A stretch of 64,000 nucleotides of DNA. It comes from Fimbriimonadaceae bacterium. GTDB lineage: Bacteria; Armatimonadota; Fimbriimonadia; Fimbriimonadales; Fimbriimonadaceae. The stretch spans positions 1,591,564 to 1,655,563 of the forward strand of contig CP075366.1 of NCBI GenBank assembly GCA_019454145.1, given 5' to 3'. The notes under the pieces are model-generated. The model did no database searches and was not told the DNA's origin. It worked only from the letters and a program-made list of their open reading frames with translations. The position numbers and the translations under genes are program-made. Position 1 is the first letter of the stretch, and each line of letters opens with the position of its first letter. Below, piece after piece: positions 1 through 64,000 of this stretch.

Positions 1-750
1 GGCCTTTACATGATTGAAAACATGGAAAAGTGCGACTCTATCAAGTTGTACTGCGGTGTTCTGCCCCAAAATCCTAAGCCACCGTTCAACTACAAGTTGA
101 CCTTTAACATGGAAGGTTTGGTCACTGAATATGATTACGAGGCTATCGTTCTCCGTAATGGAGAAATCGCTACCGTACCAACCTTGACTGAAGTAGAAGA
201 TTTGCATATCAAGCAGTTAGGCGATATGGAAGCGTTTGTGACATCTGGTGGTACTTCAACCGCTCCTCACACACTGAAGGGCAAAGTCACCAACTACGAA
301 TACAAAACGATCCGCTTCCCAGGTCACGCTCATTTGATGAAAATCTTCAAGGATTTCGGCTTCTGGAACGAAAACAAAATCAATGTCAAAGGTACTGAAG
401 TTGTGCCGAAGGATGTGTTCAACGCAACGTTTGGCCCTGAACTCGAAAAGTTTGTTGACCAAGATTTGTGCGCGGTGCGCGGCGTTGGTGTAGGAACTGA
501 TAACGGTCAACCCACGCGAATCCAAATCGACATCTTTGATAAGCAATGCCCTGATACCGGATTCACTTCCATGGAGCGATTGACTGGATTCAGCACGAGC
601 ATCATTGCTCAAGAGGTCGTTCAAGGAAATGTTGAAAAGGGTGCCGTTCGCTACGAAAACGCAATGCGCGGAACCGACTTTTTGAAAGAACTCCATCGCC
701 GCGGAATAGATATTCAAATTCAAAAAACTACGGAAACTGTTTTTAACTAA
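1..750 (+). CDS. Saccharopine dehydrogenase-like oxidoreductase, C-terminal part (5' truncated by window)
   Basis: The reading frame is open to the first base of the window, so the gene starts upstream and only about its last 249 codons are seen. The visible part resembles the C-terminal catalytic/dimerisation region of the saccharopine dehydrogenase / lysine 6-dehydrogenase family, which follows an NAD(P)-binding Rossmann domain. The TVPTLTEVEDL and RFPGHAHLMK stretches match the pattern seen in these C-terminal domains. No nucleotide-binding motif is visible because that half lies outside the window. By family it would be a soluble NAD(P)-dependent enzyme of amino acid metabolism; the exact substrate cannot be read. 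A strong hairpin terminator follows the stop codon by 11 bases, so this gene ends its transcription unit. Confidence 0.68.
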   Translation, partial: GLYMIENMEKCDSIKLYCGVLPQNPKPPFNYKLTFNMEGLVTEYDYEAIVLRNGEIATVPTLTEVEDLHIKQLGDMEAFVTSGGTSTAPHTLKGKVTNYEYKTIRFPGHAHLMKIFKDFGFWNENKINVKGTEVVPKDVFNATFGPELEKFVDQDLCAVRGVGVGTDNGQPTRIQIDIFDKQCPDTGFTSMERLTGFSTSIIAQEVVQGNVEKGAVRYENAMRGTDFLKELHRRGIDIQIQKTTETVFN

Positions 751-761
751 GCCCGTTTTGT

Positions 762-796
762 AAAATCCTGGTGACAAATATGTCACCAGGATTTTT
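762..796 (+). terminator. Intrinsic terminator after the saccharopine dehydrogenase-like gene
   Basis: A perfect 15-bp stem (762-776 pairing with 781-795) with a four-base loop aata is followed by a short T run. It lies directly downstream of the first gene and upstream of the cytochrome promoter region. Confidence 0.9.
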
Positions 797-809
797 GTTG
801 ACTAATTTG

Positions 810-849
810 TTGAACTCTTTTCTGGCGTAATTCGTTACAATGTGTAACG
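810..849 (+). promoter_or_regulatory. Candidate promoter with overlapping palindromic operator
   Basis: A TTGAAC hexamer (810-815) and a TACAAT hexamer (836-841) are 20 bp apart, which is longer than the usual 17. The palindrome CGTTACA-atg-TGTAACG (833-849) overlaps the candidate -10 box and ends four bases before the start codon of the first cytochrome gene. No Shine-Dalgarno sequence fits in that space, so the transcript may be leaderless or nearly so. This is inference from sequence alone. Confidence 0.45.
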
Positions 850-853
850 CGTT

Positions 854-1237
854 ATGAAAACAGCTCTTTTCTGCTTGGCCGCCGCATTGTTGGGAACGTC
901 GGCAAGTATCACTCCTGCGCAAACTAAGGTTCAAGAAGAATCCAAAGTGAGTTTTGCCAAAGAGATCCAACCCATTATTAAGCAAAGCTGTCTGCGATGC
1001 CATGCCGGCGACCGAGCTTCCAAGGGTCTTGACCTAAGCACGCACGAGGGCTTGATGAAAGGCACACGATTCGGCAAAGTTGTTATCGCAGGAAAAAGTG
1101 CGGAAAGCGTTCTCTATAAAGCGATCAAGGGCCTGCCCGGTGGAAGCAAGATGCCCCCCGGTCGTAATCCATCTCTGACGGACGCAAACATATCGCTCAT
1201 TGCAAAGTGGATCGACCAGGGAGCATTGAAGAATTAA
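854..1237 (+). CDS. Exported monoheme c-type cytochrome (PSCyt1-like)
   Basis: A 127-residue protein with an N-terminal signal peptide (hydrophobic residues about 4-22) and one c-type heme site, C46-L-R-C49-H50. The GGSKM100PPG stretch supplies a likely axial methionine. The order CxxCH, then a GLDLSTHEGLMKG segment, then KMPPG is that of the planctomycete-type cytochrome domain PSCyt1. These domains normally sit at the start of large DUF1549/DUF1553 proteins; here it is free-standing. Heme attachment puts it in the periplasm. The next gene, one base downstream, is a lipoprotein paralogue, so the two probably form an operon. The redox partner is unknown. Confidence 0.82.
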   Translation: MKTALFCLAAALLGTSASITPAQTKVQEESKVSFAKEIQPIIKQSCLRCHAGDRASKGLDLSTHEGLMKGTRFGKVVIAGKSAESVLYKAIKGLPGGSKMPPGRNPSLTDANISLIAKWIDQGALKN

Positions 1238-1238
1238 C

Positions 1239-1643
1239 GTGAAGAGTTTCATACCCCTTCTCATCGCCGCCGGAATTTTTTCCTTGGTGGCTTGTGCTCA
1301 ACAACCAGAACCTGAAGCTGCTCCAGATTCAGGTACAGCTTCAGCCACCAAAACATTTAGCGCCAATGTGCAACCGATCCTCACTAAAAACTGCGTGAGT
1401 TGTCACTCTGGTGATAAGCCAGCGGAAGGGCTGAATCTTGAATCTTATGATGGCCTAGCAAAGGGCATACATAACGGGCGCGAAGCGGCATTTGTGGCTG
1501 GCAAAAGCTCCGAAAGCATGATCGTCAAGGTTCTCACCGGCGACGGTGCCAAGCAAATGCCACCTGATAAGAACGATGCTGTTTCAGCCGAAGATGTGGC
1601 AACCATCGCCGCTTGGGTAGATGCTGGCGCGAAAAACGACTAA
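1239..1643 (+). CDS. Lipoprotein c-type cytochrome (PSCyt1-like), paralogue of preceding gene
   Basis: A 134-residue protein read from a GTG start one base after the upstream stop, so translation is probably coupled. Residues 1-19 form a lipoprotein signal with a lipobox ending LVAC19, so the mature protein should be membrane-anchored. One heme c site, C52-V-S-C55-H56, is followed by a KQM107PPDK segment with the likely axial Met. The layout matches the preceding gene: one cytochrome appears soluble and exported, the other lipid-anchored. An acidic, proline- and alanine-rich linker (residues 20-40) separates anchor and heme domain. The pair could pass electrons between the membrane and the periplasm, which is inference. 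Confidence 0.82.
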   Translation: MKSFIPLLIAAGIFSLVACAQQPEPEAAPDSGTASATKTFSANVQPILTKNCVSCHSGDKPAEGLNLESYDGLAKGIHNGREAAFVAGKSSESMIVKVLTGDGAKQMPPDKNDAVSAEDVATIAAWVDAGAKND

Positions 1644-1661
1644 AGTCAACTAGAACTGAAA

Positions 1662-1694
1662 AACACCAGCGACTATATGCCGCTGGTGTTTTTT
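1662..1694. terminator. Bidirectional terminator between cytochrome and GNAT genes
   Basis: A perfect 10-bp stem (1662-1671 with 1681-1690) has T runs on both sides (TTTT on plus, TTTTTC on minus). It overlaps the 3' end of the convergent acetyltransferase gene and serves both transcription units. Confidence 0.88.
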
Positions 1695-2191
1695 ATTGGG
1701 CGACCTAATATCACACTTTTGTAGTTGACCGACGGGCGCCAGTCTGCCTCGCCAACAATTTTAAATCCCCATTTCCGGTACATAGCAATCAGATCGCGGG
1801 CGAGTTCACTTGTATCACATGCTAACATGGTTGCTCCCCATTCTCGGCCCCGACGTTCTGCCACTTCCAGTAGCAATTTGCCGATTCCTTTTCCTTGGTG
1901 GATTGGTTCAATTGCGAATTGACCAAACGCGCAGGGCTTTTTGTTTCGATAGTAGTCGCAACCCGTTTGCTCGCCCGGAGCAAAAATCGTGATCGTTCCA
2001 ACCACTTGCCCGTCCAATTCGGCACACCAGCTTTCTCCTTCGCTTAAGCGCTCTTCGGTTGTTGCTACGCTTTGTGTGGTTGCAATGTAGTTCAACCCCT
2101 GGTCAGCAAGGCGACGGTAAGCACGGTGAATCATCTCCGTGAGCGCCACGACATCGTCGTCTTCAGTCCATTGGCGGATCACAATTTCCAC
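1673..2191 (-). CDS. GNAT family N-acetyltransferase
   Basis: About 172 residues with the GNAT fold signature: a core beta strand (VVGTITIF), then the acetyl-CoA pyrophosphate-binding motif Q-G-K-G-I-G-K-L-L, and a C-terminal segment (MYRKWGFKIVGE) typical of motif B. It should transfer an acetyl group from acetyl-CoA to an amine; the acceptor cannot be deduced. The start is uncertain: a GTG at 2191 and a TTG one codon earlier are both possible and neither has a clear ribosome-binding site. The gene is monocistronic, divergent from the phosphatase gene and convergent with the cytochromes. Confidence 0.85.
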   Translation of the reverse strand: MEIVIRQWTEDDDVVALTEMIHRAYRRLADQGLNYIATTQSVATTEERLSEGESWCAELDGQVVGTITIFAPGEQTGCDYYRNKKPCAFGQFAIEPIHQGKGIGKLLLEVAERRGREWGATMLACDTSELARDLIAMYRKWGFKIVGEADWRPSVNYKSVILGRPIKNTSGI

Positions 2192-2284
2192 CAAATAAGT
2201 TTACGCAAAGTCACATTGTTAAGTTCTGGATAACGCACCCGATAAACCCTTAACAATCTATCTGAGAGCGAGTAGACTCGAATC

Positions 2285-3805
2285 ATGAAGCTTTCTCGAC
2301 GATCACTGATTGGTGCTGGTTTAACGGGTGCCGCCGCCTCGGCATTTGGAATTAGTGGCATCCCTATCATTCCCGAAAACAAACCTAAGCAAGTCAAGAA
2401 CATCATTTTCTGCGTGGTGGATGGTATGGCAATGCAAACCCTTTCAATGGCTGACCAACTGCACCAGATGATTTACGGAAAGCAATCGTACTGGGCATGG
2501 TTGATGGAGCAGGATTTCGCGGTCAACGGCCTGGAAGAAACGCGATCGCTCAGTTCAATCGTAACGGACTCTTCGGCCGCAAGTTCAACCTGGGGCAGTG
2601 GGCGACGTATTTGGAACGGTCAAGTCAACGTGTTCCCAGACGGAACCAAATTGCGCACTCTAACAAGTCTCATGAGCGAAGCAGGTGTGAAATGCGGACT
2701 TGTGACGACGACAACCATGACCCACGCAACTCCGGCCGGGTTTGCCGTGAATTCAATGCGACGCGATGACGAGCCAGGTATCGCGGAAAAGTATATTGCG
2801 GCGGGTGTTGATATTTTGATGGGCGGGGGTGATCGCCACTTTTCCGCCGCGAAGCGAAAAGATAAAAAAGATGCCTACGCGGATTATCAGCGTGCAGGAT
2901 ACACGATCGCAAAATCTCGCGACGAAGTAATCGGTTGGAAAGGCAAAAAGCTTCTTGGAATTTTCAGTGACAGTCACACACCTTATTCGGTAGACCGCAA
3001 CAACAGTGATGAACTCCGTAAAACGGTGCCGACACTTGCCGAAATGGCAACCATAGCTATTGATAACCTAAAGGGTTCGCCTAACGGATTTCTTCTACAA
3101 ATTGAAGGTGGCAAGGTAGACCACGGTGGACACGCCAACGATGTGGCGGCTCTGCTTTATGATCAACTCGCATTTGAAGAAGCAGTCAAAGTCGCAGTTG
3201 ATTTTGCTCTGAAGGATGGCGAGACGCTTGTGATTATCACCGCCGATCACGCGACTGGCGGCCCATCGCTCAACGGAGCGGGCGATGAATATTTCGATAG
3301 CACTGCTGGTTTACACACTGTCATGGGAATGAAAGCCAGTTATGGGGTCATTCAAAGTGATTTGGGCAAAACACCGACCGATAAGATGGTTCAGGATGTA
3401 ATCGAAAATCGCCTTGGCCTGCAACTCAAAACTGAAGAAGCGGCGGCAATTTCTGGCGCACTTGCCAACAAATATGCCTTTGGGCTTTCCGAGTTCCAAC
3501 GCAGTTTTAGCAGCACCCTAGGAACGATATTAGGCAACCACTCTAAGATTACTTGGACAAGTGGCAACCACACTTCAGATCACGTCATGCTCACTGCGGT
3601 TGGCCCAGGAAATGAATTTGCTTCGGGCCTCACCAAAAACATGCATTTATTCGACATCATGCTTGCCGCGAAAGGCTTGAAGCATTCAAATCCCACAATG
3701 AGTTTTGAAGATGCGAAAATGCACTACGACAAGATGAAAGAATCACAAAAAACGGATGTTGTTGCCGCGCACGCATCACCGGAAGAACTGAATCTTTGGC
3801 AGTAG
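2285..3805 (+). CDS. Tat-exported alkaline phosphatase
   Basis: A 506-residue member of the PhoA-type alkaline phosphatase family. The N-terminus (MKLSRRSLIGAG then a hydrophobic alanine-rich stretch) is a twin-arginine signal peptide, fitting export of a folded metalloenzyme. Asp46 (VVDGMA) is the N-terminal metal ligand. The nucleophile motif is TDSSAAS with Ser96. Further metal-site segments are EGGKVDHGGHAND, TADHATGG and the late SGNHTSDHVML, in family order. It would hydrolyse phosphomonoesters in the periplasm to release phosphate. No pho box was recognised upstream, so phosphate control is not shown. An inverted repeat separates it from lepA. Confidence 0.93.
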   Translation: MKLSRRSLIGAGLTGAAASAFGISGIPIIPENKPKQVKNIIFCVVDGMAMQTLSMADQLHQMIYGKQSYWAWLMEQDFAVNGLEETRSLSSIVTDSSAASSTWGSGRRIWNGQVNVFPDGTKLRTLTSLMSEAGVKCGLVTTTTMTHATPAGFAVNSMRRDDEPGIAEKYIAAGVDILMGGGDRHFSAAKRKDKKDAYADYQRAGYTIAKSRDEVIGWKGKKLLGIFSDSHTPYSVDRNNSDELRKTVPTLAEMATIAIDNLKGSPNGFLLQIEGGKVDHGGHANDVAALLYDQLAFEEAVKVAVDFALKDGETLVIITADHATGGPSLNGAGDEYFDSTAGLHTVMGMKASYGVIQSDLGKTPTDKMVQDVIENRLGLQLKTEEAAAISGALANKYAFGLSEFQRSFSSTLGTILGNHSKITWTSGNHTSDHVMLTAVGPGNEFASGLTKNMHLFDIMLAAKGLKHSNPTMSFEDAKMHYDKMKESQKTDVVAAHASPEELNLWQ

Positions 3806-3840
3806 ATTCTAACGGCCCACGGGCTTGCGTTCCATACCCT

Positions 3841-3873
3841 GGGTGGATTGATTCCAGCGAGTAAAATCCACCC
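3841..3873. repeat. Inverted repeat between phosphatase and lepA
   Basis: GGGTGGAT at 3841-3848 is mirrored by ATCCACCC at 3866-3873 with a 17-base loop. No T run follows, so it is not a canonical terminator. It may fold in the 5' leader of lepA, 18 bases before its start codon. Confidence 0.5.
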
Positions 3874-3891
3874 CGACCCACGCAAACCCCT

Positions 3892-5688
3892 ATGGATCAA
3901 TCTCGCATCCGCAATTTCTGCATCATCGCTCACATCGATCACGGCAAGTCTACACTTGCGGATCGAATTCTTGAGTTTTGCGGAGCCGTGCGTGGAACCG
4001 CTCAAGAGCAGATGCTCGACACGATGGAATTGGAGCGGGAACGTGGCATCACCATCAAAATGACCGCCGTAAGGATGGAATACACGGCAAAAGATGGCCA
4101 AACCTATCAATTTAATCTGATTGATACCCCTGGCCATGTTGACTTTACTTACGAAGTATCCCGCGCGCTTTATGCATGCGAAGGCGCGATCTTAATTGTC
4201 GATAGCACGCAAGGCGTCGAAGCCCAAACCATCGCCAATGCCAACATGGCGATGAACCAGAACCTTGAAATCATCCCCGTGGTGAACAAGATGGATCTTC
4301 CCCATGCCGACCTCGACATGGCGAAGGACGAGATCGAAAATACGCTAATGATTGATGCCAGCGAAGCGATTCCATGTTCGGCAAAAACTGGCATGGGGAT
4401 TCAAGACATCCTTGAAGCTGTTGTTCAGAGGGTTCCCGCACCGAAAGGCGATTCAAAAGCTCCGCTCAGAGCACTCATTTTTGATAGCCACTTTGATACT
4501 TACCAAGGCGCGGTTGCGTATTGCCGAGTAATTGACGGTGCCGTCAAACCAGGCGACAAAATCAAGATGATGTCCACGGGCAAATCGTTCGACGTGGACG
4601 AGGTTGGCGTTTTTCGTCCCCGATTGGAACGAGGACTCTCACTCGAAACCGGCGAAGTTGGGTTTCTCACCGGTGCGATCAAAACTATCGGGGACGCCAG
4701 CGTCGGCGACACAATTACGCAAGCAGAAAATCCCGCTGAAATCCCGCTGCCTGGTTACCGCAAAGCCAAATCAATGGTCTACTGTGGGCTGTACCCCACC
4801 GATAGCGACCAATACGAAGACCTGCGCGATGCGATTCAAAAGCTCCAACTCAACGACGCTTCGCTGGAATACGAACCAGAAACATCCGCTGCGCTCGGAT
4901 TTGGGTTCCGCTGCGGATTCCTTGGTTTGCTCCACATGGATATCATGCGCGAGCGGCTTGAGCGAGAATTCGATCTCGACCTCATCCTCACCGCACCGAG
5001 TGTGGACTACCACGTTTTCAAAACCGATGGAGCGATGCTCCATATCTCAAACCCCTCGGAACTGCCTCCAAGCAACCACATTGCGAGCATCGAAGAACCA
5101 GTTGTGAGCGCGACCATCATGGCCCCTAATGAATGGGTCGGCGCGGTAATGACCCTCTGCCAAGATCGCCGCGGAGTTTACAAACGCACCGAATACATCA
5201 CTCCTACCCGGGCGATGGTTTATTACACTTTGCCGCTTGGCGAAATCCTGCTCGACTTCTTCGACAAACTCAAATCCTCGACTAAAGGATATGCGAGCTT
5301 CGACTATGAATTCGACGGCTACCAGCAGTCAGACTTGGTCAAGGTAGATATTCTGCTCAACGGCGATGCGGTGGATGCGCTCAGTTTTATTGTCAACCGG
5401 CAGTTTAGTTACCAGCGCGGCAAGGCCATTGTGGAGCAACTCCGCAAAGTTGTGCCAAGGCAGCAGTACGAAGTCAAAATTCAGGCGGCGATCGGCGCGA
5501 AGATCATTTCTGCCGATGTGATTAAGCCGTTCCGTAAAAACGTCATTGCAAAGTGCTACGGCGGCGACGTTTCGCGTAAGCGCAAGCTTCTTGAGAAGCA
5601 AAAGAAAGGGAAAAAGCGCATGAAGAACATCGGCTCAATCGAAGTCCCGCAGGAAGCGTTTTTGAGTGTTCTCAAAGTTGCCGAGTAG
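3892..5688 (+). CDS. lepA: Elongation factor 4 (LepA), translational GTPase
   Basis: A 598-residue protein, the usual LepA length. The GTPase domain shows the P-loop AHIDHGKST near residue 13, switch [10 protein letters not shown] and the guanine-specificity motif NKMDLP. The C-terminal part has the LepA-specific segments, including [13 protein letters not shown] and the basic [20 protein letters not shown] region near the end. EF-4 binds ribosomes and acts on elongation or biogenesis at the membrane/cytosol boundary; it is known as a conserved but usually non-essential factor. The gene stands alone, 86 bp after the phosphatase gene, and no canonical terminator follows it. Confidence 0.98.
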
Positions 5689-5785
5689 AATCTTTGCCAG
5701 GCAAAAATACCAGTAATGCTTTCCGATTCACCGACTTCAAGCATTCTTAACCTGAATCTGATAAAGTAATGATGAGAGGTTGATT

Positions 5786-6499
5786 ATGAGAATTCGAACT
5801 GGACTATTGGTTTTTGTTTTGGGCGCGGTTGCTACTACGGCCCATGCAACAATTTTAATTGACGACTTTACTAGCGGATTCAACTCTGGTTCCACGACGA
5901 CAGGTTTCTATTATGATACTGCCGCCGGTGCCGCTATCGGTGGACACCGATACATTGATCACCGGTTCTTTCTGAATCCGTTGCTTCGTCCCATTTCCAC
6001 CGAAGTGAATGCCGCAACTCCGGGAAATCTGTTCATCGAAGCGGGATCGGGTGTAGATGGTCAAGCCTTTGCGGTTTGGGCGGGCAGGGTTGTTGGCGCG
6101 CCAAATTCCGGCCCCGGCGGTTTAGGTCGCAACCAATTTGATGGGCTTGATTTGGATCTTACGGGAGAAGCTGGCATTCGGGTTGATTACATTAACAACG
6201 ACCAAAGCAACACTCGACTCTATATTGAAGTTTGGGACAGCAATTTCAATGTTAACTCGGTTTTATTCACACCGCTCGCGGCGGGCAATGGAAGCTTCTT
6301 CGCTAACTTCTCATCTTTTGTGGTCTTCCAGGGTACTGGTGTTAATTACGCTGACATTCAAGGGATTGCTATCGGGCTTGACTTGCCGACTGGCAACGAC
6401 ATCACGATCACCAATGTTTCAGCCGTTCCAGAGCCAGCAACAATGGTTGCCCTTGGACTTGGCTTAGCAGCATTGGCACGACGAAAGCGAAAAGCTTAA
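5786..6499 (+). CDS. PEP-CTERM sorted exported protein
   Basis: A protein of about 237 residues. The ATG at 5786 is chosen because GAGAGG (5774-5779) sits six bases upstream; a TTG two codons earlier is less likely. A signal peptide (residues 1-22, ending in AHA) is followed by a glycine/asparagine-rich body without cysteines. The C-terminus carries the exosortase sorting signal: VPEPATM, then a hydrophobic helix, then the basic tail RRKRKA. PEP-CTERM proteins are exported and processed by an exosortase, usually in exopolysaccharide-producing bacteria. No exosortase gene is in the window. The role of the body is unknown. Confidence 0.88.
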   Translation: MRIRTGLLVFVLGAVATTAHATILIDDFTSGFNSGSTTTGFYYDTAAGAAIGGHRYIDHRFFLNPLLRPISTEVNAATPGNLFIEAGSGVDGQAFAVWAGRVVGAPNSGPGGLGRNQFDGLDLDLTGEAGIRVDYINNDQSNTRLYIEVWDSNFNVNSVLFTPLAAGNGSFFANFSSFVVFQGTGVNYADIQGIAIGLDLPTGNDITITNVSAVPEPATMVALGLGLAALARRKRKA

Positions 6500-6519
6500 A
6501 TCAAACCCTGAACCTCCAA

Positions 6520-6553
6520 AAACCACCCCGACAGTTCGTCGGGGTGGTTTTGC
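6520..6553 (+). terminator. Intrinsic terminator of the PEP-CTERM gene
   Basis: A perfect 13-bp stem (6520-6532 with 6538-6550), five-base loop, then TTTTGC. Its minus-strand side also carries T residues, and it abuts the end of the convergent small gene. Confidence 0.9.
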
Positions 6554-6554
6554 T

Positions 6555-6821
6555 TTATTTAGTATCAGTTTTTAATCGTGTGCCAGATTTGTTTTCCACT
6601 TGAACGGGAATACCGTAACTTCGCACATAAGAAATATCGCTTTTTATTGAGCCTAAGCTATTGCCAATGCCATCCACTTCCCTGGTCATATTTTCGATTG
6701 CTCTTGAAACGTCATCGACCACTTCCTTTTCTGGGGCTGCACTTACCCTCCCCGCCACAAACACGACTGCGAGGCTACTCGCTACGATAAATCCCTTCCA
6801 AAACGCTTTTTGTTCGTTCAT
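6555..6821 (-). CDS. Small membrane-anchored hypothetical protein
   Basis: An 88-residue protein of unrecognised family, read from the ATG at 6821; an in-frame GTG five codons earlier is less likely. Residues 8-27 (FIVASSLAVVFVAGRVSAA) form either a signal peptide or a single membrane helix. The rest is an amphipathic, heptad-like region with charged residues (EVVDDVSRAIENMTREVDGIG) suggesting a short coiled coil outside the membrane. It is divergent from the CPBP protease gene, with only about 50 bp between the starts, so the two share a promoter region. No function can be assigned. Confidence 0.55.
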   Translation of the reverse strand: MNEQKAFWKGFIVASSLAVVFVAGRVSAAPEKEVVDDVSRAIENMTREVDGIGNSLGSIKSDISYVRSYGIPVQVENKSGTRLKTDTK

Positions 6822-6872
6822 AGAATTAAAGTACACGAATTCAACAAGATCGGTCTAAAATGGCTTTTAGAT

Positions 6873-7562
6873 ATGGAGCCTCCTCCTATTGTTGATTTGA
6901 ATAAAGAAAGGCGGCTTGAAATACTTGCGGTTCTGGCAATGCTCGTCGTTCCGGGGATAGTTGAGTCGCTCCTTTCCTTTGCTTACTCAATAAAAATGTC
7001 ACCTATGATAAGTAACACTAATGTGCTCACACGTAGCGTGTGCACGCTTGCCATTCTATGGTTACTTCTTAGGCGATCGCCTTGGTCATTGGCAGATCAT
7101 GGCCTTGGCAAGCTGATACCAAAATATTTCTGGCAAGCAGCCATTCTTGTAGTTCTCATGTTTGTTGCCTATTATGTTTATGGTGACTTCTATTGGGCAG
7201 TACATAGCGTTTTTCCCCAAGTTGAATTTCAGCCATGGTTAAACACCCAACTCTTTCAGCAGTCTAAGGGTCTAGCGGTTCTGATTTTAGTTCCAGCCAT
7301 GATCGCAAACTCGTTTGTTGAGGAGATTGCGATCCGTGGTATTTTGCAAACTCATCTCGTTCACTTCACTCGGTCAGTCGGAGCAGGGATTCTAGTATCA
7401 ACTTTAGCCTTCACTTCTTATCATTTGTACCAAGGAATATTTCCCCTGATTGATATATTTGTACTTGGAATTATTTTTGCCTGGAGTCGCATTCAATTTC
7501 GTTCCTTATGGCCAGCCATCATTGCCCACACCGTTTACAATATTCTGCTTCTAACAATGTGA
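6873..7562 (+). CDS. CPBP family intramembrane metalloprotease (CAAX/Abi type)
   Basis: A 229-residue multi-pass membrane protein. It carries the family's catalytic set: E150-E151-x3-R155 (FVEEIAIRG), a histidine in a following helix (SYH184LY) and the last conserved segment IIAH219TVYN. The family includes eukaryotic Rce1 CAAX proteases and bacterial proteins linked to bacteriocin self-immunity; most bacterial members have unknown substrates. The ATG at 6873 avoids overlap with the divergent small gene; longer starts reaching 6810 would overlap it. The following region has no obvious terminator before the next gene. Confidence 0.88.
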   Translation: MEPPPIVDLNKERRLEILAVLAMLVVPGIVESLLSFAYSIKMSPMISNTNVLTRSVCTLAILWLLLRRSPWSLADHGLGKLIPKYFWQAAILVVLMFVAYYVYGDFYWAVHSVFPQVEFQPWLNTQLFQQSKGLAVLILVPAMIANSFVEEIAIRGILQTHLVHFTRSVGAGILVSTLAFTSYHLYQGIFPLIDIFVLGIIFAWSRIQFRSLWPAIIAHTVYNILLLTM

Positions 7563-7670
7563 CCATCGTAATTAGAGATTTGTACAGCATTTAACGGACA
7601 ACCTTGGTGTGCATATTCCCGCTTGAATTGGAACCAGAACGAGTAAACTGCGCAGGTGTCAATTTCGGCC

Positions 7671-9107
7671 ATGAAGCATCCCATGATTATCCAAGGCGGC
7701 ATGGGAGTGTCTGTCTCTAACTACGTTCTTGCGAACGCAGTCGCCAAAACAGGAAACCTCGGCGTAATTTCGGGCACCGCGATGGATTTGGTTCTCGCCC
7801 GACGCCTCCAACAAGGTGACCCAAACGGTGATTTAAGAGCCGCATTTGACGCGTTCCCTCTGAAAGAAATGGCTGAGCGAGTTTGGAACAAATATTTTGT
7901 TCCTGGCGGTAAAGCAGATTCCAAGCCGTTTATTTCTCGCCCAATGCCAAACATGAACCCTGGCAAGCCGTGGCTTGAACTCACGGTTGTTGCAAATTTT
8001 GTGGAAGTCTGGCTGGCTAAACGAGGGCACTCTAACCCGATTGGAATCAACCTGCTTGAGAAGATTCAACTTCCCCACGTTCCTTCTCTTTTCGGCGCAA
8101 TGCTCGCGGGCGTTGATTACGTTTTGATGGGCGCCGGAATCCCGCGACAAATCCCTGCGGTTCTTGATTCTCTCAGCCAACTCAATTCAACTTCATACCG
8201 AATTGACGTCACAGGGGCTGGCCCAGGCGAAGTTTACGAAACCCAATTTGATCCTAAAGAACTTGGAGAATGGACTACCGATACGCTTAAGCGACCATTC
8301 TTCCTGGCGATTGTAAGCAGCACCGCGTTAGCCCAGAACTTGCTCAAAAAGTGCACGCCTCCTGTGGATGGATTCGTAATAGAAGGGCCTCTCGCTGGCG
8401 GACACAACGCACCTCCTCGGGGCGGAATCACCCTAGACGAAAACAACGAACCGATTTACGGGCCGAAGGATGAAGTCGACCTTCCTTCATTCGCCGCTCT
8501 TGGTGCTCCTTTCTGGCTTGCTGGAGCATACGGCGAACCAGAAATGCTGAACCACGCACTTGAAAATGGTGCGCAAGGCATTCAGGTCGGAACCGCGTTC
8601 GCTTTTTGCAACGAGAGCGGAATTGAGCCAACAATGAAGGCAGAAATTATTCGGCAATGCCTTGCCGGCGAAGTGGAAGTCCATACAAGCGCAGTTGCGT
8701 CTCCCACAGGATTCCCCTTCAAAATCGCGCGGGTCAAAGGCACTCTGAGCGATATTGCCACTTATAAAAATCGAACCAGAATCTGCGATCTCGGTTACCT
8801 TCGCACTTGCTACAAGCAAGAAGACGGAAAAATTGGTTATCGATGCCCCGCAGAACCAGTTGATGACTACCTAAAGAAGGGTGGCTCGATTGAAGACACT
8901 GAAGGGCGGATGTGCGTTTGTAATGGACTCATGTCCACCGTTGACCTTGGTCAAACCAGGAAAGACGGCACTCATGAACCTGTTCTTGTCACGGCGGGTA
9001 ACGACCTCGTAAAAATAGCTCGTTACATTCCTGAAGGTCAAACCGATTACACGGCGGAAGATGTCATCGCAATGCTGACTTCAAAATTACCTGTTTCGGT
9101 TAGCTAA
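7671..9107 (+). CDS. Nitronate monooxygenase / 2-nitropropane dioxygenase-like flavoprotein
   Basis: About 478 residues with the TIM-barrel FMN-binding pattern of the NMO / FabK / PfaD superfamily: an N-terminal MIIQGGMGVSVS, a central VIEGPLAGGHNAP and a later GAQGIQVGTAF. It is longer than classical NMO (about 330-370) and has a cysteine-rich tail (RICDLGYLRTC, YRC, MCVC) that could bind metal. Substrate is uncertain: nitronates or an enoyl-type substrate are both possible in this superfamily. The ATG at 7671 is preferred; a GTG five codons upstream is possible. Its last eight bases overlap the end of the convergent methyltransferase gene. Confidence 0.8.
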   Translation: MKHPMIIQGGMGVSVSNYVLANAVAKTGNLGVISGTAMDLVLARRLQQGDPNGDLRAAFDAFPLKEMAERVWNKYFVPGGKADSKPFISRPMPNMNPGKPWLELTVVANFVEVWLAKRGHSNPIGINLLEKIQLPHVPSLFGAMLAGVDYVLMGAGIPRQIPAVLDSLSQLNSTSYRIDVTGAGPGEVYETQFDPKELGEWTTDTLKRPFFLAIVSSTALAQNLLKKCTPPVDGFVIEGPLAGGHNAPPRGGITLDENNEPIYGPKDEVDLPSFAALGAPFWLAGAYGEPEMLNHALENGAQGIQVGTAFAFCNESGIEPTMKAEIIRQCLAGEVEVHTSAVASPTGFPFKIARVKGTLSDIATYKNRTRICDLGYLRTCYKQEDGKIGYRCPAEPVDDYLKKGGSIEDTEGRMCVCNGLMSTVDLGQTRKDGTHEPVLVTAGNDLVKIARYIPEGQTDYTAEDVIAMLTSKLPVSVS

Positions 9108-10230
9108 CTGCAATCCAGCTCGATTCATCGGTTGCCCGGTACCGACTGGTTTCCTTGCGAAGGGCATTTTGCCGTTTGGCACCTGCTTGCCATGCGGAAA
9201 TATGCTCGCCTACGATCCTTGCAAATTCGACCGGAACTGCGTTTCCTAGTTGCTTGTATTGGTCAGCTACTGATCCGCACACAACCCAATCATCCGGAAA
9301 CGTTTGCAACCGCTTGTACTCCTGAACACTGAGTGGCCTGAGTTCTTCTGGATGTCCGAGCAGAGTGGCTGGCATATTGGGAAGTGTCAGCAGAGTAGGT
9401 GAAGGCTTATCCCATGCAATCCGGCGCAAAAAGCCCGTTCTTCCGCCAGAGCTAAAAAATGCGTTGCCCATTGCCTCAGCTGCGTCGGCAGCATTTAGAA
9501 CCCGCCAATTCTCACCGGCTTTGATTTTCTGCATATAAGGCAGGGCGCGACGACGAAGCGGTAGAAAATCGTGTTCACCAGATAGCCCTTTAAGAGCTTG
9601 TCTCACGGTTTTTATTTTTCCATTTGGCACTAAATGAGGCATTATCTTTCCTCCTTTGGCGGCGACCATTACCAGACGTTCGCGTACCTGCGGAATACCA
9701 AATCGGCTTGTATCGTACAACCTAAAGCTCACACCGTAGCCGGCGGATTCGAATTTAGCGAGGATCTCTTTAAGTGCTCCGCCGCGTTGCTCCCGGTCGC
9801 TCAAAGTCGGGAATTCTGCGCCTCGCTCGTCATGAGGACGGTGCTGCAACGGCACGCTGAGCAAGCCCCGGACGTTTTCAATCAGAATGATTTTTGGCTC
9901 TAAAGCGAGGGCAAGATCAACGAAATGCAGAAAAACATTGCCTCGTTCATCGTTCAAGCCTTGACGGCGTCCAGCGGTGGAAAATGCTTGACATGGCGGG
10001 CCGCCCACGACTGCATCTAATTCTCCTATCCTAATCTTGAGTTGTGAACAAAGAGATTGAGGTGTGAGATCACGAATATCGCCTTCAATTAAAGGGATTT
10101 CCGGGCGGTTCGCCCGTATAGTCTGGCAAGCAATTCGGTCGATCTCATTCAGCCCAACACATCGCCATCCTGCGCGCTCTAAGCCTAAGTCCAACCCAAG
10201 TGCCCCAGCAAACATGCTGAGATATCTCAT
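9100..10230 (-). CDS. DNA (cytosine-5-)-methyltransferase, apparently orphan
   Basis: A 376-residue C5-methyltransferase with motifs in order: motif I MFAGALGLDLGLERAG (SAM binding), motif IV GGPPCQAFSTAGRR with the catalytic Cys of the PCQ triplet, motif VI LIENVRGLL, motif VIII QVRERLVMVAA, and motif X QYKQLGNAVPVEFAR. The target-recognition region lies between VIII and X and its specificity cannot be read. It methylates cytosine in DNA using SAM. No restriction endonuclease, Vsr nuclease or specificity subunit is adjacent, so it looks like a solitary methylase with a possible epigenetic role. It ends inside the 3' end of the convergent flavoprotein gene. Confidence 0.95.
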   Translation of the reverse strand: MRYLSMFAGALGLDLGLERAGWRCVGLNEIDRIACQTIRANRPEIPLIEGDIRDLTPQSLCSQLKIRIGELDAVVGGPPCQAFSTAGRRQGLNDERGNVFLHFVDLALALEPKIILIENVRGLLSVPLQHRPHDERGAEFPTLSDREQRGGALKEILAKFESAGYGVSFRLYDTSRFGIPQVRERLVMVAAKGGKIMPHLVPNGKIKTVRQALKGLSGEHDFLPLRRRALPYMQKIKAGENWRVLNAADAAEAMGNAFFSSGGRTGFLRRIAWDKPSPTLLTLPNMPATLLGHPEELRPLSVQEYKRLQTFPDDWVVCGSVADQYKQLGNAVPVEFARIVGEHISAWQAGAKRQNALRKETSRYRATDESSWIAVS

Positions 10231-10353
10231 CCGTGATCAATCTTCTCGCCATCCTAGCGAGAGCGCGGCAATCGCCGCTTATTCACAAGTTTTCCACATT
10301 TACTCGCATTTTTGCTAGCCCTGCGGCTACCGCAAGTTCAACGGGCTGTAAAA

Positions 10354-10758
10354 CTAATCAGACATCCATTCTTTAGTGACCGATTCATTAGGGTTTTCAA
10401 AGTAAAAAATCACGTTACCATCAGCATCAAATGCTTCAAATCCTCGGATATCTCCCTTTTCCCCGAGGACTTCGCCGATCTTGACGTTCTTCGCAATTAA
10501 GTCAGCCCGTTCAGCATCCAAGTCATTCACAGAAAGGATCACTTTTGGGCCAGGGAATTCCTCTACTCCTGGGTTTTCTAAATAGTATGTCTCAACGTCA
10601 AATAGGCTAATCATTCCGCCGTTGCCATCAATATCAATAAAAGCGACCCCCCATGGGAGCCGTTTAACAAGCTTTCCACCTAGCGATTCTGTGTAGTGGA
10701 GAATCGCCGCCTCCAAATCTTTGACATGATATGTAGTTTCGAGCAATTTGCGCGACAT
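10354..10758 (-). CDS. VOC (glyoxalase/bleomycin-resistance fold) protein
   Basis: About 134 residues from the ATG at 10758. The opening (LLETTYHVKDLEAAILHYTESLGGK) and the closing DADGNVIFYFEN are the paired beta-alpha-beta-beta-beta modules of the vicinal oxygen chelate fold. Candidate metal ligands are a His in the first strand and a Glu near the end (YFEN). Members include glyoxalase I, dioxygenases and drug-binding proteins; the substrate cannot be determined. It lies downstream of the LRR gene on the same strand with an 87-base gap. Confidence 0.78.
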   Translation of the reverse strand: MSRKLLETTYHVKDLEAAILHYTESLGGKLVKRLPWGVAFIDIDGNGGMISLFDVETYYLENPGVEEFPGPKVILSVNDLDAERADLIAKNVKIGEVLGEKGDIRGFEAFDADGNVIFYFENPNESVTKEWMSD

Positions 10759-10845
10759 AAAGATATTTTGCCGTAATTCGCAACGATGAATCGCTCTTGC
10801 GGCTAGGACCACAATATTCGATGCATCCGCAACAAAGCTATGTTC

Positions 10846-11427
10846 TTAGTCGCGAGTTATCTTTGTGTTGGGTAACGCGTTTAGTAGATCGGACATGATC
10901 GCATCACCAACATTTTTTGGCAAAGACAACACCTTTAGTTGTGACATTTGACCGAGTGGCTTTAAGTCTTCATCCTTAATCTGAGAATTATAGAGATAGA
11001 GCCTTTCAAGCTTTTTCAGGTCTGCAATTCTTTTGATTCCCTGTCTACTCAGCTTTGCTTTATTCAAGTCAAGTTTTTTTAATCCGGTTAGTTTCGATAC
11101 TGGGACTGTGCATTGATCGGTGAGTTGCTTTGACATCAATACCAAAAGAGTTAGGTCAGGCAAATTCTTGAGTTCAAAGACCATCATGTCAGTCAATGAA
11201 TCGTGAAAAACTCTTAACGAAGTCAATCCGCGAATGTGGTTTAGATGAGCGAGCATTCCCTTTTTGGGTTGGGTTGAAAGCTCGCACCAAATTTCGCCTT
11301 GTGGATCATCTACTGTACTGACTTGACAATTAAAACCAACTTCATTCAGTTTTCGAGCCGAATTTTCCAGCAGAGCAATTCTTTTTGAAATTTGCAACGA
11401 TAAACCTAGAACTAAACTCGTCAACAT
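10846..11427 (-). CDS. Small leucine-rich-repeat protein
   Basis: A 193-residue protein with about five leucine-rich repeats of roughly 23 residues from residue 60 on (for example LTSLRVFHDSLTD, LKKLDLNKAKLS, LERLYLYNSQIKDE, LKVLSLPKNVGD). The N-terminus (MLTSLVLGLSLQISKR) is weakly hydrophobic and may be a poor signal or anchor. The repeats form a solenoid for protein binding. No catalytic domain is present. Genomes of planctomycetes and armatimonads often carry such short LRR proteins of unknown partners. Confidence 0.7.
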   Translation of the reverse strand: MLTSLVLGLSLQISKRIALLENSARKLNEVGFNCQVSTVDDPQGEIWCELSTQPKKGMLAHLNHIRGLTSLRVFHDSLTDMMVFELKNLPDLTLLVLMSKQLTDQCTVPVSKLTGLKKLDLNKAKLSRQGIKRIADLKKLERLYLYNSQIKDEDLKPLGQMSQLKVLSLPKNVGDAIMSDLLNALPNTKITRD

Positions 11428-11510
11428 GGCTTTACTTTTTTATAATAACAGGCTTTGTTGAAATTCAATGAACCAGCCCCCGTTTTGCTCCCCTGCCATA
11501 CTCAAGGCAG

Positions 11511-12380
11511 ATGTTCAAAGGTTTGATGCAAAAAGTCGATCGCATGCTCGGGCGGGGCGTGATTGATGAAGACCTTTACGAAGAACTCGAAGAAGCCCTC
11601 CTTCAAGCCGACACATCTATTACTGTTACTGGTGCGATTCTAGATGAACTCCGCAAAGCAGTACGGGAAGAAAAAGTCACCACTCCCGAGGGAATCAAAG
11701 CCAGGCTCAAAGAATCTATTCAATCCCGATTTTCTCAGCCTGGGGAGACCATGCTCTTCCGAAACTTCCCTCCATGTGTGTATTTGTTTGTTGGTGTGAA
11801 TGGAGTTGGGAAGACAACTTCCATAGGCAAACTCGCTACAAGGCTCACTAAAGAAGGTCGCAAAGTCATTCTTGCCAGCGGCGACACATTCCGTGCCGCA
11901 GCGATTGACCAGCTTGAAATCTGGGCGCAACGCAGTGGATCAGAAATCGTCCGAGGTCAACCGGGGGCCGATCCAGCAGCGGTCATTTTTGATGCAATCC
12001 AAGCGGCGAAGTCTCGCGGAGCCGATTACGTTCTGGCGGATACGGCTGGGCGGCAGCACACAAAAGGCAGTTTGATGAACGAACTTGCGAAAATCGCGAA
12101 GGTCGTCGAAAAAGGGATCGGCCGCCCGGCAGATGAAACTCTTCTCGTTTTAGACGCGAATACTGGTCAAAACGCGATTCGGCAAGCAGAAGAATTCACT
12201 GCCGCCGCCGGAGTTACCGGCTTGGTGCTCACGAAAATGGATGGCACGGCAAGGGGCGGTGCACTCATCGGGATTTACGACAAATTCAGAATTCCAATCA
12301 AACTGATTGGACTGGGCGAAAAACCAGAAGACCTCCAGAACTTTGATCCAGAGGTCTTCGCTGAGAATTTGTTCTCGTAG
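11511..12380 (+). CDS. ftsY: Signal recognition particle receptor FtsY
   Basis: A 289-residue SRP receptor consisting of the NG domains only; the acidic A domain of E. coli FtsY is absent, as in many non-proteobacterial homologues. The N domain (residues 1-85) precedes the G domain with P-loop GVNGVGKTTSIGKLA, then DTFRAAAIDQLEIWA, DTAGRQHTKGSLMNELAKI and TKMDGTARGG. The end FAENLF is typical. It docks SRP-ribosome complexes at the SecYEG translocon through reciprocal GTPase activation with Ffh. The stop abuts the stop of the convergent DUF1232 gene with no bases between. Confidence 0.97.
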   Translation: MFKGLMQKVDRMLGRGVIDEDLYEELEEALLQADTSITVTGAILDELRKAVREEKVTTPEGIKARLKESIQSRFSQPGETMLFRNFPPCVYLFVGVNGVGKTTSIGKLATRLTKEGRKVILASGDTFRAAAIDQLEIWAQRSGSEIVRGQPGADPAAVIFDAIQAAKSRGADYVLADTAGRQHTKGSLMNELAKIAKVVEKGIGRPADETLLVLDANTGQNAIRQAEEFTAAAGVTGLVLTKMDGTARGGALIGIYDKFRIPIKLIGLGEKPEDLQNFDPEVFAENLFS

Positions 12381-12659
12381 TTATTTGTAGCTTTTAGGAA
12401 TTACTGGCTCTCGCGCTTGAGTATCAACATAGGCATTGGCCGGAGCAGTCTTCGCCTGCACTTTGCGATGGCGCATAAATCCGAGGATCGAAAGGAAGAT
12501 GAAAAGCGGAACTGCGATTGCATCATCCAACCAGCCCAACACGAAAATGACGTCAGGGATCAAATCAATTGGCGAAGCTCCGTACAACACGGCCACGGCA
12601 AGGTTAATGATTCCTGCCCACGGTAATGTTGACTTCGTTACGTTTGGATTTGCTTTCAT
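12381..12659 (-). CDS. DUF1232 (YkvA-like) small membrane protein
   Basis: A 92-residue protein with the DUF1232 core in residues 20-65: a hydrophobic segment with the signature SPIDLIPDVIFVLGWLDDA and a second hydrophobic stretch. The family is widespread and its function is unknown. It is read in the same direction as tyrS and follows it by 58 bases. Confidence 0.85.
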   Translation of the reverse strand: MKANPNVTKSTLPWAGIINLAVAVLYGASPIDLIPDVIFVLGWLDDAIAVPLFIFLSILGFMRHRKVQAKTAPANAYVDTQAREPVIPKSYK

Positions 12660-12681
12660 CGCTAATCGTTAGACGATAAAT

Positions 12682-12719
12682 GCAGGTTCTCGGTTGAGAG
12701 TTGATAGGACCTGCTTTTT
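12682..12719 (+). repeat. GCAGGT...ACCTGC inverted repeat with T run after tyrS
   Basis: Six-bp arms (12682-12687 and 12709-12714) enclose a 21-base loop; TTTTT follows on the plus strand (12715-12719). It lies between tyrS and the DUF1232 gene, both on the minus strand, so its orientation does not fit a terminator for them. Weak call. Confidence 0.35.
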
Positions 12720-13905
12720 AGCAGATTAATTTCAGGAACAGCTTTTTGCCAACCCGTAAAACCTTTCCATTGAGATCGTTTGAGCCAAACGTTGCCCCTA
12801 GATCAGAGACTTTCTCACCTTCTAATGAAACCGCGCCAGCTTGTACTAGCTTCTTCGCCGCACCGCGAGAATCAGCGGCTCCAACTGCAACAACGATATC
12901 TACTACTGAAAGAGGCTCAGAAACGCTGAGCGTAAACTCAGGCGCATCTACTGGTTGGTTGCGCTTGCTAAATGTCTCGATAAAGAACTGTTCTGCATCG
13001 TCTGCAACTTCAACCGAATGGTAGAGAGCAACGATTTCCTTAGCCAGTCTTATTTTTGCGTCACGCGGATTTTTGCCTTCGACCAGCATTTCCCGAACTT
13101 CATCCATTGGAACATCAGTGCAGAGTTCAAACCAGTTCGCAATGAGATCGTCTGGTATAGACATGGTTTTGCCGAACATGTCGTTCGGCGTATCCACTAC
13201 ACTCACGTAGTTGCCCAGGCTCTGCGACATTTTGTCTTTGCCGTCGGTTCCTACCAAAAGCGGGCAGAGCATGACAGCTTGAGCTTCTAAGCCGTACTGC
13301 TCCATCAAAGTTCGTCCAACCAAATTGTTGAACTTTTGATCAGTCCCACCTAGTTCAATATCAGCTTTGATTTCCACCGAGTCCATGCCTTGGCAAAGAG
13401 GATAAAGCAGTTCGTGCATCGCGATTGGCTGATGGGCTTCCCACCGATTGGTGAAATCGTCGCGTTCCATAATCCGCGCAACTGTGTACCGCGAAGCCAA
13501 GCGGATCACATCCTCAAACCCCATTGCGCCAAGCCAATCCTTATTGTAATAAATGATTGTTTTTTCTGGATCGAGGATTTTGTAAATCTGAGAGGAAACC
13601 GCTTCGACGTTCGCTTGCACTTCTTCCCGGGTAAGTTGCTTGCGGGTCTTGCTTTTGCCACTTGGATCACCGATCATTGCGGTGAAGTCGCCAATGATCA
13701 AACAAGCTGTGTGCCCAAGTTTTTGGAAATCACGGAGCTTTCGCAGAACAACCGCCCAACCCAGAGTCACGTGAGCCGCAGTTGGGTCAACGCCAAGTTT
13801 GGCTCGGAGAGGAACTCCGCTAGCGAGTTTTCGACGCAGATCGTCTTCCCCAATAATCTCCGCCGTTCCTCGGCGCAGTAAGTTAATCTGCTCGTCAATC
13901 GTCAT
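12718..13905 (-). CDS. tyrS: Tyrosyl-tRNA synthetase
   Basis: A 395-residue class I aminoacyl-tRNA synthetase, read from the ATG at 13905 rather than a TTG three codons earlier. Signature segments are the HIGH-like HVTLG near residue 45, the tyrosine-binding ELGGTDQKFNNLVGR, and the KMSKS-like KDKMSQSLGN. The C-terminal 65 residues form an S4 RNA-binding domain (GAADSRGAAKKLVQAGAVSLEGEKV). HVTLG and KMSQS together suggest the TyrS type of about 400 residues rather than the B. subtilis TyrS type. It charges tRNA-Tyr. No T-box was found upstream; a DUF1800 gene lies 41 bases upstream on the same strand. Confidence 0.97.
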   Translation of the reverse strand: MTIDEQINLLRRGTAEIIGEDDLRRKLASGVPLRAKLGVDPTAAHVTLGWAVVLRKLRDFQKLGHTACLIIGDFTAMIGDPSGKSKTRKQLTREEVQANVEAVSSQIYKILDPEKTIIYYNKDWLGAMGFEDVIRLASRYTVARIMERDDFTNRWEAHQPIAMHELLYPLCQGMDSVEIKADIELGGTDQKFNNLVGRTLMEQYGLEAQAVMLCPLLVGTDGKDKMSQSLGNYVSVVDTPNDMFGKTMSIPDDLIANWFELCTDVPMDEVREMLVEGKNPRDAKIRLAKEIVALYHSVEVADDAEQFFIETFSKRNQPVDAPEFTLSVSEPLSVVDIVVAVGAADSRGAAKKLVQAGAVSLEGEKVSDLGATFGSNDLNGKVLRVGKKLFLKLIC

Positions 13906-13946
13906 TCCGTTCAAATTTTACCGCTGAGGCAAATTTGAACCCAGAC

Positions 13947-15386
13947 TTAGCCGAATTGGAACTCTGGCGTGCTACAAAGCAGTTTGGTCACAGCTCCGCA
14001 GACTTGATTAGTATTTCGACGCGTAAGCGTGCCTTTTGCGGTTGCTTTAGCAGCATCAATCAATTGAGCCCGCTTTGCCGCTGGAACATTTGCATCAAAA
14101 ATACTGATCACTCGGTCAACGAGCTTTTCAACGTTGCCATCTGATCCAAACACATCAAACGCCGGATATTGATTGGCATTGCCATTCCTGGTGAACAGTT
14201 CCTGCCCCCATTGAATTCGCTCCACCATTGTGGAAGTTGTGATCCACTGAGTACCGGTTTGCCAACCAGAAACATCGGGCGGGTACATCAGCTCCATTCC
14301 CATTTGTTCGGTCGCCAGACGCAGCGCAACTGCAGGCGCAATGGCCTGACGGCGACCACGGTCGTTTTCTTCGCCGCCCAGCGCAGAAACTTGCTTCACC
14401 ATGCCAGCACCTACGCCAAGTTGCCGCATCATTGGCACACAAAAGTCGTAGGGGTTTTTGATAATGGCTCGGTGAGCTTTTGTAGATTGGAATTCTTCGG
14501 AAAGCATGATCGCCTTGAGCAATGGTTTAATGTTCGAACCGCCTTCTCGGAACAAAGTGGAGTATTTTTCAATAATCGCTTTTTCTGGTTTTGGATAAAC
14601 AAACCATTCCCACATCTTTTGAACCAAATACTGCGACGTTCGCGGGTTGCCGACAAGGATGCCAATCACATCTTCGCCCATCCAAGGGCCTTTGTTTCCG
14701 AAGACCGCCTTGTCCGTTTTATCGTGGGATTTTTCGTCGAAAATGAACTCACTATTCCCATTCGGAACCTGGTTTCGGTTGAGTTGCAGACGGTTTCCGC
14801 GGCGGATGCCGTAAGTCCAGCCCGTAAATGCTTTTGCGGCTTCTTGAATGTCTTTTTCTGTGTAGTTGCCTTCACCTAAGGTGAAAAGCTCCATGATCTC
14901 GCGGGCGAAATTTTCGTTGGGCTTGCCTACGAGGTTGTTTTGATTATCCAACCAATACAGCATCGCCGGGTCTTGGCTGACTTTGAGGAGCAAATCACGG
15001 AAGTAGCCCAGTGCGTTATCTCGTAACAAGTGAACATGCACCAGCATCCCAGGGCCTGAAGAAACTTTCTGTGCGCTAGTTGCAAAATGGTCGTGCCAAA
15101 AAAGCGCCATTTTGTAAGTAAGAGGGCGATTGGTGATTAGCTGTTCGGCATACCAAACCTGCTGGGCAAGTCGCGGATTTTGAATGATCTGCCCATCGTT
15201 GTTTTTTAGGAATTCGTCGCCCAAAACAACCGGTTCTTCATGCTGATCCGATGCTAAAAGGCGGTCAACCGCCGCTTTGTATCCACCTTTGCCATAGAAC
15301 TCGACTTCGGCTTCGCTCGCACCCAATCCAAACCGACGCAACAGATGCTTGATCTTGTCAGTCTCAGAATAATTCGCGGCTTGCAT
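13947..15386 (-). CDS. DUF1800 family protein (tandem copy 1)
   Basis: About 479 residues from the ATG at 15386, chosen because AAGGGG precedes it. The protein starts with the DUF1800 signature HLLRRFGLGASEAEVEFY, continues with MALFWHDHFATS and NENFAREIMELFTLGEGNYTEKDIQEAAKAFTGW, and ends in TPEFQF. No signal peptide is obvious. DUF1800 proteins are usually encoded beside a DUF1501 partner; none is in this window. The biochemical role is unknown. It is closely related to the next gene and lies 72 bases downstream of it, so the pair is a tandem duplication. Confidence 0.93.
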   Translation of the reverse strand: MQAANYSETDKIKHLLRRFGLGASEAEVEFYGKGGYKAAVDRLLASDQHEEPVVLGDEFLKNNDGQIIQNPRLAQQVWYAEQLITNRPLTYKMALFWHDHFATSAQKVSSGPGMLVHVHLLRDNALGYFRDLLLKVSQDPAMLYWLDNQNNLVGKPNENFAREIMELFTLGEGNYTEKDIQEAAKAFTGWTYGIRRGNRLQLNRNQVPNGNSEFIFDEKSHDKTDKAVFGNKGPWMGEDVIGILVGNPRTSQYLVQKMWEWFVYPKPEKAIIEKYSTLFREGGSNIKPLLKAIMLSEEFQSTKAHRAIIKNPYDFCVPMMRQLGVGAGMVKQVSALGGEENDRGRRQAIAPAVALRLATEQMGMELMYPPDVSGWQTGTQWITTSTMVERIQWGQELFTRNGNANQYPAFDVFGSDGNVEKLVDRVISIFDANVPAAKRAQLIDAAKATAKGTLTRRNTNQVCGAVTKLLCSTPEFQFG

Positions 15387-15458
15387 CCCTTCGTCCCCTT
15401 TCAAATCAATGTGATCTATTTATACGAGACGCGGATCGGCACGCACAGTTCACACCAT

Positions 15459-16886
15459 TTACATGAACTGGTATTCCGGCGTGCTGAACAGCAATCGAAC
15501 AACTTTAGCGACTCCTGGAGCAAGAGTACGCAGGGTGGCGACCCTACCGATTTCCGCTGCTGCGGCATCAATTAACTGCTGTCGTTTTTCGGTTGGCAAC
15601 TTCACATCTAGGACGCTGAGAATTCCATCAACGATCTGAGTCGGCGATTGCCCTACCTGCCCTACCGCTGGCACGGCAACCCGCGCGAGTAACTGATTGC
15701 CAAATACTTGATCTGCCCATTTGATGCGCTCAATCATCGTGCTCGTGCTAATCCATTGATCCATGCTCGGCCAACCGCTCACATCGGGCGGCGTGAGCAA
15801 TTCCATGCCCATTGCCGCAGTTGAACGACGTACTGCCGCCGGCACTGCCAAGCGAACTCGACCAGCTTGACCATCTTGGGCCGTGTAATCCTTAAGCTGA
15901 CCCGACAATATCGCGCCTAAACCAACTTGGCGAATGGGCGGCACGCAGAAATCAACCGGATTCTTGACAATCTTGCGAATCGCTCTTTCGGAATAAGTTT
16001 CTTCATCCAGCATGATTGAGCGCAACAGTGCTTTGATTTGCAAGCCACTTTCACTAAAAACCTTCGCATGCTTTTCAATCACTGCCTTGCTTGGATTTGG
16101 ATACACGAACCACTTCCAGATCTTTTCGGTGATGTACGTGCTGGTTCTTGGCAAAGCGCAAAGAATCTCAATCACATCTTCGCCGGAGAAGGAACCCGTT
16201 TTGCCGAAAACTGTCTTAGAGTCAGTATCGTGATTTGGTCGATCAAACAGATATTTGCTGTTTTGGCGAGGCACCTGGCCTCGGTTAGGGCGCACAAACC
16301 GACCAACTTCAAATCCGTAGCTCCAGCCTGTGAATGCTCGTGCCGCCTCTTGAATATCCTTTTCTGAGTAATTCCCTTCCCCTAGAGTGAATAGCTCCAT
16401 GATTTCACGAGCAAAGTTCTCGTTCGGGCGACCCTTGACGTTTTCGATGTTGTCGAGCCAATAAAGCATGGAAGGGTCTTGGCTGATAGAAAGTAGCAAA
16501 TCCGAAAACTTGCCGACCGAATGCTCTTTCAGAGTTTCCCAGTGATGAGCCATCGCAGGGCCGTTGGCAACCTTTTCCGAACTTGTCGCAAAATGGTCAT
16601 GCCAGAACAGGGTCATTTTGGCTTGGAGCGGTCGATTTGTGGTCAGTAGCCATGCATAACACATTGCCTGAGCTGGCGCAGGGTTCGGCGGCATATTCCC
16701 ATTCTGATCCTTTAAAAATTCATCGGTATAGATAACTGGCTCGTCGCGACCCTCGAAATTCAATAAGCGATCAACGGCGTTTTTCCATCCGCCTGCCCCA
16801 TAGAAATCTATTTCAGCTTCGCTTGCCCCCAATCCAAACCGTCGGAGGAGATGCGCTACCCTTTGCTCATCACTTAATTGAATCAT
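15459..16886 (-). CDS. DUF1800 family protein (tandem copy 2)
   Basis: About 475 residues from the ATG at 16886. It repeats every motif of its neighbour (HLLRRFGLGASEAEIDFYG, MTLFWHDHFATS, NENFAREIMELFTLGEGNYSEKDIQEAARAFTGW and a terminal TPEYQF), and the two align along the whole length. The two genes clearly descend from one duplication but have diverged at many positions. It is the first gene of the run DUF1800 - DUF1800 - tyrS - DUF1232. Function unknown. Confidence 0.93.
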   Translation of the reverse strand: MIQLSDEQRVAHLLRRFGLGASEAEIDFYGAGGWKNAVDRLLNFEGRDEPVIYTDEFLKDQNGNMPPNPAPAQAMCYAWLLTTNRPLQAKMTLFWHDHFATSSEKVANGPAMAHHWETLKEHSVGKFSDLLLSISQDPSMLYWLDNIENVKGRPNENFAREIMELFTLGEGNYSEKDIQEAARAFTGWSYGFEVGRFVRPNRGQVPRQNSKYLFDRPNHDTDSKTVFGKTGSFSGEDVIEILCALPRTSTYITEKIWKWFVYPNPSKAVIEKHAKVFSESGLQIKALLRSIMLDEETYSERAIRKIVKNPVDFCVPPIRQVGLGAILSGQLKDYTAQDGQAGRVRLAVPAAVRRSTAAMGMELLTPPDVSGWPSMDQWISTSTMIERIKWADQVFGNQLLARVAVPAVGQVGQSPTQIVDGILSVLDVKLPTEKRQQLIDAAAAEIGRVATLRTLAPGVAKVVRLLFSTPEYQFM

Positions 16887-16962
16887 AAGCGACCTAACGC
16901 ACACTTTATTAAACAGTTCAGTAAGTCTAGTAATTGATCAGGCTTACGAATTCAAAGTAACG

Positions 16963-16990
16963 AAAAAGGGCCAGTCAAGATGACTGGCCC
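16963..16990 (-). terminator. Intrinsic terminator after the small 17.0-17.2 kb gene
   Basis: A 10-bp perfect stem (16968-16977 with 16981-16990) and three-base loop, followed on the minus strand by TTTTT. It lies downstream of the stop of the small minus-strand gene. Confidence 0.9.
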
Positions 16991-17018
16991 CCGTTCGAAA
17001 TGAATTCGTTAAACTAGA

Positions 17019-17213
17019 TCAAACTTCTGCGACGTTCATCGCTTTGAATGTTGCTTCGTTAACGAACTTGAACAGCGTGTTGCCGTTATAAGTTGCTTTC
17101 AAAGCATAGCGAACTTGTTCGCCATTCTTCGTCTTGCGGATCATTTTGGTCTTGCGGATATCAGATTCCGGAACGTCTACATGTGATCGAGTTTTCAGGT
17201 CGTAAAACTGCAT
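17019..17213 (-). CDS. Small cytosolic protein, possibly cysteine-less DUF5679-like
   Basis: About 64 residues from the ATG at 17213; an in-frame start four codons earlier is possible. It is basic, with no signal or membrane segment (MQFYDLKTRSHVDVPESD then KTKNGEQ, YALKATYNG, LFKFV). The spacing of these elements recalls small zinc-ribbon proteins of the DUF5679 type, but every cysteine is absent, so the resemblance is tentative. It has its own terminator and is divergent from the Fur-family gene, so it is likely transcribed alone. Confidence 0.6.
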   Translation of the reverse strand: MQFYDLKTRSHVDVPESDIRKTKMIRKTKNGEQVRYALKATYNGNTLFKFVNEATFKAMNVAEV

Positions 17214-17413
17214 TTTGCCTTCCAACCTACCTGGTTTGTGGTTGCAATTCTAAGGACGGGAGTTGATTCTAAAAAGAAGCAAATTTCCTACCCCAAGTGA
17301 GCGTAGTTTGAACTAGAGTGAACCTGGTTCGCAAGGCTTTTGCATAAAAAAGCCGATAAACCACCGTTTTAAGGTCAAAATAACCCTAAATTCGGTGAAA
17401 AACACCAAATCTC

Positions 17414-17851
17414 ATGTCATTAAATGAACTCACGAATAGATTGCAGAATCACGGATTAAGGCTCACAAAGCCAAGATCCTTGATTTTACAGGCTCTTATC
17501 TCGACTGAAAAGCCGATCAGTGCCTACCGACTGCAAGACGAAATGGCAACTAATGGCATGAAAGTACACATTGTGAGCGTGTATCGCACGTTGGCTGTAC
17601 TGCAAGAACTGGGAATTATTCATTACATTCCCAGTCAACAAGGCTATTTGCTTTGCACGGAATCTTGCGAAAGCGACCGTCAAACCGAGCATCTTGTCTG
17701 TGATTCGTGCGGAATAGTCACGGAAATCCCAATGCCGACCTGTGCCACCAACGATCTACTTGAGCAAGCAGAATCTCATGGATTTCGCATGAGCAAAATT
17801 CGGGTGGAAGTTGAAGGCACTTGTAACAACTGTCAAAAAAACCCGCACTGA
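17414..17851 (+). CDS. Fur family transcriptional regulator
   Basis: A 145-residue Fur-superfamily repressor. Residues 1-80 form the winged helix (LTKPRSLILQAL, then HIVSVYRTLAVLQELGIIH). The C-terminal half is the dimerisation and metal domain with structural zinc motifs CDSCG and CNNCQ, and a histidine in the EHLVC segment. Zur, Fur and PerR cannot be told apart here; the CxxC...CxxC pattern is present in several. The region upstream holds GAACC-TGGTTC-like half sites but no confident Fur box. Its last 13 bases lie inside a terminator used by the convergent htrA operon. Confidence 0.92.
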   Translation: MSLNELTNRLQNHGLRLTKPRSLILQALISTEKPISAYRLQDEMATNGMKVHIVSVYRTLAVLQELGIIHYIPSQQGYLLCTESCESDRQTEHLVCDSCGIVTEIPMPTCATNDLLEQAESHGFRMSKIRVEVEGTCNNCQKNPH

Positions 17852-17869
17852 ACTCTTCAGTGCGGGTTT
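17839..17869 (-). terminator. Terminator of the htrA operon, embedded in the 3' end of the Fur-family gene
   Basis: A perfect 14-bp stem (17839-17852 with 17856-17869) with a three-base loop. On the minus strand it is followed by a run of seven T residues, so it ends the envelope-stress operon. The left arm covers the last codons and stop of the convergent regulator gene. Confidence 0.9.
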
Positions 17870-17880
17870 GAGTAGTTTGC

Positions 17881-19368
17881 TTAACCGATTCGATCGGTCA
17901 ATGTGAGACGAGTTGTTGATCCGCCTTCATATCGGTTCACAACTACGGTCACTATGTCGCCCCAACTAACGTTTTCAAGGATCTTGCCAACCTCGCTGAC
18001 ATCCTTGATGGGTTCACCATTGAGCTCTACCAAAACATCACCTACTTTTACGCCAACTTTGTCAGCAAAGCTACCCGCCACAACTTGATAGACCACTGTG
18101 CCTTTTACATCTGATGGCAGTTTGAACTGACTCCGTACTGTAGGATCAGCTAATCGCAATCCGACGCCTAACCGAACTGGAACATCCATGTTAGGGGTTT
18201 GGGGCTGAAAATTACCGAACGGGTTTCCAGTTTCTGGCATTTGCCGCGTCAGTTGTTGTCGAACCGGTGCTTCAAGTTTCAGGCTTGCGGATTTCTTCTT
18301 ACCGTCGCGAACATAGTCAATATTTACTTGATCGCCAGGAGAAGATTTGTAGAGAGCAACCCGAAGCTCAAGTTCATTTTCTAAGGTTTTACCGTTAAAC
18401 GAGGTGATGACGTCGTTCTTTTGCAGGCCAGCTTGAGCGGTTGGGCCAGATTCTTCCACGCCTTCGACATAAGCGCCGCCATTCACTTTGAGATCTGACT
18501 TTTCAAATGCGGTCAATTCTCTAATATAAGCACCTAGTACGCCTCGATCAAATTTGCCGTTGGCGATCAGTTCGTCCGCTACTGCGCGAACGACATTGCT
18601 CGGGATCGAAAAACCAATACCAGCGCTGGCTTGAGTGGTGGAAACGATTGTGCTGTTGACACCAATGACCTCGCCATCAATATCAAGAAGCGGTCCACCG
18701 CTGTTACCTGGGTTAATCGGGGCATCGGTCTGAATCAAGCCAGAATATCCACGGCTTCCACCAAGGCGAGGATCAGCAACTACGCTTCCTCGACCGAGTG
18801 CACTGACGTGACCAACTGTAACTGTATCATCTAAACCAAATGGTGAACCTACGGCAATTGCAAATTCTCCAACCCGCACATTACGGCTATCGGCTAGTGG
18901 CAAAGCAGATAAATTGTTTGCCTCCACTTTTACAATGGCAAGGTCAATCTGATCGTCTTCCGCCAAAATAACTCTGCCTTTGACCGTTCTTCCATCTGGC
19001 AAAGCAACATCTACTTCTTTCGCTCCACCTACAACGTGGTCGTTGGTGATAATCCATCCATCTGAACGGTAAACGAAGCCAGAACCACTTCCACCGGATG
19101 GGCTACTGATACTCACTACACCCGCTGAAGCAGCGGCCGAAATTGTTGCGAACGTATCATCCAGTTCACGGAGAATATCCATGCCACGTGTACTAGCTCC
19201 TTTTGTGGCATCAATATCGCGAGCTAATTTGATTGGTAAGTCCACCCCTGATTTGCTGACCAGGCTTCCGATAGGATTAGTTCCGCCGGACTGGTTCAAC
19301 CCATAAACAAGACCTGCGCCAGCTAGAACGGCGCCGATCGCGATGACCAAAAAAGGTTTCTTCAACAT
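17881..19368 (-). CDS. HtrA/DegP-type periplasmic serine protease with two PDZ domains
   Basis: About 495 residues from the ATG at 19368, which begins a signal anchor (KKPFLVIAIGAVLAGAGLVYGL). The trypsin-like domain carries the triad His111 (TNDHVVGG), Asp142 (DLAIVK) and Ser223 (NPGNSGGPLL). Two PDZ domains follow: one with GPTAQAGLQKNDVI and one with GSFADKVGVKVGDVL. HtrA degrades or refolds misfolded envelope proteins. It is the last gene of a run with sigma factor, anti-sigma and RseB-like genes, the classic envelope-stress arrangement, with an 84-base gap after the RseB-like gene. Confidence 0.96.
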   Translation of the reverse strand: MLKKPFLVIAIGAVLAGAGLVYGLNQSGGTNPIGSLVSKSGVDLPIKLARDIDATKGASTRGMDILRELDDTFATISAAASAGVVSISSPSGGSGSGFVYRSDGWIITNDHVVGGAKEVDVALPDGRTVKGRVILAEDDQIDLAIVKVEANNLSALPLADSRNVRVGEFAIAVGSPFGLDDTVTVGHVSALGRGSVVADPRLGGSRGYSGLIQTDAPINPGNSGGPLLDIDGEVIGVNSTIVSTTQASAGIGFSIPSNVVRAVADELIANGKFDRGVLGAYIRELTAFEKSDLKVNGGAYVEGVEESGPTAQAGLQKNDVITSFNGKTLENELELRVALYKSSPGDQVNIDYVRDGKKKSASLKLEAPVRQQLTRQMPETGNPFGNFQPQTPNMDVPVRLGVGLRLADPTVRSQFKLPSDVKGTVVYQVVAGSFADKVGVKVGDVLVELNGEPIKDVSEVGKILENVSWGDIVTVVVNRYEGGSTTRLTLTDRIG

Positions 19369-19452
19369 GATTTGTAACTCACTCAATTCATCAAGAAAAT
19401 CAATCTGATGTTCTTGCAATAACTGACAAGACGCAAGAACCGTTCCGGGGTC

Positions 19453-20415
19453 CTACTGACTCGCAATAAACGCATCGAGAATTTGATCGGAAGCGTTTGG
19501 TGGGCAGTCGCCTGCAATAGCGAGAGCAATGTCGCGCCTCCTATCGACTTTTCGAACCTTGATACCAAAGGTTTCCGGGGTTTGTCCACCGTTGTATTTC
19601 CATTGATAAACGTGGGCAGTAGCCAAGCCATCGGACATCCGAGTCACAAAAAATGGATTGCTTTCTGATCCCACTAGCTGCTGAACAAAAATCTGAAAAT
19701 TAAATGGCATTCGGTCAACCTGGAGTGGTCTAAATCCTAGAAGACTTGCGGCGTACTTCATGTCTTTGACCGCCTTTGGCCCCCAAATTTGTTTCGACCT
19801 CACTTCTCGAGGCACATCGGGATCAAGGCTGATTTCTCCACCATTAGCCAACTTGAGATCAACGAGTTCAAAAAGTTTAATTGTTCTGCCCTCGGCTGTG
19901 GCTTCATACACATGGGTCAGTGGGAGTTGCTGGTCTACTATCATCACGCGAGTACCCATTTCGGAGTACTTTGCTTTGAGCGACAGAGTCATCACCGGTC
20001 TGCCAAGCCGTGTCCCAGATGAATCTGTGATCGTCACTTTGTAATTCTGTTCGGCCCATTTTGCTAGGGTGTCACCGGACGGGAAAAATGTGTAAAAAGA
20101 AGGCCGGACAAGAATAGTTTTTTGATCTGGAATGTACTGTTTTAATACTTTTCCATCGTCAATAAACACTTGCCCCTGTGATGTACTCGGATGGATGACT
20201 GTGCTCTTACTGCCCTTATCTTTGCTGACCTGGATTGCCATCAGCATTGGTTCTTCATCCCATTGCTGTCGTCGCGCAACCATAGTGCCAGTGAAATCGA
20301 ATTTATCGTTAAGTACGCGGCGTAAGGTATCGCCGACCCGGTCGCCTTGGGCAACCGACCCTCCACCAGCGAGCATTAGCGCACTGGTCATCAGTGTCAA
20401 AAGTGTGCGTCTCAC
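19453..20415 (-). CDS. RseB/MucB-like sigma-E regulatory protein
   Basis: A 320-residue exported protein with a signal peptide (residues 1-23). The N-terminal two thirds read as a lipoprotein-carrier-like beta domain (FTGTMVARRQQWDEEPM, VLKQYIPDQKTILVRPSF), as in RseB, MucB and LolA/LolB-type folds. A smaller C-terminal domain follows. In proteobacteria RseB binds the periplasmic part of RseA and senses lipid or LPS species, delaying RseA cleavage. Here it lies 13 bases after the anti-sigma gene and before htrA, which supports the same role. Sequence identity is too low to decide which ligand it senses. Confidence 0.78.
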   Translation of the reverse strand: MRRTLLTLMTSALMLAGGGSVAQGDRVGDTLRRVLNDKFDFTGTMVARRQQWDEEPMLMAIQVSKDKGSKSTVIHPSTSQGQVFIDDGKVLKQYIPDQKTILVRPSFYTFFPSGDTLAKWAEQNYKVTITDSSGTRLGRPVMTLSLKAKYSEMGTRVMIVDQQLPLTHVYEATAEGRTIKLFELVDLKLANGGEISLDPDVPREVRSKQIWGPKAVKDMKYAASLLGFRPLQVDRMPFNFQIFVQQLVGSESNPFFVTRMSDGLATAHVYQWKYNGGQTPETFGIKVRKVDRRRDIALAIAGDCPPNASDQILDAFIASQ

Positions 20416-20428
20416 GAGACTTTAATTC

Positions 20429-20881
20429 TTATTCCGGAGCACTTGCTAGGTTAACGGGCATATAAACTGGTGCACCTGACGCGCTGTCTCCTACTGTTCT
20501 GACGTCTGTCGCTACCATTTCATCGGCAGGAACAAGACCGTTTGTGCCACCTTGCCTTACTTGAATCCACTGCATCAGAGCAAAGGTAAGAAAAAGCATT
20601 GCGGCCGCCATGGAAGTAGAGACAATAATTCCCTTTTTAGAAATTGATGGTGCCGCGTCATCTGCAAATACCGTTGCTTTGACTTGGTCTAATAAGTCAT
20701 CTGATGGTTCTACTGAAGGCAACGTTGAAAGGATGTGCTTAACGCGGCGCAGTTCTTCAAACTCAAGCTCACAGCTCGCGCATTGGGAAATATGCTCTCG
20801 CATCAGATAGGCTTCTTCACCCGTCATCTCGCGGTCAATGTATGCAGAGAGCAAACTCTTTATTCGGTGGCAATTACTCAA
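20429..20881 (-). CDS. ZAS-type (zf-HC2) membrane anti-sigma factor
   Basis: A 150-residue protein. The N-terminal zinc anti-sigma domain shows H30-x3-C34-x2-C37 (REHISQCASC), with an upstream CHRIKSLLSAYIDREM stretch usual for this family. A single membrane helix spans about residues 84-106, and a short alanine/serine-rich periplasmic tail follows. It should hold the adjacent sigma factor inactive at the membrane until regulated proteolysis. Its start overlaps the sigma factor stop by four bases (ATGA-type overlap), a sign of translational coupling and fixed stoichiometry. Confidence 0.92.
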   Translation of the reverse strand: MSNCHRIKSLLSAYIDREMTGEEAYLMREHISQCASCELEFEELRRVKHILSTLPSVEPSDDLLDQVKATVFADDAAPSISKKGIIVSTSMAAAMLFLTFALMQWIQVRQGGTNGLVPADEMVATDVRTVGDSASGAPVYMPVNLASAPE

Positions 20882-21468
20882 TTTGAAACCTCCGGCAGTG
20901 AATCGGGGAACGAAGCCTGCAAATATTCTTTCATTTGCTTTCGACCACGATGAATTCGAGAACGGACTGTTCCAACCGATGTATCCATCACGTCCGCAAT
21001 CTCTTCGTAGCTCATACCATCAATATCGGCAAGAATGACCGCCATTCTGAATTCGGGGGTCATTGCCTTAAGAGCAAGTTGAAACGGCTCGTCGAGGCTG
21101 TTGGAAACCAAACTATGGTCAGCCTGCTTGGAATCATCGGCGATTTCCCAAGTGGTTCCTGTTTCTGGATTTCCTTGGTCGATGCTTACCGTTCTCAATC
21201 TTGAGTTCTTCCGAACACTGTCAATGTGGATGTTGGTCATGATTCGATAGAGCCATGATGTGAAAGGCATGGTTTCATCGTATCGATGGAAAAACCTGTA
21301 TGCCCGAACGTATGTTTCTTGGAGTAAATCCTCTGCATCAACGCGGTTCGACGTAAAACGATAAGCCATTTGATAAGCCTGCCGGTAAGAATCCGACATT
21401 AACTTTTCAAACAGCGGTTTTCTTTCTTCCGCTGGTTTCGAAAAGGATTTAATCCACGACACAATCAC
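20878..21468 (-). CDS. ECF RNA polymerase sigma factor, RpoE-like
   Basis: About 196 residues. The GTG at 21468 is preferred because AAGGAG (21477-21482) sits eight bases upstream; a TTG at 21489 is also in frame. Region 2 is visible as QMAYRFTSNRVDAEDLLQETYVRAYRFF and region 4 as LADIDGMSYEEIADVMDTSVGTVRSRIHRGRKQM. There is no region 1.1 or 3, so it is an ECF (group 4) sigma factor. Together with the next three genes it makes a sigma-E / anti-sigma / RseB / HtrA unit. It probably drives its own operon, but no promoter motif was verified. Confidence 0.94.
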   Translation of the reverse strand: MIVSWIKSFSKPAEERKPLFEKLMSDSYRQAYQMAYRFTSNRVDAEDLLQETYVRAYRFFHRYDETMPFTSWLYRIMTNIHIDSVRKNSRLRTVSIDQGNPETGTTWEIADDSKQADHSLVSNSLDEPFQLALKAMTPEFRMAVILADIDGMSYEEIADVMDTSVGTVRSRIHRGRKQMKEYLQASFPDSLPEVSN

Positions 21469-21492
21469 TCCAACTACTCCTTGTTTCAACCA

Positions 21493-22404
21493 CTACTGGG
21501 AAACATTCCTGCTCAGTTCCCTATTGTGTACGAGTATTGTGCCAAATAGCACGTCAAACCCAATTCCAGCGTTGCCGTAACCAAGAATCATGCGGCAAAG
21601 GTCGGAGCAAGCGGTTGCTACTGATGGGTCGTAGGGTCGCACTGAGAGCCACCAGCGTGCGACTAATTCTGCGATATACACTTGAGATTCACGAATTGAA
21701 AGAACTGTTGATTTAGATAACTCTTCGGCTATTTTTCTGGTTTCTTCCGAAAATTTTACGGCAGCCATGGGAGGGGCCTCAAGGCTCAATTGTAGCAAAT
21801 CCCACAGCTTTGTATGGCAATCCACGTTCTCACGAATAAACTGTAGCTCGCCCTTGTTCTTGCCCCAGGCGATTTCTAATGGAAGTTGAGGTGGATGTTC
21901 CTCCCATTGTTCAAATGGGGCGGCAACGCAAAGGCATCGTGATCTAATAGTAGGAAGCACTCGACCAAGATTTGTGGTCGTCAAAACCGTTCTCGCATAG
22001 CCTGGTAGTTCCTCCAATGTTTTAAGGAATGCGTTGGAAGCTTCACTATTCAACCGCTCGGCGTGCTCAATCCAAACCGCTTTTTTCTGCATCATTAATG
22101 GGCGAGTGCGAAAGTATTCGACGACTGGAATCACAGGATTTTCGTCTTCATCAGGAGATTTCACTCGCACAATGTTTTTGAGGACGATTTGGTTACCTGC
22201 TCCCGATGAAACAATTTTCTGAGCATCAACTTCGCGTGCAAAATCGATTCCAGCAACGGTATCGCCCTTCAGCCAAAAAGAAACAAGCTGATGGGCAGCT
22301 TCGGCTAACTGTTCAGAATCGCTGCCGTAGACTAAAATCGCTTGCGGATCGGCTGTTCCGGATGCAATGCGTTGAATCAGCCTCGAAATGCCAAGACCTT
22401 CCAT
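21493..22404 (-). CDS. holB: DNA polymerase III delta-prime subunit-like protein
   Basis: A 303-residue protein of the clamp-loader delta-prime type. The most diagnostic segment is the AAA+ core WIEHAERLNSEASNAFLKTLEELP, followed by TVLTTTNLGRVLPTIRSRC with the arginine-finger SRC motif. The N-terminal P-loop is degraded (VYGSDSEQLAEAAH), as expected for the non-ATP-binding delta-prime. The C-terminal helical domain is weakly conserved. It helps load the beta sliding clamp at forks. Its start overlaps the stop of the c-di-AMP receptor gene by one base; the same two genes are near-neighbours in Bacillus subtilis (yaaQ/darA and holB). Confidence 0.88.
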   Translation of the reverse strand: MEGLGISRLIQRIASGTADPQAILVYGSDSEQLAEAAHQLVSFWLKGDTVAGIDFAREVDAQKIVSSGAGNQIVLKNIVRVKSPDEDENPVIPVVEYFRTRPLMMQKKAVWIEHAERLNSEASNAFLKTLEELPGYARTVLTTTNLGRVLPTIRSRCLCVAAPFEQWEEHPPQLPLEIAWGKNKGELQFIRENVDCHTKLWDLLQLSLEAPPMAAVKFSEETRKIAEELSKSTVLSIRESQVYIAELVARWWLSVRPYDPSVATACSDLCRMILGYGNAGIGFDVLFGTILVHNRELSRNVSQ

Positions 22405-22733
22405 TAGAACCGGCAGTACTGTTCGACATCCATAACAAACATTACTGCACCCCCAACAGGAACTCGGACTGGATTTGGCAATAAGCCGCCGGGTGCTCCC
22501 GAATCAAATGGGGCAACGTTGACCATTTGTTCTCGCTGTTCGCAATTTTCTTGAATGACCGACTTGAGTTTTTCGAGGTCATGTTCCTCCACCCCTACCA
22601 AAATCGTTGTATTGCCTTCGCGCAAAAATCCTCCCGATGACCCGATGATCGTGAATTTGAACCCAGATTTCACCATTTCGTCGGTTACCCGATTTCGATC
22701 ACGGTTGTGAACAACGCAAACAACAAGCTTCAT
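22404..22733 (-). CDS. darA: PII-like cyclic-di-AMP receptor homologue (DarA/PstA, YaaQ family)
   Basis: A 109-residue protein whose length and motifs match the DarA/PstA (DUF970) family: KLVVCVVHNRD at the start, FTIIGSSGGFLREGNTTILVG in the T-loop/B-loop region, and VGGAVMFVMDV at the end. In Bacillus and Listeria these trimeric PII-like proteins bind c-di-AMP; the downstream targets are unknown. It is the first gene of the run with holB and the sigma-E operon. No diadenylate cyclase gene is in this window, so binding is inferred from family only. Confidence 0.9.
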   Translation of the reverse strand: MKLVVCVVHNRDRNRVTDEMVKSGFKFTIIGSSGGFLREGNTTILVGVEEHDLEKLKSVIQENCEQREQMVNVAPFDSGAPGGLLPNPVRVPVGGAVMFVMDVEQYCRF

Positions 22734-22786
22734 TTATAACTCTATTGTAGCTAAGGTCGCAAGTTATCCCAAGTTCCAAAAAATAA

Positions 22787-22818
22787 TCATCCTCCCGTTG
22801 GATTTAACGGGAGGATGA
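22787..22818 (-). terminator. Intrinsic terminator of the first DUF1559 gene
   Basis: A perfect 13-bp stem (22787-22799 with 22806-22818) and six-base loop. On the minus strand TTATTTTTT follows. It lies 22 bases below the stop of the pseudopilin gene. Confidence 0.9.
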
Positions 22819-22839
22819 AAGAGCTAAATTGAGCTTAGC

Positions 22840-23721
22840 TTATGGACAGGCTTGAACGCCGGCCTTCCATGGATCCCACATGGAATCGGTTGGCTTATCG
22901 CGGAGATCCCACATAACGGTCTTGTAGTTAGAAGCCTTTGCGTGGCTATCTGCGTGGATGACAACCAAAGCGCCGCTGTATCGTTGCTCGATCGCCTTTT
23001 CAGCTTCTGCATCGGTTGGGTAAACGGTTGCAGAACCATTCCAGTTGAACAGGTAGCTGTTACCCAAGTTCTTCCAGTACTGAGGTCGATCGGTTGAGGT
23101 ACATGCAGTGGTCCAAGAAGTTCGACCAGTGAACAACCGAAGGTTGCCATTAAACCGAGGCAGAGCGTTGTAATAGCTGGCATCTACGAGAACCAAGGTG
23201 TTTGCCACGTTTTCGATAGAAGTATGTGACATTGAGTTGCCTCCATCAGATTCGAAAATGACAGTGTTGGAAGCAAGTGAGTTTTGACCGCCGTAGCTTC
23301 GGAAAGCTGGTTCTTGACCTGCTCCGGATGGATCGTAGTTCACCCAAGATTTAGGGTTACCTGGTGATCTGAAGATCGCATCGTTCTTTACATAAGGGCG
23401 AAGAATTTGGTTCCAGAACGTTCGGGTTCGAGCGTTTGCGCCCCACAGAGTGGTACATGCGGCAGGATAACCAGATCCACCAGCTGCAACACACTTGGTG
23501 TAGTCTGGGTTAGGCTCGGTGGTTCGGTAAAGGTACAGAACGTCGTCGTAGTCTGCAAGGTAGATGTGCTGTGCGGTACCAACTTGCTTAGCTTGAGCAA
23601 GACCTTGGGTTTTCTTAGCGGCTTGCTTTGCTTGAGCAAAAACAGGGAACAAGATGGCTGCCAAAATGGCAATGATCGCAATCACGACCAATAGTTCGAT
23701 GAGGGTAAATGCTTTTCGCAT
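22840..23721 (-). CDS. Type II secretion pseudopilin-like DUF1559 protein (copy 1)
   Basis: A 293-residue protein beginning with a type IV prepilin leader and helix: [17 protein letters not shown], followed by an alanine/phenylalanine-rich stretch. Cleavage before F5 by a prepilin peptidase is expected, with E10 of the mature-helix pattern present. The body is a DUF1559 C-terminal domain with an HADSHAKA segment, a variant of the H-x9-DG motif. Such proteins are abundant in planctomycetes and armatimonads; they are thought to form surface pseudopili or secretion filaments. Unlike the other two copies, no small lipoprotein gene follows; a terminator does. Confidence 0.9.
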
Positions 23722-23946
23722 GGGAATGGGTTTCCTTGCCTCCCCAAGCGGAGAAGCAACTCAAGCATCATTTTAATACTTTATGTTATGAAATGATTAA
23801 CAAAATGAGCCGAATTTTGTTGCTTCTATAACAACCTGGCATAATCCCCAGCAATTTGATCTAATTTCTATGTGGAAAATTGCAAGTTCAGTAGAAAAAA
23901 TTTACCGCAAACGGCCCACCTAGACACTAATTGTAATCCTCATTAC

Positions 23947-23985
23947 ACTTGTGGTCGAGTTCAACTCATGAACTCGACCACAAGT
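23947..23985. repeat. Long perfect hairpin after the 50-aa lipoprotein gene
   Basis: A perfect 17-bp stem (23947-23963 with 23969-23985) and five-base loop lies seven bases beyond the lipoprotein stop codon. No T run follows on the minus strand, so it may be a factor-independent stabiliser or an atypical terminator. Confidence 0.65.
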
Positions 23986-23991
23986 CATTAT

Positions 23992-24144
23992 CTATCGACC
24001 ATTCGGGTCAGGCACAGGATCATTAGGATCACGACCCGCGTTTTGATAAGATTGAACGTCATTGGAATCAACTTCGGTTTTTGCACAACCTGAGATGATT
24101 CCGAGAGCTAGCAATCCAAGGATCAGTAAGCTCAACTTATTCAT
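23992..24144 (-). CDS. Small lipoprotein coupled to DUF1559 copy 2
   Basis: A 50-residue lipoprotein. The signal peptide ends in the lipobox IISGC20, and the mature part is a 30-residue hydrophilic tail (AKTEVDSNDVQSYQNAG then DPNDPVPDPNGR). The ATG overlaps the stop of the upstream pseudopilin gene in a TAATG pattern, so translation is almost surely coupled. No homologue is recognised. Its tail is too short for a fold and could be a pilin-associated anchor, assembly factor or chaperone; that is inference from the arrangement only. Confidence 0.75.
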   Translation of the reverse strand: MNKLSLLILGLLALGIISGCAKTEVDSNDVQSYQNAGRDPNDPVPDPNGR

Positions 24145-25055
24145 TATTGACCCAATGCCCAAAGCGGGTAGTTGATGTCCAAATTTGGAACAACAGATCC
24201 GCCCGTGTAGAGCCATGCGTTTGTAGCGTTTCGGCAGTTTGAACCGAGGTTTGCTGGGAACGATGCTCCAGGGTTGTATTCGGCCAAGGTTGGGGTTTCC
24301 GCCAAGAACTTTTTCACTTGGTAGAACTTGGCGTGACCATCCGCGAAACCAAGAATTAATCCTCCAGCTGGTGCTGCTACGGGATCAACTTCTTCGGTAG
24401 TGCTGCATCCGCCTGCATTCTTGAGGAAGATTGCGCGCCAGTATTCGCGAACTGCCATGTTATAAGTGGTTTGATTATTAGGTTGACCACTTTGTACTGC
24501 GAGAGGCGCAGCATAGGTGTGTGGGAATTCGCCCAGTATCCATGCGCTTGCCGTATCTGGAATACCAGTTTGGCTACCACCGGTCCACGGTGTTGCGATA
24601 ATCGGGGCCGAGCCAACTGAAGCTCCAACTAAGCCAAGGTTCAATGCAAAAGAATTCAAAACTTGACCGTTTGTACTCCACTGAGTAGCATCCTTGATCC
24701 GAAGAGGATGATCAAATATTTGAACATTCTTGATGTAAGGCATTACGTACTTTTGCCAAGTTTGCCAAGTCATGCTGTGACCGAATCCTGTGCCGCTGGA
24801 ACAACGGAGCACACCGTCATTTAGCTTGGAGTTGATCGAACTGTTTAGTTCGCAACCAGAGCGGCGTGGATATTGATCGTCGTAGTCAGCAATGTAGAGG
24901 ATCAGCGAGGTGCTAATCTGCTTTTGGTTAGAGATCGCTTGAGTCTTTTTCGCAGCGACCTTAGCTTGCGCGAAGACGGGGAACAAGATTGCGGCGAGAA
25001 TAGCAATGATCGCAATTACGACCAAAAGCTCAATGAGGGTGAATGCTTTTCGCAT
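24144..25055 (-). CDS. Type II secretion pseudopilin-like DUF1559 protein (copy 2)
   Basis: A 303-residue protein with the same [17 protein letters not shown] leader and helix as copy 1 and an LILGFADGHAKFYQVKKFL segment carrying the DUF1559 H-x9-DG-like motif. Several cysteines in the body could form disulfides (GCELN, LRCSSG, GGCST, NCRNATN). It is exported and processed by a prepilin peptidase not seen in the window. Its stop codon is shared in a TAATG overlap with the small lipoprotein gene. Confidence 0.9.
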   Translation of the reverse strand: MRKAFTLIELLVVIAIIAILAAILFPVFAQAKVAAKKTQAISNQKQISTSLILYIADYDDQYPRRSGCELNSSINSKLNDGVLRCSSGTGFGHSMTWQTWQKYVMPYIKNVQIFDHPLRIKDATQWSTNGQVLNSFALNLGLVGASVGSAPIIATPWTGGSQTGIPDTASAWILGEFPHTYAAPLAVQSGQPNNQTTYNMAVREYWRAIFLKNAGGCSTTEEVDPVAAPAGGLILGFADGHAKFYQVKKFLAETPTLAEYNPGASFPANLGSNCRNATNAWLYTGGSVVPNLDINYPLWALGQ

Positions 25056-25211
25056 AAGAAATGATTCCCGTGCGCAAGTGGCTCACGCACTATTCCCCTT
25101 TAGTCTGCCATAACCCCCTTTCGGGTTTCATTAAGGACAGGTCTTGAACGGAAAAAGCTACGCATGCCATCCCCTAAATTAGGGCAAACGTCTCACAAAT
25201 CACGGTATACA

Positions 25212-25246
25212 GTGCCTTGCCAAATTAAGGCAAGGCACGTTTTTTA
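25212..25246 (+). terminator. Hairpin with plus-strand T run below the 78-aa lipoprotein gene
   Basis: A 10-bp stem (25212-25221 with 25229-25238), loop of seven bases, then GTTTTTTAG on the plus strand. The T run is on the plus strand, whereas the neighbouring genes are on the minus strand, so it may work on an unannotated plus-strand transcript from 25.06-25.21 kb or act bidirectionally. Confidence 0.6.
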
Positions 25247-25250
25247 GTTA

Positions 25251-25487
25251 TTAAACGCCGTCTTGCGCTCCCGGCTGACGGCGAGCTTCTTCAGCCGCTT
25301 TTTGTTGCTCCAGTTCCGCGCCACGTCCAGCTTTGATCATTGCGTCCTCATACGCCTCTTGAGACATTTCCTTACGGACTTGCTCACTTTCTTCGGTCGT
25401 AATTGTTGACTCATCATCGCATCCAACTATTACGCCTACTAAGCTAACTAGGAGCAACAAGCTAAGTAGTTTCGCAATCCGATTCAT
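25251..25487 (-). CDS. Small lipoprotein coupled to DUF1559 copy 3
   Basis: A 78-residue lipoprotein from the ATG at 25487. The signal peptide ends in the lipobox VIVGC23. The mature part is charged and probably helical (TEESEQVRKEMSQEAYEDAM then LEQQKAAEEARRQ), unlike the proline-rich tail of the other lipoprotein. It overlaps the upstream pseudopilin stop in the same TAATG way. Family unknown. The repeated pilin-then-lipoprotein order argues that the pairing matters. Confidence 0.75.
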   Translation of the reverse strand: MNRIAKLLSLLLLVSLVGVIVGCDDESTITTEESEQVRKEMSQEAYEDAMIKAGRGAELEQQKAAEEARRQPGAQDGV

Positions 25488-26446
25488 TAGCCACCAAATC
25501 CCCACATGGGATAGTCAATATTGATGTTGGGCTTGTTGCTGATGCCAACGTTTCCACTGATGCCTGAGAACGAACAGTTGAGGTTTGCGCCGAACGTTAC
25601 GGTCGCTCCGTATTCAGCAAGGGTCGGAGTTCGTGAGAGGAACTTTGCTGCTGGCATCGCTTTGGCACTGCTATCCGCAAATCCTAGAGTCACCATTCCG
25701 CTACTGGTTTTCCGGTTATCTGGCTCCACACCACTGGTGCCGTTGACGCAGTCTGCGGCAGTTCCCTTCATCAAGCGGTATCGCCAGAATTCTCGGTAAG
25801 CAACCGGATAGGTTTCCTGAACGTTGACAAATGGGTCAACCGTAGCGTGGGTGATGTGCGCGGTTCCGTGCGACCCGATTTCCATGAGCAGAAATGTTTC
25901 GGAAACACTTGGAATTGCGGTCATATTTCCGTTGATCCATGAGTTGCGGAATGCACCATTGCGATTCAGGCCACCAGGACCGTAAGTGTTAAGTGCTCCG
26001 GTGATTCCAGTATTCAAACCAAATTGGTCGATGATGTTGTTTTGAAGCCATGCAGCTTCGTTGCGCTGTCGTGTGGGCAAGAAGAAAATGCTGGTGTTCT
26101 TAACGTACGGCATGATCCACGCCTGCCAGGTGAAGTGATTTTTGCGATAAAGAAATCCGTTTGCCCCTGCCGATGAGGTGCATCCTGCACCGTTTGCATT
26201 GAACGGCACATTGGACAACGACTTGTTCATCAGTTCCGGTGTACAGTCGTCATTTCGGGGAAGGATGTCGTCGTAATCGGCGACATAGATGTGAAGTCCG
26301 GTTCCCACTTGTTTAATACTGCTGAGCGAAGCGGTTCGCTTAGCGGCGACTTTGGCCTGGGCGAAAACGGGGAACAGAATGGCGGCGAGGATGGCGATAA
26401 TGGCGATAACAACCAAAAGCTCGATCAAGGTGAATGCTTTTTTCAT
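25487..26446 (-). CDS. Type II secretion pseudopilin-like DUF1559 protein (copy 3)
   Basis: A 319-residue protein with leader [17 protein letters not shown] and the same first helix as the other two copies. The C-terminal DUF1559 motif is eroded: LGFADSSAKAMPAAKFL lacks the glycine-histidine seen in copy 2. A GGGAGG ribosome-binding site sits about nine bases before the ATG. The three genes are consecutive on the minus strand, each with its own upstream gap, so they may be transcribed separately. Their shared N-terminus is close to identical, the bodies only loosely similar. Confidence 0.9.
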   Translation of the reverse strand: MKKAFTLIELLVVIAIIAILAAILFPVFAQAKVAAKRTASLSSIKQVGTGLHIYVADYDDILPRNDDCTPELMNKSLSNVPFNANGAGCTSSAGANGFLYRKNHFTWQAWIMPYVKNTSIFFLPTRQRNEAAWLQNNIIDQFGLNTGITGALNTYGPGGLNRNGAFRNSWINGNMTAIPSVSETFLLMEIGSHGTAHITHATVDPFVNVQETYPVAYREFWRYRLMKGTAADCVNGTSGVEPDNRKTSSGMVTLGFADSSAKAMPAAKFLSRTPTLAEYGATVTFGANLNCSFSGISGNVGISNKPNINIDYPMWGFGG

Positions 26447-26532
26447 GGGGGAATGCCTCCCACTGAGTGTTTCGCACGAATCCGAACCTTAATATTATTG
26501 CAAAGTTAACTAATTTTATTAATAACTGTGCC

Positions 26533-27714
26533 TTAAGAATAAAGTTGATAGCGACGAGTTTCGGCAATCAATTCCGCACCTGTTTCATCAACAAACTCCT
26601 TAATGACATCAACTGTGGCGCATTGATCAACTAGCTCTCTTACACCAGAACCGCCCGCTAGAATATCGATTGGGAGAAGTTCATATTCATATTCATAAGG
26701 CGGTGCTAGCCACTCAAATTTTTCTCCATAAAGTTGGCGGATTATGCTGAGGCAAGCAACAGTTGTTAGAACTGGGCGGAACGATTTTTGATCAGTCACG
26801 TGCATAAACGCACCTCCGCAGATTTCGCCTTTGAACTTTTGGAACGTCGGCAAAAAGTGGACTGGCCGCAAATAAACGCCGGGCAAGTTTAGGGCATTGA
26901 ATGCGTCGCAAAACTCCCAGCTATCAATATATGGTGCGCCAAAAAATTCGAATGGCCTAGTTGTTCCGCGACCTTCGCTGATCTTGGTTCCCTCGACTAA
27001 ACATTGACCAGGGTAAACCAAAGCTGTGTCTTCGGTTGGCATATTAGGTGAAGGCATTCCCCAACTGAGGCCAGTTTGCGAGAACATCATGGAACGCGAC
27101 CAGCCTTCCATTTCAACCACATTCACTTTGCACTGAGGAATATATTTGTCGCGAAAGTACCGACCGACTTCGCCGACTGTCATTCCGTGACGAACCGGCA
27201 ATGAGTAGAGGCCGACGAAGCTTTTGAACTTCTTGTCGTGCCCCGGCCCTTCGGTGAATTCTCCACCAATCGGGTTCGGGCGATCCAGAATCGTTACCGG
27301 GATGCCAAGTTCGGCGCTTGCTTCCATGCAATGAGCCAATGTCCAGATGAAAGTGTAGTAGCGCGCGCCAACATCTTGAACATCAAAAATGAGTTCTTCA
27401 ACACCTGTTAGCATCTCTGGTGATGGTTTACGATGCTCTCCGTAGAGTGAATAAAACGGTAGCCCTGTGCGAGAGTCGGTGTACCCCTCCCACTCAATCA
27501 TGTTGTCTTGCGTGTGTCCCCAGATTCCGTGCTGGGGACCAAAACAAGCTGTGATTTTTAGCTCACCTGACTTGTGGTGCGGCAGAATATGGTCAAGAAT
27601 GTGTTTCCGATCACGAGCAATGCTCGCTTGATGGCAAATGATTCCTATGGATTTTCCGGCAAACCGTGAAAATTGATCGCGAATACAGACATCAAGTCCG
27701 GTGAGCGTTTGCAT
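26533..27714 (-). CDS. DUF1343 protein, NamZ-like exo-beta-N-acetylmuramidase
   Basis: A 393-residue protein spanning the whole DUF1343 family. Recognisable segments are IGIICHQASI, PQHGIWG, LIFDVQDVGARYYTFIWTL, VTILDRPNPIGG, YSLPVRHGMTVGE and WGMPSPNMPT. B. subtilis NamZ of this family removes terminal MurNAc from peptidoglycan fragments. No signal peptide is visible, so it may act in the cytosol on imported muropeptides. It starts one base below the DUF1854 gene, which itself follows the ABC exporter by two bases, so these three form a tight operon. Confidence 0.9.
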   Translation of the reverse strand: MQTLTGLDVCIRDQFSRFAGKSIGIICHQASIARDRKHILDHILPHHKSGELKITACFGPQHGIWGHTQDNMIEWEGYTDSRTGLPFYSLYGEHRKPSPEMLTGVEELIFDVQDVGARYYTFIWTLAHCMEASAELGIPVTILDRPNPIGGEFTEGPGHDKKFKSFVGLYSLPVRHGMTVGEVGRYFRDKYIPQCKVNVVEMEGWSRSMMFSQTGLSWGMPSPNMPTEDTALVYPGQCLVEGTKISEGRGTTRPFEFFGAPYIDSWEFCDAFNALNLPGVYLRPVHFLPTFQKFKGEICGGAFMHVTDQKSFRPVLTTVACLSIIRQLYGEKFEWLAPPYEYEYELLPIDILAGGSGVRELVDQCATVDVIKEFVDETGAELIAETRRYQLYS

Positions 27715-27715
27715 C

Positions 27716-28183
27716 CTAAACCGTCACCGAAAGAATCTGCTTGCTCTTTTCATCCAGCCCGGAGATATTTGGAATCTCAAACCGATTGCCATCAACATCA
27801 ATAATCAGCAGGTAGTCAGGCGATAGCCACTGAGCGTTTTCTTGCAGGCTTTGGGTAATAAATTCCTTTTCGCCTCGGTCTGTAATCACATGCCAATACG
27901 TTGAGCCAAACTCGGTTTTTGTGCTGAGAACCTTGTGAACCACTCCATTCAAGTATCTCCGTTGCAACTCACCTTGCGCGACGCTCCAAACTTCAGGAGC
28001 GAGTTCAACAACCGGATCAGTGACCATAAAAATTTCCTTCCCTTTGCCATCAAGAAACGAAAGATATTTCCCTGGGTAAGTAAGGGGCGACGCCCAAGCC
28101 AAGACAACTTCGACATAACTCCTGTTGTCCATGGTCAATCTCAGTCGACCTTCCGGCGCATAAAATAAATGCATCTCTTTCAC
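27716..28183 (-). CDS. DUF1854 family protein
   Basis: A 155-residue protein matching DUF1854: it opens with FYAPEGRLRLTMDN, has the hallmark RYLNGVVHKVLSTKTEFGSTYWHVITDRGEKEFI, and ends with a small beta element (LLIIDVDGNRFEIP). In other bacteria DUF1854 genes sit directly after a large ABC transporter, as here, sometimes near cyanophycin synthesis genes; none of those is in this window. The function is unknown. It lies two bases after the ABC gene. Confidence 0.85.
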   Translation of the reverse strand: MKEMHLFYAPEGRLRLTMDNRSYVEVVLAWASPLTYPGKYLSFLDGKGKEIFMVTDPVVELAPEVWSVAQGELQRRYLNGVVHKVLSTKTEFGSTYWHVITDRGEKEFITQSLQENAQWLSPDYLLIIDVDGNRFEIPNISGLDEKSKQILSVTV

Positions 28184-28185
28184 CG

Positions 28186-30363
28186 TTAAACAGTCCCGAT
28201 TCCTATGATTTCGTTGACCGCACTCTGAGTTTGGACGAGGTCATAGAACCGCCCTTTCCGATCCATCAGTTCTTCGTGTGTTCCCTCTTCTACAACTTTG
28301 CCTCGATCTAAAACAAGCAACCGATCAGCATTCCGCAAGGTGGAAAGTCGGTGTGCAATCGCAAACGTCGTTCGACCAGCGATCAGGCGCTGGATTGCTT
28401 CCTGAATCTTGCGTTCGGTTTCCACATCCACGCTTGACGTCGCTTCGTCAAGAATCAAGATTTTTGGGTCGTGGAGAATCGCGCGGGCGATGGATATCCG
28501 TTGTTTTTCGCCGCCGCTCATCCGAGCGCCCCGTTCGCCGACCATCGTATCGTAACCGTCCGACTTCATCAAAACGAAGTCATGGGCGTTAGCGGCTTTT
28601 GCCGCTTCCATAACCTGCTCCATCGTCGCATCCGGGTTGCCATATTTGATGTTGTCTGCAATCGTTCCGTTGAACAAAAACGGTTCTTGAAGCACGATTC
28701 CGATTTGATTTCGATAGGATCGCAAGTCAAGTTCGCGGTAATCAATACCGTCAATCAAGATTTGACCTTGGTCGGGTTCGTAAAATCGGCTGACCAGGTT
28801 GATTGTTGTTGACTTCCCAGCCCCCGAATGACCAACGAGGCCGATCATTTCTCCTTCTTTAGCTGTGAAGCTCACTCCGTTAATAACTGGGTTTGACTTG
28901 TCGTAGCCAAAACGTACATCGCGGAATTCCACTTGACCTGTGATCTTTCGGACATCCCCGCCATCAAGAGCAGATTCAGGTTTAGTATCAAGAATTTCGA
29001 AAATCCGTTCCGCACCAGCCATTGCGCGGCTGAACCAGTTGTTCACGCTGGCAAACCATTGGAGCGGACCGTAAACCATGCCCAAGTAGGCGTGGATCAT
29101 ATAAAACTCGCCAAAAGTGAGTTGCCCTCGGTAGAGCATGGTTCCACCAACCGCCCAGTGAATGACCGTGCCGAGTGTAACGCAGAGAGTCATTCCGCCG
29201 AATGCCGTATGCCAAGTTTGGTCGGCTTTGATGTTGGCGTTGCGAAGTTCCTCGCTGCGAGTCTTGAACTTCGCGTACTCGTTATCTTCCTTGGCAAACG
29301 CTTTAACGACCCGAATTCCCATCAGGCTTTCGTTGAGATGCATATGCACACGCGCCATTTTTTGGCTTGTGCGGAAGAACAAGTTAGAGATCGGCTTCCA
29401 AACTTTGACGGAGATAAATGCGACGAGCGGAATGGGCGCGAGAATCATGATCGCCAGCAACCAATTGATGCTGAAGATCATCGCCGCTACCGCAACGAGC
29501 ATCATCCCGTTGATCACCAAAAACGGCAATCCATCAACAAGGAAGAACCAGACCCGATCAGTATCTTGGGTCACCCGACTGGCTATCGCTCCGACTGGCT
29601 TTTTGTCGAAGTAATTGAGGTTGAGAAATTCGATTGCGCGGTAAGTGGTGGTTCGCAGATCGCTGGCAAGGTTTGAACCGAGCCAAGTGTTCAACCGACC
29701 GCTCAGCACTTGTATGCTGGCAAGTCCAACCAGCACCAACGCCCACAAGCCGACCATCTGCATCAGCGGGCCGATTTCGCGATTGCCTGCGTTGAAAGCA
29801 TCTAGAATTTCGCCTTGAATTTTTGGTGGCAACAAAGCAAGCGCAGTTGAGCCAGTGGCGTAGACGCCGAGTAAGATCGCTTTCTTTTTATATGGCTTGA
29901 GGAACGAACCCAACCGAAGCATCGTTTTGCCACGATTGATACAGTTGGGGCAGACTCCATCTTTTTCCGGAAGCAATCGACCGCACTTATCACAACGGAT
30001 TTTTTGCTGAACTAGGTTGACGTTGAATTCTTCGCCTTTGGCGAGTTGCTGGATTCCCCGAGCAAGTTCACCGAACGCCTGCGCCCGAGTCAGGGAATAA
30101 GATGCGGCAACAATATCTTCGTGCGACTTTGTGCGAAGGACGAGCCTTCCGCCGCTTACCAGCGAGGCATTTTTGGCTTCTTCTAAATCGGCGATAGGAA
30201 CATTGAGAATAATCGCCCCGGCTTCATTAGTAACAGTAACCGCGGATTCCGATACTCGCACATGACGAATCCCGAACCGCCCATCTTCAGTAAGATCAGC
30301 CGCCAATTCTGCGAGAAAGCTTTCCCCCTCTCGCAATCCAGAGTCTGCATCGGCAGAAAGCAT
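28186..30363 (-). CDS. ABC exporter (permease-ATPase fusion) with N-terminal zinc-ribbon-like segment
   Basis: A 725-residue half-transporter. Residues 1-120 are a non-membrane region rich in beta strands. Next comes a four-cysteine zinc-ribbon-like motif with C124, C127, C138 and C141 (CDKCGRLL...CPNC). The six-helix type 1 exporter domain follows, then the ATPase domain with Walker A VGHSGAGKSTT, signature MSGGEKQRISIARAI and Walker B ILILDEAT. It should dimerise and export an unknown substrate. The extra N-terminal part is unusual for such exporters and is probably the piece that pairs with the DUF1854 protein encoded next. Confidence 0.93.
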   Translation of the reverse strand: MLSADADSGLREGESFLAELAADLTEDGRFGIRHVRVSESAVTVTNEAGAIILNVPIADLEEAKNASLVSGGRLVLRTKSHEDIVAASYSLTRAQAFGELARGIQQLAKGEEFNVNLVQQKIRCDKCGRLLPEKDGVCPNCINRGKTMLRLGSFLKPYKKKAILLGVYATGSTALALLPPKIQGEILDAFNAGNREIGPLMQMVGLWALVLVGLASIQVLSGRLNTWLGSNLASDLRTTTYRAIEFLNLNYFDKKPVGAIASRVTQDTDRVWFFLVDGLPFLVINGMMLVAVAAMIFSINWLLAIMILAPIPLVAFISVKVWKPISNLFFRTSQKMARVHMHLNESLMGIRVVKAFAKEDNEYAKFKTRSEELRNANIKADQTWHTAFGGMTLCVTLGTVIHWAVGGTMLYRGQLTFGEFYMIHAYLGMVYGPLQWFASVNNWFSRAMAGAERIFEILDTKPESALDGGDVRKITGQVEFRDVRFGYDKSNPVINGVSFTAKEGEMIGLVGHSGAGKSTTINLVSRFYEPDQGQILIDGIDYRELDLRSYRNQIGIVLQEPFLFNGTIADNIKYGNPDATMEQVMEAAKAANAHDFVLMKSDGYDTMVGERGARMSGGEKQRISIARAILHDPKILILDEATSSVDVETERKIQEAIQRLIAGRTTFAIAHRLSTLRNADRLLVLDRGKVVEEGTHEELMDRKGRFYDLVQTQSAVNEIIGIGTV

Positions 30364-30437
30364 GCAAATTCATACTACTTGCCTGGGGATTTTTCTCGCT
30401 GAACCTTAAGTTTTGGCGGGCACTTTGCCCCGGGCAC

Positions 30438-32330
30438 TCACGTTTGAGCAATGAGTTTCATGAGCAATTCACGCACTTGCAGTTCGTTACCTTGCTCACA
30501 AGTTTGATCAAGCGAGTCAAGATCGGTTGTAAATTTTGTCCAATCTGACTGCGGGGCTGACTTCAACCGCAACAGCTTTGAGGTGCCGGTTGGCTCTAAA
30601 TCTTCGGATGACCAATTCAGCTCTTCGTGAAGTTTTTCACCGGGACGCGCACCGATAAACTGGACTTCGATATCTCGCCCGGCCCGCAATCCGTGCAGGT
30701 CAAGCATACGGTTCACAAGTTCCACAATCCGAACTGGCTCGCCCATATCAAGAATGTAAATGGTGCCTTGGTCGTTTTGCGCCCCAGCCTGAATCACTAA
30801 CTGCGCCGCTTCGGGGATTGTCATAAAATAGCGGGTCATGCGTTCATCTGTGATCGTAACTGGCCCCCCAGCGGCGATCTGTTTTTGCAAGATGGGAATT
30901 AAACTTCCCCGGCTACCGAGAACGTTCCCAAACCGTACGGAAGTGAATTGAGTTTCAGATTTGCCAGACAGTGAAAGCAAAATCATTTCCGCCGCGCGCT
31001 TGCTCGCACCCATGATATTGGTGGGATTCACAGCCTTATCGGTGCTGACCAAAATGAACTTCTTAACCCCATGAACGGCGGCTAACTCCGCGACATTTTT
31101 CGTTCCGAACACGTTATTTTTTACCGCCTGAATAGGCGCATTTTCCATAAAATGAACGTGCTTGTACGCTGCGGCATGGAATACCACCGACGGCTTCACT
31201 TTCTCCAACAAGCGATCGACTGCCGCCCGGTTTTGAACATCCAGAATGGTTGCGGTTACGTCCTCAAATCCAAGCAGTTGAAGGTCGTGCCTCGCTTCAA
31301 AAACACTATTTTCGCCCTTCCCTGCTAGGATGATTTCTTTTGGCTTAAGTGGGATCAGTTGACGAGCAATCTCGGAGCCAATAGAACCCCCGCCACCCGT
31401 GATTAGTACCGATTCGCCTTCAATATACGATCTAGCGTTTGTTATGTCAGTTTGGATCGGCGGTCGGTTCAGTAGCTGCTCCATCTGAATTGGCGCCATC
31501 TTCGGTTTTTGCTTTGCTGGTTGGCGAGCTACGATATCGTGGACTTTGGCGACTAACTTTTCATGGTCTGCCGCCCGTTGATCACCGGTACGAGAAGCTA
31601 ATCTGGAAGCACATTCCCGAACATTCATCACTTCCCGCCGAAGGTCAAAATCATTTGGCAGGTCACTGGCTTGCTGGGCTCTGCCTGTGAACGCTCGACT
31701 AAGAATCACTCCTTGACTACCGAGGCGTTCGTGTTCACCCAAAATGAGTTCGGCGGGTAGATCACCTTCACCGATTCGGGCAACACCACCGATTCCGAAA
31801 CTGACTTGAGCTTCCCTGCACAGTCGCGCAGCTTGGTCTAAAAATCCGCCCGCGAGGACTTCAAACAGAAAGTCCAGCCCCATCGCCAGGTGCAGATCGT
31901 TCAAACCAAAGTAGATTTCATCCAGCTCGCCGTTTTCTAAAATAGAGGACATTCTGGCAAGAGCTTGCGGAGTTTCGACAAGCCCAATCGTGATCGCGCG
32001 ACCATCTACACATTTTGTGAAGGCTTGAACTTCGCCGAAGGTAGTAAACATCGGGAGCATGATCAAATCGGCACCTGCGGCGATGACTTGCTCAATTTCC
32101 TGCTCAGAGTTCACCCCCCAGGGATTAACACGCACGAGCAATCCACCCGCCGGAACCACCTGGCGAACCGCGCGAACATCATCTAGCGTGTGGCGGCTGA
32201 TGACGGTATCTCTGTGTCCCTGCCGAGCCACCTTGCCATCTAGCTCTAAATCCACAAATATCCGATCAACTCCGGCTTGCACCGCCATTTGCGCCAAAGC
32301 TGGGTCAGGTGTGATGAGATACAGGTTCAT
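30438..32330 (-). CDS. Fused HpcH/HpaI-type aldolase and PglF/CapD-type UDP-sugar 4,6-dehydratase
   Basis: A 630-residue two-domain protein. Residues 1-225 resemble the HpcH/HpaI aldolase or citrate-lyase-beta TIM barrel (VDLELDGKVARQG, RVNPWG, GADLIMLPMF, IGLVETPQAL, FGLNDLHLAMG). A linker of about 75 residues follows. Residues 305-600 form an extended SDR of the PglF/WbpM/CapD family: Rossmann motif TGGGGSIGSE, AAAYKHVHFMENAP, VSTDKAVNPTNIMGASKR and ARPGEKLHEEL. Met440 and Lys444 replace the usual Tyr-x3-Lys, as expected for this family. The dehydratase acts on UDP-GlcNAc-like sugars for surface glycans. The fusion itself is rare; see findings. Confidence 0.88.
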   Translation of the reverse strand: MNLYLITPDPALAQMAVQAGVDRIFVDLELDGKVARQGHRDTVISRHTLDDVRAVRQVVPAGGLLVRVNPWGVNSEQEIEQVIAAGADLIMLPMFTTFGEVQAFTKCVDGRAITIGLVETPQALARMSSILENGELDEIYFGLNDLHLAMGLDFLFEVLAGGFLDQAARLCREAQVSFGIGGVARIGEGDLPAELILGEHERLGSQGVILSRAFTGRAQQASDLPNDFDLRREVMNVRECASRLASRTGDQRAADHEKLVAKVHDIVARQPAKQKPKMAPIQMEQLLNRPPIQTDITNARSYIEGESVLITGGGGSIGSEIARQLIPLKPKEIILAGKGENSVFEARHDLQLLGFEDVTATILDVQNRAAVDRLLEKVKPSVVFHAAAYKHVHFMENAPIQAVKNNVFGTKNVAELAAVHGVKKFILVSTDKAVNPTNIMGASKRAAEMILLSLSGKSETQFTSVRFGNVLGSRGSLIPILQKQIAAGGPVTITDERMTRYFMTIPEAAQLVIQAGAQNDQGTIYILDMGEPVRIVELVNRMLDLHGLRAGRDIEVQFIGARPGEKLHEELNWSSEDLEPTGTSKLLRLKSAPQSDWTKFTTDLDSLDQTCEQGNELQVRELLMKLIAQT

Positions 32331-32408
32331 TGCCGCTGGTTGCGAGTTTAACTGGTTGCTGGCCTAGACGGAGGCAAATAGTGCTCGGGTATCATGAATC
32401 TTCCGCGA

Positions 32409-32482
32409 GCGGGAGTAGCTTAGTGGTAAAGCTCCAGCCTTCCAAGCTGGCTATGCGAGTTCGATTCTCGTCTCCCGCTCCA
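32409..32482 (+). tRNA. tRNA-Gly (anticodon TCC)
   Basis: A cloverleaf is readable: acceptor GCGGGAG (32409-32415) pairs with CTCCCGC (32472-32478), the anticodon arm CCAGC-CTTCCAA-GCTGG gives anticodon TCC, and the T arm contains GTTCGATTC. The genomic CCA follows discriminator T (32480-32482). A TTTTTTAT stretch just after may act in termination. Confidence 0.97.
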
Positions 32483-32714
32483 TTTTTTATTTATTAGATT
32501 GGGATAATCCATATACAACGAATTTTCTCAGATTTGCAAGTTCTACTGGCTCAACTAGGCAATGATTTAGCTCGCGCCCGAAGAGTCATAAGCAACAGAG
32601 CAATATGCCAGCAAACATTGCAGTTCTATCGATCAACTGCTTCACATGGGGAAAGAATCCTATATCAAAAGTTCTTTGTAACAATCAGCTCACCGAGTGC
32701 GTAAATTGTTGTGA

Positions 32715-32808
32715 ATGCCCCGAAGGGGAGTAGCGTCCCGGCAGAAGCTGGGAGATCGGGTTCGTCAGTACGCTCGCAAGAGCCGGAGCCGGTCATAACC
32801 GCAAGACC
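32715..32808 (+). ncRNA. yybP-ykoY (Mn2+) riboswitch
   Basis: The conserved core GGGGAGTAGC (32725-32734) is preceded by a CCCC arm, and the 3' side ends with GTCAGTACG, GGTCATAACC and GCAAGACC, the diagnostic elements of the yybP-ykoY class. It is followed directly by a terminator hairpin and lies 60 bases before a zinc-finger/TerC gene pair. This class binds Mn2+ and controls Mn exporters, including TerC/Alx proteins, so the placement is exactly as expected. Confidence 0.88.
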
Positions 32809-32835
32809 TTCATCGCCAGCGATGAAGGTTTTTTG
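32806..32835 (+). terminator. Expression-platform terminator of the Mn2+ riboswitch
   Basis: The arms ACCTTCATCG (from 32806) and CGATGAAGGT (to 32829) pair, then TTTTTTG follows. The 5' arm includes the last bases (ACC) of the conserved GCAAGACC, so aptamer folding and terminator formation compete. Mn2+ binding would favour read-through, inferred from the class. Confidence 0.82.
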
Positions 32836-32870
32836 TTGCATGGCGGTTTGGCCTGACTGGAGAAATACTG

Positions 32871-33101
32871 ATGAACTGTCCGAATTGCAACACTAAACTC
32901 ACCTTGTCTGAGCGTCAAGATATCGAGATTGACTATTGTCCCGAATGCCGTGGGGTTTGGCTCGACCGCGGAGAACTTGACAAGATTATCGAGCGCTCTG
33001 CCCGACTACAAGATATCGGCGGGCGCGACGACCATCGACCTGACGAGCGCCTAAAAAAGAAGAAGCGCGAGGGATTTCTCGGGGAGTTGTTTGACTTCTA
33101 A
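32871..33101 (+). CDS. Zinc-ribbon (zf-TFIIB-like) protein
   Basis: A 76-residue protein with a four-cysteine ribbon C3-x2-C6...C23-x2-C26 (MNCPNC and DYCPECRGVWLDRGEL), the zf-TFIIB-like signature. A charged, lysine-rich segment and an acidic tail end the protein. A GGAG site precedes the ATG. It is translationally coupled to terC by a TAATG overlap, under the same Mn2+ riboswitch, so it may sense or assist metal export. Its precise role is unknown. Confidence 0.88.
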   Translation: MNCPNCNTKLTLSERQDIEIDYCPECRGVWLDRGELDKIIERSARLQDIGGRDDHRPDERLKKKKREGFLGELFDF

Positions 33102-34096
33102 TGGTCGAGCTCGCTAATATTCCCCTCTGGATCTGGGGCGCATTCATGGCGTTTGTTCTGCTCATGCTCGCCCTCGATCTGGGTGTTTTTCATCGCCACG
33201 CGCACAAAATTGAGATGAAAGAAGCGCTGACTTGGAGCGGCGTCTGGATCGGGTTCGCGCTTCTTTTCAATCTCGGTTTGTTCTTCTATTGGGACAAAAT
33301 CCAGCCAGGCAGTTCCTACACGAACGAAGAAGCCGGATTCGCCTTCCTCGCTGGCTATCTGATCGAAAAGGCGTTGAGCGTCGATAATATTTTTGTATTC
33401 CTGCTCATTTTCGGATACTTTGCCGTTCCGGAAAAGTATCAACACCGAGTGCTTTTTTGGGGCATCATCGGCGCACTGATTTTCCGAGCCATCTTCATCG
33501 CGGCTGGCGCAGCCCTCCTTGAACGATTCTTCTGGATGATGATCATCTTCGGTCTCTTTCTTATCGCCACCGGCATCAAGATGGTGCTAGTTAAAGACAA
33601 GAAAATGGATCCAGAAAAGAATCCGCTAGTGCGGCTCTTTCGAAGGTTCTTGCCCGTGACGCAAGAGTATCACGGGCAGAAGTTTTTCACTCGAATCAAC
33701 GGCAAGCTTTGGGCTACACCGCTGTTCTTGGTTCTGGTGCTGATAGAGTTCACAGATGTAATCTTCGCCGTGGATTCCATTCCGGCAATTTTTGCGATCA
33801 CCTCGGAGCCGTTCCTTGTCTTCACTTCCAACGTCTTTGCCATTTTGGGGCTGCGAGCATTGTTCTTTGCTCTCGCTGGGCTCATGCAGATGTTCCACTA
33901 TCTCAGCTATGGCCTTGCGGCGATTCTCGTCTTCGTCGGAAGCAAGATGCTTTACGGTTACGCTGAAAAGGTTATCGTGCCGGAATGGCCCAAGTTTCCA
34001 GTGGCGCTTTCGTTAGGCATCATCATCGCGATTCTTGGTACAGCCATCATTACTTCCCTGAGAAAGTCACCTGTGCCGGAGGTTAATGAGACGTGA
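33101..34096 (+). CDS. TerC family membrane protein (Alx-like, putative Mn2+ exporter)
   Basis: A 331-residue multi-pass membrane protein of the TerC/Alx family. Characteristic segments are ALDLGVFHRHAHKI, the AYLIEKALSVDNIFVFLLIF-like stretch near residue 85, and VLIEFTDVIFAVDSIPAIFAI with conserved acidic residues in membrane helices. Several Alx/TerC proteins export manganese, and the upstream yybP-ykoY riboswitch supports that here. It is convergent with the Doc-like gene that ends 80 bases downstream. Confidence 0.95.
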   Translation: MVELANIPLWIWGAFMAFVLLMLALDLGVFHRHAHKIEMKEALTWSGVWIGFALLFNLGLFFYWDKIQPGSSYTNEEAGFAFLAGYLIEKALSVDNIFVFLLIFGYFAVPEKYQHRVLFWGIIGALIFRAIFIAAGAALLERFFWMMIIFGLFLIATGIKMVLVKDKKMDPEKNPLVRLFRRFLPVTQEYHGQKFFTRINGKLWATPLFLVLVLIEFTDVIFAVDSIPAIFAITSEPFLVFTSNVFAILGLRALFFALAGLMQMFHYLSYGLAAILVFVGSKMLYGYAEKVIVPEWPKFPVALSLGIIIAILGTAIITSLRKSPVPEVNET

Positions 34097-34178
34097 CAGC
34101 ACACTCAGTGACAACTTCCCGTCCGCCCTAGGCGGCATCCCAAACTTGATCTTTTGAGTCTGAACCGTGGGAGCAACC

Positions 34179-34655
34179 CTAAACCAAAGCCGCGACGTGA
34201 CCAGACTTCACTAGCCCCGTGACCGTTTGCGGATAGCGAGCCAAAATATCGCCCAAAATCGCGCGAGCATCTGGCGTACCGTGGTGAGTGTGGGTATGAA
34301 TTTGCCCGAGCTTCGTTTCGATCATCTCTTTCACCGAACCCGGTTCTTTGAACGCCACCGCAACCCAATCGCCAGCTTCCGCGTCGCTGAGGTTGAGAGT
34401 ATGGTCGTTCATTTCCAGGAAGGCAACCATCCCGACAAACGCACACGCTTCGTTGCCGGATTTGAAGGCTCGCTTGTTGGCAAATCCAGTCAGAAATGAA
34501 GCCGCTTGCCCGACTAAATCTACGCTTGTGCCGTACCCATACTGGCAGAAAACGCCTTCTTCCAAAGTTGCGTAGTTCCACGGTTGAGGTTCTTTGGTGA
34601 GTTGCAGGTTCACCCACATCATGTCTTGAACCGTGAGGTACGAAAGCGTTGCCAT
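34179..34655 (-). CDS. Doc/Fic-like protein with degenerate active-site motif
   Basis: About 158 residues from the ATG at 34655. The segment YGYGTSVDLVGQAASFLTGFANKRAFKSGNEACAFVGMVAFLEMN aligns by eye with the Doc (death-on-curing) fold around its catalytic loop (only parts quoted: YGYGTSVDLVGQAASF, AFKSGNEACAF). Residues R62-A-F64-K-S-G67-N68-E-A70 occupy the place of H-P-F-x-D-G-N-K-R: the catalytic His and the Lys/Arg are lost while Phe, Gly and Asn remain. An AMPylase or kinase activity is therefore unlikely. It lies 64 bases after a ribbon-helix-helix gene in an operon with SPFH. Confidence 0.6.
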   Translation of the reverse strand: MATLSYLTVQDMMWVNLQLTKEPQPWNYATLEEGVFCQYGYGTSVDLVGQAASFLTGFANKRAFKSGNEACAFVGMVAFLEMNDHTLNLSDAEAGDWVAVAFKEPGSVKEMIETKLGQIHTHTHHGTPDARAILGDILARYPQTVTGLVKSGHVAALV

Positions 34656-34719
34656 AACTCTATTATGCTTCGCCGCGCCGCGATTTTCATCAGACCAACC
34701 TAGAGTAATGGTAACGAGA

Positions 34720-34899
34720 TCAATCGGAGCTAAGCTCCGAACCTTTGGGCTTGACCTCAATCCCTCGCTTACGAAGTCCCTCGCGGAGCAGAATCTCAAT
34801 CTGAGCATTCACACTCCGCAACTCAGCCGCCGCCAGGCGCTGCAGTTCATCATGCAGTTCTGGCGGCAGTCGGAGCGGGAACGATTTTTTGTCGGCCAC
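34720..34899 (-). CDS. Arc-type ribbon-helix-helix DNA-binding protein
   Basis: A 59-residue protein read from a GTG start, 13 bases after the SPFH stop. It begins MADKKSFPLRLPPELHDELQ: a basic beta strand followed by two helices (LRSVNAQIEILLREGLRKRG), the Arc/MetJ-type ribbon-helix-helix pattern also seen in HicB-like antitoxins. It would bind DNA as a dimer or higher oligomer through the antiparallel strand. Its position between SPFH and a Doc-like gene, together with the boxes at 35784-35813, suggests autoregulation. The ORF is below 60 codons and is easily overlooked. Confidence 0.85.
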   Translation of the reverse strand: MADKKSFPLRLPPELHDELQRLAAAELRSVNAQIEILLREGLRKRGIEVKPKGSELSSD

Positions 34900-34912
34900 G
34901 GGAATTACCTAC

Positions 34913-35773
34913 TTAATAGAGCGATCCTGTATTCACAACTGGCGTGGCTTGATGATCGCTACAGAGCACAACCATGAGATTGCTCACCATCGCCGCTTTG
35001 CGTTCTTCATCCAAGTTGATCATCTTTTCGCGATCCATTCGCTCAAGTGCTTGTTCGACCATTCCCACGGCCCCATCTACGATGAGTTGGCGGGCGGCGA
35101 TAACCGCAGCGGCTTGTTGTCGGCGGAGCATCGCACCAGCGATTTCCGAAGCGTAGGCGAGGTGGGCAATCCGTGCTTCCAGCACTTCAACGCCTGCGAT
35201 TTTCAGCTTAGATTGAAGTTCGTCTTTGATATGCTGACTGACTTCATCCGCGTTTTGGCGGAGGCTCACTTGGTCGTCGCTGGCATCGTATGGATAAGAA
35301 CCAGCGGAATGTCGTAGTGCGGTTTCGCTTTGCAGGTGGACGTAGCTGTCGTACATATCGACGTCGAAGCTTGCAGCGTATGTGTCAACCACCCGCCAAA
35401 CAACCACGATAGCGATTTCGATTGGGTTACCGCTTGCATCGTTGACCTTAAGCTTTTCCCCGTTGAAGGTACGAACGCGCAGGCTCATGTTTCGTTTGGA
35501 TTGGAACGGGTTTGTCCAGTGGAAGCCGTCTTTCTTAACCGTGCCGACGTATTTTCCGAAGAGGAGCAAGACTTTGCTTCCATTTGGTTCTACAACAAAG
35601 AATCCGGACAGCATGAGGATAAACGCCACCATGCAACCCAGGGCCATGATTGCCAGACCGCCGTCGTCGGTAGCTGCCCCTCGGATGAATCCGTACAGCA
35701 TGCCGGCTCCCAGTGCCAGCGTCACGAGCAACATAATCATGCCCGGCAAAACGCGAATCGATTTCTCGTTCAT
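34913..35773 (-). CDS. SPFH/Band 7 domain membrane protein
   Basis: About 286 residues. Two N-terminal membrane helices (VLPGMIMLLVTLALGAGML and LAIMALGCMVAFILMLSG) precede an SPFH domain that begins FFVVEPNGSKVLLLFGKYVGTV and includes GFHWTNPF and PIEIAIVVVWRVVDTYAA. A coiled-coil-prone, alanine-rich end follows (ASEIAGAMLRRQQAAAVIAARQ). SPFH proteins form membrane scaffolds (flotillin/stomatin-like). AAGGAA lies just before the ATG at 35773. It is first in the SPFH - RHH - Doc-like operon. Confidence 0.93.
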   Translation of the reverse strand: MNEKSIRVLPGMIMLLVTLALGAGMLYGFIRGAATDDGGLAIMALGCMVAFILMLSGFFVVEPNGSKVLLLFGKYVGTVKKDGFHWTNPFQSKRNMSLRVRTFNGEKLKVNDASGNPIEIAIVVVWRVVDTYAASFDVDMYDSYVHLQSETALRHSAGSYPYDASDDQVSLRQNADEVSQHIKDELQSKLKIAGVEVLEARIAHLAYASEIAGAMLRRQQAAAVIAARQLIVDGAVGMVEQALERMDREKMINLDEERKAAMVSNLMVVLCSDHQATPVVNTGSLY

Positions 35774-35783
35774 CAAATTTCCT

Positions 35784-35813
35784 TGATATCAATGTGATAT
35801 CACTATGATATTA
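35784..35813 (-). promoter_or_regulatory. Three 8-bp operator boxes upstream of the SPFH operon
   Basis: TGATATCA occurs at 35784-35791 and 35795-35802, and TGATATTA at 35806-35813, each starting exactly 11 bp after the last, about one helical turn. They span from the ribosome-binding site to a candidate -10 (TAATAT on the minus strand, at 35808-35813). Ribbon-helix-helix repressors typically bind such tandem short boxes, and the operon encodes one. Binding is inferred. Confidence 0.72.
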
Positions 35814-35903
35814 CGGCAGAATGAATATCGGGTTGCAGGGCGGTCCTACAAAATCTAGAATTTTTTCTTGGAATTGCTGATTGAACTTAGATATTCTGTT
35901 GGT

Positions 35904-36104
35904 GTGCCGAGTTCTAACCCCTGGATTTGTAAATGTGGCAAAGCTCACGATACGGAGATGTGTTTGATCTGCGGCGATTCAAGGCCAATCAACACTGGCG
36001 CTGAATCCGAACAACTTGCTAACCAGAAAGTAATGGGTTACGGGTGTGCGATAATTCCCGTTATCCTGATGATGACAATAGTCTTCACATCACTTTGGAA
36101 ATAA
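35904..36104 (+). CDS. Small zinc-ribbon-like protein with C-terminal membrane helix
   Basis: About 66 residues from a GTG at 35904; a TTG twelve codons earlier is less likely. Residues 8-23 form a CKCGKAHDTEMCLICG ribbon-like motif that could bind one zinc, and residues 45-62 a hydrophobic helix (GCAIIPVILMMTIVFTSL). It is divergent from the SPFH operon and shares its promoter region. No family is recognised. Weak but plausible gene. Confidence 0.5.
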   Translation: MPSSNPWICKCGKAHDTEMCLICGDSRPINTGAESEQLANQKVMGYGCAIIPVILMMTIVFTSLWK

Positions 36105-36105
36105 G

Positions 36106-36134
36106 GCTGGAGAGGTTGTAATTACCTCCCCAGC
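36106..36134. terminator. Hairpin between zinc-ribbon gene and SRPBCC gene
   Basis: Arms 36106-36116 and 36124-36134 pair over 11 bp with one A-C mismatch. A short T-containing tract follows on the plus strand. It lies between two convergent genes and may serve both. Confidence 0.55.
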
Positions 36135-36142
36135 TATTTCGA

Positions 36143-36724
36143 TCAGCCCTCTAATTTGGTTTTCATCGAATCAAAATATTCTGCCCAAGCACGGCGAACT
36201 CCATCCGATTCTTCCGGAGTCTGAATCCGTTGGTGCATCAGAGTAACCCCAGTTTTCCCTTTGCCTTTGTCGGCAAAAGCAACATCTACCTGAGTAGGAG
36301 TTTCAACTCCCGCAGTTTGCCAAGCGATCCGAGCATCCTTCCCGGGCCGGAGCCGTGTCCAGGTTCCTTGATTGCCACCCGAATCGGAATAGGCATCTCC
36401 TTCTTTCGCTGAACCGACAAACGCGTTATAGCAATCGTCCACACTCGCGGCGATCGTTTTAGTAGAGCAGATATTGAATCCTTCTGCCAGGCCATCCTTC
36501 TTCACGATGCCTTTGCTTTTTTCGTACTCCACCCAAATCACGGTCGGCCACCAGACGTCTTTCCCGCGGCCCGTAGCATCATATAATGCTTGAATCGCAT
36601 CCCGCCGGCCCTTGCCTGATTGTTCCTGGTCAATCCAAGCAAACCATTCGGTCAATGTTTTGCCAGTCGATGCTTTGCACGAGGCATCACTCACTTCATT
36701 ATCAGTTCTCAATTCAATTTTCAC
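36143..36724 (-). CDS. SRPBCC/START-fold protein with DUF4287-like N-terminus
   Basis: A 193-residue cytosolic protein. Residues 20-75 (TEWFAWIDQEQSGKGRRDAI, WWPTVIWVEYEKSKGI) resemble DUF4287-type small helical domains, and residues 85-190 resemble the SRPBCC ligand-binding fold (TIAASVDDCYNAFVGS, RLRPGKDARIAWQTAG, GVTLMHQRIQ, RRAWAEYFDSMKTKL). Such proteins bind hydrophobic ligands or act as Aha1-like cofactors; the ligand is unknown. The gene follows the GH76 gene by 74 bases on the same strand. Confidence 0.7.
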   Translation of the reverse strand: MKIELRTDNEVSDASCKASTGKTLTEWFAWIDQEQSGKGRRDAIQALYDATGRGKDVWWPTVIWVEYEKSKGIVKKDGLAEGFNICSTKTIAASVDDCYNAFVGSAKEGDAYSDSGGNQGTWTRLRPGKDARIAWQTAGVETPTQVDVAFADKGKGKTGVTLMHQRIQTPEESDGVRRAWAEYFDSMKTKLEG

Positions 36725-36798
36725 TGGTTCAATCCCGTACTAATACTGCTCACTCTACCAAATCAGTTGGTTGATCTAATCCTATACGAACAACACAA

Positions 36799-37866
36799 TC
36801 ATTTCTGTTGGGCTAAAACAAAACATGCTCGGGTGTATGATGCCTGGTCAATCAGAGGAATCTCTTGCTTCTTTTCTGGTGAGGTAGCGGCCCAATTTCC
36901 TGGATAGTGCCCTTGGGAAGAACGCATCTTTTGAAGAGTAATCAGAGGCTCGGACAGCTCGCCAAATTCAACTTTAGATTCAGGAATTAATTCTCCGGCA
37001 ATCAGCCACGACTCAATGAGAAGATGAGCAAACTGAGCGATATCTTTGTATAGCCCACCGACTAGCCACTTTGCCTTACTTGACTTAACCATCCCCAACG
37101 TATCTTCTCGGTATTGTGGGTTTTTCGTTTCTCGGTACAAATGGGCCGCAGTTCGAATCATGAGGGCCGTGTTGTAAGACCACTTCGTTTTTTCGATTTT
37201 GCCTTCTAAGTTGACGTTATCCCAGTAAAGTGAATCACTTGGATCTTGCAAATTCTTCTTCGTCCAAGCATAGAGCTCCGCCGCTTTATTGAGTAGCTTT
37301 TTGTCGCCAATCAACTCGTAAAACGCTAAACAAGCTGCCGCGCTTGGCCCGTTGCTACATGTGTTTTTAGACTTCTTATCCGATTCACGCCAGTAGATTC
37401 CGCCGCCGAGCTTTGAATCTTCGCCACTCAGAACATAAGCCAGAGCTTCTTGTGCCCATATGAGATACTTTTTGTCACCAAGTAGTTGATAAGTTTCGCA
37501 AAGGGCCATGACCATCCATGCGTTGTCGTCGTAGTACCGATCAACTGGTTTCGGCATGGGAAGAACATCGTATCCGGGAATCGGCCCGGCGGGATTCCAG
37601 TAAGTATGAGTTTGGTCGGCGTATTCCGCCAGCCAGGGCTTAAACTTTGGGTCAGCCTTTGCTCCCGCTACAAGTGCAGAAAGCATCACGCCGCACCCCC
37701 AATTAAATGAAACCTGCTTTGGCTTTGCGCCCGGAACTATGGATTCTCCGTAAAGTTTCTGCTCCGGCATGTAGTAGTCGCGCCGAATCATTTGCAAGGT
37801 TTCAGATCCCCATTCTTTGAATTGGTTCGATTGCATGAGAGCCGTGAGTATGACGAGCAAAGTCAC
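36799..37866 (-). CDS. Glycoside hydrolase family 76-like protein
   Basis: A 355-residue protein starting with a short signal peptide (MTLLVILTALMQS). The (alpha/alpha)6-barrel signs include VSFNWGCGVMLSAL, RYYDDNAWMVMAL with the paired aspartates typical of GH76 alpha-1,6-mannanase-like enzymes, GGGIYWRE, and KWSYNTALMIRTAAHLYRET. It would cleave alpha-mannan-like or related glycans outside the cytosol. It begins 13 bases after the aro gene stop, so they are probably co-transcribed although functionally unrelated. Confidence 0.85.
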   Translation of the reverse strand: MTLLVILTALMQSNQFKEWGSETLQMIRRDYYMPEQKLYGESIVPGAKPKQVSFNWGCGVMLSALVAGAKADPKFKPWLAEYADQTHTYWNPAGPIPGYDVLPMPKPVDRYYDDNAWMVMALCETYQLLGDKKYLIWAQEALAYVLSGEDSKLGGGIYWRESDKKSKNTCSNGPSAAACLAFYELIGDKKLLNKAAELYAWTKKNLQDPSDSLYWDNVNLEGKIEKTKWSYNTALMIRTAAHLYRETKNPQYREDTLGMVKSSKAKWLVGGLYKDIAQFAHLLIESWLIAGELIPESKVEFGELSEPLITLQKMRSSQGHYPGNWAATSPEKKQEIPLIDQASYTRACFVLAQQK

Positions 37867-37879
37867 GCTTTAAGTGTAT

Positions 37880-38941
37880 CTAAACTTTGCTCAATCGCTT
37901 CTGGTTTGCTCGCGCAAGTCCTTCTAGCATTGGCACCGTTTGAGCCAGATTCACGCAGCTATCGGTAATACTTTGTCCGTAAATCAGTTCACGACCTGGA
38001 ACGTAATCTTGACGGCCTTCTTCAAGATGGCTTTCGATCATTACGCCAAAAACTCGCCCACTTCCAGAAGAAACCTGTGAAATCAACGAATCGCAAACCC
38101 CTGGTTGTTTGCGATAGTCTTTGCCACTGTTTCCATGACTGCAATCCACCATCACACTAGGGCGCAACCCAGCGTGAGTGAGGCGTTCACAAGCTTCGGC
38201 GACGTGGAAAGTTTCAAAGTTTGGCCCGGACTGTCCACCGCGCAGAATGATGTGGCACGTATCATTACCCGTCGTTTCACTAAGTGCCGCGACCCCATCT
38301 TTCGTTGTGCTGGGGAACCAGTGGCTCCTCTCCGCCGATAGAACTGCATCAACAGCGGGCTGAATCCGGCCATCAGTTGCGTTTTTGAATCCTATCGGCA
38401 TACTCAAGCCACTTGCAAGTTCTCGGTGGGTTTGGCTTTCAACCGTTCTGGCACCAATGGCTCCCCAAGTTATGAAATCAGCGATGTGCTGGGGAACGGT
38501 TGTATCGAGAAATTCAGTCCCTGCCGGGATGCCAAGTTCGGCTAAATCTCGCAAAAATCCGCGCGCTACTCGTAAGCCGGTATTGATTTTATGGGTGCCA
38601 TCTAGCTCAGGATCGTTGATCAAACCTTTCCATCCGCCTACGGTACGCGGCTTTTCAAAGTAGGCGCGCATAATAATAAAAAGATCATTTAAATACTGAT
38701 CGTGGAGGTCTTTTAACTGAGCAGCATAGTCAAGACATGCGTCGGCAGCATGAATACTACATGGCCCGGCGACAACTAAAATTCGTTTATCCGCCCCTTT
38801 TACTATTGCCTCAACTTCTCGACGCCACTGCGCTATTCTTTGGCTTTGAATAACAGTTCGAGCAATTTCTTCAGTTAGGATGGCAGGCTGGATCAAAGGC
38901 CGCGTGTTTTTTATCCTAACGTCATCAATGGGAAGATCCAT
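37880..38941 (-). CDS. 3-deoxy-7-phosphoheptulonate synthase (class I, AroF/G/H type)
   Basis: A 353-residue DAHP synthase of class I alpha. Signature segments are VVAGPCSIH, IMRAYFEKPRTVGGWKGLINDP, GTEFLDTTVPQHIADFITWGAIGART, TCHIILRGGQSGPNF, VMVDCSHGNSGKDY and GVMIESHLEEGRQ. The Cys in GPCS, the His in CSH and the Glu in ESH coordinate the metal. It condenses phosphoenolpyruvate and erythrose 4-phosphate, the first step of aromatic amino acid synthesis. Feedback specificity (Phe, Tyr or Trp) cannot be told. No regulatory site was seen upstream. Confidence 0.96.
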   Translation of the reverse strand: MDLPIDDVRIKNTRPLIQPAILTEEIARTVIQSQRIAQWRREVEAIVKGADKRILVVAGPCSIHAADACLDYAAQLKDLHDQYLNDLFIIMRAYFEKPRTVGGWKGLINDPELDGTHKINTGLRVARGFLRDLAELGIPAGTEFLDTTVPQHIADFITWGAIGARTVESQTHRELASGLSMPIGFKNATDGRIQPAVDAVLSAERSHWFPSTTKDGVAALSETTGNDTCHIILRGGQSGPNFETFHVAEACERLTHAGLRPSVMVDCSHGNSGKDYRKQPGVCDSLISQVSSGSGRVFGVMIESHLEEGRQDYVPGRELIYGQSITDSCVNLAQTVPMLEGLARANQKRLSKV

Positions 38942-39103
38942 GCTCTTTCATTTTGTACCCCGCCAGATAACTGACCTCTGGGGGCAATGAGGCTATGAGG
39001 AAGGTTCAAACGGGACCTTGAACATTTAGCCCGAAAAAATTCCCAGATTCAAAAATCCCATAACGATATCATTGGTGCATAACTTTCTTGTTATTTTCAT
39101 CGC

Positions 39104-39235
39104 ATGGCATTGAAATCCAGCAAAATCCATGGCATTATCCTCTTTGCGAACGATACTAAGCATCTTGTGACTGAAAGCCCTTTCAATCGAGATGGAAGTT
39201 ATCAAAGCGATCTCTCGAAAGATCAAAAAACATAA
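39104..39235 (+). CDS. Candidate 43-aa small protein or sRNA-encoded ORF
   Basis: An intact ATG-to-TAA frame encodes about 43 residues (MALKSSKIHGIILFANDTKH then a polar tail ending SDLSKDQKT). No Shine-Dalgarno is seen and no homologue recognised. It ends 10 bases before a strong intrinsic terminator in a 526-base gap, so some plus-strand transcript of this region is likely; whether it is coding or a small RNA is open. Confidence 0.35.
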   Translation: MALKSSKIHGIILFANDTKHLVTESPFNRDGSYQSDLSKDQKT

Positions 39236-39245
39236 TCCTCTCATT

Positions 39246-39280
39246 TCGGTGCGAAGCGCATAATTCGCACCGATTTTTTT
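39246..39280 (+). terminator. Strong intrinsic terminator in the 39.0-39.4 kb gap
   Basis: A perfect 10-bp stem (39246-39255 with 39264-39273), eight-base loop, then seven T residues on the plus strand. No annotated plus-strand gene precedes it; the candidate ORF at 39104-39235 is the only visible client. The rest of the 38942-39467 gap holds no other supported feature. Confidence 0.88.
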
Positions 39281-39467
39281 GTGGGTCAAAGGTCGTTGCT
39301 TAGCAAATCAGTCCCGAAACCCGACCAATCAGATGTCAGTACTATGGTAGTTTTGCCAGTGAAGGTCACGTTATCACGTTTAGTGTGCTTAAAAGTGTCC
39401 TGCCCCCCTTCTCCACTGAAAGGCATTGTCGTGCGTTTGCGTCTCATGCGGTGTCTTGAAAATTCCC

Positions 39468-40358
39468 ATGACTATAAACTCTGAAAAACCGAATACATCT
39501 GGTCAGCAAAATCCGCAGCCATTATCGGATGTCCGCCTGCCTTTGGCGTCAACTTTAATCGCTCAAAAAGCTCAAAGCAACTGCTCAGTAGAACTCATTA
39601 CTGGCGTGCTGAACGATCCTATGTATTCATTTCAGCAAGTTGATTTATCTCAATCCCTGATCCTTCATTCAATTTCGGGAAGTGCCGTTTGCCAGTTTGC
39701 CGACGGATCTTCTATGGTGATCACGCCAGGCACAACCGTTGAGATTTGTGCCAGCCTCAGGTCAGTGATGGTTTATGGTCGGGGCACCCACGAGTGGCTC
39801 AAAATCTCAAAACCCATCAGTTCTGCTTTATCGAACGAACCAAACGCTCAACTCAAAATTATTAACCAGCTCACTCGGCCCTGTGCAATCTTCGAGCAAC
39901 TAACAACAGCTTTAATGAGCAAAGTTCGTTCTGGGCTAATTGAAGGCCCGTATTTAGGAGCCTGGCTTCACTTCATCCAAGAGTGCCCCAGCACTTTGTA
40001 TGAAAGGCCGTATCTTACTAACTGCATTGCTCCAAAAAACGAGAACATTGCAAAGTTGCTCGATGAAATTCGCAACTCTCCTGATCAATATTGGAGTCTG
40101 AGCATTGCCGCAGAAAAAGCAGGCTATTCTAACTTTCACCTCAGCCGAATTTTTCACACTGAAGTAGGAATGGGATTCCCGGAATTTGTAGAACGAGCTA
40201 GGACAGAAATAGCTATTCAAAGCCTGCTGACAACGTTAATTCCCATCAACCAGGTGACCCAACTCAGTGGATTCGGATCCTCGCCAACTTTGCGAAGCGC
40301 TTGTCAGGAATACACTGGCTTTTTACCTTCAGAACTCCGCGGTGCGGCTGGGGAATAG
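39468..40358 (+). CDS. AraC family transcriptional regulator
   Basis: About 296 residues from the ATG at 39468. The N-terminal two thirds form a sensor domain with no recognised ligand family. The C-terminal 100 residues hold two helix-turn-helix units of the AraC type: LSIAAEKAGYSNFHLSRIFHTEVGMGFPEFV and a second with INQVTQLSGFGSSPTLRSACQEYTGFLPSELR. The last segment (F-x2-x-G-F-P-E/F-S-E-R pattern) is typical. Target genes cannot be named; nearby candidates are the flanking aro and LacI-family genes. Confidence 0.9.
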   Translation: MTINSEKPNTSGQQNPQPLSDVRLPLASTLIAQKAQSNCSVELITGVLNDPMYSFQQVDLSQSLILHSISGSAVCQFADGSSMVITPGTTVEICASLRSVMVYGRGTHEWLKISKPISSALSNEPNAQLKIINQLTRPCAIFEQLTTALMSKVRSGLIEGPYLGAWLHFIQECPSTLYERPYLTNCIAPKNENIAKLLDEIRNSPDQYWSLSIAAEKAGYSNFHLSRIFHTEVGMGFPEFVERARTEIAIQSLLTTLIPINQVTQLSGFGSSPTLRSACQEYTGFLPSELRGAAGE

Positions 40359-40496
40359 AAAACCTCCTGTTTTTATTTTTCCATTTCAGTTTGATTCCTA
40401 AGATTATTTCGCGATTTGCTTTCTGATAGGTACAAATTATTGGCGAGAAACCTATTTTGCTATTTCGTTGGCTTGTCCGAGTAAATTAGCTGGTTA

Positions 40497-41522
40497 GTGG
40501 CAGCCGAAAACAATAAGCCTAAGCGAATCACCCTGCGCGATGTTTCTGAAGAGGCGGGAGTTTCTATACAAACTGTTTCCCACGTTCTGAGCGGGAATCG
40601 TACTGTTTCGTTACCCGATTCGACTAGGGAACGTGTGAAGAAAGCAGCGGAGAAAGTTGGTTACCAGCCGAATCGGCACGCGCAAGCCGTCCGAGGTGGC
40701 AAAACCATGCTCATCTCAGTATGGATGCCGGTTGATCGCCCGATTGTCACGTATATGCGCTACCTGAAGATTATCAGCGAGCTAGCACGACGCGATGGCT
40801 ACGAATTGATGGTGAACTGCTTGCAACGCAATGATGCCCTGATTGAAGGCGGTACACCCCCAACTCTTTATCCGGTTGATGGAATCATCAGCATAGATTC
40901 AGGTAAAGCGATCCAAGAATTTCGAAAACTAAAAGGAAACGATCATATTCCGATTTCGATTCTTGGGTTCGAGCAAGAGGAATACAGCGATTCAATCGCA
41001 TGGGATCTCGATGGAGCAGCGAAAAAAGCAGTCAACGACCTGATTCAGCGCGGCGCCAAAAAGATTGGGCACGTTACGATTGATTGGATTGTTTCTGACT
41101 TCCCGCGCGAACGGCGGCGGCGCGGTTATACAGAAGCAATGGAAGAAGCGGGGCTAGAACCAATCCTTATTCCATGTCGGGGCGATACCAGCAGCGAAGT
41201 CATGATGAATATTCAAGACCACCTGGCTGAAAATGAATACGATGCGTTGTTCTGTGTGACCGATACCTATGCGATAGGCGTTGCCCGCGCACTTTTAGCT
41301 CAAAGCAAAAGAATTCCGGACGACACGATGGTGTTCGGTTTTGGCAACTTCCCAGAAGGGGAAGATTTTTCAATTCCGATCAGTACAATTCAGATACCTA
41401 TCGAGAACATCATTGAAAAGTCATGGGAATGGCTGATGGATCGAATCAAGAATCCTGGTACTGAGCCTCGGATTACTGTTTTGGACATGGAAATAATCAA
41501 TCGAGCATCAACAGATCGTTGA
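40497..41522 (+). CDS. LacI family transcriptional regulator
   Basis: A 341-residue regulator starting with a GTG at 40497. The N-terminal HTH plus hinge reads ITLRDVSEEAGVSIQTVSHVL, then SGNRTVSLPDSTRERVKKAAEKVGYQPNRHA. The remainder is the periplasmic-binding-protein-like effector domain (MLISVWMPVDRPI, GIISIDSGK, GAKKIGHVTIDW, DALFCVTDTYAIGVARAL, FGFGNFPEG, STIQIPIE). Effector unknown, probably a sugar. It stands alone 138 bases after the AraC gene. A 9-base-loop inverted repeat follows its stop. Confidence 0.95.
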   Translation: MAAENNKPKRITLRDVSEEAGVSIQTVSHVLSGNRTVSLPDSTRERVKKAAEKVGYQPNRHAQAVRGGKTMLISVWMPVDRPIVTYMRYLKIISELARRDGYELMVNCLQRNDALIEGGTPPTLYPVDGIISIDSGKAIQEFRKLKGNDHIPISILGFEQEEYSDSIAWDLDGAAKKAVNDLIQRGAKKIGHVTIDWIVSDFPRERRRRGYTEAMEEAGLEPILIPCRGDTSSEVMMNIQDHLAENEYDALFCVTDTYAIGVARALLAQSKRIPDDTMVFGFGNFPEGEDFSIPISTIQIPIENIIEKSWEWLMDRIKNPGTEPRITVLDMEIINRASTDR

Positions 41523-41544
41523 ACCTGACTATTGATGAATTTTC

Positions 41545-41569
41545 AATTTGGCTAATACTTCGCCAAATT
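41545..41569. repeat. AATTTGGC...GCCAAATT hairpin after the LacI gene
   Basis: Arms 41545-41552 and 41562-41569 pair perfectly over eight bp with a nine-base loop, 22 bases after the LacI stop. The following bases are not T-rich, so termination is unproven. Sequence between here and 41652 shows nothing else supportable. Confidence 0.45.
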
Positions 41570-41651
41570 TGAGCCTAATTGGCAAGATTAAGCACCAAAA
41601 CAGAGTGAGGCAATTTGCCAGTAATCGCCAAAAATTATTAAGCTTCTAAAA

Positions 41652-41682
41652 AGCAAAAGCCCTGATCCGAAGATCAGGGCTT
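41652..41682 (-). terminator. Terminator of the 16S rRNA gene (UUCG tetraloop)
   Basis: Arms 41657-41667 and 41672-41682 pair perfectly over 11 bp. On the minus strand the loop is TTCG, a stable UUCG-type tetraloop, followed by TTGCTTTTT. It lies about 85 bases beyond the 16S 3' end, where other rRNA operons continue into tRNA and 23S genes. Confidence 0.9.
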
Positions 41683-41767
41683 AAACTTCAAAGCTCGATT
41701 TATGTTAATACGCAGTCGACCTGAGTGTGTGTTAGCGTCTTCTGTGAAGAGCTAAGTTCTTACTCTT

Positions 41768-43279
<1,512 letters not shown>

Positions 43280-43380
43280 AATTGTTTTTTCTTACAGAGA
43301 AGCCTTGATAGGCTATCTGAATTTTTGAACAGGACACACAAATTCTCTTGTGTGAGTTAATTTGCATGCTGCTGCTTTTA

Positions 43381-43407
43381 TTGGTTCGGAATAAATTCCG
43401 TAACCAA
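43381..43407 (-). repeat. Hairpin in the 16S leader
   Basis: TTGGTTCGGAAT (43381-43392) pairs with ATTCCG-T-AACCAA (43395-43407) with one bulged base. It lies in the 185-base leader between the promoter and the 16S 5' end, where processing or antitermination signals are usual. A second hairpin, CACACAA...TTGTGTG, lies closer to the gene. Confidence 0.55.
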
Positions 43408-43471
43408 CGAATGCTGCGTCTTAACACTATCGAGCTTTCAAGTTGCTTGCCTCTCGTGAGGGGCGAGTGAA

Positions 43472-43500
43472 ATTATAGGCGGTCCCTGAGCCAGGGTCAA
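43472..43500 (-). promoter_or_regulatory. 16S rRNA promoter
   Basis: On the minus strand TTGACC (43495-43500) and a consensus TATAAT (43472-43477) are separated by exactly 17 bp. Transcription should start near 43465, about 185 bases upstream of the 16S 5' end. A GC-rich stretch surrounds the -35. The rest of the 43.50-43.70 kb gap holds only the approach to the next gene, divergent to this promoter. Confidence 0.9.
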
Positions 43501-43702
43501 GGGGTCCCGGACTATTTCGGCAAAAAAAGCATCCTTTTCTTTCCACAGCACGTCATTTCCACTGTATTCGCCCTATCTGCCTAACTTATTTCCTTTGGAA
43601 AACTATTTTCTGAATCAAGTCCTCAACAGCGGAACTTCCAGGCATTTGCCATGCATTGGTTAACCGATTCCGAGTGATTACACCGGATAAAGAGGAAAAA
43701 TT

Positions 43703-44437
43703 ATGAACCGTGCACTGGCACTTGCTGCCCTTTTTGCCCTTTCCGCGAATTCGTTCGCCCAAACAACCTTCAGAGTCACCGTAGAAAATCTTGGCCCCCA
43801 AGCCCTCAGCCCACTTTTCTTCTCGGCCAGCGACCACACCTTTAACATTTTTTCGCTTGATGGAACTGCATCCGCGGGAATTAAAGCCATCGCCGAAGGT
43901 GGAAACACTGCCCCGATGATGGGCATTGCCGGCGCAGCAGGAGGTTCTGTTTCAGCATTCGGCACCCTGCCCGGCGGCCCAATTATGATGGGGCAATCAA
44001 GCAGTTCCATGTTTACAACTGATGAAACCCATGGCTATTTCAGCTTTGCCATGATGCTCGGTCAAACCAACGATGGCTTCCTAGGCGAAAGTGTTTCGAC
44101 TTCTAGCCTGTTCTTATTCTCAGGCGGACAGCCGCGAGGCTTCTCAATGCTCATTACCGGACTACGTGCTTGGGACGCAGGAACCGAAGCCAATACTCAG
44201 AACGCGGCGGATCTTGGATTCCTTGGGGGCTCGGGCAACCCAGCTGACTCTAATACAGCGATCCGCATCCACGATTCCATTGTCCCAGGCATCGGAGACA
44301 GTTGGGCGCTGCAACCAGATTGGGATCTAAATACTAATCTCGCTCGTGTAACAGTGGAATCAGTGCCAGAGCCGGCAACGATGGTCGGGCTTGGCATTGC
44401 CGCCGCAGCTTTGCTTAAACGAAAACGACGATCGTAA
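43703..44437 (+). CDS. PEP-CTERM protein with spondin-N-like domain
   Basis: A 244-residue exported protein. AGAGGA precedes the ATG. Residues 1-19 are a signal peptide (ANSFAQ end). Residues 20-210 match the spondin N-terminal domain seen in some bacterial surface proteins (TFRVTVENLGPQALSPLFF, AGIKAIAEGGNTAPM, EANTQNAADLGFLGG). The C-terminus has the PEP-CTERM sorting signal VPEPATM, a hydrophobic helix and KRKRRS. The protein is therefore likely exosortase-processed and surface-held; spondin domains bind ligands through a jelly-roll fold. A terminator follows. Confidence 0.85.
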   Translation: MNRALALAALFALSANSFAQTTFRVTVENLGPQALSPLFFSASDHTFNIFSLDGTASAGIKAIAEGGNTAPMMGIAGAAGGSVSAFGTLPGGPIMMGQSSSSMFTTDETHGYFSFAMMLGQTNDGFLGESVSTSSLFLFSGGQPRGFSMLITGLRAWDAGTEANTQNAADLGFLGGSGNPADSNTAIRIHDSIVPGIGDSWALQPDWDLNTNLARVTVESVPEPATMVGLGIAAAALLKRKRRS

Positions 44438-44446
44438 CCTTCATAA

Positions 44447-44472
44447 GATGGGCTTCCTAACGGAAGCCCATC
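44447..44472. terminator. Hairpin between PEP-CTERM and rhomboid genes
   Basis: Perfect 11-bp arms 44447-44457 and 44462-44472 with a four-base loop. The right arm lies inside the 3' end of the convergent rhomboid gene. T runs are weak on both sides (TCGTTTAGTTTT on plus), so efficiency is uncertain. Confidence 0.65.
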
Positions 44473-45638
44473 TCGTTTAGTTTTCTCAACGAATTCTTCA
44501 CCGCCGGCTCCATTGATCCCAATGGCCATTGATTCAGATATTGTTGATAAAAGTAAATAGAAGTGTGGCGATCCCCTTGCCGTTCGTGCAGATTTGCCAG
44601 CCTAAACGTGGCAAGTTCTCGGTCGTGATCTGAGCTTTGTCCATTTCTCAAAACCTGATCGTACAAAACAAATGCGATTGAGCCCATGCTTTCTCTTTCG
44701 CATCGCGCGGCGACCGCCATCATTCCGCCGGGATTGAGTTGATAACCCTGGTGGGCTAGGTTGTGAACAACACTTCCCACCGCCCGCAGGTCTCCTTCCA
44801 TTGCAATCCATTTGAAGTGCTTCTTAAAATGCTCTAATGCCTCGATGCTCACGGTTTGATAAGTGAGTTCTGCTCCCATCCACGCCAGGGCAAGATTTGG
44901 ATCTTCCGGTTGCATACGTACTAAATCGTAGAGTTGGTGCGGAGTGAGAGCACTCAAATTCTGATAGTCGGTGAGAGCAGCCTTGGCTTCGCTCACATAG
45001 GCATCGTCGCGCCTTGCCCTCATCAGCAACGGAACAATTACGCCGACAATACAGCCGCCTATGTGAGCAAAGTGGGCGACTCCATCTCCATCACCGACCA
45101 TGCCAATCGTGCCCCAAAAGACATCCATCCCGAAATACAGCAAACCAATCCCCCACATCGGAGCAAGCCAGGTTCCTGCGAACACAATGAAGAACCAATA
45201 GAACACTTTGATCTTCGCAAAAGGAAATAAAAAGAGAGCCGCGCCCATTAACCCCATAATCGCGCCGCTGGCTCCAATCATGGGAACATCCTTGCCAGAA
45301 ACAATTTGCTCCAATGCTGCACTGCCAACTGCCGCTAATGCGTACAGTAGCAAAAACTTTGGGGTCTTTAATCGGCCTTCGACCGCAAATCCGAAGAGGA
45401 ATAGAAACCACATGTTCCCAAGCAAATGAAATGGGTCGGCGTGAAGAAATGCGGCAGTAGTAATGGTGATCGGGCTGAAGTTGCTTCGGCTCACTGCCCA
45501 CTGGTCAACCATTTCTTTGCGGATAAACCCGTAATCTGTTGTGAGAAAGAAAACAATGATATTAAAGGCGATGAGAATAACGCTTGCGGCAGGAAACCGA
45601 TCCGGCGGATTTTTATGACCATACGGGAAAAGAATCAC
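44457..45638 (-). CDS. Rhomboid family intramembrane serine protease with C-terminal repeat region
   Basis: A 393-residue protein. The rhomboid core has six or seven helices with HADPFHLLGNMWFLF, catalytic Ser124 in GASGAIMG and His192 in HFAHIGG. Residues 210-393 are soluble and look helical and TPR-like (LALAWMGAELTYQ, ERQGDRHTSIYFYQQYLNQWP). The tail is longer than usual for bacterial rhomboids and may recruit substrate. It cleaves transmembrane proteins within the membrane. Its 3' end overlaps a hairpin shared with the convergent PEP-CTERM gene. Confidence 0.94.
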   Translation of the reverse strand: MILFPYGHKNPPDRFPAASVILIAFNIIVFFLTTDYGFIRKEMVDQWAVSRSNFSPITITTAAFLHADPFHLLGNMWFLFLFGFAVEGRLKTPKFLLLYALAAVGSAALEQIVSGKDVPMIGASGAIMGLMGAALFLFPFAKIKVFYWFFIVFAGTWLAPMWGIGLLYFGMDVFWGTIGMVGDGDGVAHFAHIGGCIVGVIVPLLMRARRDDAYVSEAKAALTDYQNLSALTPHQLYDLVRMQPEDPNLALAWMGAELTYQTVSIEALEHFKKHFKWIAMEGDLRAVGSVVHNLAHQGYQLNPGGMMAVAARCERESMGSIAFVLYDQVLRNGQSSDHDRELATFRLANLHERQGDRHTSIYFYQQYLNQWPLGSMEPAVKNSLRKLNEMGFR

Positions 45639-45701
45639 GTTTTATTGCCTTACCGAGTATTCATACCTCTGGTTACAAACTTGAAGCAAATAATAATTGC
45701 T

Positions 45702-45732
45702 AAAGAAAAAGCCCCAATCCCTAGTTGAGGCT
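45702..45732 (-). terminator. Minus-strand terminator-like hairpin upstream of the MFS-HEAT gene
   Basis: AGCCCCAA (45710-45717) pairs with TTGAGGCT (45725-45732) with one mismatch; on the minus strand TTTTTCTTT follows. No annotated minus-strand gene lies upstream, so it may block antisense transcription from the MFS gene entering the rhomboid promoter region. Confidence 0.45.
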
Positions 45733-45784
45733 CAGAGAATTCAAGCAACTTCCACCCCCTGAACCGATACACTCACAAAGGTAC

Positions 45785-48112
45785 ATGGCGACCCCGTCAA
45801 GGCTCGAAACCCTCGACACCCTACGTACCGCTAACCGAGACGTAGCGTTCGCCAACGCCTTCGTTACTTTATTTGGAGGCTCACTTATGGTGGGCTTTAT
45901 TAAACATCTGGGCGGCAACGATTTTTGGATCGGTTTATACGGCTCAATTCCTGCTTTGATGGGGCTTGCTCAAATCCCCGGAGCCGCACTTGGGCGAGGT
46001 CAAGCCAGCTTCAAAAAATATGTTCGCAAAGGCGGACTTGCTTGGCGGCTTCTTTACTTTCCGTTGATTCTGCTTCCTCTGATAGCGTTGCCGAACGACA
46101 TCCGCCTTTTCCTGCTCATCGCATTGCTCGGTTTGGCCGGATTCGCCACTAACCTAGTTGGTCCAACTTACACGGAATGGATAGGGCGTATTGTTCCAGA
46201 AAGATCAAGAGGTTGGTATTTCAGCCAGCGAACAATGATCGCGACGATTGTCGGGATGATCGTTGGTCTGATTGGGGCACGGCTCCTTGACTATTACAAA
46301 GGCATAGAGAACGAATCAGTTGGCTTTGCACTCATTTTTGGACTTGGTTGGCTCTGCGCGATGATCAGCCAGTACTTTTATGAACGGATGGCGGATACCA
46401 CACGGGACGACGTCATAAAGCCATCGCTAAAAAGCACAGTTGAAGTCATCAAACAACCGTTGCGCGATCCGAACTTCCGGCAAATCATGTGGTTTGTTGT
46501 GATCTTCACCGCCAGCCAAGGGTTCGCAGGAAACCTCTTTGCTGCGTTTGCTTTAGAAAGCCTGAAAATGGACTTTCTTCCATTGCAACTCACGGGTGTG
46601 GCCCATGCTCTTGGCACGATTATCAGCGTACGCATGTGGGGCTTTCTGGCCGACCGATACGGCAACAAGCCGTTGTTATTGCTTCTTTCTATCGGCGTGA
46701 GTTTTACTCCTTTGGTTTGGGTCGCGTGCCCTCCCGGTGAGCAATACCTGGTGCGCAACACCATTGTTTTATTCCTCGGTCACATCTTTAACGGATTCGT
46801 CTGGTCGGGTGTAGGTGTGGTTCAAATGAATCTATATCTCTCCACTTCCACGCCAGAAAACCGCGCTAACTACCTTGCCTCCGCATTGACGATTGCCTCG
46901 CTGGCGCTAGCTATTTCACCGTTGTTTGGAAGCACCATGCTTTCGGCTCTACGCATTCCTTTCGCCGCTGATCATGCATATAAGATTGTGTTTCTTACCG
47001 TAACGCTAATGCGGATTATCGCGGTGTTTGTGCTCCGCCCGGTCAAAGAACACGGTTCTACCGACTTCAGTGAGACCATGCGTCAACTGACAAAAATTAC
47101 CCCTCGGTCAGTCGCCGCTTTGCGCGCTATGCGACGAGGCACCAACGAACAAACTCGCGAAAGCGCAATTCGGAGCATGGGGCAAAGCCAAATGAGCTTG
47201 GCTTCAAACGAACTGGAGATGGCTCTGGTTGACCCTGCACCAAAAATCCGGCGAGAAGCCTCACGAGCACTTGGACACCTACGCTCAGAAACTGCCGCCG
47301 CCGCTTTGGTCAAACATGTCACTAATCATCCAGAGTTAGTAGAGGAAGAAACTCTAGAAGCTCTCGGCGACTGCGGTCAAGCACTTGCCGCCCAAATCTT
47401 GACCCAGTATCTAACCGACCCAAGGTCGCAGTTACGTCGCGCCGCCGCTAAAGCTCTGGGAAGACTTCAAGACCCTCAATCTGTTGGCGCGTTGCGTAAT
47501 GTTGTCAACCAACCAGGCGACCCTGATCTCCGCCGCGCCGCTTTACAGGCACTTAGGAACTTAGAAGCAACTGATCCCGAGCTATACGCTGATGCTTTGC
47601 TTGATCAGCACCCGAGCGTGAGAATCGCCGCCGCCGAAGCGATTAGCGAACTCCACATCACCGAACTGGCACCCAACCTTCGCCACTCGCTCGAATGGTT
47701 CCAAGATGAGGGTGCAAGCGAAGTCGCCTATTCATTGGGCAGTGTTGGAGTCGCTTCCGACCTTCCTTATATATTGCAAGCCGCTAACCAAGCCGTTGGG
47801 CAGACAAAAATCCGACGGTGCCTGCTTGGAGCGGCTAAGCTGTTCGGACTTGATACGGATTACTACCGTCTCATCGCACTGGACGAGGTTTCGCGCGATA
47901 CAGAACTGCTCAAGAAATATCGAAACATCAGTCGCAAAGATAAGCACTTCTCCGCCGCTCTCTCAGCTTATTCGTCTGGAGAAGAATCTCAAGCTTTAGT
48001 TCATTTATCTGAGGCAGATCCTAACAACTTCACAGCATGGGCGGAGTACTCCGTGCCAGAATCATTCCTAGTTGCCGCTCACTTGTATAGCAAGCTGCAC
48101 GAGCGACACTAG
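45785..48112 (+). CDS. MFS transporter fused to HEAT repeats
   Basis: About 775 residues from the ATG at 45785; an in-frame start 20 codons earlier is possible. Residues 1-430 are an MFS-like transporter with about 12 helices (FWIGLYGSIPALMGLAQIPG, RSRGWYFSQRTMIATIVGM, LADRYGNKPLLLL). Residues 440-690 are tandem HEAT/PBS-lyase-like repeats of about 30 residues (ESAIRSMGQSQMSLASNELE, APKIRREASRALGHLRSETA, RRAAAKALGRLQDPQSVGAL). The repeats probably sit in the cytosol and bind a partner. It is followed after nine bases by the cyclase gene. Substrate unknown. Confidence 0.9.
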   Translation: MATPSRLETLDTLRTANRDVAFANAFVTLFGGSLMVGFIKHLGGNDFWIGLYGSIPALMGLAQIPGAALGRGQASFKKYVRKGGLAWRLLYFPLILLPLIALPNDIRLFLLIALLGLAGFATNLVGPTYTEWIGRIVPERSRGWYFSQRTMIATIVGMIVGLIGARLLDYYKGIENESVGFALIFGLGWLCAMISQYFYERMADTTRDDVIKPSLKSTVEVIKQPLRDPNFRQIMWFVVIFTASQGFAGNLFAAFALESLKMDFLPLQLTGVAHALGTIISVRMWGFLADRYGNKPLLLLLSIGVSFTPLVWVACPPGEQYLVRNTIVLFLGHIFNGFVWSGVGVVQMNLYLSTSTPENRANYLASALTIASLALAISPLFGSTMLSALRIPFAADHAYKIVFLTVTLMRIIAVFVLRPVKEHGSTDFSETMRQLTKITPRSVAALRAMRRGTNEQTRESAIRSMGQSQMSLASNELEMALVDPAPKIRREASRALGHLRSETAAAALVKHVTNHPELVEEETLEALGDCGQALAAQILTQYLTDPRSQLRRAAAKALGRLQDPQSVGALRNVVNQPGDPDLRRAALQALRNLEATDPELYADALLDQHPSVRIAAAEAISELHITELAPNLRHSLEWFQDEGASEVAYSLGSVGVASDLPYILQAANQAVGQTKIRRCLLGAAKLFGLDTDYYRLIALDEVSRDTELLKKYRNISRKDKHFSAALSAYSSGEESQALVHLSEADPNNFTAWAEYSVPESFLVAAHLYSKLHERH

Positions 48113-48121
48113 AACTATTTG

Positions 48122-50251
48122 ATGACCTGGTCTTTCCGTACCGCCCTCCTCGTTCGTATCACCATCGTTCTACTTAGTGCGCTGGGGGTTGCTGGGTTCT
48201 ATACGAGTTGGCGAGTTGGGCAAACGGCAAACGAACTTTCCAACCGCGTCATCAGCCAAACCAGCCGGATCATTGATCAACGAGTCATTGCTCTGCTGGA
48301 CGACACAGAGGGGCAAGCACGAGCGGTTGCGGGGATCACTCGCCCAACCTTTGCGGGCGATCGCAATGAACCAGTCGACTCCCGTTCTTTTCCACTTTTA
48401 GCCGCACAAGTTGTTGAAATCCTACGCGTAAATCCAGAGTTTGCCGCTATATCTATTACGCTCGATCGGAGCGGTGAATATGTCCAAGTGGGCCAAGCTC
48501 GAGCCGGCGGATTTAACATCCAAACCACCCAGCTCATTGCCGATGGCAAACGAGTCAAAAAAGATTGGGTGCCGTTTGGTAACCGCCTCAGCGAAATCAA
48601 GCAGGATACAGACTGGAAATTCGATCCTCGCACTCAGGCGAGCTACGCCAAAACCAAAAAACTGAATGTGGTCACTTGGTCCACCGCCGACGTTCTGCAA
48701 AATCTGAATTCTGGCCCAGCTTTAGGAACCACCTGCTCAGCTCCTATTGTTTCGACCGAAGGAGAGTTTTTAGGGGTTGTTTCAATCTCGCTTACTCTCA
48801 CCGATTTGTCTAAGTTTTTAAAGACAATTCGTATCAGTCCGAACGGATCAACAACTCTTTTTGAGGTCACAGCTAGCACAACAAAAATCATCGCTGATCC
48901 AGAGCCAGACCGCTTGATGACTTCCGATGGAACCGGGCCACGGTTGGTTGCTATCAGCGAAATACAAGACCAGAGGCTTCAAAGAGTTGCCCACGAGGTA
49001 GAAACCCTCCCCAAATTTCAGACTGCAGAGTCTAGACTAGCTCAGTTCAAACAGGCAGGGGAAACTTATTTCACGGGCATGACGCGTATTAGCGGCTCTC
49101 AACGTCCGCCTTGGATTCTGTCGGTAACCGTTCCTCAATCCGACTTTTTGAACTGGTCTCGCGAGACCACCTTGTTCTTCCTCAGTTTCACCGCTCTTGC
49201 CTTGGCGGTCGGCGCGATAGTCGCACTTTTGCTTGCAGACCGGGTCGTCAAACCACTGCAAATGCTCGCAAGGGAAACCGCGAAAATCAAAGCATTTGAT
49301 TGGAATGAAGGCAAACCGAAAATTGTCGGAATCACCGAAATAGACGACCTCTCTCGATCATTTGAAACCTTGAAAGCGGGTCTGCGCTCAATGGAAAAGC
49401 TTGTTCCGGCTGACTACGCCCGATCTTTGATCGCTAGCGGGCAGGAAGCTAAACTGGGTGGCCAGCGAAGGCACATTACAACCTATTTCGGCGACATTAT
49501 CGGATTCACACGGCTCAGTCACGAACTCCCTCCAGAAGAATTAGTTGAAGTTCTAGCTGAATATTTGGACGTTTTGAGTAACGTAGTGTTAGAAAGTGGT
49601 GGAACTTTGGATAAATTCAATGGTGACGACGTTATGGCTTTTTGGGGGGCACCAACAATCACCGCCGATCATGCAACCTCAGCCGTTCGTTCAGCCCTGA
49701 CATCAATCAAAGCGTTGAACGAACTCCACAAAGAACTTGCCGACCGTGACCATCCAATCCTTTCTGCTAGCTTTGGAATCGCAACCGGGGACGTAATCGT
49801 TGGCAATGTCGGTAGTAAAAAGCGCATGACTTATACCGTCATCGGCGATAGCGTCAACCTTGCCAGCCGCTTGCAAGGATTGAATAAATTTTATCAGACC
49901 AACATTCTTGCCAGCGAAGAAACCATGCAGGAAACTGGCGACAACTTTATCTGGCGCCACGTGGATACGGTGGCGGTGTTTGGTCGCTTAGAACCAGAAC
50001 CAGTTTATCAGCCACTTTGCAGTTCCACTGAACCAGATGAAGTCCTCAAAAAGATGGCTGATCTCAGTAATCGTGCAATCGAACTCTTTCAGAATCGACA
50101 ATTCTTGGAAGCCGCGACCTTGTACGAGGAAATTTTAGAGAACCACCCGCAAGATGGCCCTGCCGCTGTACTCCATGCACGGTGTATTCGCTTTAACGAC
50201 AACCCTCCCGCAGAAGATTGGGATGGAAGTTTCCATATGACGTTAAAATAA
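48122..50251 (+). CDS. Membrane-bound class III adenylate/guanylate cyclase with extracellular sensor
   Basis: About 709 residues. A first membrane helix (RITIVLLSALGVAGF), a periplasmic domain of about 310 residues with a dCACHE-like look, a second helix (LFFLSFTALALAVGAIVALLL), a HAMP-like linker (RVVKPLQMLARETAKI), then the class III catalytic domain with YFGDIIGFT (metal Asp near 457), FNGDDVMAFWG (second Asp near 502), and VIGDSVNLASRLQG (Asn and Arg for the transition state). A short helical end follows. The nucleotide product (cAMP or cGMP) cannot be decided from the visible residues. It lies in one operon with MFS-HEAT and GH172 genes. Confidence 0.93.
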   Translation: MTWSFRTALLVRITIVLLSALGVAGFYTSWRVGQTANELSNRVISQTSRIIDQRVIALLDDTEGQARAVAGITRPTFAGDRNEPVDSRSFPLLAAQVVEILRVNPEFAAISITLDRSGEYVQVGQARAGGFNIQTTQLIADGKRVKKDWVPFGNRLSEIKQDTDWKFDPRTQASYAKTKKLNVVTWSTADVLQNLNSGPALGTTCSAPIVSTEGEFLGVVSISLTLTDLSKFLKTIRISPNGSTTLFEVTASTTKIIADPEPDRLMTSDGTGPRLVAISEIQDQRLQRVAHEVETLPKFQTAESRLAQFKQAGETYFTGMTRISGSQRPPWILSVTVPQSDFLNWSRETTLFFLSFTALALAVGAIVALLLADRVVKPLQMLARETAKIKAFDWNEGKPKIVGITEIDDLSRSFETLKAGLRSMEKLVPADYARSLIASGQEAKLGGQRRHITTYFGDIIGFTRLSHELPPEELVEVLAEYLDVLSNVVLESGGTLDKFNGDDVMAFWGAPTITADHATSAVRSALTSIKALNELHKELADRDHPILSASFGIATGDVIVGNVGSKKRMTYTVIGDSVNLASRLQGLNKFYQTNILASEETMQETGDNFIWRHVDTVAVFGRLEPEPVYQPLCSSTEPDEVLKKMADLSNRAIELFQNRQFLEAATLYEEILENHPQDGPAAVLHARCIRFNDNPPAEDWDGSFHMTLK

Positions 50252-50258
50252 GGCCGTC

Positions 50259-51383
50259 ATGTCGGATTGGCGCTCGCTTACTCAACTCACATCTGGAATT
50301 TCATGCCGGAACTCCAGTTACGACCGCACGGGCGGTAACGATGATTATGTGAGCTTTGGCCCGGGTGAAACCTACACGATATTGGAAGCAGATGGAACGG
50401 GCGTCATTCAGCATATTTGGATTACGATAGACTGCCGCGAACCCCATTGGCGGAAGAATCTCGTTATTCGCGCCTACTGGGACGGGCAAGAACACCCCAG
50501 TGTGGAATCGCCTATCGGTGATTTTTTCGGCAATGGATGGGGTGAGTTCTACAATTTCTCAACTCCGTTTCTCGCCTGTGCTCCGAGGCAAGGAAGAGCT
50601 ATGGTTTGTTACTTCCCTATGCCGTTTGCAAATGGGGCAAGGATCACGATTGAAAATCAGGGAGAGATGGCAGTTGAGCGGCTTTACTATTACGTAGATT
50701 ATGAGAAGCTAGATTCCTTGCCCGCAAATACTGCTTACTTTCATGCTTGGTACAACCAAGAACTCACTACTCCCGAGAACGCAGAGCGAGACGAAAATGA
50801 ATGGTTTCTTCTCCGACCGTATGGAAAAAATCCGGGAGACGCCAATAACTATCTGATTCTAAACGCAGAGGGCCAAGGGCATTTTATGGGGATGAACTAT
50901 TACGTTGGCAACCCTGGCCCAATGTGGTACGGAGAAGGCGACGACATGTTCATGATTGATGGCCAAGCATGGCCCGGTCTGCATGGCACCGGCACCGAAG
51001 ATTATTTCAATACTTCTTGGTCGCCGGATGAGCGGTTCGATCATCCCGCTTTTGGATTAGCAAGAATTCCCGGCATTGATAACAACGAGCCTCGGTTTGG
51101 ATGGATGGGCCGCACTCACTGCTACCGGTTCCATCAGCACGATCCGATTCGCTTCCAAAAATCTCTCCGGGCCAGTATTGAACACGGCCACGACAACTGC
51201 CTTACATTAGAACTTGCAACCGTGGCTTATTGGTATCAAAGTTTGCCGACTAAGCCATTTCCATCACTGGCACCAAAAGAAGCTAGGATTCCTCGCCCCA
51301 TTCCAAGTGCATCCGACGTTCACCGGTGGCGTGATGCATTTATGAAGCAACGTGGCGGAACAGTTTGGGGAAGCGAGTCGTAG
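50259..51383 (+). CDS. DUF2961 / GH172-family protein
   Basis: A 374-residue protein matching DUF2961, a double jelly-roll family now classed as GH172 (fructo- and arabinofuranosidase-like). Recognisable segments are GVIQHIWITIDC, SPIGDFFGNGWGE, MPFANGARITIENQG, YYVDYEKLDSLP, FMIDGQAWPGLHGTGTEDYFNTSW and GRTHCYRFH. No signal peptide is seen, so it may act on imported sugars, consistent with the transporter encoded two genes upstream. The gene starts seven bases after the cyclase stop. Confidence 0.9.
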   Translation: MSDWRSLTQLTSGISCRNSSYDRTGGNDDYVSFGPGETYTILEADGTGVIQHIWITIDCREPHWRKNLVIRAYWDGQEHPSVESPIGDFFGNGWGEFYNFSTPFLACAPRQGRAMVCYFPMPFANGARITIENQGEMAVERLYYYVDYEKLDSLPANTAYFHAWYNQELTTPENAERDENEWFLLRPYGKNPGDANNYLILNAEGQGHFMGMNYYVGNPGPMWYGEGDDMFMIDGQAWPGLHGTGTEDYFNTSWSPDERFDHPAFGLARIPGIDNNEPRFGWMGRTHCYRFHQHDPIRFQKSLRASIEHGHDNCLTLELATVAYWYQSLPTKPFPSLAPKEARIPRPIPSASDVHRWRDAFMKQRGGTVWGSES

Positions 51384-51499
51384 GCTACTAAATATTCGCT
51401 GTATTCCCCATAGCTACACCGTGCGCCAGAGCTATTGAAAAATAATAGAGACTGGGGCTAAAAATCACGGTACTGCCTTCAAATCCTTTTGCATTGGCT

Positions 51500-51514
51500 T
51501 GGCTGAATCAGCCA
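51500..51514. promoter_or_regulatory. 15-bp palindrome upstream of purN
   Basis: TGGCTGA-a-TCAGCCA is a perfect palindrome 13 bases before the purN ATG. It could be an operator or a hairpin in the leader. It does not match the E. coli PurR box. No Shine-Dalgarno was seen. Confidence 0.4.
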
Positions 51515-51527
51515 CACTGATTTTCAC

Positions 51528-52109
51528 ATGGAACCAAGAATCGCAATCCTTACGGGATCAAAGGGTCGAGGTTCCAACATGGTGGCGATCATCAAAGCCA
51601 GCCAATCGGGAATGATTCCTGCACCAGTTGCGGTGGTCATCGCGCCGCGAGAAAACACCCCCGCCGCAGAAGTCGCTCAAGAATTAGGAATTAACACCGA
51701 GGTTTGTTCACCAAAAGAAGATAACTACGCAGATTCTCTCCTTCAAGTTCTGAAATCAAACCAAGTCACTTTGATTTGTCTAGCTGGCTACATGACCCTT
51801 CTGCCACTAGAAGTGCTGAACGCTTATCCAAACCGCGTTCTGAACGTGCACCCCGCCTTACTCCCGAAGTTTGGCGGCAAAGGAATGTACGGCCACTTTG
51901 TTCACGAAGCTGTATTAGCGGCAAAAGAAACGGTCTCTGGTTGTTCTGTGCATTACGTCACCGAACATTACGACGAAGGTGCAGTGATTCATCAGCGATC
52001 TTGCCCAGTGTTCCCAGATGACACAACCGAAAGATTAGCTGGTCGCGTATTAGAGCAAGAACACATCGCATATCCCGAAGCGATTAACATTGTATTGCGT
52101 CAACCATGA
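51528..52109 (+). CDS. purN: Phosphoribosylglycinamide formyltransferase
   Basis: A 193-residue GAR transformylase. Diagnostic parts are RIAILTGSKGRGSN at the start, the LAGYMTLL stretch, the catalytic NVHPALLPKFGGKGMYG with His after Asn, and HYDEGAVIHQ with the conserved Asp. It transfers the formyl group of 10-formyltetrahydrofolate to GAR, the third step of purine synthesis. No other pur gene is in the window. The next gene overlaps it by four bases. Confidence 0.95.
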   Translation: MEPRIAILTGSKGRGSNMVAIIKASQSGMIPAPVAVVIAPRENTPAAEVAQELGINTEVCSPKEDNYADSLLQVLKSNQVTLICLAGYMTLLPLEVLNAYPNRVLNVHPALLPKFGGKGMYGHFVHEAVLAAKETVSGCSVHYVTEHYDEGAVIHQRSCPVFPDDTTERLAGRVLEQEHIAYPEAINIVLRQP

Positions 52110-52786
52110 GCCGACACTCAACAACCCTGCGTATTCTTTATCCCGGATTGAAAGCTGTTTTCTGGGGGTTGTTTGCTCTGTTTCTTGCTCCGATGAGAAA
52201 GCGAAACTCGAAGAACGTTCCAAAGACCGGGCCGCTTCTGATTCTTGCCAACCATATCAGCAACACCGATCCTATTCTGGTGCAGTATTCCTGCCCGCGG
52301 ATGATCCACTTTATGGCCCGGCGTGAGTTATTTGATTGGAAAGTGCTTGGCCCGTTCCTCAAATGGTGGCGAGCATTTCCGGTCACTCAGTCTGCCGCTG
52401 ATACCCAAGCGATACGGCGAGCAATCGAGTTACTCGAAGAAGGCAATGCCGTATGTATATTCCCTGAGGGGCAACTTTCTCCAGATGGCAAGCTAATTGA
52501 ACTCCTCCCTGGCGCGCACCTGATCATTCGGCGCACGGGTGTTCATTGCATTTGTGTGGGATTGCAAGGCACAAATAAGCTAATGCCTCATCCTAAACTC
52601 ACACCTCAGATCGCGGCGAGCTGGCTTACTGCGACTTGGGGCAAGCCAAAGTATTTCGATAAATCCACCTCACGCGAAGACTTTGTGAAATGGATTGAAT
52701 CGGAATTGTTAACTCTTAGCGGGCAACCACAAAAAAGTAGCGATGGGATTCAAACCATCGCCACTCAAGAATCCTCCGAAAACTGA
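52106..52786 (+). CDS. 1-acyl-sn-glycerol-3-phosphate acyltransferase (PlsC family)
   Basis: A 226-residue acyltransferase with motif I NHISNTDP (H-x4-D), motif III FPEGQLSPDG, and an amphipathic N-terminus that probably associates with the membrane. It would acylate lysophosphatidic acid in phospholipid synthesis. Its start overlaps the purN stop by an ATGA, so it is co-translated. It ends one base before the stop of the convergent cytochrome oxidase subunit IV gene. Confidence 0.92.
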   Translation: MSRHSTTLRILYPGLKAVFWGLFALFLAPMRKRNSKNVPKTGPLLILANHISNTDPILVQYSCPRMIHFMARRELFDWKVLGPFLKWWRAFPVTQSAADTQAIRRAIELLEEGNAVCIFPEGQLSPDGKLIELLPGAHLIIRRTGVHCICVGLQGTNKLMPHPKLTPQIAASWLTATWGKPKYFDKSTSREDFVKWIESELLTLSGQPQKSSDGIQTIATQESSEN

Positions 52787-53200
52787 TTATTCCGGATTCT
52801 TCACCGTATCGCGCGGCAGAGCCGAGCTTGGAACTTTTTCCCAGCCGACAACTGGCTCCATCGGGCGGGAAACGTAGTCGGCCATCATCACAAACAGGAC
52901 GAAGAACCAAACGAATCCGCCAATTGCAAAGATTTTCACTAGCCTCGTTCCCATCTTCACTCCCATGAAGTAAGTCACAACCAAGTACGCCTTGAAAACG
53001 GCAATTCCCAACGCAAGCGACTGCATGAAAAACGTGTTTTCCAGCAAACTCTTGACCGGAAGGAAGAACGCCGCCCAAATGGTGAGAGCCATGCCACCCA
53101 GCAATAGACCGAAGATCAAAAAGATCGTCTTTTGAGGCAGGATGTGGTGAGCATGTGCTCCCCCGGCCGTGTATTCGTGATGTCCGTGATCTGCTGCCAT
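52787..53200 (-). CDS. ctaF: Cytochrome c oxidase subunit IV-like protein
   Basis: A 137-residue membrane protein with three helices of the prokaryotic COX4 type (TIFLIFGLLLGGMALTIWAA, MQSLALGIAVFKAYLVVTYFMGV, FAIGGFVWFFVLFVMMADYVS). The His-rich N-terminus (ADHGHHEYTAGGAHAHH) is frequent in this family. It is the last gene of the respiratory cluster, three bases after subunit III. Role: small assembly or stability subunit of the oxidase. Confidence 0.88.
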   Translation of the reverse strand: MAADHGHHEYTAGGAHAHHILPQKTIFLIFGLLLGGMALTIWAAFFLPVKSLLENTFFMQSLALGIAVFKAYLVVTYFMGVKMGTRLVKIFAIGGFVWFFVLFVMMADYVSRPMEPVVGWEKVPSSALPRDTVKNPE

Positions 53201-53203
53201 GGT

Positions 53204-53950
53204 TTATTTCGGGATGAGGTAGTAGAGCGGATACAGGAATATCCACACAAGGTCGACAAAGTGCCAGTAAAGCCCCACCATTTCGGTGGGAACGTAATCT
53301 GTTATGAGTGACGATTTGATCTTGATCAGAATCATCAACGCGGTGAAGCAGATGATTCCGATGATGACGTGCAAACCGTGCAAGCCAGTCATGGTGAAGT
53401 AGATGCTAAAGAACAGCCTCGCCCTTTGTGGATTGCCATGCTGTTCCTTCTTTTCTACTTGTAGAACCGATGGAAGCATCTTGTCCCACTTGCTTTCGAC
53501 ATGATGCTCCTCCTCGCCTTCTACATGACCGTATTGGAAGTGATGGTTGGGCAGGAGATTGTGATCAATCTTTGCTCCGTATTCAAATGTCTTCACAGCA
53601 AGGAATCCAAAAGCGCACAGAATGGTTGCGAATAAACATCGCATCTGTAGCTTCGTATTCCCTTTCTGGGCGAAGTGAACCGCCAATGCCACTGTGAACG
53701 AACTTGTAAGAAGAATGAGCGTGTTTAAGCCGCCCATTTTCCAGTTCAGTTGTTCATGCACAAGGTAGAAGTCGTCGTGGAACTTCCATCGGTACAGCGT
53801 GTAGATGAGGAACAGCGCGCCAAAGAACATGACTTCCGTGACGAGGAATGACCACATTCCAACAAGATAGGTTTCCTGTTGCTGTTCAATATCCTCGTAC
53901 TGGAAATAAACCTCTGGGCCATCAGTTTCTTTTGTGTGAGAATGGCTCAT
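53204..53950 (-). CDS. ctaE: Cytochrome c oxidase subunit III
   Basis: A 248-residue subunit. Hydrophobic segments fit five helices, with the family motif [21 protein letters not shown] near residue 33 and a late [15 protein letters not shown] and [18 protein letters not shown]. Subunit III stabilises the core and proton pathway. An insertion around residues 130-170 is charged and soluble ([17 protein letters not shown]). Its start overlaps the subunit I stop by four bases. Confidence 0.95.
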
Positions 53951-55632
53951 TTATTCATGTCCTCCACGGTTGCTTCTTCATCAACTTCGTACATCTTAGA
54001 GTCTTCTGCCGGGTTGTAATCGTAAACGCTATCGGTTACGAGAATCGGCTGGGTGAAGTTCTCGGTGATCGGCGGCGAGGATGTGTATTCCCACTCCAGA
54101 CCCTTCGCATTCCATGGGTTTGGCCCGGCTTTCTTGCCTTTGAACAACGAATAGGTCAGATAAAGTGCGGGAAGCAAGAATCCGAAACCAAGCACTGTTG
54201 AACCAGCCGTCGAAAGCAAGTGGTAGAACTGCCACTCCGGTGCGAAGTAGTAGTAGTGATACCGTCGAGGCATCCCCAGGTAGCCGACCATAAACTGCGG
54301 GAAGAACGTGAGGTTAAACCCGATGAAGATGATCATCGCGCTGAGCCTTCCCCAGAATTCGCTATACGTCCGGCCGAACATTTTGGGCCACCAGAAGTGA
54401 ATTCCACCCAGGTAGGCGAGAATCGTTCCACCGACCATAACGTAGTGGAAGTGCGCGACGATGAAGTACGTTCCCGTCAGGTGGACATCGGTATCAACCG
54501 ATGCTAGGTAAAGACCTGTCAAACCACCGATAACAAACAAGCCCATGAATCCGAGGGCGTAAAGCATCGGAGTTGAAAAGTGCACCGATCCTTTGACCAT
54601 CGTCAAAGTCCAGTTAAAGACCTTAACTGCAGATGGAACCGCTAGGATAAATGAGATCAGCGAGAAGATGATTCCTTGCAAAACCGACTGGCTGGAAAGG
54701 AACATGTGGTGTCCCCAAACCAAGAAGCCGAGGAAAGCGATTGAAAGCGAAGAGTACGCAACGAATCGGTAACCAAAGATCGGGCGGCGGCTGAAGCACG
54801 AGATGATTTCACTGATAATCCCAAACGCAGGGAGAATCATGATGTAGACCGCAGGGTGCGAGTAGAACCAGAACAAGTGCTGGAACAGAACCGGGTCGCC
54901 ACCTAGTTCGGGGCTGAAAATTCCAAACCCGAAACCACGCTCTACAACCACCAAGAACAAAGTGATCGCAACCACTGGCGTTCCTAAAATGACAACGATC
55001 GCGGTTGCATAGTGCGACCAAATGAAGAGCGGCAATCGATACCACGTCATCCCCGGAGCACGCATTTTGTGAATGGTTCCGATGAAGTTGACCGCAGTAA
55101 AGATCGAGCTAAATCCGGTGATGAAGATGCCGACCAAACAGAGGCTGATCTGAGTCTCAGAGATTGTTGAAAGTGGCACGTAGAACGTCCAACCTGCATC
55201 AACGCCGCCAAGCACGAAGGAAGTTAGGATCAAGAATCCACCAGTGATGAACATGTATAAGCTGAGCAAGTTCAACCGGGGATAAGCCATGTCCCTCGCC
55301 CCGATCATGATCGGGATAAGGAAGTTACCAAGAACAGCAGGAACAACAACAACCAGAAACTGGAAGACCATCAGGATTCCGTGTGCCGAGAAGGTTTTGT
55401 TGTAAACCTCGCTGCTCAAAAGAATTCCCTTCGGGCTGGTGAGTTCGTAGCGGATCATTGCCGCCGCAATACTGCCAATAAAGAAGAAGAACGTGACCGC
55501 GATTAGGTACATCACCCCGATCCGTTTATGGTCAACCGAAAGCAACCACGATTTCAGCGTATGATCCGCGTTCAGGTAGTTTTTCGGTTCGCTCGGCTTA
55601 GCCGAACTTTGTCCAACAACAGTTGCGCTCAT
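53947..55632 (-). CDS. ctaD: Cytochrome c oxidase subunit I
   Basis: A 561-residue, twelve-helix catalytic subunit of an aa3-type (heme-copper) oxidase. Conserved parts are HGILMVFQF (low-spin heme His), [19 protein letters not shown] (CuB His-Tyr), VWGHHMF (CuB His pair) and HFHYVMVGG (heme ligands). It reduces O2 to water and pumps protons across the inner membrane. It follows subunit II directly (zero bases between stop and start). Confidence 0.97.
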
Positions 55633-56718
55633 TTATCTTTCCTCCGAAGATCTGAATTGTGCATTCCCTGCACTACTTCCTTTGTTAGAGATATCCACGG
55701 CCGTGCTATCTCCATCCGAAGCGGCGGTTGACCCAGCCATATCGGTTCGCTGGAACTCACCCCTAGAAACGGAGAGGCTCTTAATGAACTCAACAAGTTC
55801 TAGCACCTGTGTTTCCGTCAGGGTTGATCCATAAACTGGCATTGTGTTTTCCCAACCGGCAGTGATTCGGTTATGAGGAATCTTGATCGCTTCCCGCAGA
55901 TAATCACGGTCAGCAACCGCAGTTGTTCTGTCGGTCATCGTTCTGGTTTTGCCCAGGATGCCGACCAAACTCGGTGCACGTGGGTTATCAAGACCGGTAT
56001 GGCAGTTTCCGCAACCCTTATCTTTCCAGACTTGGGCACCAGCTTCTACCATGTTAAGAGGCTTATCCTTGTACTTATTGCCACCTTTCTCAAGCCACTC
56101 GCCCCACTCTCGGTCATCCATAACGTACAGCTGACCAACCATTTCCGAGTGTTGCGTTCCGCAGTGCATGGCGCACAGAATTTTGTAGCGACCAGGCTTT
56201 GTTGGTGTAAATGCGAGCTCCGTGTAACGACCTGGAACAACGTGGTATTGCGCACGCATTTCGGGAAGATACATTGCGTGGATTACGTCTTGGCTGATCA
56301 TTGTCAGCTTGACAGGCTGACCAACCGGAACGTGAAGCTCGTTGTTTTCTCGAATCCCGTTCATGTGCTGGAAGTGCCACATCCATTGCTTGCCGATGCA
56401 GAAAACTTCCATCGCATCCTTTGGCATTGACCGCACTTCAACAAACTGCTTTGCGCTCCAACCAAAAATTCCGAGAGCCAAAATCAGCGGAACCCCCATC
56501 ATCAAGGCTTCCAAACCGTTGTGGTGAGTCATCGGATTTCGGCGATCAACCTTAGTTCCTCGGCGGTACTTGATTGCATAGAACAAGATGAGAAGAACAA
56601 CGAAAAGCGTGAAGACGACCGTGAGGATCGAAATCGTCCAGAACAAAGCGTCGTATTTTGCCGCGTGGGCCGACGCCTGATCAGGAATTGGATTGTATTG
56701 GAATATCCCCCAACCCAT
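55633..56718 (-). CDS. ctaC: Cytochrome c oxidase subunit II with fused cytochrome c domain
   Basis: A 361-residue subunit. Two N-terminal helices, then the cupredoxin domain with Cu-A ligands H147, C182, C186, H190 and M193 (CAMHCGTQHSEM). A C-terminal cytochrome c domain has C236-G-N-C239-H240 and a later MPVYG with the likely axial Met. The fusion makes this a caa3-type oxidase; electrons from the Alternative Complex III can enter through the attached heme. It starts one base after the SCO gene stop. Confidence 0.97.
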   Translation of the reverse strand: MGWGIFQYNPIPDQASAHAAKYDALFWTISILTVVFTLFVVLLILFYAIKYRRGTKVDRRNPMTHHNGLEALMMGVPLILALGIFGWSAKQFVEVRSMPKDAMEVFCIGKQWMWHFQHMNGIRENNELHVPVGQPVKLTMISQDVIHAMYLPEMRAQYHVVPGRYTELAFTPTKPGRYKILCAMHCGTQHSEMVGQLYVMDDREWGEWLEKGGNKYKDKPLNMVEAGAQVWKDKGCGNCHTGLDNPRAPSLVGILGKTRTMTDRTTAVADRDYLREAIKIPHNRITAGWENTMPVYGSTLTETQVLELVEFIKSLSVSRGEFQRTDMAGSTAASDGDSTAVDISNKGSSAGNAQFRSSEER

Positions 56719-57585
56719 TTAGTTTTGATCTCCTCTTCGATTTCGCATGTCTTTTTGCTTTGTTGAACGGTTCATGATGAGAATAGAACCAATGATTGCG
56801 AGAACTGTGATCACGCCACCTGTACGAACGGCGTTCATCACGTTAATAGATCGTTTGCCGGTGAGCGGGTCAACATTGATGCAAGCCATAAAGAATGGGC
56901 GGTCATCTTTTTCGCCAACCACCTCATTTCGTGCATCCTGCAAAGCCAGCAGAACTGGTTTTGCATCGTACTGTTGATCCAAAAAGTATCGGATAATTCG
57001 TCGTTCGGGCGAGACGATCATGATTCCGGCTGGGTGAGTGATATTTCCAGTTTTATCGTCCCGGTAGAAGCGGAAGCCGACTTCATCTGCCAGCCCTTGG
57101 ATATTCTTCATATCCCCTGTGAGGAACTTGAATCCGCGATCTGTGCCTTTTCGGTCGTAGCCTTTAATGATTTCGTCTCGCTTAAGCTTTGCATCATTTG
57201 GGCCCTCGCGAGGATCAATAGAAACAACGACAAGGTTGTAGAGATCGCCTGCGTCGTCCTTCTTCATGCCTCGAATCGTCTTTTTGAGGCTTTCGAGTTC
57301 GATTGAGCAAACTCCCGTGCACTTGTAAAATGCCATTAGAAGAATGGTTGGGCGTTCCGAGAAAACTTCACCTGTCGTGACCGACTTACCATCTTGATCA
57401 ACAAACTTCCAATCTGGTGAAACGACGACGTTTAGGCGCTGGTCAACCCGGATTGCCGACGGTGCGGCGGCAGGCACTCGCCCAGAACCAGGAACAACGC
57501 CCTTAGGTGCTTCGTAAAACTGAGCGCATGCCGCACTCAATAAAGCAACGGTAAGCCCGATAGTAGCGGCGATTCGAGAGGTCAT
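56719..57585 (-). CDS. SCO1/SenC copper chaperone
   Basis: A 288-residue protein. An N-terminal signal or anchor ends near C20. The SCO thioredoxin-like domain has C89-x3-C93 (YKCTGVCSIE) and His184 (NITHPAG), the copper ligands. A C-terminal membrane helix (GVITVLAIIGSILIMN) is unusual for SCO proteins and gives it an extra anchor. It delivers copper to the Cu-A site of subunit II and sits immediately before that gene. Confidence 0.94.
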   Translation of the reverse strand: MTSRIAATIGLTVALLSAACAQFYEAPKGVVPGSGRVPAAAPSAIRVDQRLNVVVSPDWKFVDQDGKSVTTGEVFSERPTILLMAFYKCTGVCSIELESLKKTIRGMKKDDAGDLYNLVVVSIDPREGPNDAKLKRDEIIKGYDRKGTDRGFKFLTGDMKNIQGLADEVGFRFYRDDKTGNITHPAGIMIVSPERRIIRYFLDQQYDAKPVLLALQDARNEVVGEKDDRPFFMACINVDPLTGKRSINVMNAVRTGGVITVLAIIGSILIMNRSTKQKDMRNRRGDQN

Positions 57586-58016
57586 TTGTAATCCTCCGGA
57601 ACGCCAGCATCAGCCCGGGTTGGCAGACCTCGCTCACCCACGATTTCCATCGCCTTGTCAACTGGGATGGTGTAAGTGCCGTCTTCGTTTTTGCTATATT
57701 TGTTCAGCTTATCGTGCTCTTGCTTTCGCAAATCCTGCATATCCGAATGAGCGGTTGTGTTGCTCTGCAGAAGCGGGGTTCCTTCTGGTGGCATGAGCCT
57801 TCGCTCTTGCCGCTGAGTGAACCGGAAACCTTCCACACGATCCAAAACTGTGAGAACACCGTACGACGCACCAACCATCACAAAGAAGAAGGTGAAGAAG
57901 AAAACGGCATGAAAGCCTAACTTACTGTTAGCCGCTTCGTCCGTCGGCTCGTAACCGAGTTCCTCAAGCAGATCCATGTCGCGTTCTTCAATGTGTTCGT
58001 TGTGATGATCAGACAT
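57582..58016 (-). CDS. Unknown single-helix subunit in the ACIII-oxidase cluster
   Basis: A 144-residue protein of no recognised family. The N-terminus is acidic (HHNEHIEERDMDLLEELGYEP), one membrane helix spans about residues 34-56 (FHAVFFFTFFFVMVGASYGV), and the rest is a periplasmic or soluble tail with a proline-rich end. It overlaps actF by eight bases and the SCO gene by four, so it is firmly embedded in the operon. A role as an accessory or link subunit of an ACIII-oxidase supercomplex is likely but unproven. Confidence 0.75.
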   Translation of the reverse strand: MSDHHNEHIEERDMDLLEELGYEPTDEAANSKLGFHAVFFFTFFFVMVGASYGVLTVLDRVEGFRFTQRQERRLMPPEGTPLLQSNTTAHSDMQDLRKQEHDKLNKYSKNEDGTYTIPVDKAMEIVGERGLPTRADAGVPEDYK

Positions 58017-59229
58017 GGGCTGGTGCCTCCTCTAATTGTTTGTTTCCTTGATAGGGGTGCGCAGTAATCACCAACGCTCCCGATTGCTTGAGTCCGAATC
58101 CGAATATCAAGAACCAAATTCCGCCGAATGCGAGTAAGAACCCGAAATCAGGCAGATAGAGTGAAAGCGAAGTGCGGAAGTACGGAATCACGTGCCAGTA
58201 CATATCCACAAATCGGCAGAGGAAAATCAATCCTGCCGCAGGAATAAGCAATGCTGGCGACCGCTTCAAGCGTGGGGAAAGCAACAGCAAGAACGGAATA
58301 GCAAATTGCCCAAGGAGCATTGCCGTTCCGAGCCAGTTGAAGTTGCCTCGCAACCGCTTGAGATAGAAAGGAATGAACTCAGTGAGGTTTCCGCTCCAGA
58401 TGATGAGCAACTGGCTAAAGCTGAGGTAACCCCAAAGCATGGTAAGCATCAACAGCAGGTTGCCAAAGTCTTTCATCATCAGCTTGTCAATCTTGCCAGC
58501 AAACGGAGCTTTATCCCGTTGGCTAACAGTGATGATCGTTGCTAGGGCAAGAGCGCCCAAGCAACTACCGACTGTGAACAAGAATCCCCAGACTGTACTG
58601 AACCAGTGAGGATCAACCGACATCAAGATGTCGGTGATGAAGAAGGTCATTACAAGGATGAAGATACAAATCCCCGGCGCGGCGAGGTTGTTTCGCTTAT
58701 CGCTGTACTTTTTGTCGCCGGTGGCGATTTCTTTCTTAGTCCAGGTTGCCAGCGCGTTTCCAACCAATGCGAGAATCACGAAGTAAGCAACCAATCTGCC
58801 AAGGAAGAAGTTGTAGTTCAAGTACTCCTTCTTATTCAAGACAACCATGTCACCAGCCGCAGGATGCACCCAAGTTCCGTAAAGGGGATCCTTGAATACG
58901 ATGCCTGTCACTAATACCAAGATGAGGCAGTAGACCAGCATCATCGGGTTGGAACCAGATTCAAAAATCCGCAGAACTGGGGTACCCCATCTTCCGCGAG
59001 TCACGTGGAAAAGGAGCGACAACCCGAAGCATCCCATCGTGAGCAAAACCCAGAACAACATGCCGAAAAGAAAACTTGGCGCAAGTTTATCTACGTTGAA
59101 TCCGCCCGCTAATCCTGCGGCGATCCCCGCTCCACCCGCGACCAGCATGAGTCCGCCTAATGCTTGTAGAGTTCCAAAAACTTTGGTTGGCTGAGCTTCC
59201 ACGGTTGATTCCATTACTTCACTGCTCAT
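58009..59229 (-). CDS. actF: Alternative Complex III subunit ActF (quinol-oxidising membrane subunit)
   Basis: A 406-residue, ten-helix membrane protein. Its size and hydrophobic profile match ActF, the second NrfD-type subunit that with ActC forms the quinol-binding membrane core; LLFHVTRGRWGTPVLRIFE and WGYLSFSQLLIIWSGNLTEF are typical. It overlaps actE by four bases and the unknown 144-residue gene by eight. It receives electrons from menaquinol or ubiquinol inside the membrane. Confidence 0.9.
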   Translation of the reverse strand: MSSEVMESTVEAQPTKVFGTLQALGGLMLVAGGAGIAAGLAGGFNVDKLAPSFLFGMLFWVLLTMGCFGLSLLFHVTRGRWGTPVLRIFESGSNPMMLVYCLILVLVTGIVFKDPLYGTWVHPAAGDMVVLNKKEYLNYNFFLGRLVAYFVILALVGNALATWTKKEIATGDKKYSDKRNNLAAPGICIFILVMTFFITDILMSVDPHWFSTVWGFLFTVGSCLGALALATIITVSQRDKAPFAGKIDKLMMKDFGNLLLMLTMLWGYLSFSQLLIIWSGNLTEFIPFYLKRLRGNFNWLGTAMLLGQFAIPFLLLLSPRLKRSPALLIPAAGLIFLCRFVDMYWHVIPYFRTSLSLYLPDFGFLLAFGGIWFLIFGFGLKQSGALVITAHPYQGNKQLEEAPAHV

Positions 59230-59909
59230 CGCACTGCCTCCGGCTTAGTAGATTCTGGGCGAACAGGTTCAACTGGATTCGATTGCGGCGCAGTTTGGAA
59301 GAGCGGCCCTTCGTGACCTTCAATTTGAGTGATTCCGAATTTCTTCAAACTTTCTCCATCCATTTGGCTTGGATTCGCTCCTTGGCTGAGTTGCAGAACG
59401 CGAATGTAAGCCACGATTGACCAGCGGTCAAGCGGCTTGATTCGGCTTGCGTGACCGTACATCGTTCCGTAGCCGTTAGTGATGACATCGTAGAAATGCC
59501 CCACCGACATATTGCGTAACCGATCTGTGTGATAGTTTCCAACAGGTCGGGCTAATGTGAATCCGCGCTGGGCGATCATGCCCTGGCCGTCTCCGGCTGG
59601 CCCGTGGCAGTGCTGGCAGAAGATGTTGAATCGTTCTTGCCCACGCTTGAGAACTGCTTCGTTAACTTGAATCGGCATTTCTCGAACGAGCTTGCCGTCT
59701 TCGCCATAGCCTGTATAGAATTCATCGTCGAGTTTGGGTTTTCCAAATTCGATCGTTCCCTCGACTGGCAACCGCGAACCCTTACCGTCGGCATAGAATT
59801 TGTTTTCGCTTTGAGCTTTGATCTTGGGTTGTTGGTACATATCCAAGTGGCAACCAGCCAGCCCCAGAGTTGCGACCATCAGCGGCCCCCATGTCCAAAA
59901 GCGGTTCAT
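59226..59909 (-). CDS. actE: Alternative Complex III subunit ActE (monoheme cytochrome c)
   Basis: A 227-residue lipoprotein-type cytochrome. The signal ends with LGLAGC19. The c-type heme motif is FCQHCHG followed by a MYGHASRIKPLDRW segment supplying the axial Met. It is expected on the periplasmic face and passes electrons to the oxidase's cytochrome domain. Its start codon touches the stop of actD (one-base overlap). Confidence 0.9.
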   Translation of the reverse strand: MNRFWTWGPLMVATLGLAGCHLDMYQQPKIKAQSENKFYADGKGSRLPVEGTIEFGKPKLDDEFYTGYGEDGKLVREMPIQVNEAVLKRGQERFNIFCQHCHGPAGDGQGMIAQRGFTLARPVGNYHTDRLRNMSVGHFYDVITNGYGTMYGHASRIKPLDRWSIVAYIRVLQLSQGANPSQMDGESLKKFGITQIEGHEGPLFQTAPQSNPVEPVRPESTKPEAVR

Positions 59910-60514
59910 TAGTAGCCCTCCGAAGTCATGACTCGTTCAACTGAAAGCGGTTCTAATGACCGCATGAATTCCACGACCTCATCTTCATCGTAGCGAGGAT
60001 CGGTTGCTTCTACGCAGAGAATGTAACGATCACTGCTCGCCCGACCCATACACGCCGCGTTGAACAGCGGGTGGTGAGGCTTCGGCAGGCCGTTGAATGC
60101 GAGCATTCCGAACACCGCACCGAAAGCGGCGAGAAGAATGGTCAATTCATAAGCGGGTGGGAAGAAAGCGGGAAGACTGAAGAGCGGCTTTCCACCAACG
60201 TTCATCGGATATGGATTCAAACCGTTGACTTGAAGCGCGGTATTGCTAATCGCGATGCCACCGCTTGTCCACCATTCAAGGAAGTAACCGAGACTAAAGC
60301 CAGCACAGCCGTGCAAAAACACGACCCAGCCGAGCTTGTCGTCATGCCATTCCATGACGTCGGTCAATCCGTGAACTGGAATTGGCGTGTACGCATCCAT
60401 GTCTCGGTAACCAGCGGCTCGAGTCTTCTTTGCCGCTTCAAGAAGCGCATCTGCCGTTCCGAATTCTGCGACTACCGCAAACGGTTTTGGTGAAGTATCG
60501 CGACCGTGGCTCAA
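59909..60514 (-). CDS. actD: Alternative Complex III subunit ActD (DUF3341)
   Basis: A 201-residue protein of the DUF3341 family: FAVVAEFGTADALLEAAKKT at the start, AYTPIPVHGLTDVM, two membrane helices in the middle and RYILCVEATDPRYDEDEV towards the end. ActD sits peripheral to the membrane core. It overlaps actC by four bases. Confidence 0.93.
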   Translation of the reverse strand: MSHGRDTSPKPFAVVAEFGTADALLEAAKKTRAAGYRDMDAYTPIPVHGLTDVMEWHDDKLGWVVFLHGCAGFSLGYFLEWWTSGGIAISNTALQVNGLNPYPMNVGGKPLFSLPAFFPPAYELTILLAAFGAVFGMLAFNGLPKPHHPLFNAACMGRASSDRYILCVEATDPRYDEDEVVEFMRSLEPLSVERVMTSEGY

Positions 60515-61971
60515 CTCAAGACCTCCTCTGGCTGACCACTGGCGTGGTCTTCATCATGACCGTGGTCATGAGTTTTTTGATGCAACAGCTCTTTCATTTC
60601 AAAAATGTTGATCATGGGCAGGAATCGAACGAAGAGGAACATCAGGAAGATGAACAGACCGATGGTTCCGAGGAACATTCCAAAATCCCAGAGGGTTGGC
60701 GAGTAGAAACCAAACGCTCCCGGCACGTAGTCGCGAGTCAGCGAAATCGGGATGATGACGTACCGCTCGAACCACATTCCAATGGAAATGCTGGTCGAAA
60801 CGATCAGCAACACCGTCATGTTTTGCCGGAACTTAGGCACCCACATCAGCTGAGGAATAACCCCGTTTGTAAGGATCAGCGTCCAGAACGCCCAACTGTA
60901 CGGTGCGTCTTTCAGAGCGATTCGGTTGTGAAGCAGTGCCGTTTCAAATGGAACTCCGCTGTAATAAGCGTAGAAGACTTCCATGATGTAGCCATAGAAA
61001 ACTATTAGACCAGTCGCCAGCATAACCTTGGCCATCCAGTCGAAGTGCTTCATCGTGATCAAGCCTTCCAGCTTGTAAATCTTTCTCAACGGTATCGCAA
61101 AGGTGATGACCATGGCAAATCCAGCAAAGACCGCACCCGCAACGAAGTACGGCGGGAAGATCGTCACGTTCCAGCCGGGGACGATCCCCATCGCAAAGTC
61201 GAAACTAACGATTGTGTGAACCGAAAGAACAAGCGGAGTAGAAATCCCCGCAAGCATGATGGAAGCGTGCTCGTAGCGATGCCAGTGCTTTGCGCTTCCC
61301 CGCCACCCCATACTCAATCCAGCAAATGCGAACTGAGCAAATTTGCTCTTTGCTCGATCTCGCAAGGTGGCAAAGTCGGGAATCAGACCAACAAACCAGA
61401 ACAAGATCGAAACGGTCATATAGGTACTGACCGCAAACACGTCCCAAACCAGCGGTGAGCGGAATTGGGGCCACATACCGAGCCAGTTCGGATAGGGGAA
61501 CAGCCAGTAAGCAACCCAAGGACGACCAGTGTGCAGAAGCGGATACAGACCCGCGCACATAACCGCAAAGATCGTCATGGCTTCTGCCATGCGGTTAATT
61601 GAGTTGCGCCATCGCTGACGGAGGAGAAGCAGAACCGCAGAAATCAGCGTTCCTGCGTGACCGATCCCGATCCACCAGACGAAGTTAACGATGTCAAAGC
61701 CCCAGCCGACTGGCTGATTGTTACCCCATACCCCGATCCCGTTCCAGATCAGCATGGTAATGGAGAGCAAAAGCACGTTGACCAGCAAGAAGCCGATGCC
61801 AAACATGATTTGCCATGGGCTACTCATCAACCCCTTGATCGGAGTTTTAACCTGTGGCTCGTTGTGACGAGACTGGTCAAGAATAATGTCGCCAATCGTT
61901 GCATCAAGTGATGCATCTGTATGCTGCCCGACGAGGAGATCCTTATCGACTGGGGTTGGATTGCCCGACAT
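60511..61971 (-). CDS. actC: Alternative Complex III subunit ActC (NrfD/PsrC-like)
   Basis: A 486-residue, ten-helix membrane protein of the NrfD/PsrC family. Typical parts are WWIGIGHAGTLISAVLLLLRQRWR, AEAMTIFAVMCAGLYPLLHTGRPW and the late FWTLILTNGVIPQL. It forms the quinol-binding membrane core with ActF and receives the iron-sulfur subunit ActB. It follows actB by one base. Confidence 0.95.
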   Translation of the reverse strand: MSGNPTPVDKDLLVGQHTDASLDATIGDIILDQSRHNEPQVKTPIKGLMSSPWQIMFGIGFLLVNVLLLSITMLIWNGIGVWGNNQPVGWGFDIVNFVWWIGIGHAGTLISAVLLLLRQRWRNSINRMAEAMTIFAVMCAGLYPLLHTGRPWVAYWLFPYPNWLGMWPQFRSPLVWDVFAVSTYMTVSILFWFVGLIPDFATLRDRAKSKFAQFAFAGLSMGWRGSAKHWHRYEHASIMLAGISTPLVLSVHTIVSFDFAMGIVPGWNVTIFPPYFVAGAVFAGFAMVITFAIPLRKIYKLEGLITMKHFDWMAKVMLATGLIVFYGYIMEVFYAYYSGVPFETALLHNRIALKDAPYSWAFWTLILTNGVIPQLMWVPKFRQNMTVLLIVSTSISIGMWFERYVIIPISLTRDYVPGAFGFYSPTLWDFGMFLGTIGLFIFLMFLFVRFLPMINIFEMKELLHQKTHDHGHDEDHASGQPEEVLS

Positions 61972-61972
61972 C

Positions 61973-64000
61973 TTACGCCTCCATCTCCGGATGTGGATTT
62001 CGGATACGGCTGAGATAGCTTGTTCTCGGCCTGGTATTCAATTCTTCGAGCATCATGTAGTTTCGAGCATCCTCTCGAGTTTGAGCGACCGCATTTTCCT
62101 TCTTGCGCATGTCGCCGAATACGATTGCTCCGCTTGGACAAGCCACTTGGCAAGCGGTTTTGATTTCCCCATCGCGGATTTCACGATCTTCGCGCTTTGC
62201 TTCCACACGAGCATGGTTAATTCGCTGGACACAGTAGGTGCATTTCTCCATCACACCGCGGTAGCGAACTGTTACGTCGGGATTTTGAAGCATCTTCAGA
62301 ACCGGAACGTTATCTGCGCGTTGGCTGAAGTGGAAGAAGTTGTATCGACGCACTTTGTAAGGGCAGTTGTTACTGCAGTAACGGGTTCCAACACAGCGGT
62401 TGTAAACCATCTGATTCAAGCCTTCATGACTGTGAACCGTCGCAGCAACTGGGCAGACAGGCTCGCAAGGAGCTTGTTCACAATGCATACAAGTAACTGG
62501 CTGAACGTAGATCGGCGGGTTATCCATATCCAAGTGATGCCCATCGCCTTTGTAGTACCGGTCAACCCGAATCCAGTGCATTTCACGACCGCGCTGAACC
62601 GCAGGCTTCCCAACAACTGGAATATTGTTTTCTGCTTGGCAGGCCGTCACACATGCGTTACAGCCGGTGCAAAGGCTGAGGTCAATGGTCATCGCCCATT
62701 GGTAATTCTTTTCTGGATTCTTTTCAAAATCCAGACCAGGGTACATGGAGATATCCTTACCCTTGCCGAATTCGTTGAATCCTGGATCTTCTGCACCGTG
62801 ACCTTCTCCATGGCCTCCACCGTGACCACCACCATGCTCTTCACCGAAAGGTTTGCCAGCCGCTAAAAGAGCCGGAGTGGTTTCTTTGAGGATTTCGCGA
62901 TCACGATCTTCTTTCTTGTAGTCAATTGTGTTGTGGTGCTGAACGTTGGCAAGAACGTACTCGTTGCCCGTTTTCTTGACTTCAACCCCGCTCATCCAAG
63001 TCGGATTCGCCGCAGTTCGCAGGAGGTTAGCGTTGAACCCACCGCCTGCCTTTTCACCTTTCTTTGTGCCGAAGTCGCCCGCCCTGGTGCGACCGTAGCC
63101 CATGTGCAGAACAAGCACATCATCTGCTTGCCCGAGGTTCACCCAGACTGGAACTTCGAGCGAAGCTCCGTTCACAGAGACAGTTACCATATCCGCCTTA
63201 CCGTAGTAAGGCACACCCAAAAGCCGTTTATCGTATGGTGCTTTGACTCCAAGTTTTTCCGCCGTTGCCAGGCTGACTAAAAGCGCGTTATCCCAAGTAA
63301 GGTTGGTGATCACCTTCGGCGTTTCCTGCAACCACATGTTGTTGGAATGCCGTCCGTCGTGGATTGTTGGGTCAGGAAGAACCAGCAACTCCATACCTTG
63401 TGCCGAGATAGGAGCAAGGGAGTTAAGGACGGATACGTTAACTGCGCCTTCAGAAGCTGTCCGACTCGACAGTTCAAACACTTGCGAAATAGACTCATAA
63501 AAGCCTTTTGCTAGCAACGATTTCCAGTTGCCGTTTGGACTGGACATCGTATAAGTTGCGCGAACCAAACTACGAGCGTCCGATGGATTGCCATTGATCG
63601 CCGCCAAGAATTCGATTGCTGACTTCGTATCGTAAAGTGGATCAACCAGCGGCTGTCCGATAACAGTTGAACCAAAGTAAGACTTGCCGTCACCCCATGC
63701 TTCGAGGAAGTGGCTCATCGGCAATTGGTAGTCGCACAAGTAACCAGTTTCGTCATCGTGCATCGCCAGGTGAACTTTGAGAGGCACTTTACCAAGGGCT
63801 TCAGCGAATTTGAGATCGGCCGGTGCTTTGTAAACTGGGTTACCGCCAAGAATCAACAGGATGGAAACCTGTCCCGAGGTCATTGATGTGACGAGCGACT
63901 CTAAATCTTTTGCATGATTGGTCGGCATTGGATTTGGATTGGCTCGATATTCGACAGGCTTACCAATTCCAACCGAACCCATGGCTGAGTTCAACGCCAT
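61973..64000 (-). CDS. actB: Alternative Complex III subunit ActB (molybdopterin-like plus iron-sulfur protein), 5' end outside window
   Basis: At least 675 residues; the frame runs off the right edge, so the true start and part of the large domain lie outside. The visible N-terminal portion is a molybdopterin-oxidoreductase-like domain lacking cofactor motifs (ILGGNPVYKAPADLKFAEA, GYGRTRAGDFGTKKG). The C-terminal part has a four-cluster ferredoxin-like region: CTGCNACVTACQAEN, CMHCEQAPCEPVCP, CVGTRYCSNNCPYK and CTYC...CQVACP. In ACIII it holds three [4Fe-4S] and one [3Fe-4S] cluster. The actA multiheme gene is expected just beyond the window. Confidence 0.95.
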   Translation of the reverse strand: MALNSAMGSVGIGKPVEYRANPNPMPTNHAKDLESLVTSMTSGQVSILLILGGNPVYKAPADLKFAEALGKVPLKVHLAMHDDETGYLCDYQLPMSHFLEAWGDGKSYFGSTVIGQPLVDPLYDTKSAIEFLAAINGNPSDARSLVRATYTMSSPNGNWKSLLAKGFYESISQVFELSSRTASEGAVNVSVLNSLAPISAQGMELLVLPDPTIHDGRHSNNMWLQETPKVITNLTWDNALLVSLATAEKLGVKAPYDKRLLGVPYYGKADMVTVSVNGASLEVPVWVNLGQADDVLVLHMGYGRTRAGDFGTKKGEKAGGGFNANLLRTAANPTWMSGVEVKKTGNEYVLANVQHHNTIDYKKEDRDREILKETTPALLAAGKPFGEEHGGGHGGGHGEGHGAEDPGFNEFGKGKDISMYPGLDFEKNPEKNYQWAMTIDLSLCTGCNACVTACQAENNIPVVGKPAVQRGREMHWIRVDRYYKGDGHHLDMDNPPIYVQPVTCMHCEQAPCEPVCPVAATVHSHEGLNQMVYNRCVGTRYCSNNCPYKVRRYNFFHFSQRADNVPVLKMLQNPDVTVRYRGVMEKCTYCVQRINHARVEAKREDREIRDGEIKTACQVACPSGAIVFGDMRKKENAVAQTREDARNYMMLEELNTRPRTSYLSRIRNPHPEMEA

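Follow-up and report, generated by a model that had tools for sequence, protein, structure and literature searches.

An in-frame fusion of an HpcH/HpaI-type aldolase and a PglF-type sugar dehydratase in Fimbriimonadaceae, a likely product of the deletion of a surface-sugar cluster

The minus-strand gene at 30438..32330 of the window (the whole 64,000-nucleotide stretch of the Fimbriimonadaceae bacterium contig CP075366.1 analysed here) runs from an ATG start through 630 codons with zero internal stops and encodes an HpcH/HpaI-type barrel (aa 1-269) followed by a WbpM/PglF-type UDP-GlcNAc 4,6-dehydratase domain (aa ~276-630). We consider it likely that a deletion of ~16 kb removed a surface-sugar cluster and joined its two end genes in frame, and that the resulting chimera is bifunctional and has been selectively maintained. 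The initial annotation, made from the letters of this DNA, had described one 630-residue frame uniting an aldolase with a sugar dehydratase, and this description stands: the frame is intact, present as a single copy in the 2.76-Mb one-contig genome, and recurs in a second genome. Its domain assignments were also right, as a Pfam scan of the fusion places HpcH_HpaI (PF03328) at aa 3-152 with 41.7 bits (cut-off 25) and Polysacc_synt_2 (PF02719) at aa 308-589 with 355 bits. What was invisible to it is that a deletion left this fusion as its scar, and that the dehydratase in it has been separated from its membrane-anchor half.

The second occurrence of the fusion is in G154, a species of the same genus, where the corresponding protein (open frame 641) is 92% identical to that of the window over 630 residues, with zero gaps or indels. 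Since the join is identical in this second species, a chance frame, a frameshift artefact and the sequencing or assembly error that had been named as a possible refutation are all ruled out. The aldolase is present in 12 of the 291 genomes of the phylum Armatimonadota that were searched, and it is only in the window's genome and in G154 that it is fused to the dehydratase, which gives this domain order a taxon range of two genomes in 291. The combination is specific to this lineage, the component enzyme types being already known. No relatives were found among viral contigs, and literature searches turned up no work that describes this aldolase family or the fusion.

In the congeners, the two halves are encoded by separate genes. 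The aldolase is a protein of ~275 aa in G152, G153 and G157 and is frame-shifted in G151, where MurJ, the aldolase and the ABC gene are among the cluster genes split by frameshifts (L027, L064), possibly as a consequence of long-read indel errors. The dehydratase is a WbpM/PglF protein of 611-636 aa that includes the membrane-anchor half; across the family it was found in 43 of 70 good-quality genomes, nearly always as a protein in its own right, about 610-680 aa long. CoA_binding_3 occupies the N-terminal half of the unfused form (one protein scanned), and eight unfused dehydratases that were checked have 1-4 hydrophobic segments, compared with none in the fusion. In G152, G153 and G151, the aldolase and dehydratase genes share a strand and mark the opposite ends of one polysaccharide locus, so that the earlier remark that no pathway was known to pair these activities no longer applies. 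Between the end of the aldolase homology and the start of the catalytic PglF homology there are 15.9 kb in G152 and, computed from the listed coordinates, ~17.3 kb in G153 and 15.9 kb in G151. The genes in between, whose content differs somewhat among the three genomes and whose names are partly taken from an annotated Pseudohalocynthiibacter plasmid locus, comprise a sugar transferase, AsnB, Wzz, HisH, HisF, an N-acetyl-sugar amidotransferase, a DegT aminotransferase, a LegB-type SDR, a nucleotidyltransferase, NeuC, NeuB, a CMP-sugar synthetase and a Wza-like export gene, and make up a nonulosonic-acid polysaccharide cluster.

In the window, both flanks are collinear with those of the congeners and in the same orientation, and the fusion sits where the cluster would be. 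Directly downstream of it is an ABC exporter gene (28186..30363), which also directly follows the unfused PglF gene in congeners and comes after PglF in 14 of the 28 unfused family loci. The order that the congeners share beyond PglF, namely ABC exporter, DUF1854, NamZ, pilin-like genes (absent in G153) and a conserved block, is continued in the window by the synteny anchors DUF1854 (27716..28183) and NamZ (26533..27714), and then by pilin-like genes and the d24/d29/d28/d27/d26 block (17881..26446; order as in G152 and G151). On the aldolase side, c2, SPFH (c15) and DAHP synthase (c14) at 34179..38941 match the order seen in G151 and G152, where c2 is followed by SPFH and DAHP synthase; all these genes are on the minus strand. 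The ABC exporter, in the region 27716-30363, has an N-terminal extension, with the DUF1854 gene coming next, and both match cyanophycin-associated NCBIfam models below the cut-off. At 22840-26446, three paralogous proteins of ~300 aa with pilin-type N-terminal motifs stand in a row.

As flanking gene order is the same as in the congeners on both sides, the cluster appears to have been removed by two deletions. The larger would have begun within the final codons of the aldolase gene and ended shortly ahead of the catalytic domain in the dehydratase gene, joining the 3' end of the first gene in frame to the catalytic half of the second. The junction is a linker at aa 270-282 (31485..31523, minus strand), about where the native aldolase ends and within which PglF homology begins (~aa 276); the aldolase is short of about its last six residues, and the PglF homology starts about ten residues ahead of the catalytic domain. 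A second, upstream deletion would have taken out MurJ, a glycosyltransferase and one more gene, which separated the aldolase from tRNA-Gly(tcc) (32409..32482, plus strand); this tRNA gene is 3.8 kb away on the upstream side of the aldolase in G152 and 78 nt from the fusion start in the window. In phylogenetic trees both halves group with the congeners' genes, with support values of 100/98 and 99/97, which indicates that both are native and leaves a horizontal import of one half unsupported. Two other candidate ancestries were discarded: the cluster's own 327-aa SDR gene as the source of the dehydratase, as it is a LegB/GDP_Man_Dehyd-type SDR that is only ~25% identical, and a tandem gene in G062 as the pre-fusion state, as the neighbour there is a generic SDR epimerase and not of the PglF type.

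The aldolase half (31524..32330, minus strand) is orthologous to the congeners' separate gene and models as a barrel with a pLDDT of 94.7. Foldseek returns class II pyruvate aldolases as top matches and VIA-align places pyruvate kinase barrels nearest (Z about 21), both sets being PEP/pyruvate barrels. The full-length model of the fusion is weaker (pLDDT 72.9, pTM 0.57), with low confidence in the linker at 262-275. Glu119 (31974..31976) and Asp145 (31896..31898) align without gaps with the metal-binding positions of YfaU and HpaI and are invariant in 46 sequences, so that the metal site which the initial annotation wished to see checked is intact; Arg67 (32130..32132), likewise invariant in 46 family members, is a probable ligand of the pyruvate carboxylate by analogy with HpaI. 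The half thus shares with HpaI and YfaU, two class II pyruvate aldolases, the fold, the metal Glu/Asp pair and the likely pyruvate Arg, but it is only ~17% identical to them, has the family-specific motifs VDLExxGKxxRQ and GLND, and belongs to a family housed in polysaccharide clusters. The active-site His that follows the DxE motif in HpaI-type enzymes cannot be seen in the alignment, where the stretch reads VDLE and has no H; CitE and other HpcH/HpaI members seem to lack this His too. The N-terminal half would be an aldolase or lyase of the pyruvate type (class II) that depends on a metal and makes a precursor for surface glycans.

The dehydratase half (aa 283-630 and stop; 30438..31484, minus strand) matches crystallised PglF (WlaL, 5bju) over aa 281-615 with an E-value of 3e-71, the homology beginning at aa 281, near the start of that soluble construct. 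The catalytic motif TDKxnMx3K of the WbpM/PglF dehydratases (review, PMC8987622) is complete, with Thr430-Asp431-Lys432 at 31035..31043 and Met440-x3-Lys444 at 30999..31013, the latter being the stretch that had been read as an 'SMK' type of dehydratase. Like WbpM of Pseudomonas aeruginosa and PglF of Campylobacter jejuni, with which it shares this catalytic domain, the half is very probably a UDP-GlcNAc 4,6-dehydratase by analogy; unlike them, it is without the half that holds the membrane anchor and CoA_binding_3 and carries an aldolase domain instead. The C-terminal half of WbpM alone is a functional 4,6-dehydratase that needs no membrane anchor (review, PMC8987622), and the fusion protein would be soluble and bifunctional.

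Most of the pathway that would use the product of either half is gone. NeuB, NeuC, the CMP-sugar synthetase and the aminotransferase are absent at the window locus and present near the congeners' genes, and by family searches, on which the gene losses were judged, a real NeuB and WbuX are absent from both fusion-bearing genomes; one full-length DegT is left elsewhere in the window's genome. Still present, at 1.25 Mb, is an exosortase/EPS cluster that has two sugar transferases. The fusion is the sole close PglF-type gene of the genome, the next match having an E-value of 8e-4, and its C-terminal half would convert UDP-GlcNAc to UDP-4-keto-6-deoxy-GlcNAc for a surviving surface glycan, possibly that of the EPS cluster at 1.25 Mb.

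Purifying selection acts on both halves of the fusion in the two species, and dN/dS resembles that of the unfused genes. At a dS of ~0.5 between the window's species and G154, the aldolase half has a dN/dS of 0.099 and the dehydratase half one of 0.057, as against 0.141 (first 172 codons) and 0.043 for the unfused aldolase and dehydratase genes of G151 and G152. The two have nevertheless fared differently relative to their families. All 47 of the 47 aldolase positions that are conserved in ≥90% of the family are kept, and the aldolase stem branch is ordinary, whereas 12 of 110 conserved columns are changed in the dehydratase half (1-5 in unfused controls), among them P393H and H389Y, both within the conserved AHKHVPLME stretch, and its stem branch in the tree is 0.99 compared with 0.15-0.3 in relatives. 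Relative-rate tests of the dehydratase point the same way with some outgroups (45-52 versus 19-21 changes, p 0.0002 to 0.003 with G118) and not with others (no significance with G119). The long stem branch and the changed columns suggest that specificity or activity may have shifted, and we read the whole as a dehydratase that changed fast after losing its other half, with constraint then returning. The fusion is probably functional. The 78-nt leader that separates the fusion ATG from tRNA-Gly (32331..32408, minus strand) is identical at 78 of 78 positions in G154 despite the synonymous divergence of ~0.5, and neither an Rfam family nor a clear promoter accounts for this identity.

The aldolase belongs to a family that is widespread, uncharacterised and, to judge from its gene neighbourhoods, tied to polysaccharide assembly. 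A scan with one genome per species collected at least 444 relatives, and within 10 kb of the best 80 of these loci we find an initiating sugar transferase in 63, AsnB in 28, MurJ in 26 and PglF in 21. The family occurs in 20 of 391 sampled genomes from the class of a Mediterraneibacter MAG and in 7 of 369 from the class of Pseudoalteromonas rubra. In the congeners, Pseudomonas, Cohnella and others, separate aldolases of the same family, orthologous or otherwise, stand in MurJ-aldolase-sugar transferase-AsnB blocks; all their conserved residues are common to the window's aldolase, which differs in its fusion to the catalytic half of PglF and in its separation from the cluster. Fusions with other partners exist, namely with a sugar transferase (L097:9392-10825), a GT4 glycosyltransferase (L101:8693-10816), a sugar transferase and GT4 together (L145:2485-5151), and a PLP decarboxylase (L124:9929-12085). 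As in the window, an aldolase of this family is joined to another enzyme, but the partners are different and the aldolase is C-terminal in three of the four; no further PglF fusions of the family were seen. A 769-aa frame in G928 was rejected as an aldolase fusion because its first ~490 residues match nothing, have an odd composition and are probably spurious. The same polysaccharide cluster with an aldolase lies on plasmids of two Rhodobacterales genera (L018, L019), the proteins of which mostly share accessions, suggesting recent transfer.

How the two halves work together admits several readings. Only the dehydratase may matter, the aldolase having been captured as a soluble replacement N-terminus and serving today as no more than a carrier or oligomerisation domain. 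Of the two partners, PglF is indeed found more widely (in 48 of 85 family genomes) and still stands ahead of the ABC gene, and the N-terminal half of WbpM can be replaced by a His-tag (PMC8987622); the complete retention of the conserved aldolase positions, metal and Arg residues among them, and a dN/dS in this half that is no laxer than in the unfused gene nevertheless make such a passive role unlikely. Still less can be said for a relic on its way out, in which the deletion would have produced an open frame that has yet to decay. The loss of the pathway partners and the accelerated dehydratase stem would fit it, but a dN/dS of 0.06-0.10 at this synonymous distance, the lack of any indel in 630 codons and the unchanged leader render it highly improbable.

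The initial annotation had also speculated that the aldolase might extend or trim a keto-sugar, an idea for which co-location alone speaks. In its strict form, a channelled two-step catalyst would add a pyruvate-like unit to the 4-keto sugar of the neighbouring domain or remove one from it. The domains are physically linked, a PglF-type gene lies within 10 kb in the 21 loci counted above, and the two genes are directly adjacent in Pseudoalteromonas rubra (L120); however, the aldolase most often has the initiating sugar transferase as its neighbour, and elsewhere it is fused to that transferase, to a GT4 glycosyltransferase or to a PLP decarboxylase, and since the join is explained by deletion, linkage alone is weak evidence. 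We regard such a catalyst as very unlikely, and hold the halves to be probably tethered independent activities. A broader proposal, to which we give little credence, is that the family consists of undescribed metal-dependent class II aldolases that make or modify the first sugar or a substituent in bacterial polysaccharide assembly, and that here the enzyme and the dehydratase fused to it work jointly on a 4-keto sugar, yielding a new carbon-branched or extended sugar.

With the bifunctional deletion product as the preferred reading, the locus offers a well-resolved natural gene fusion by deletion, in which the two flanks, the two parent genes and the constraint that later acted on each half are all legible, and in which a membrane-anchored dehydratase has been turned into a predicted soluble fusion. 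The locus also points to a widespread aldolase family, uncharacterised and linked to polysaccharide assembly, for which the chimera may serve as a convenient soluble test protein.
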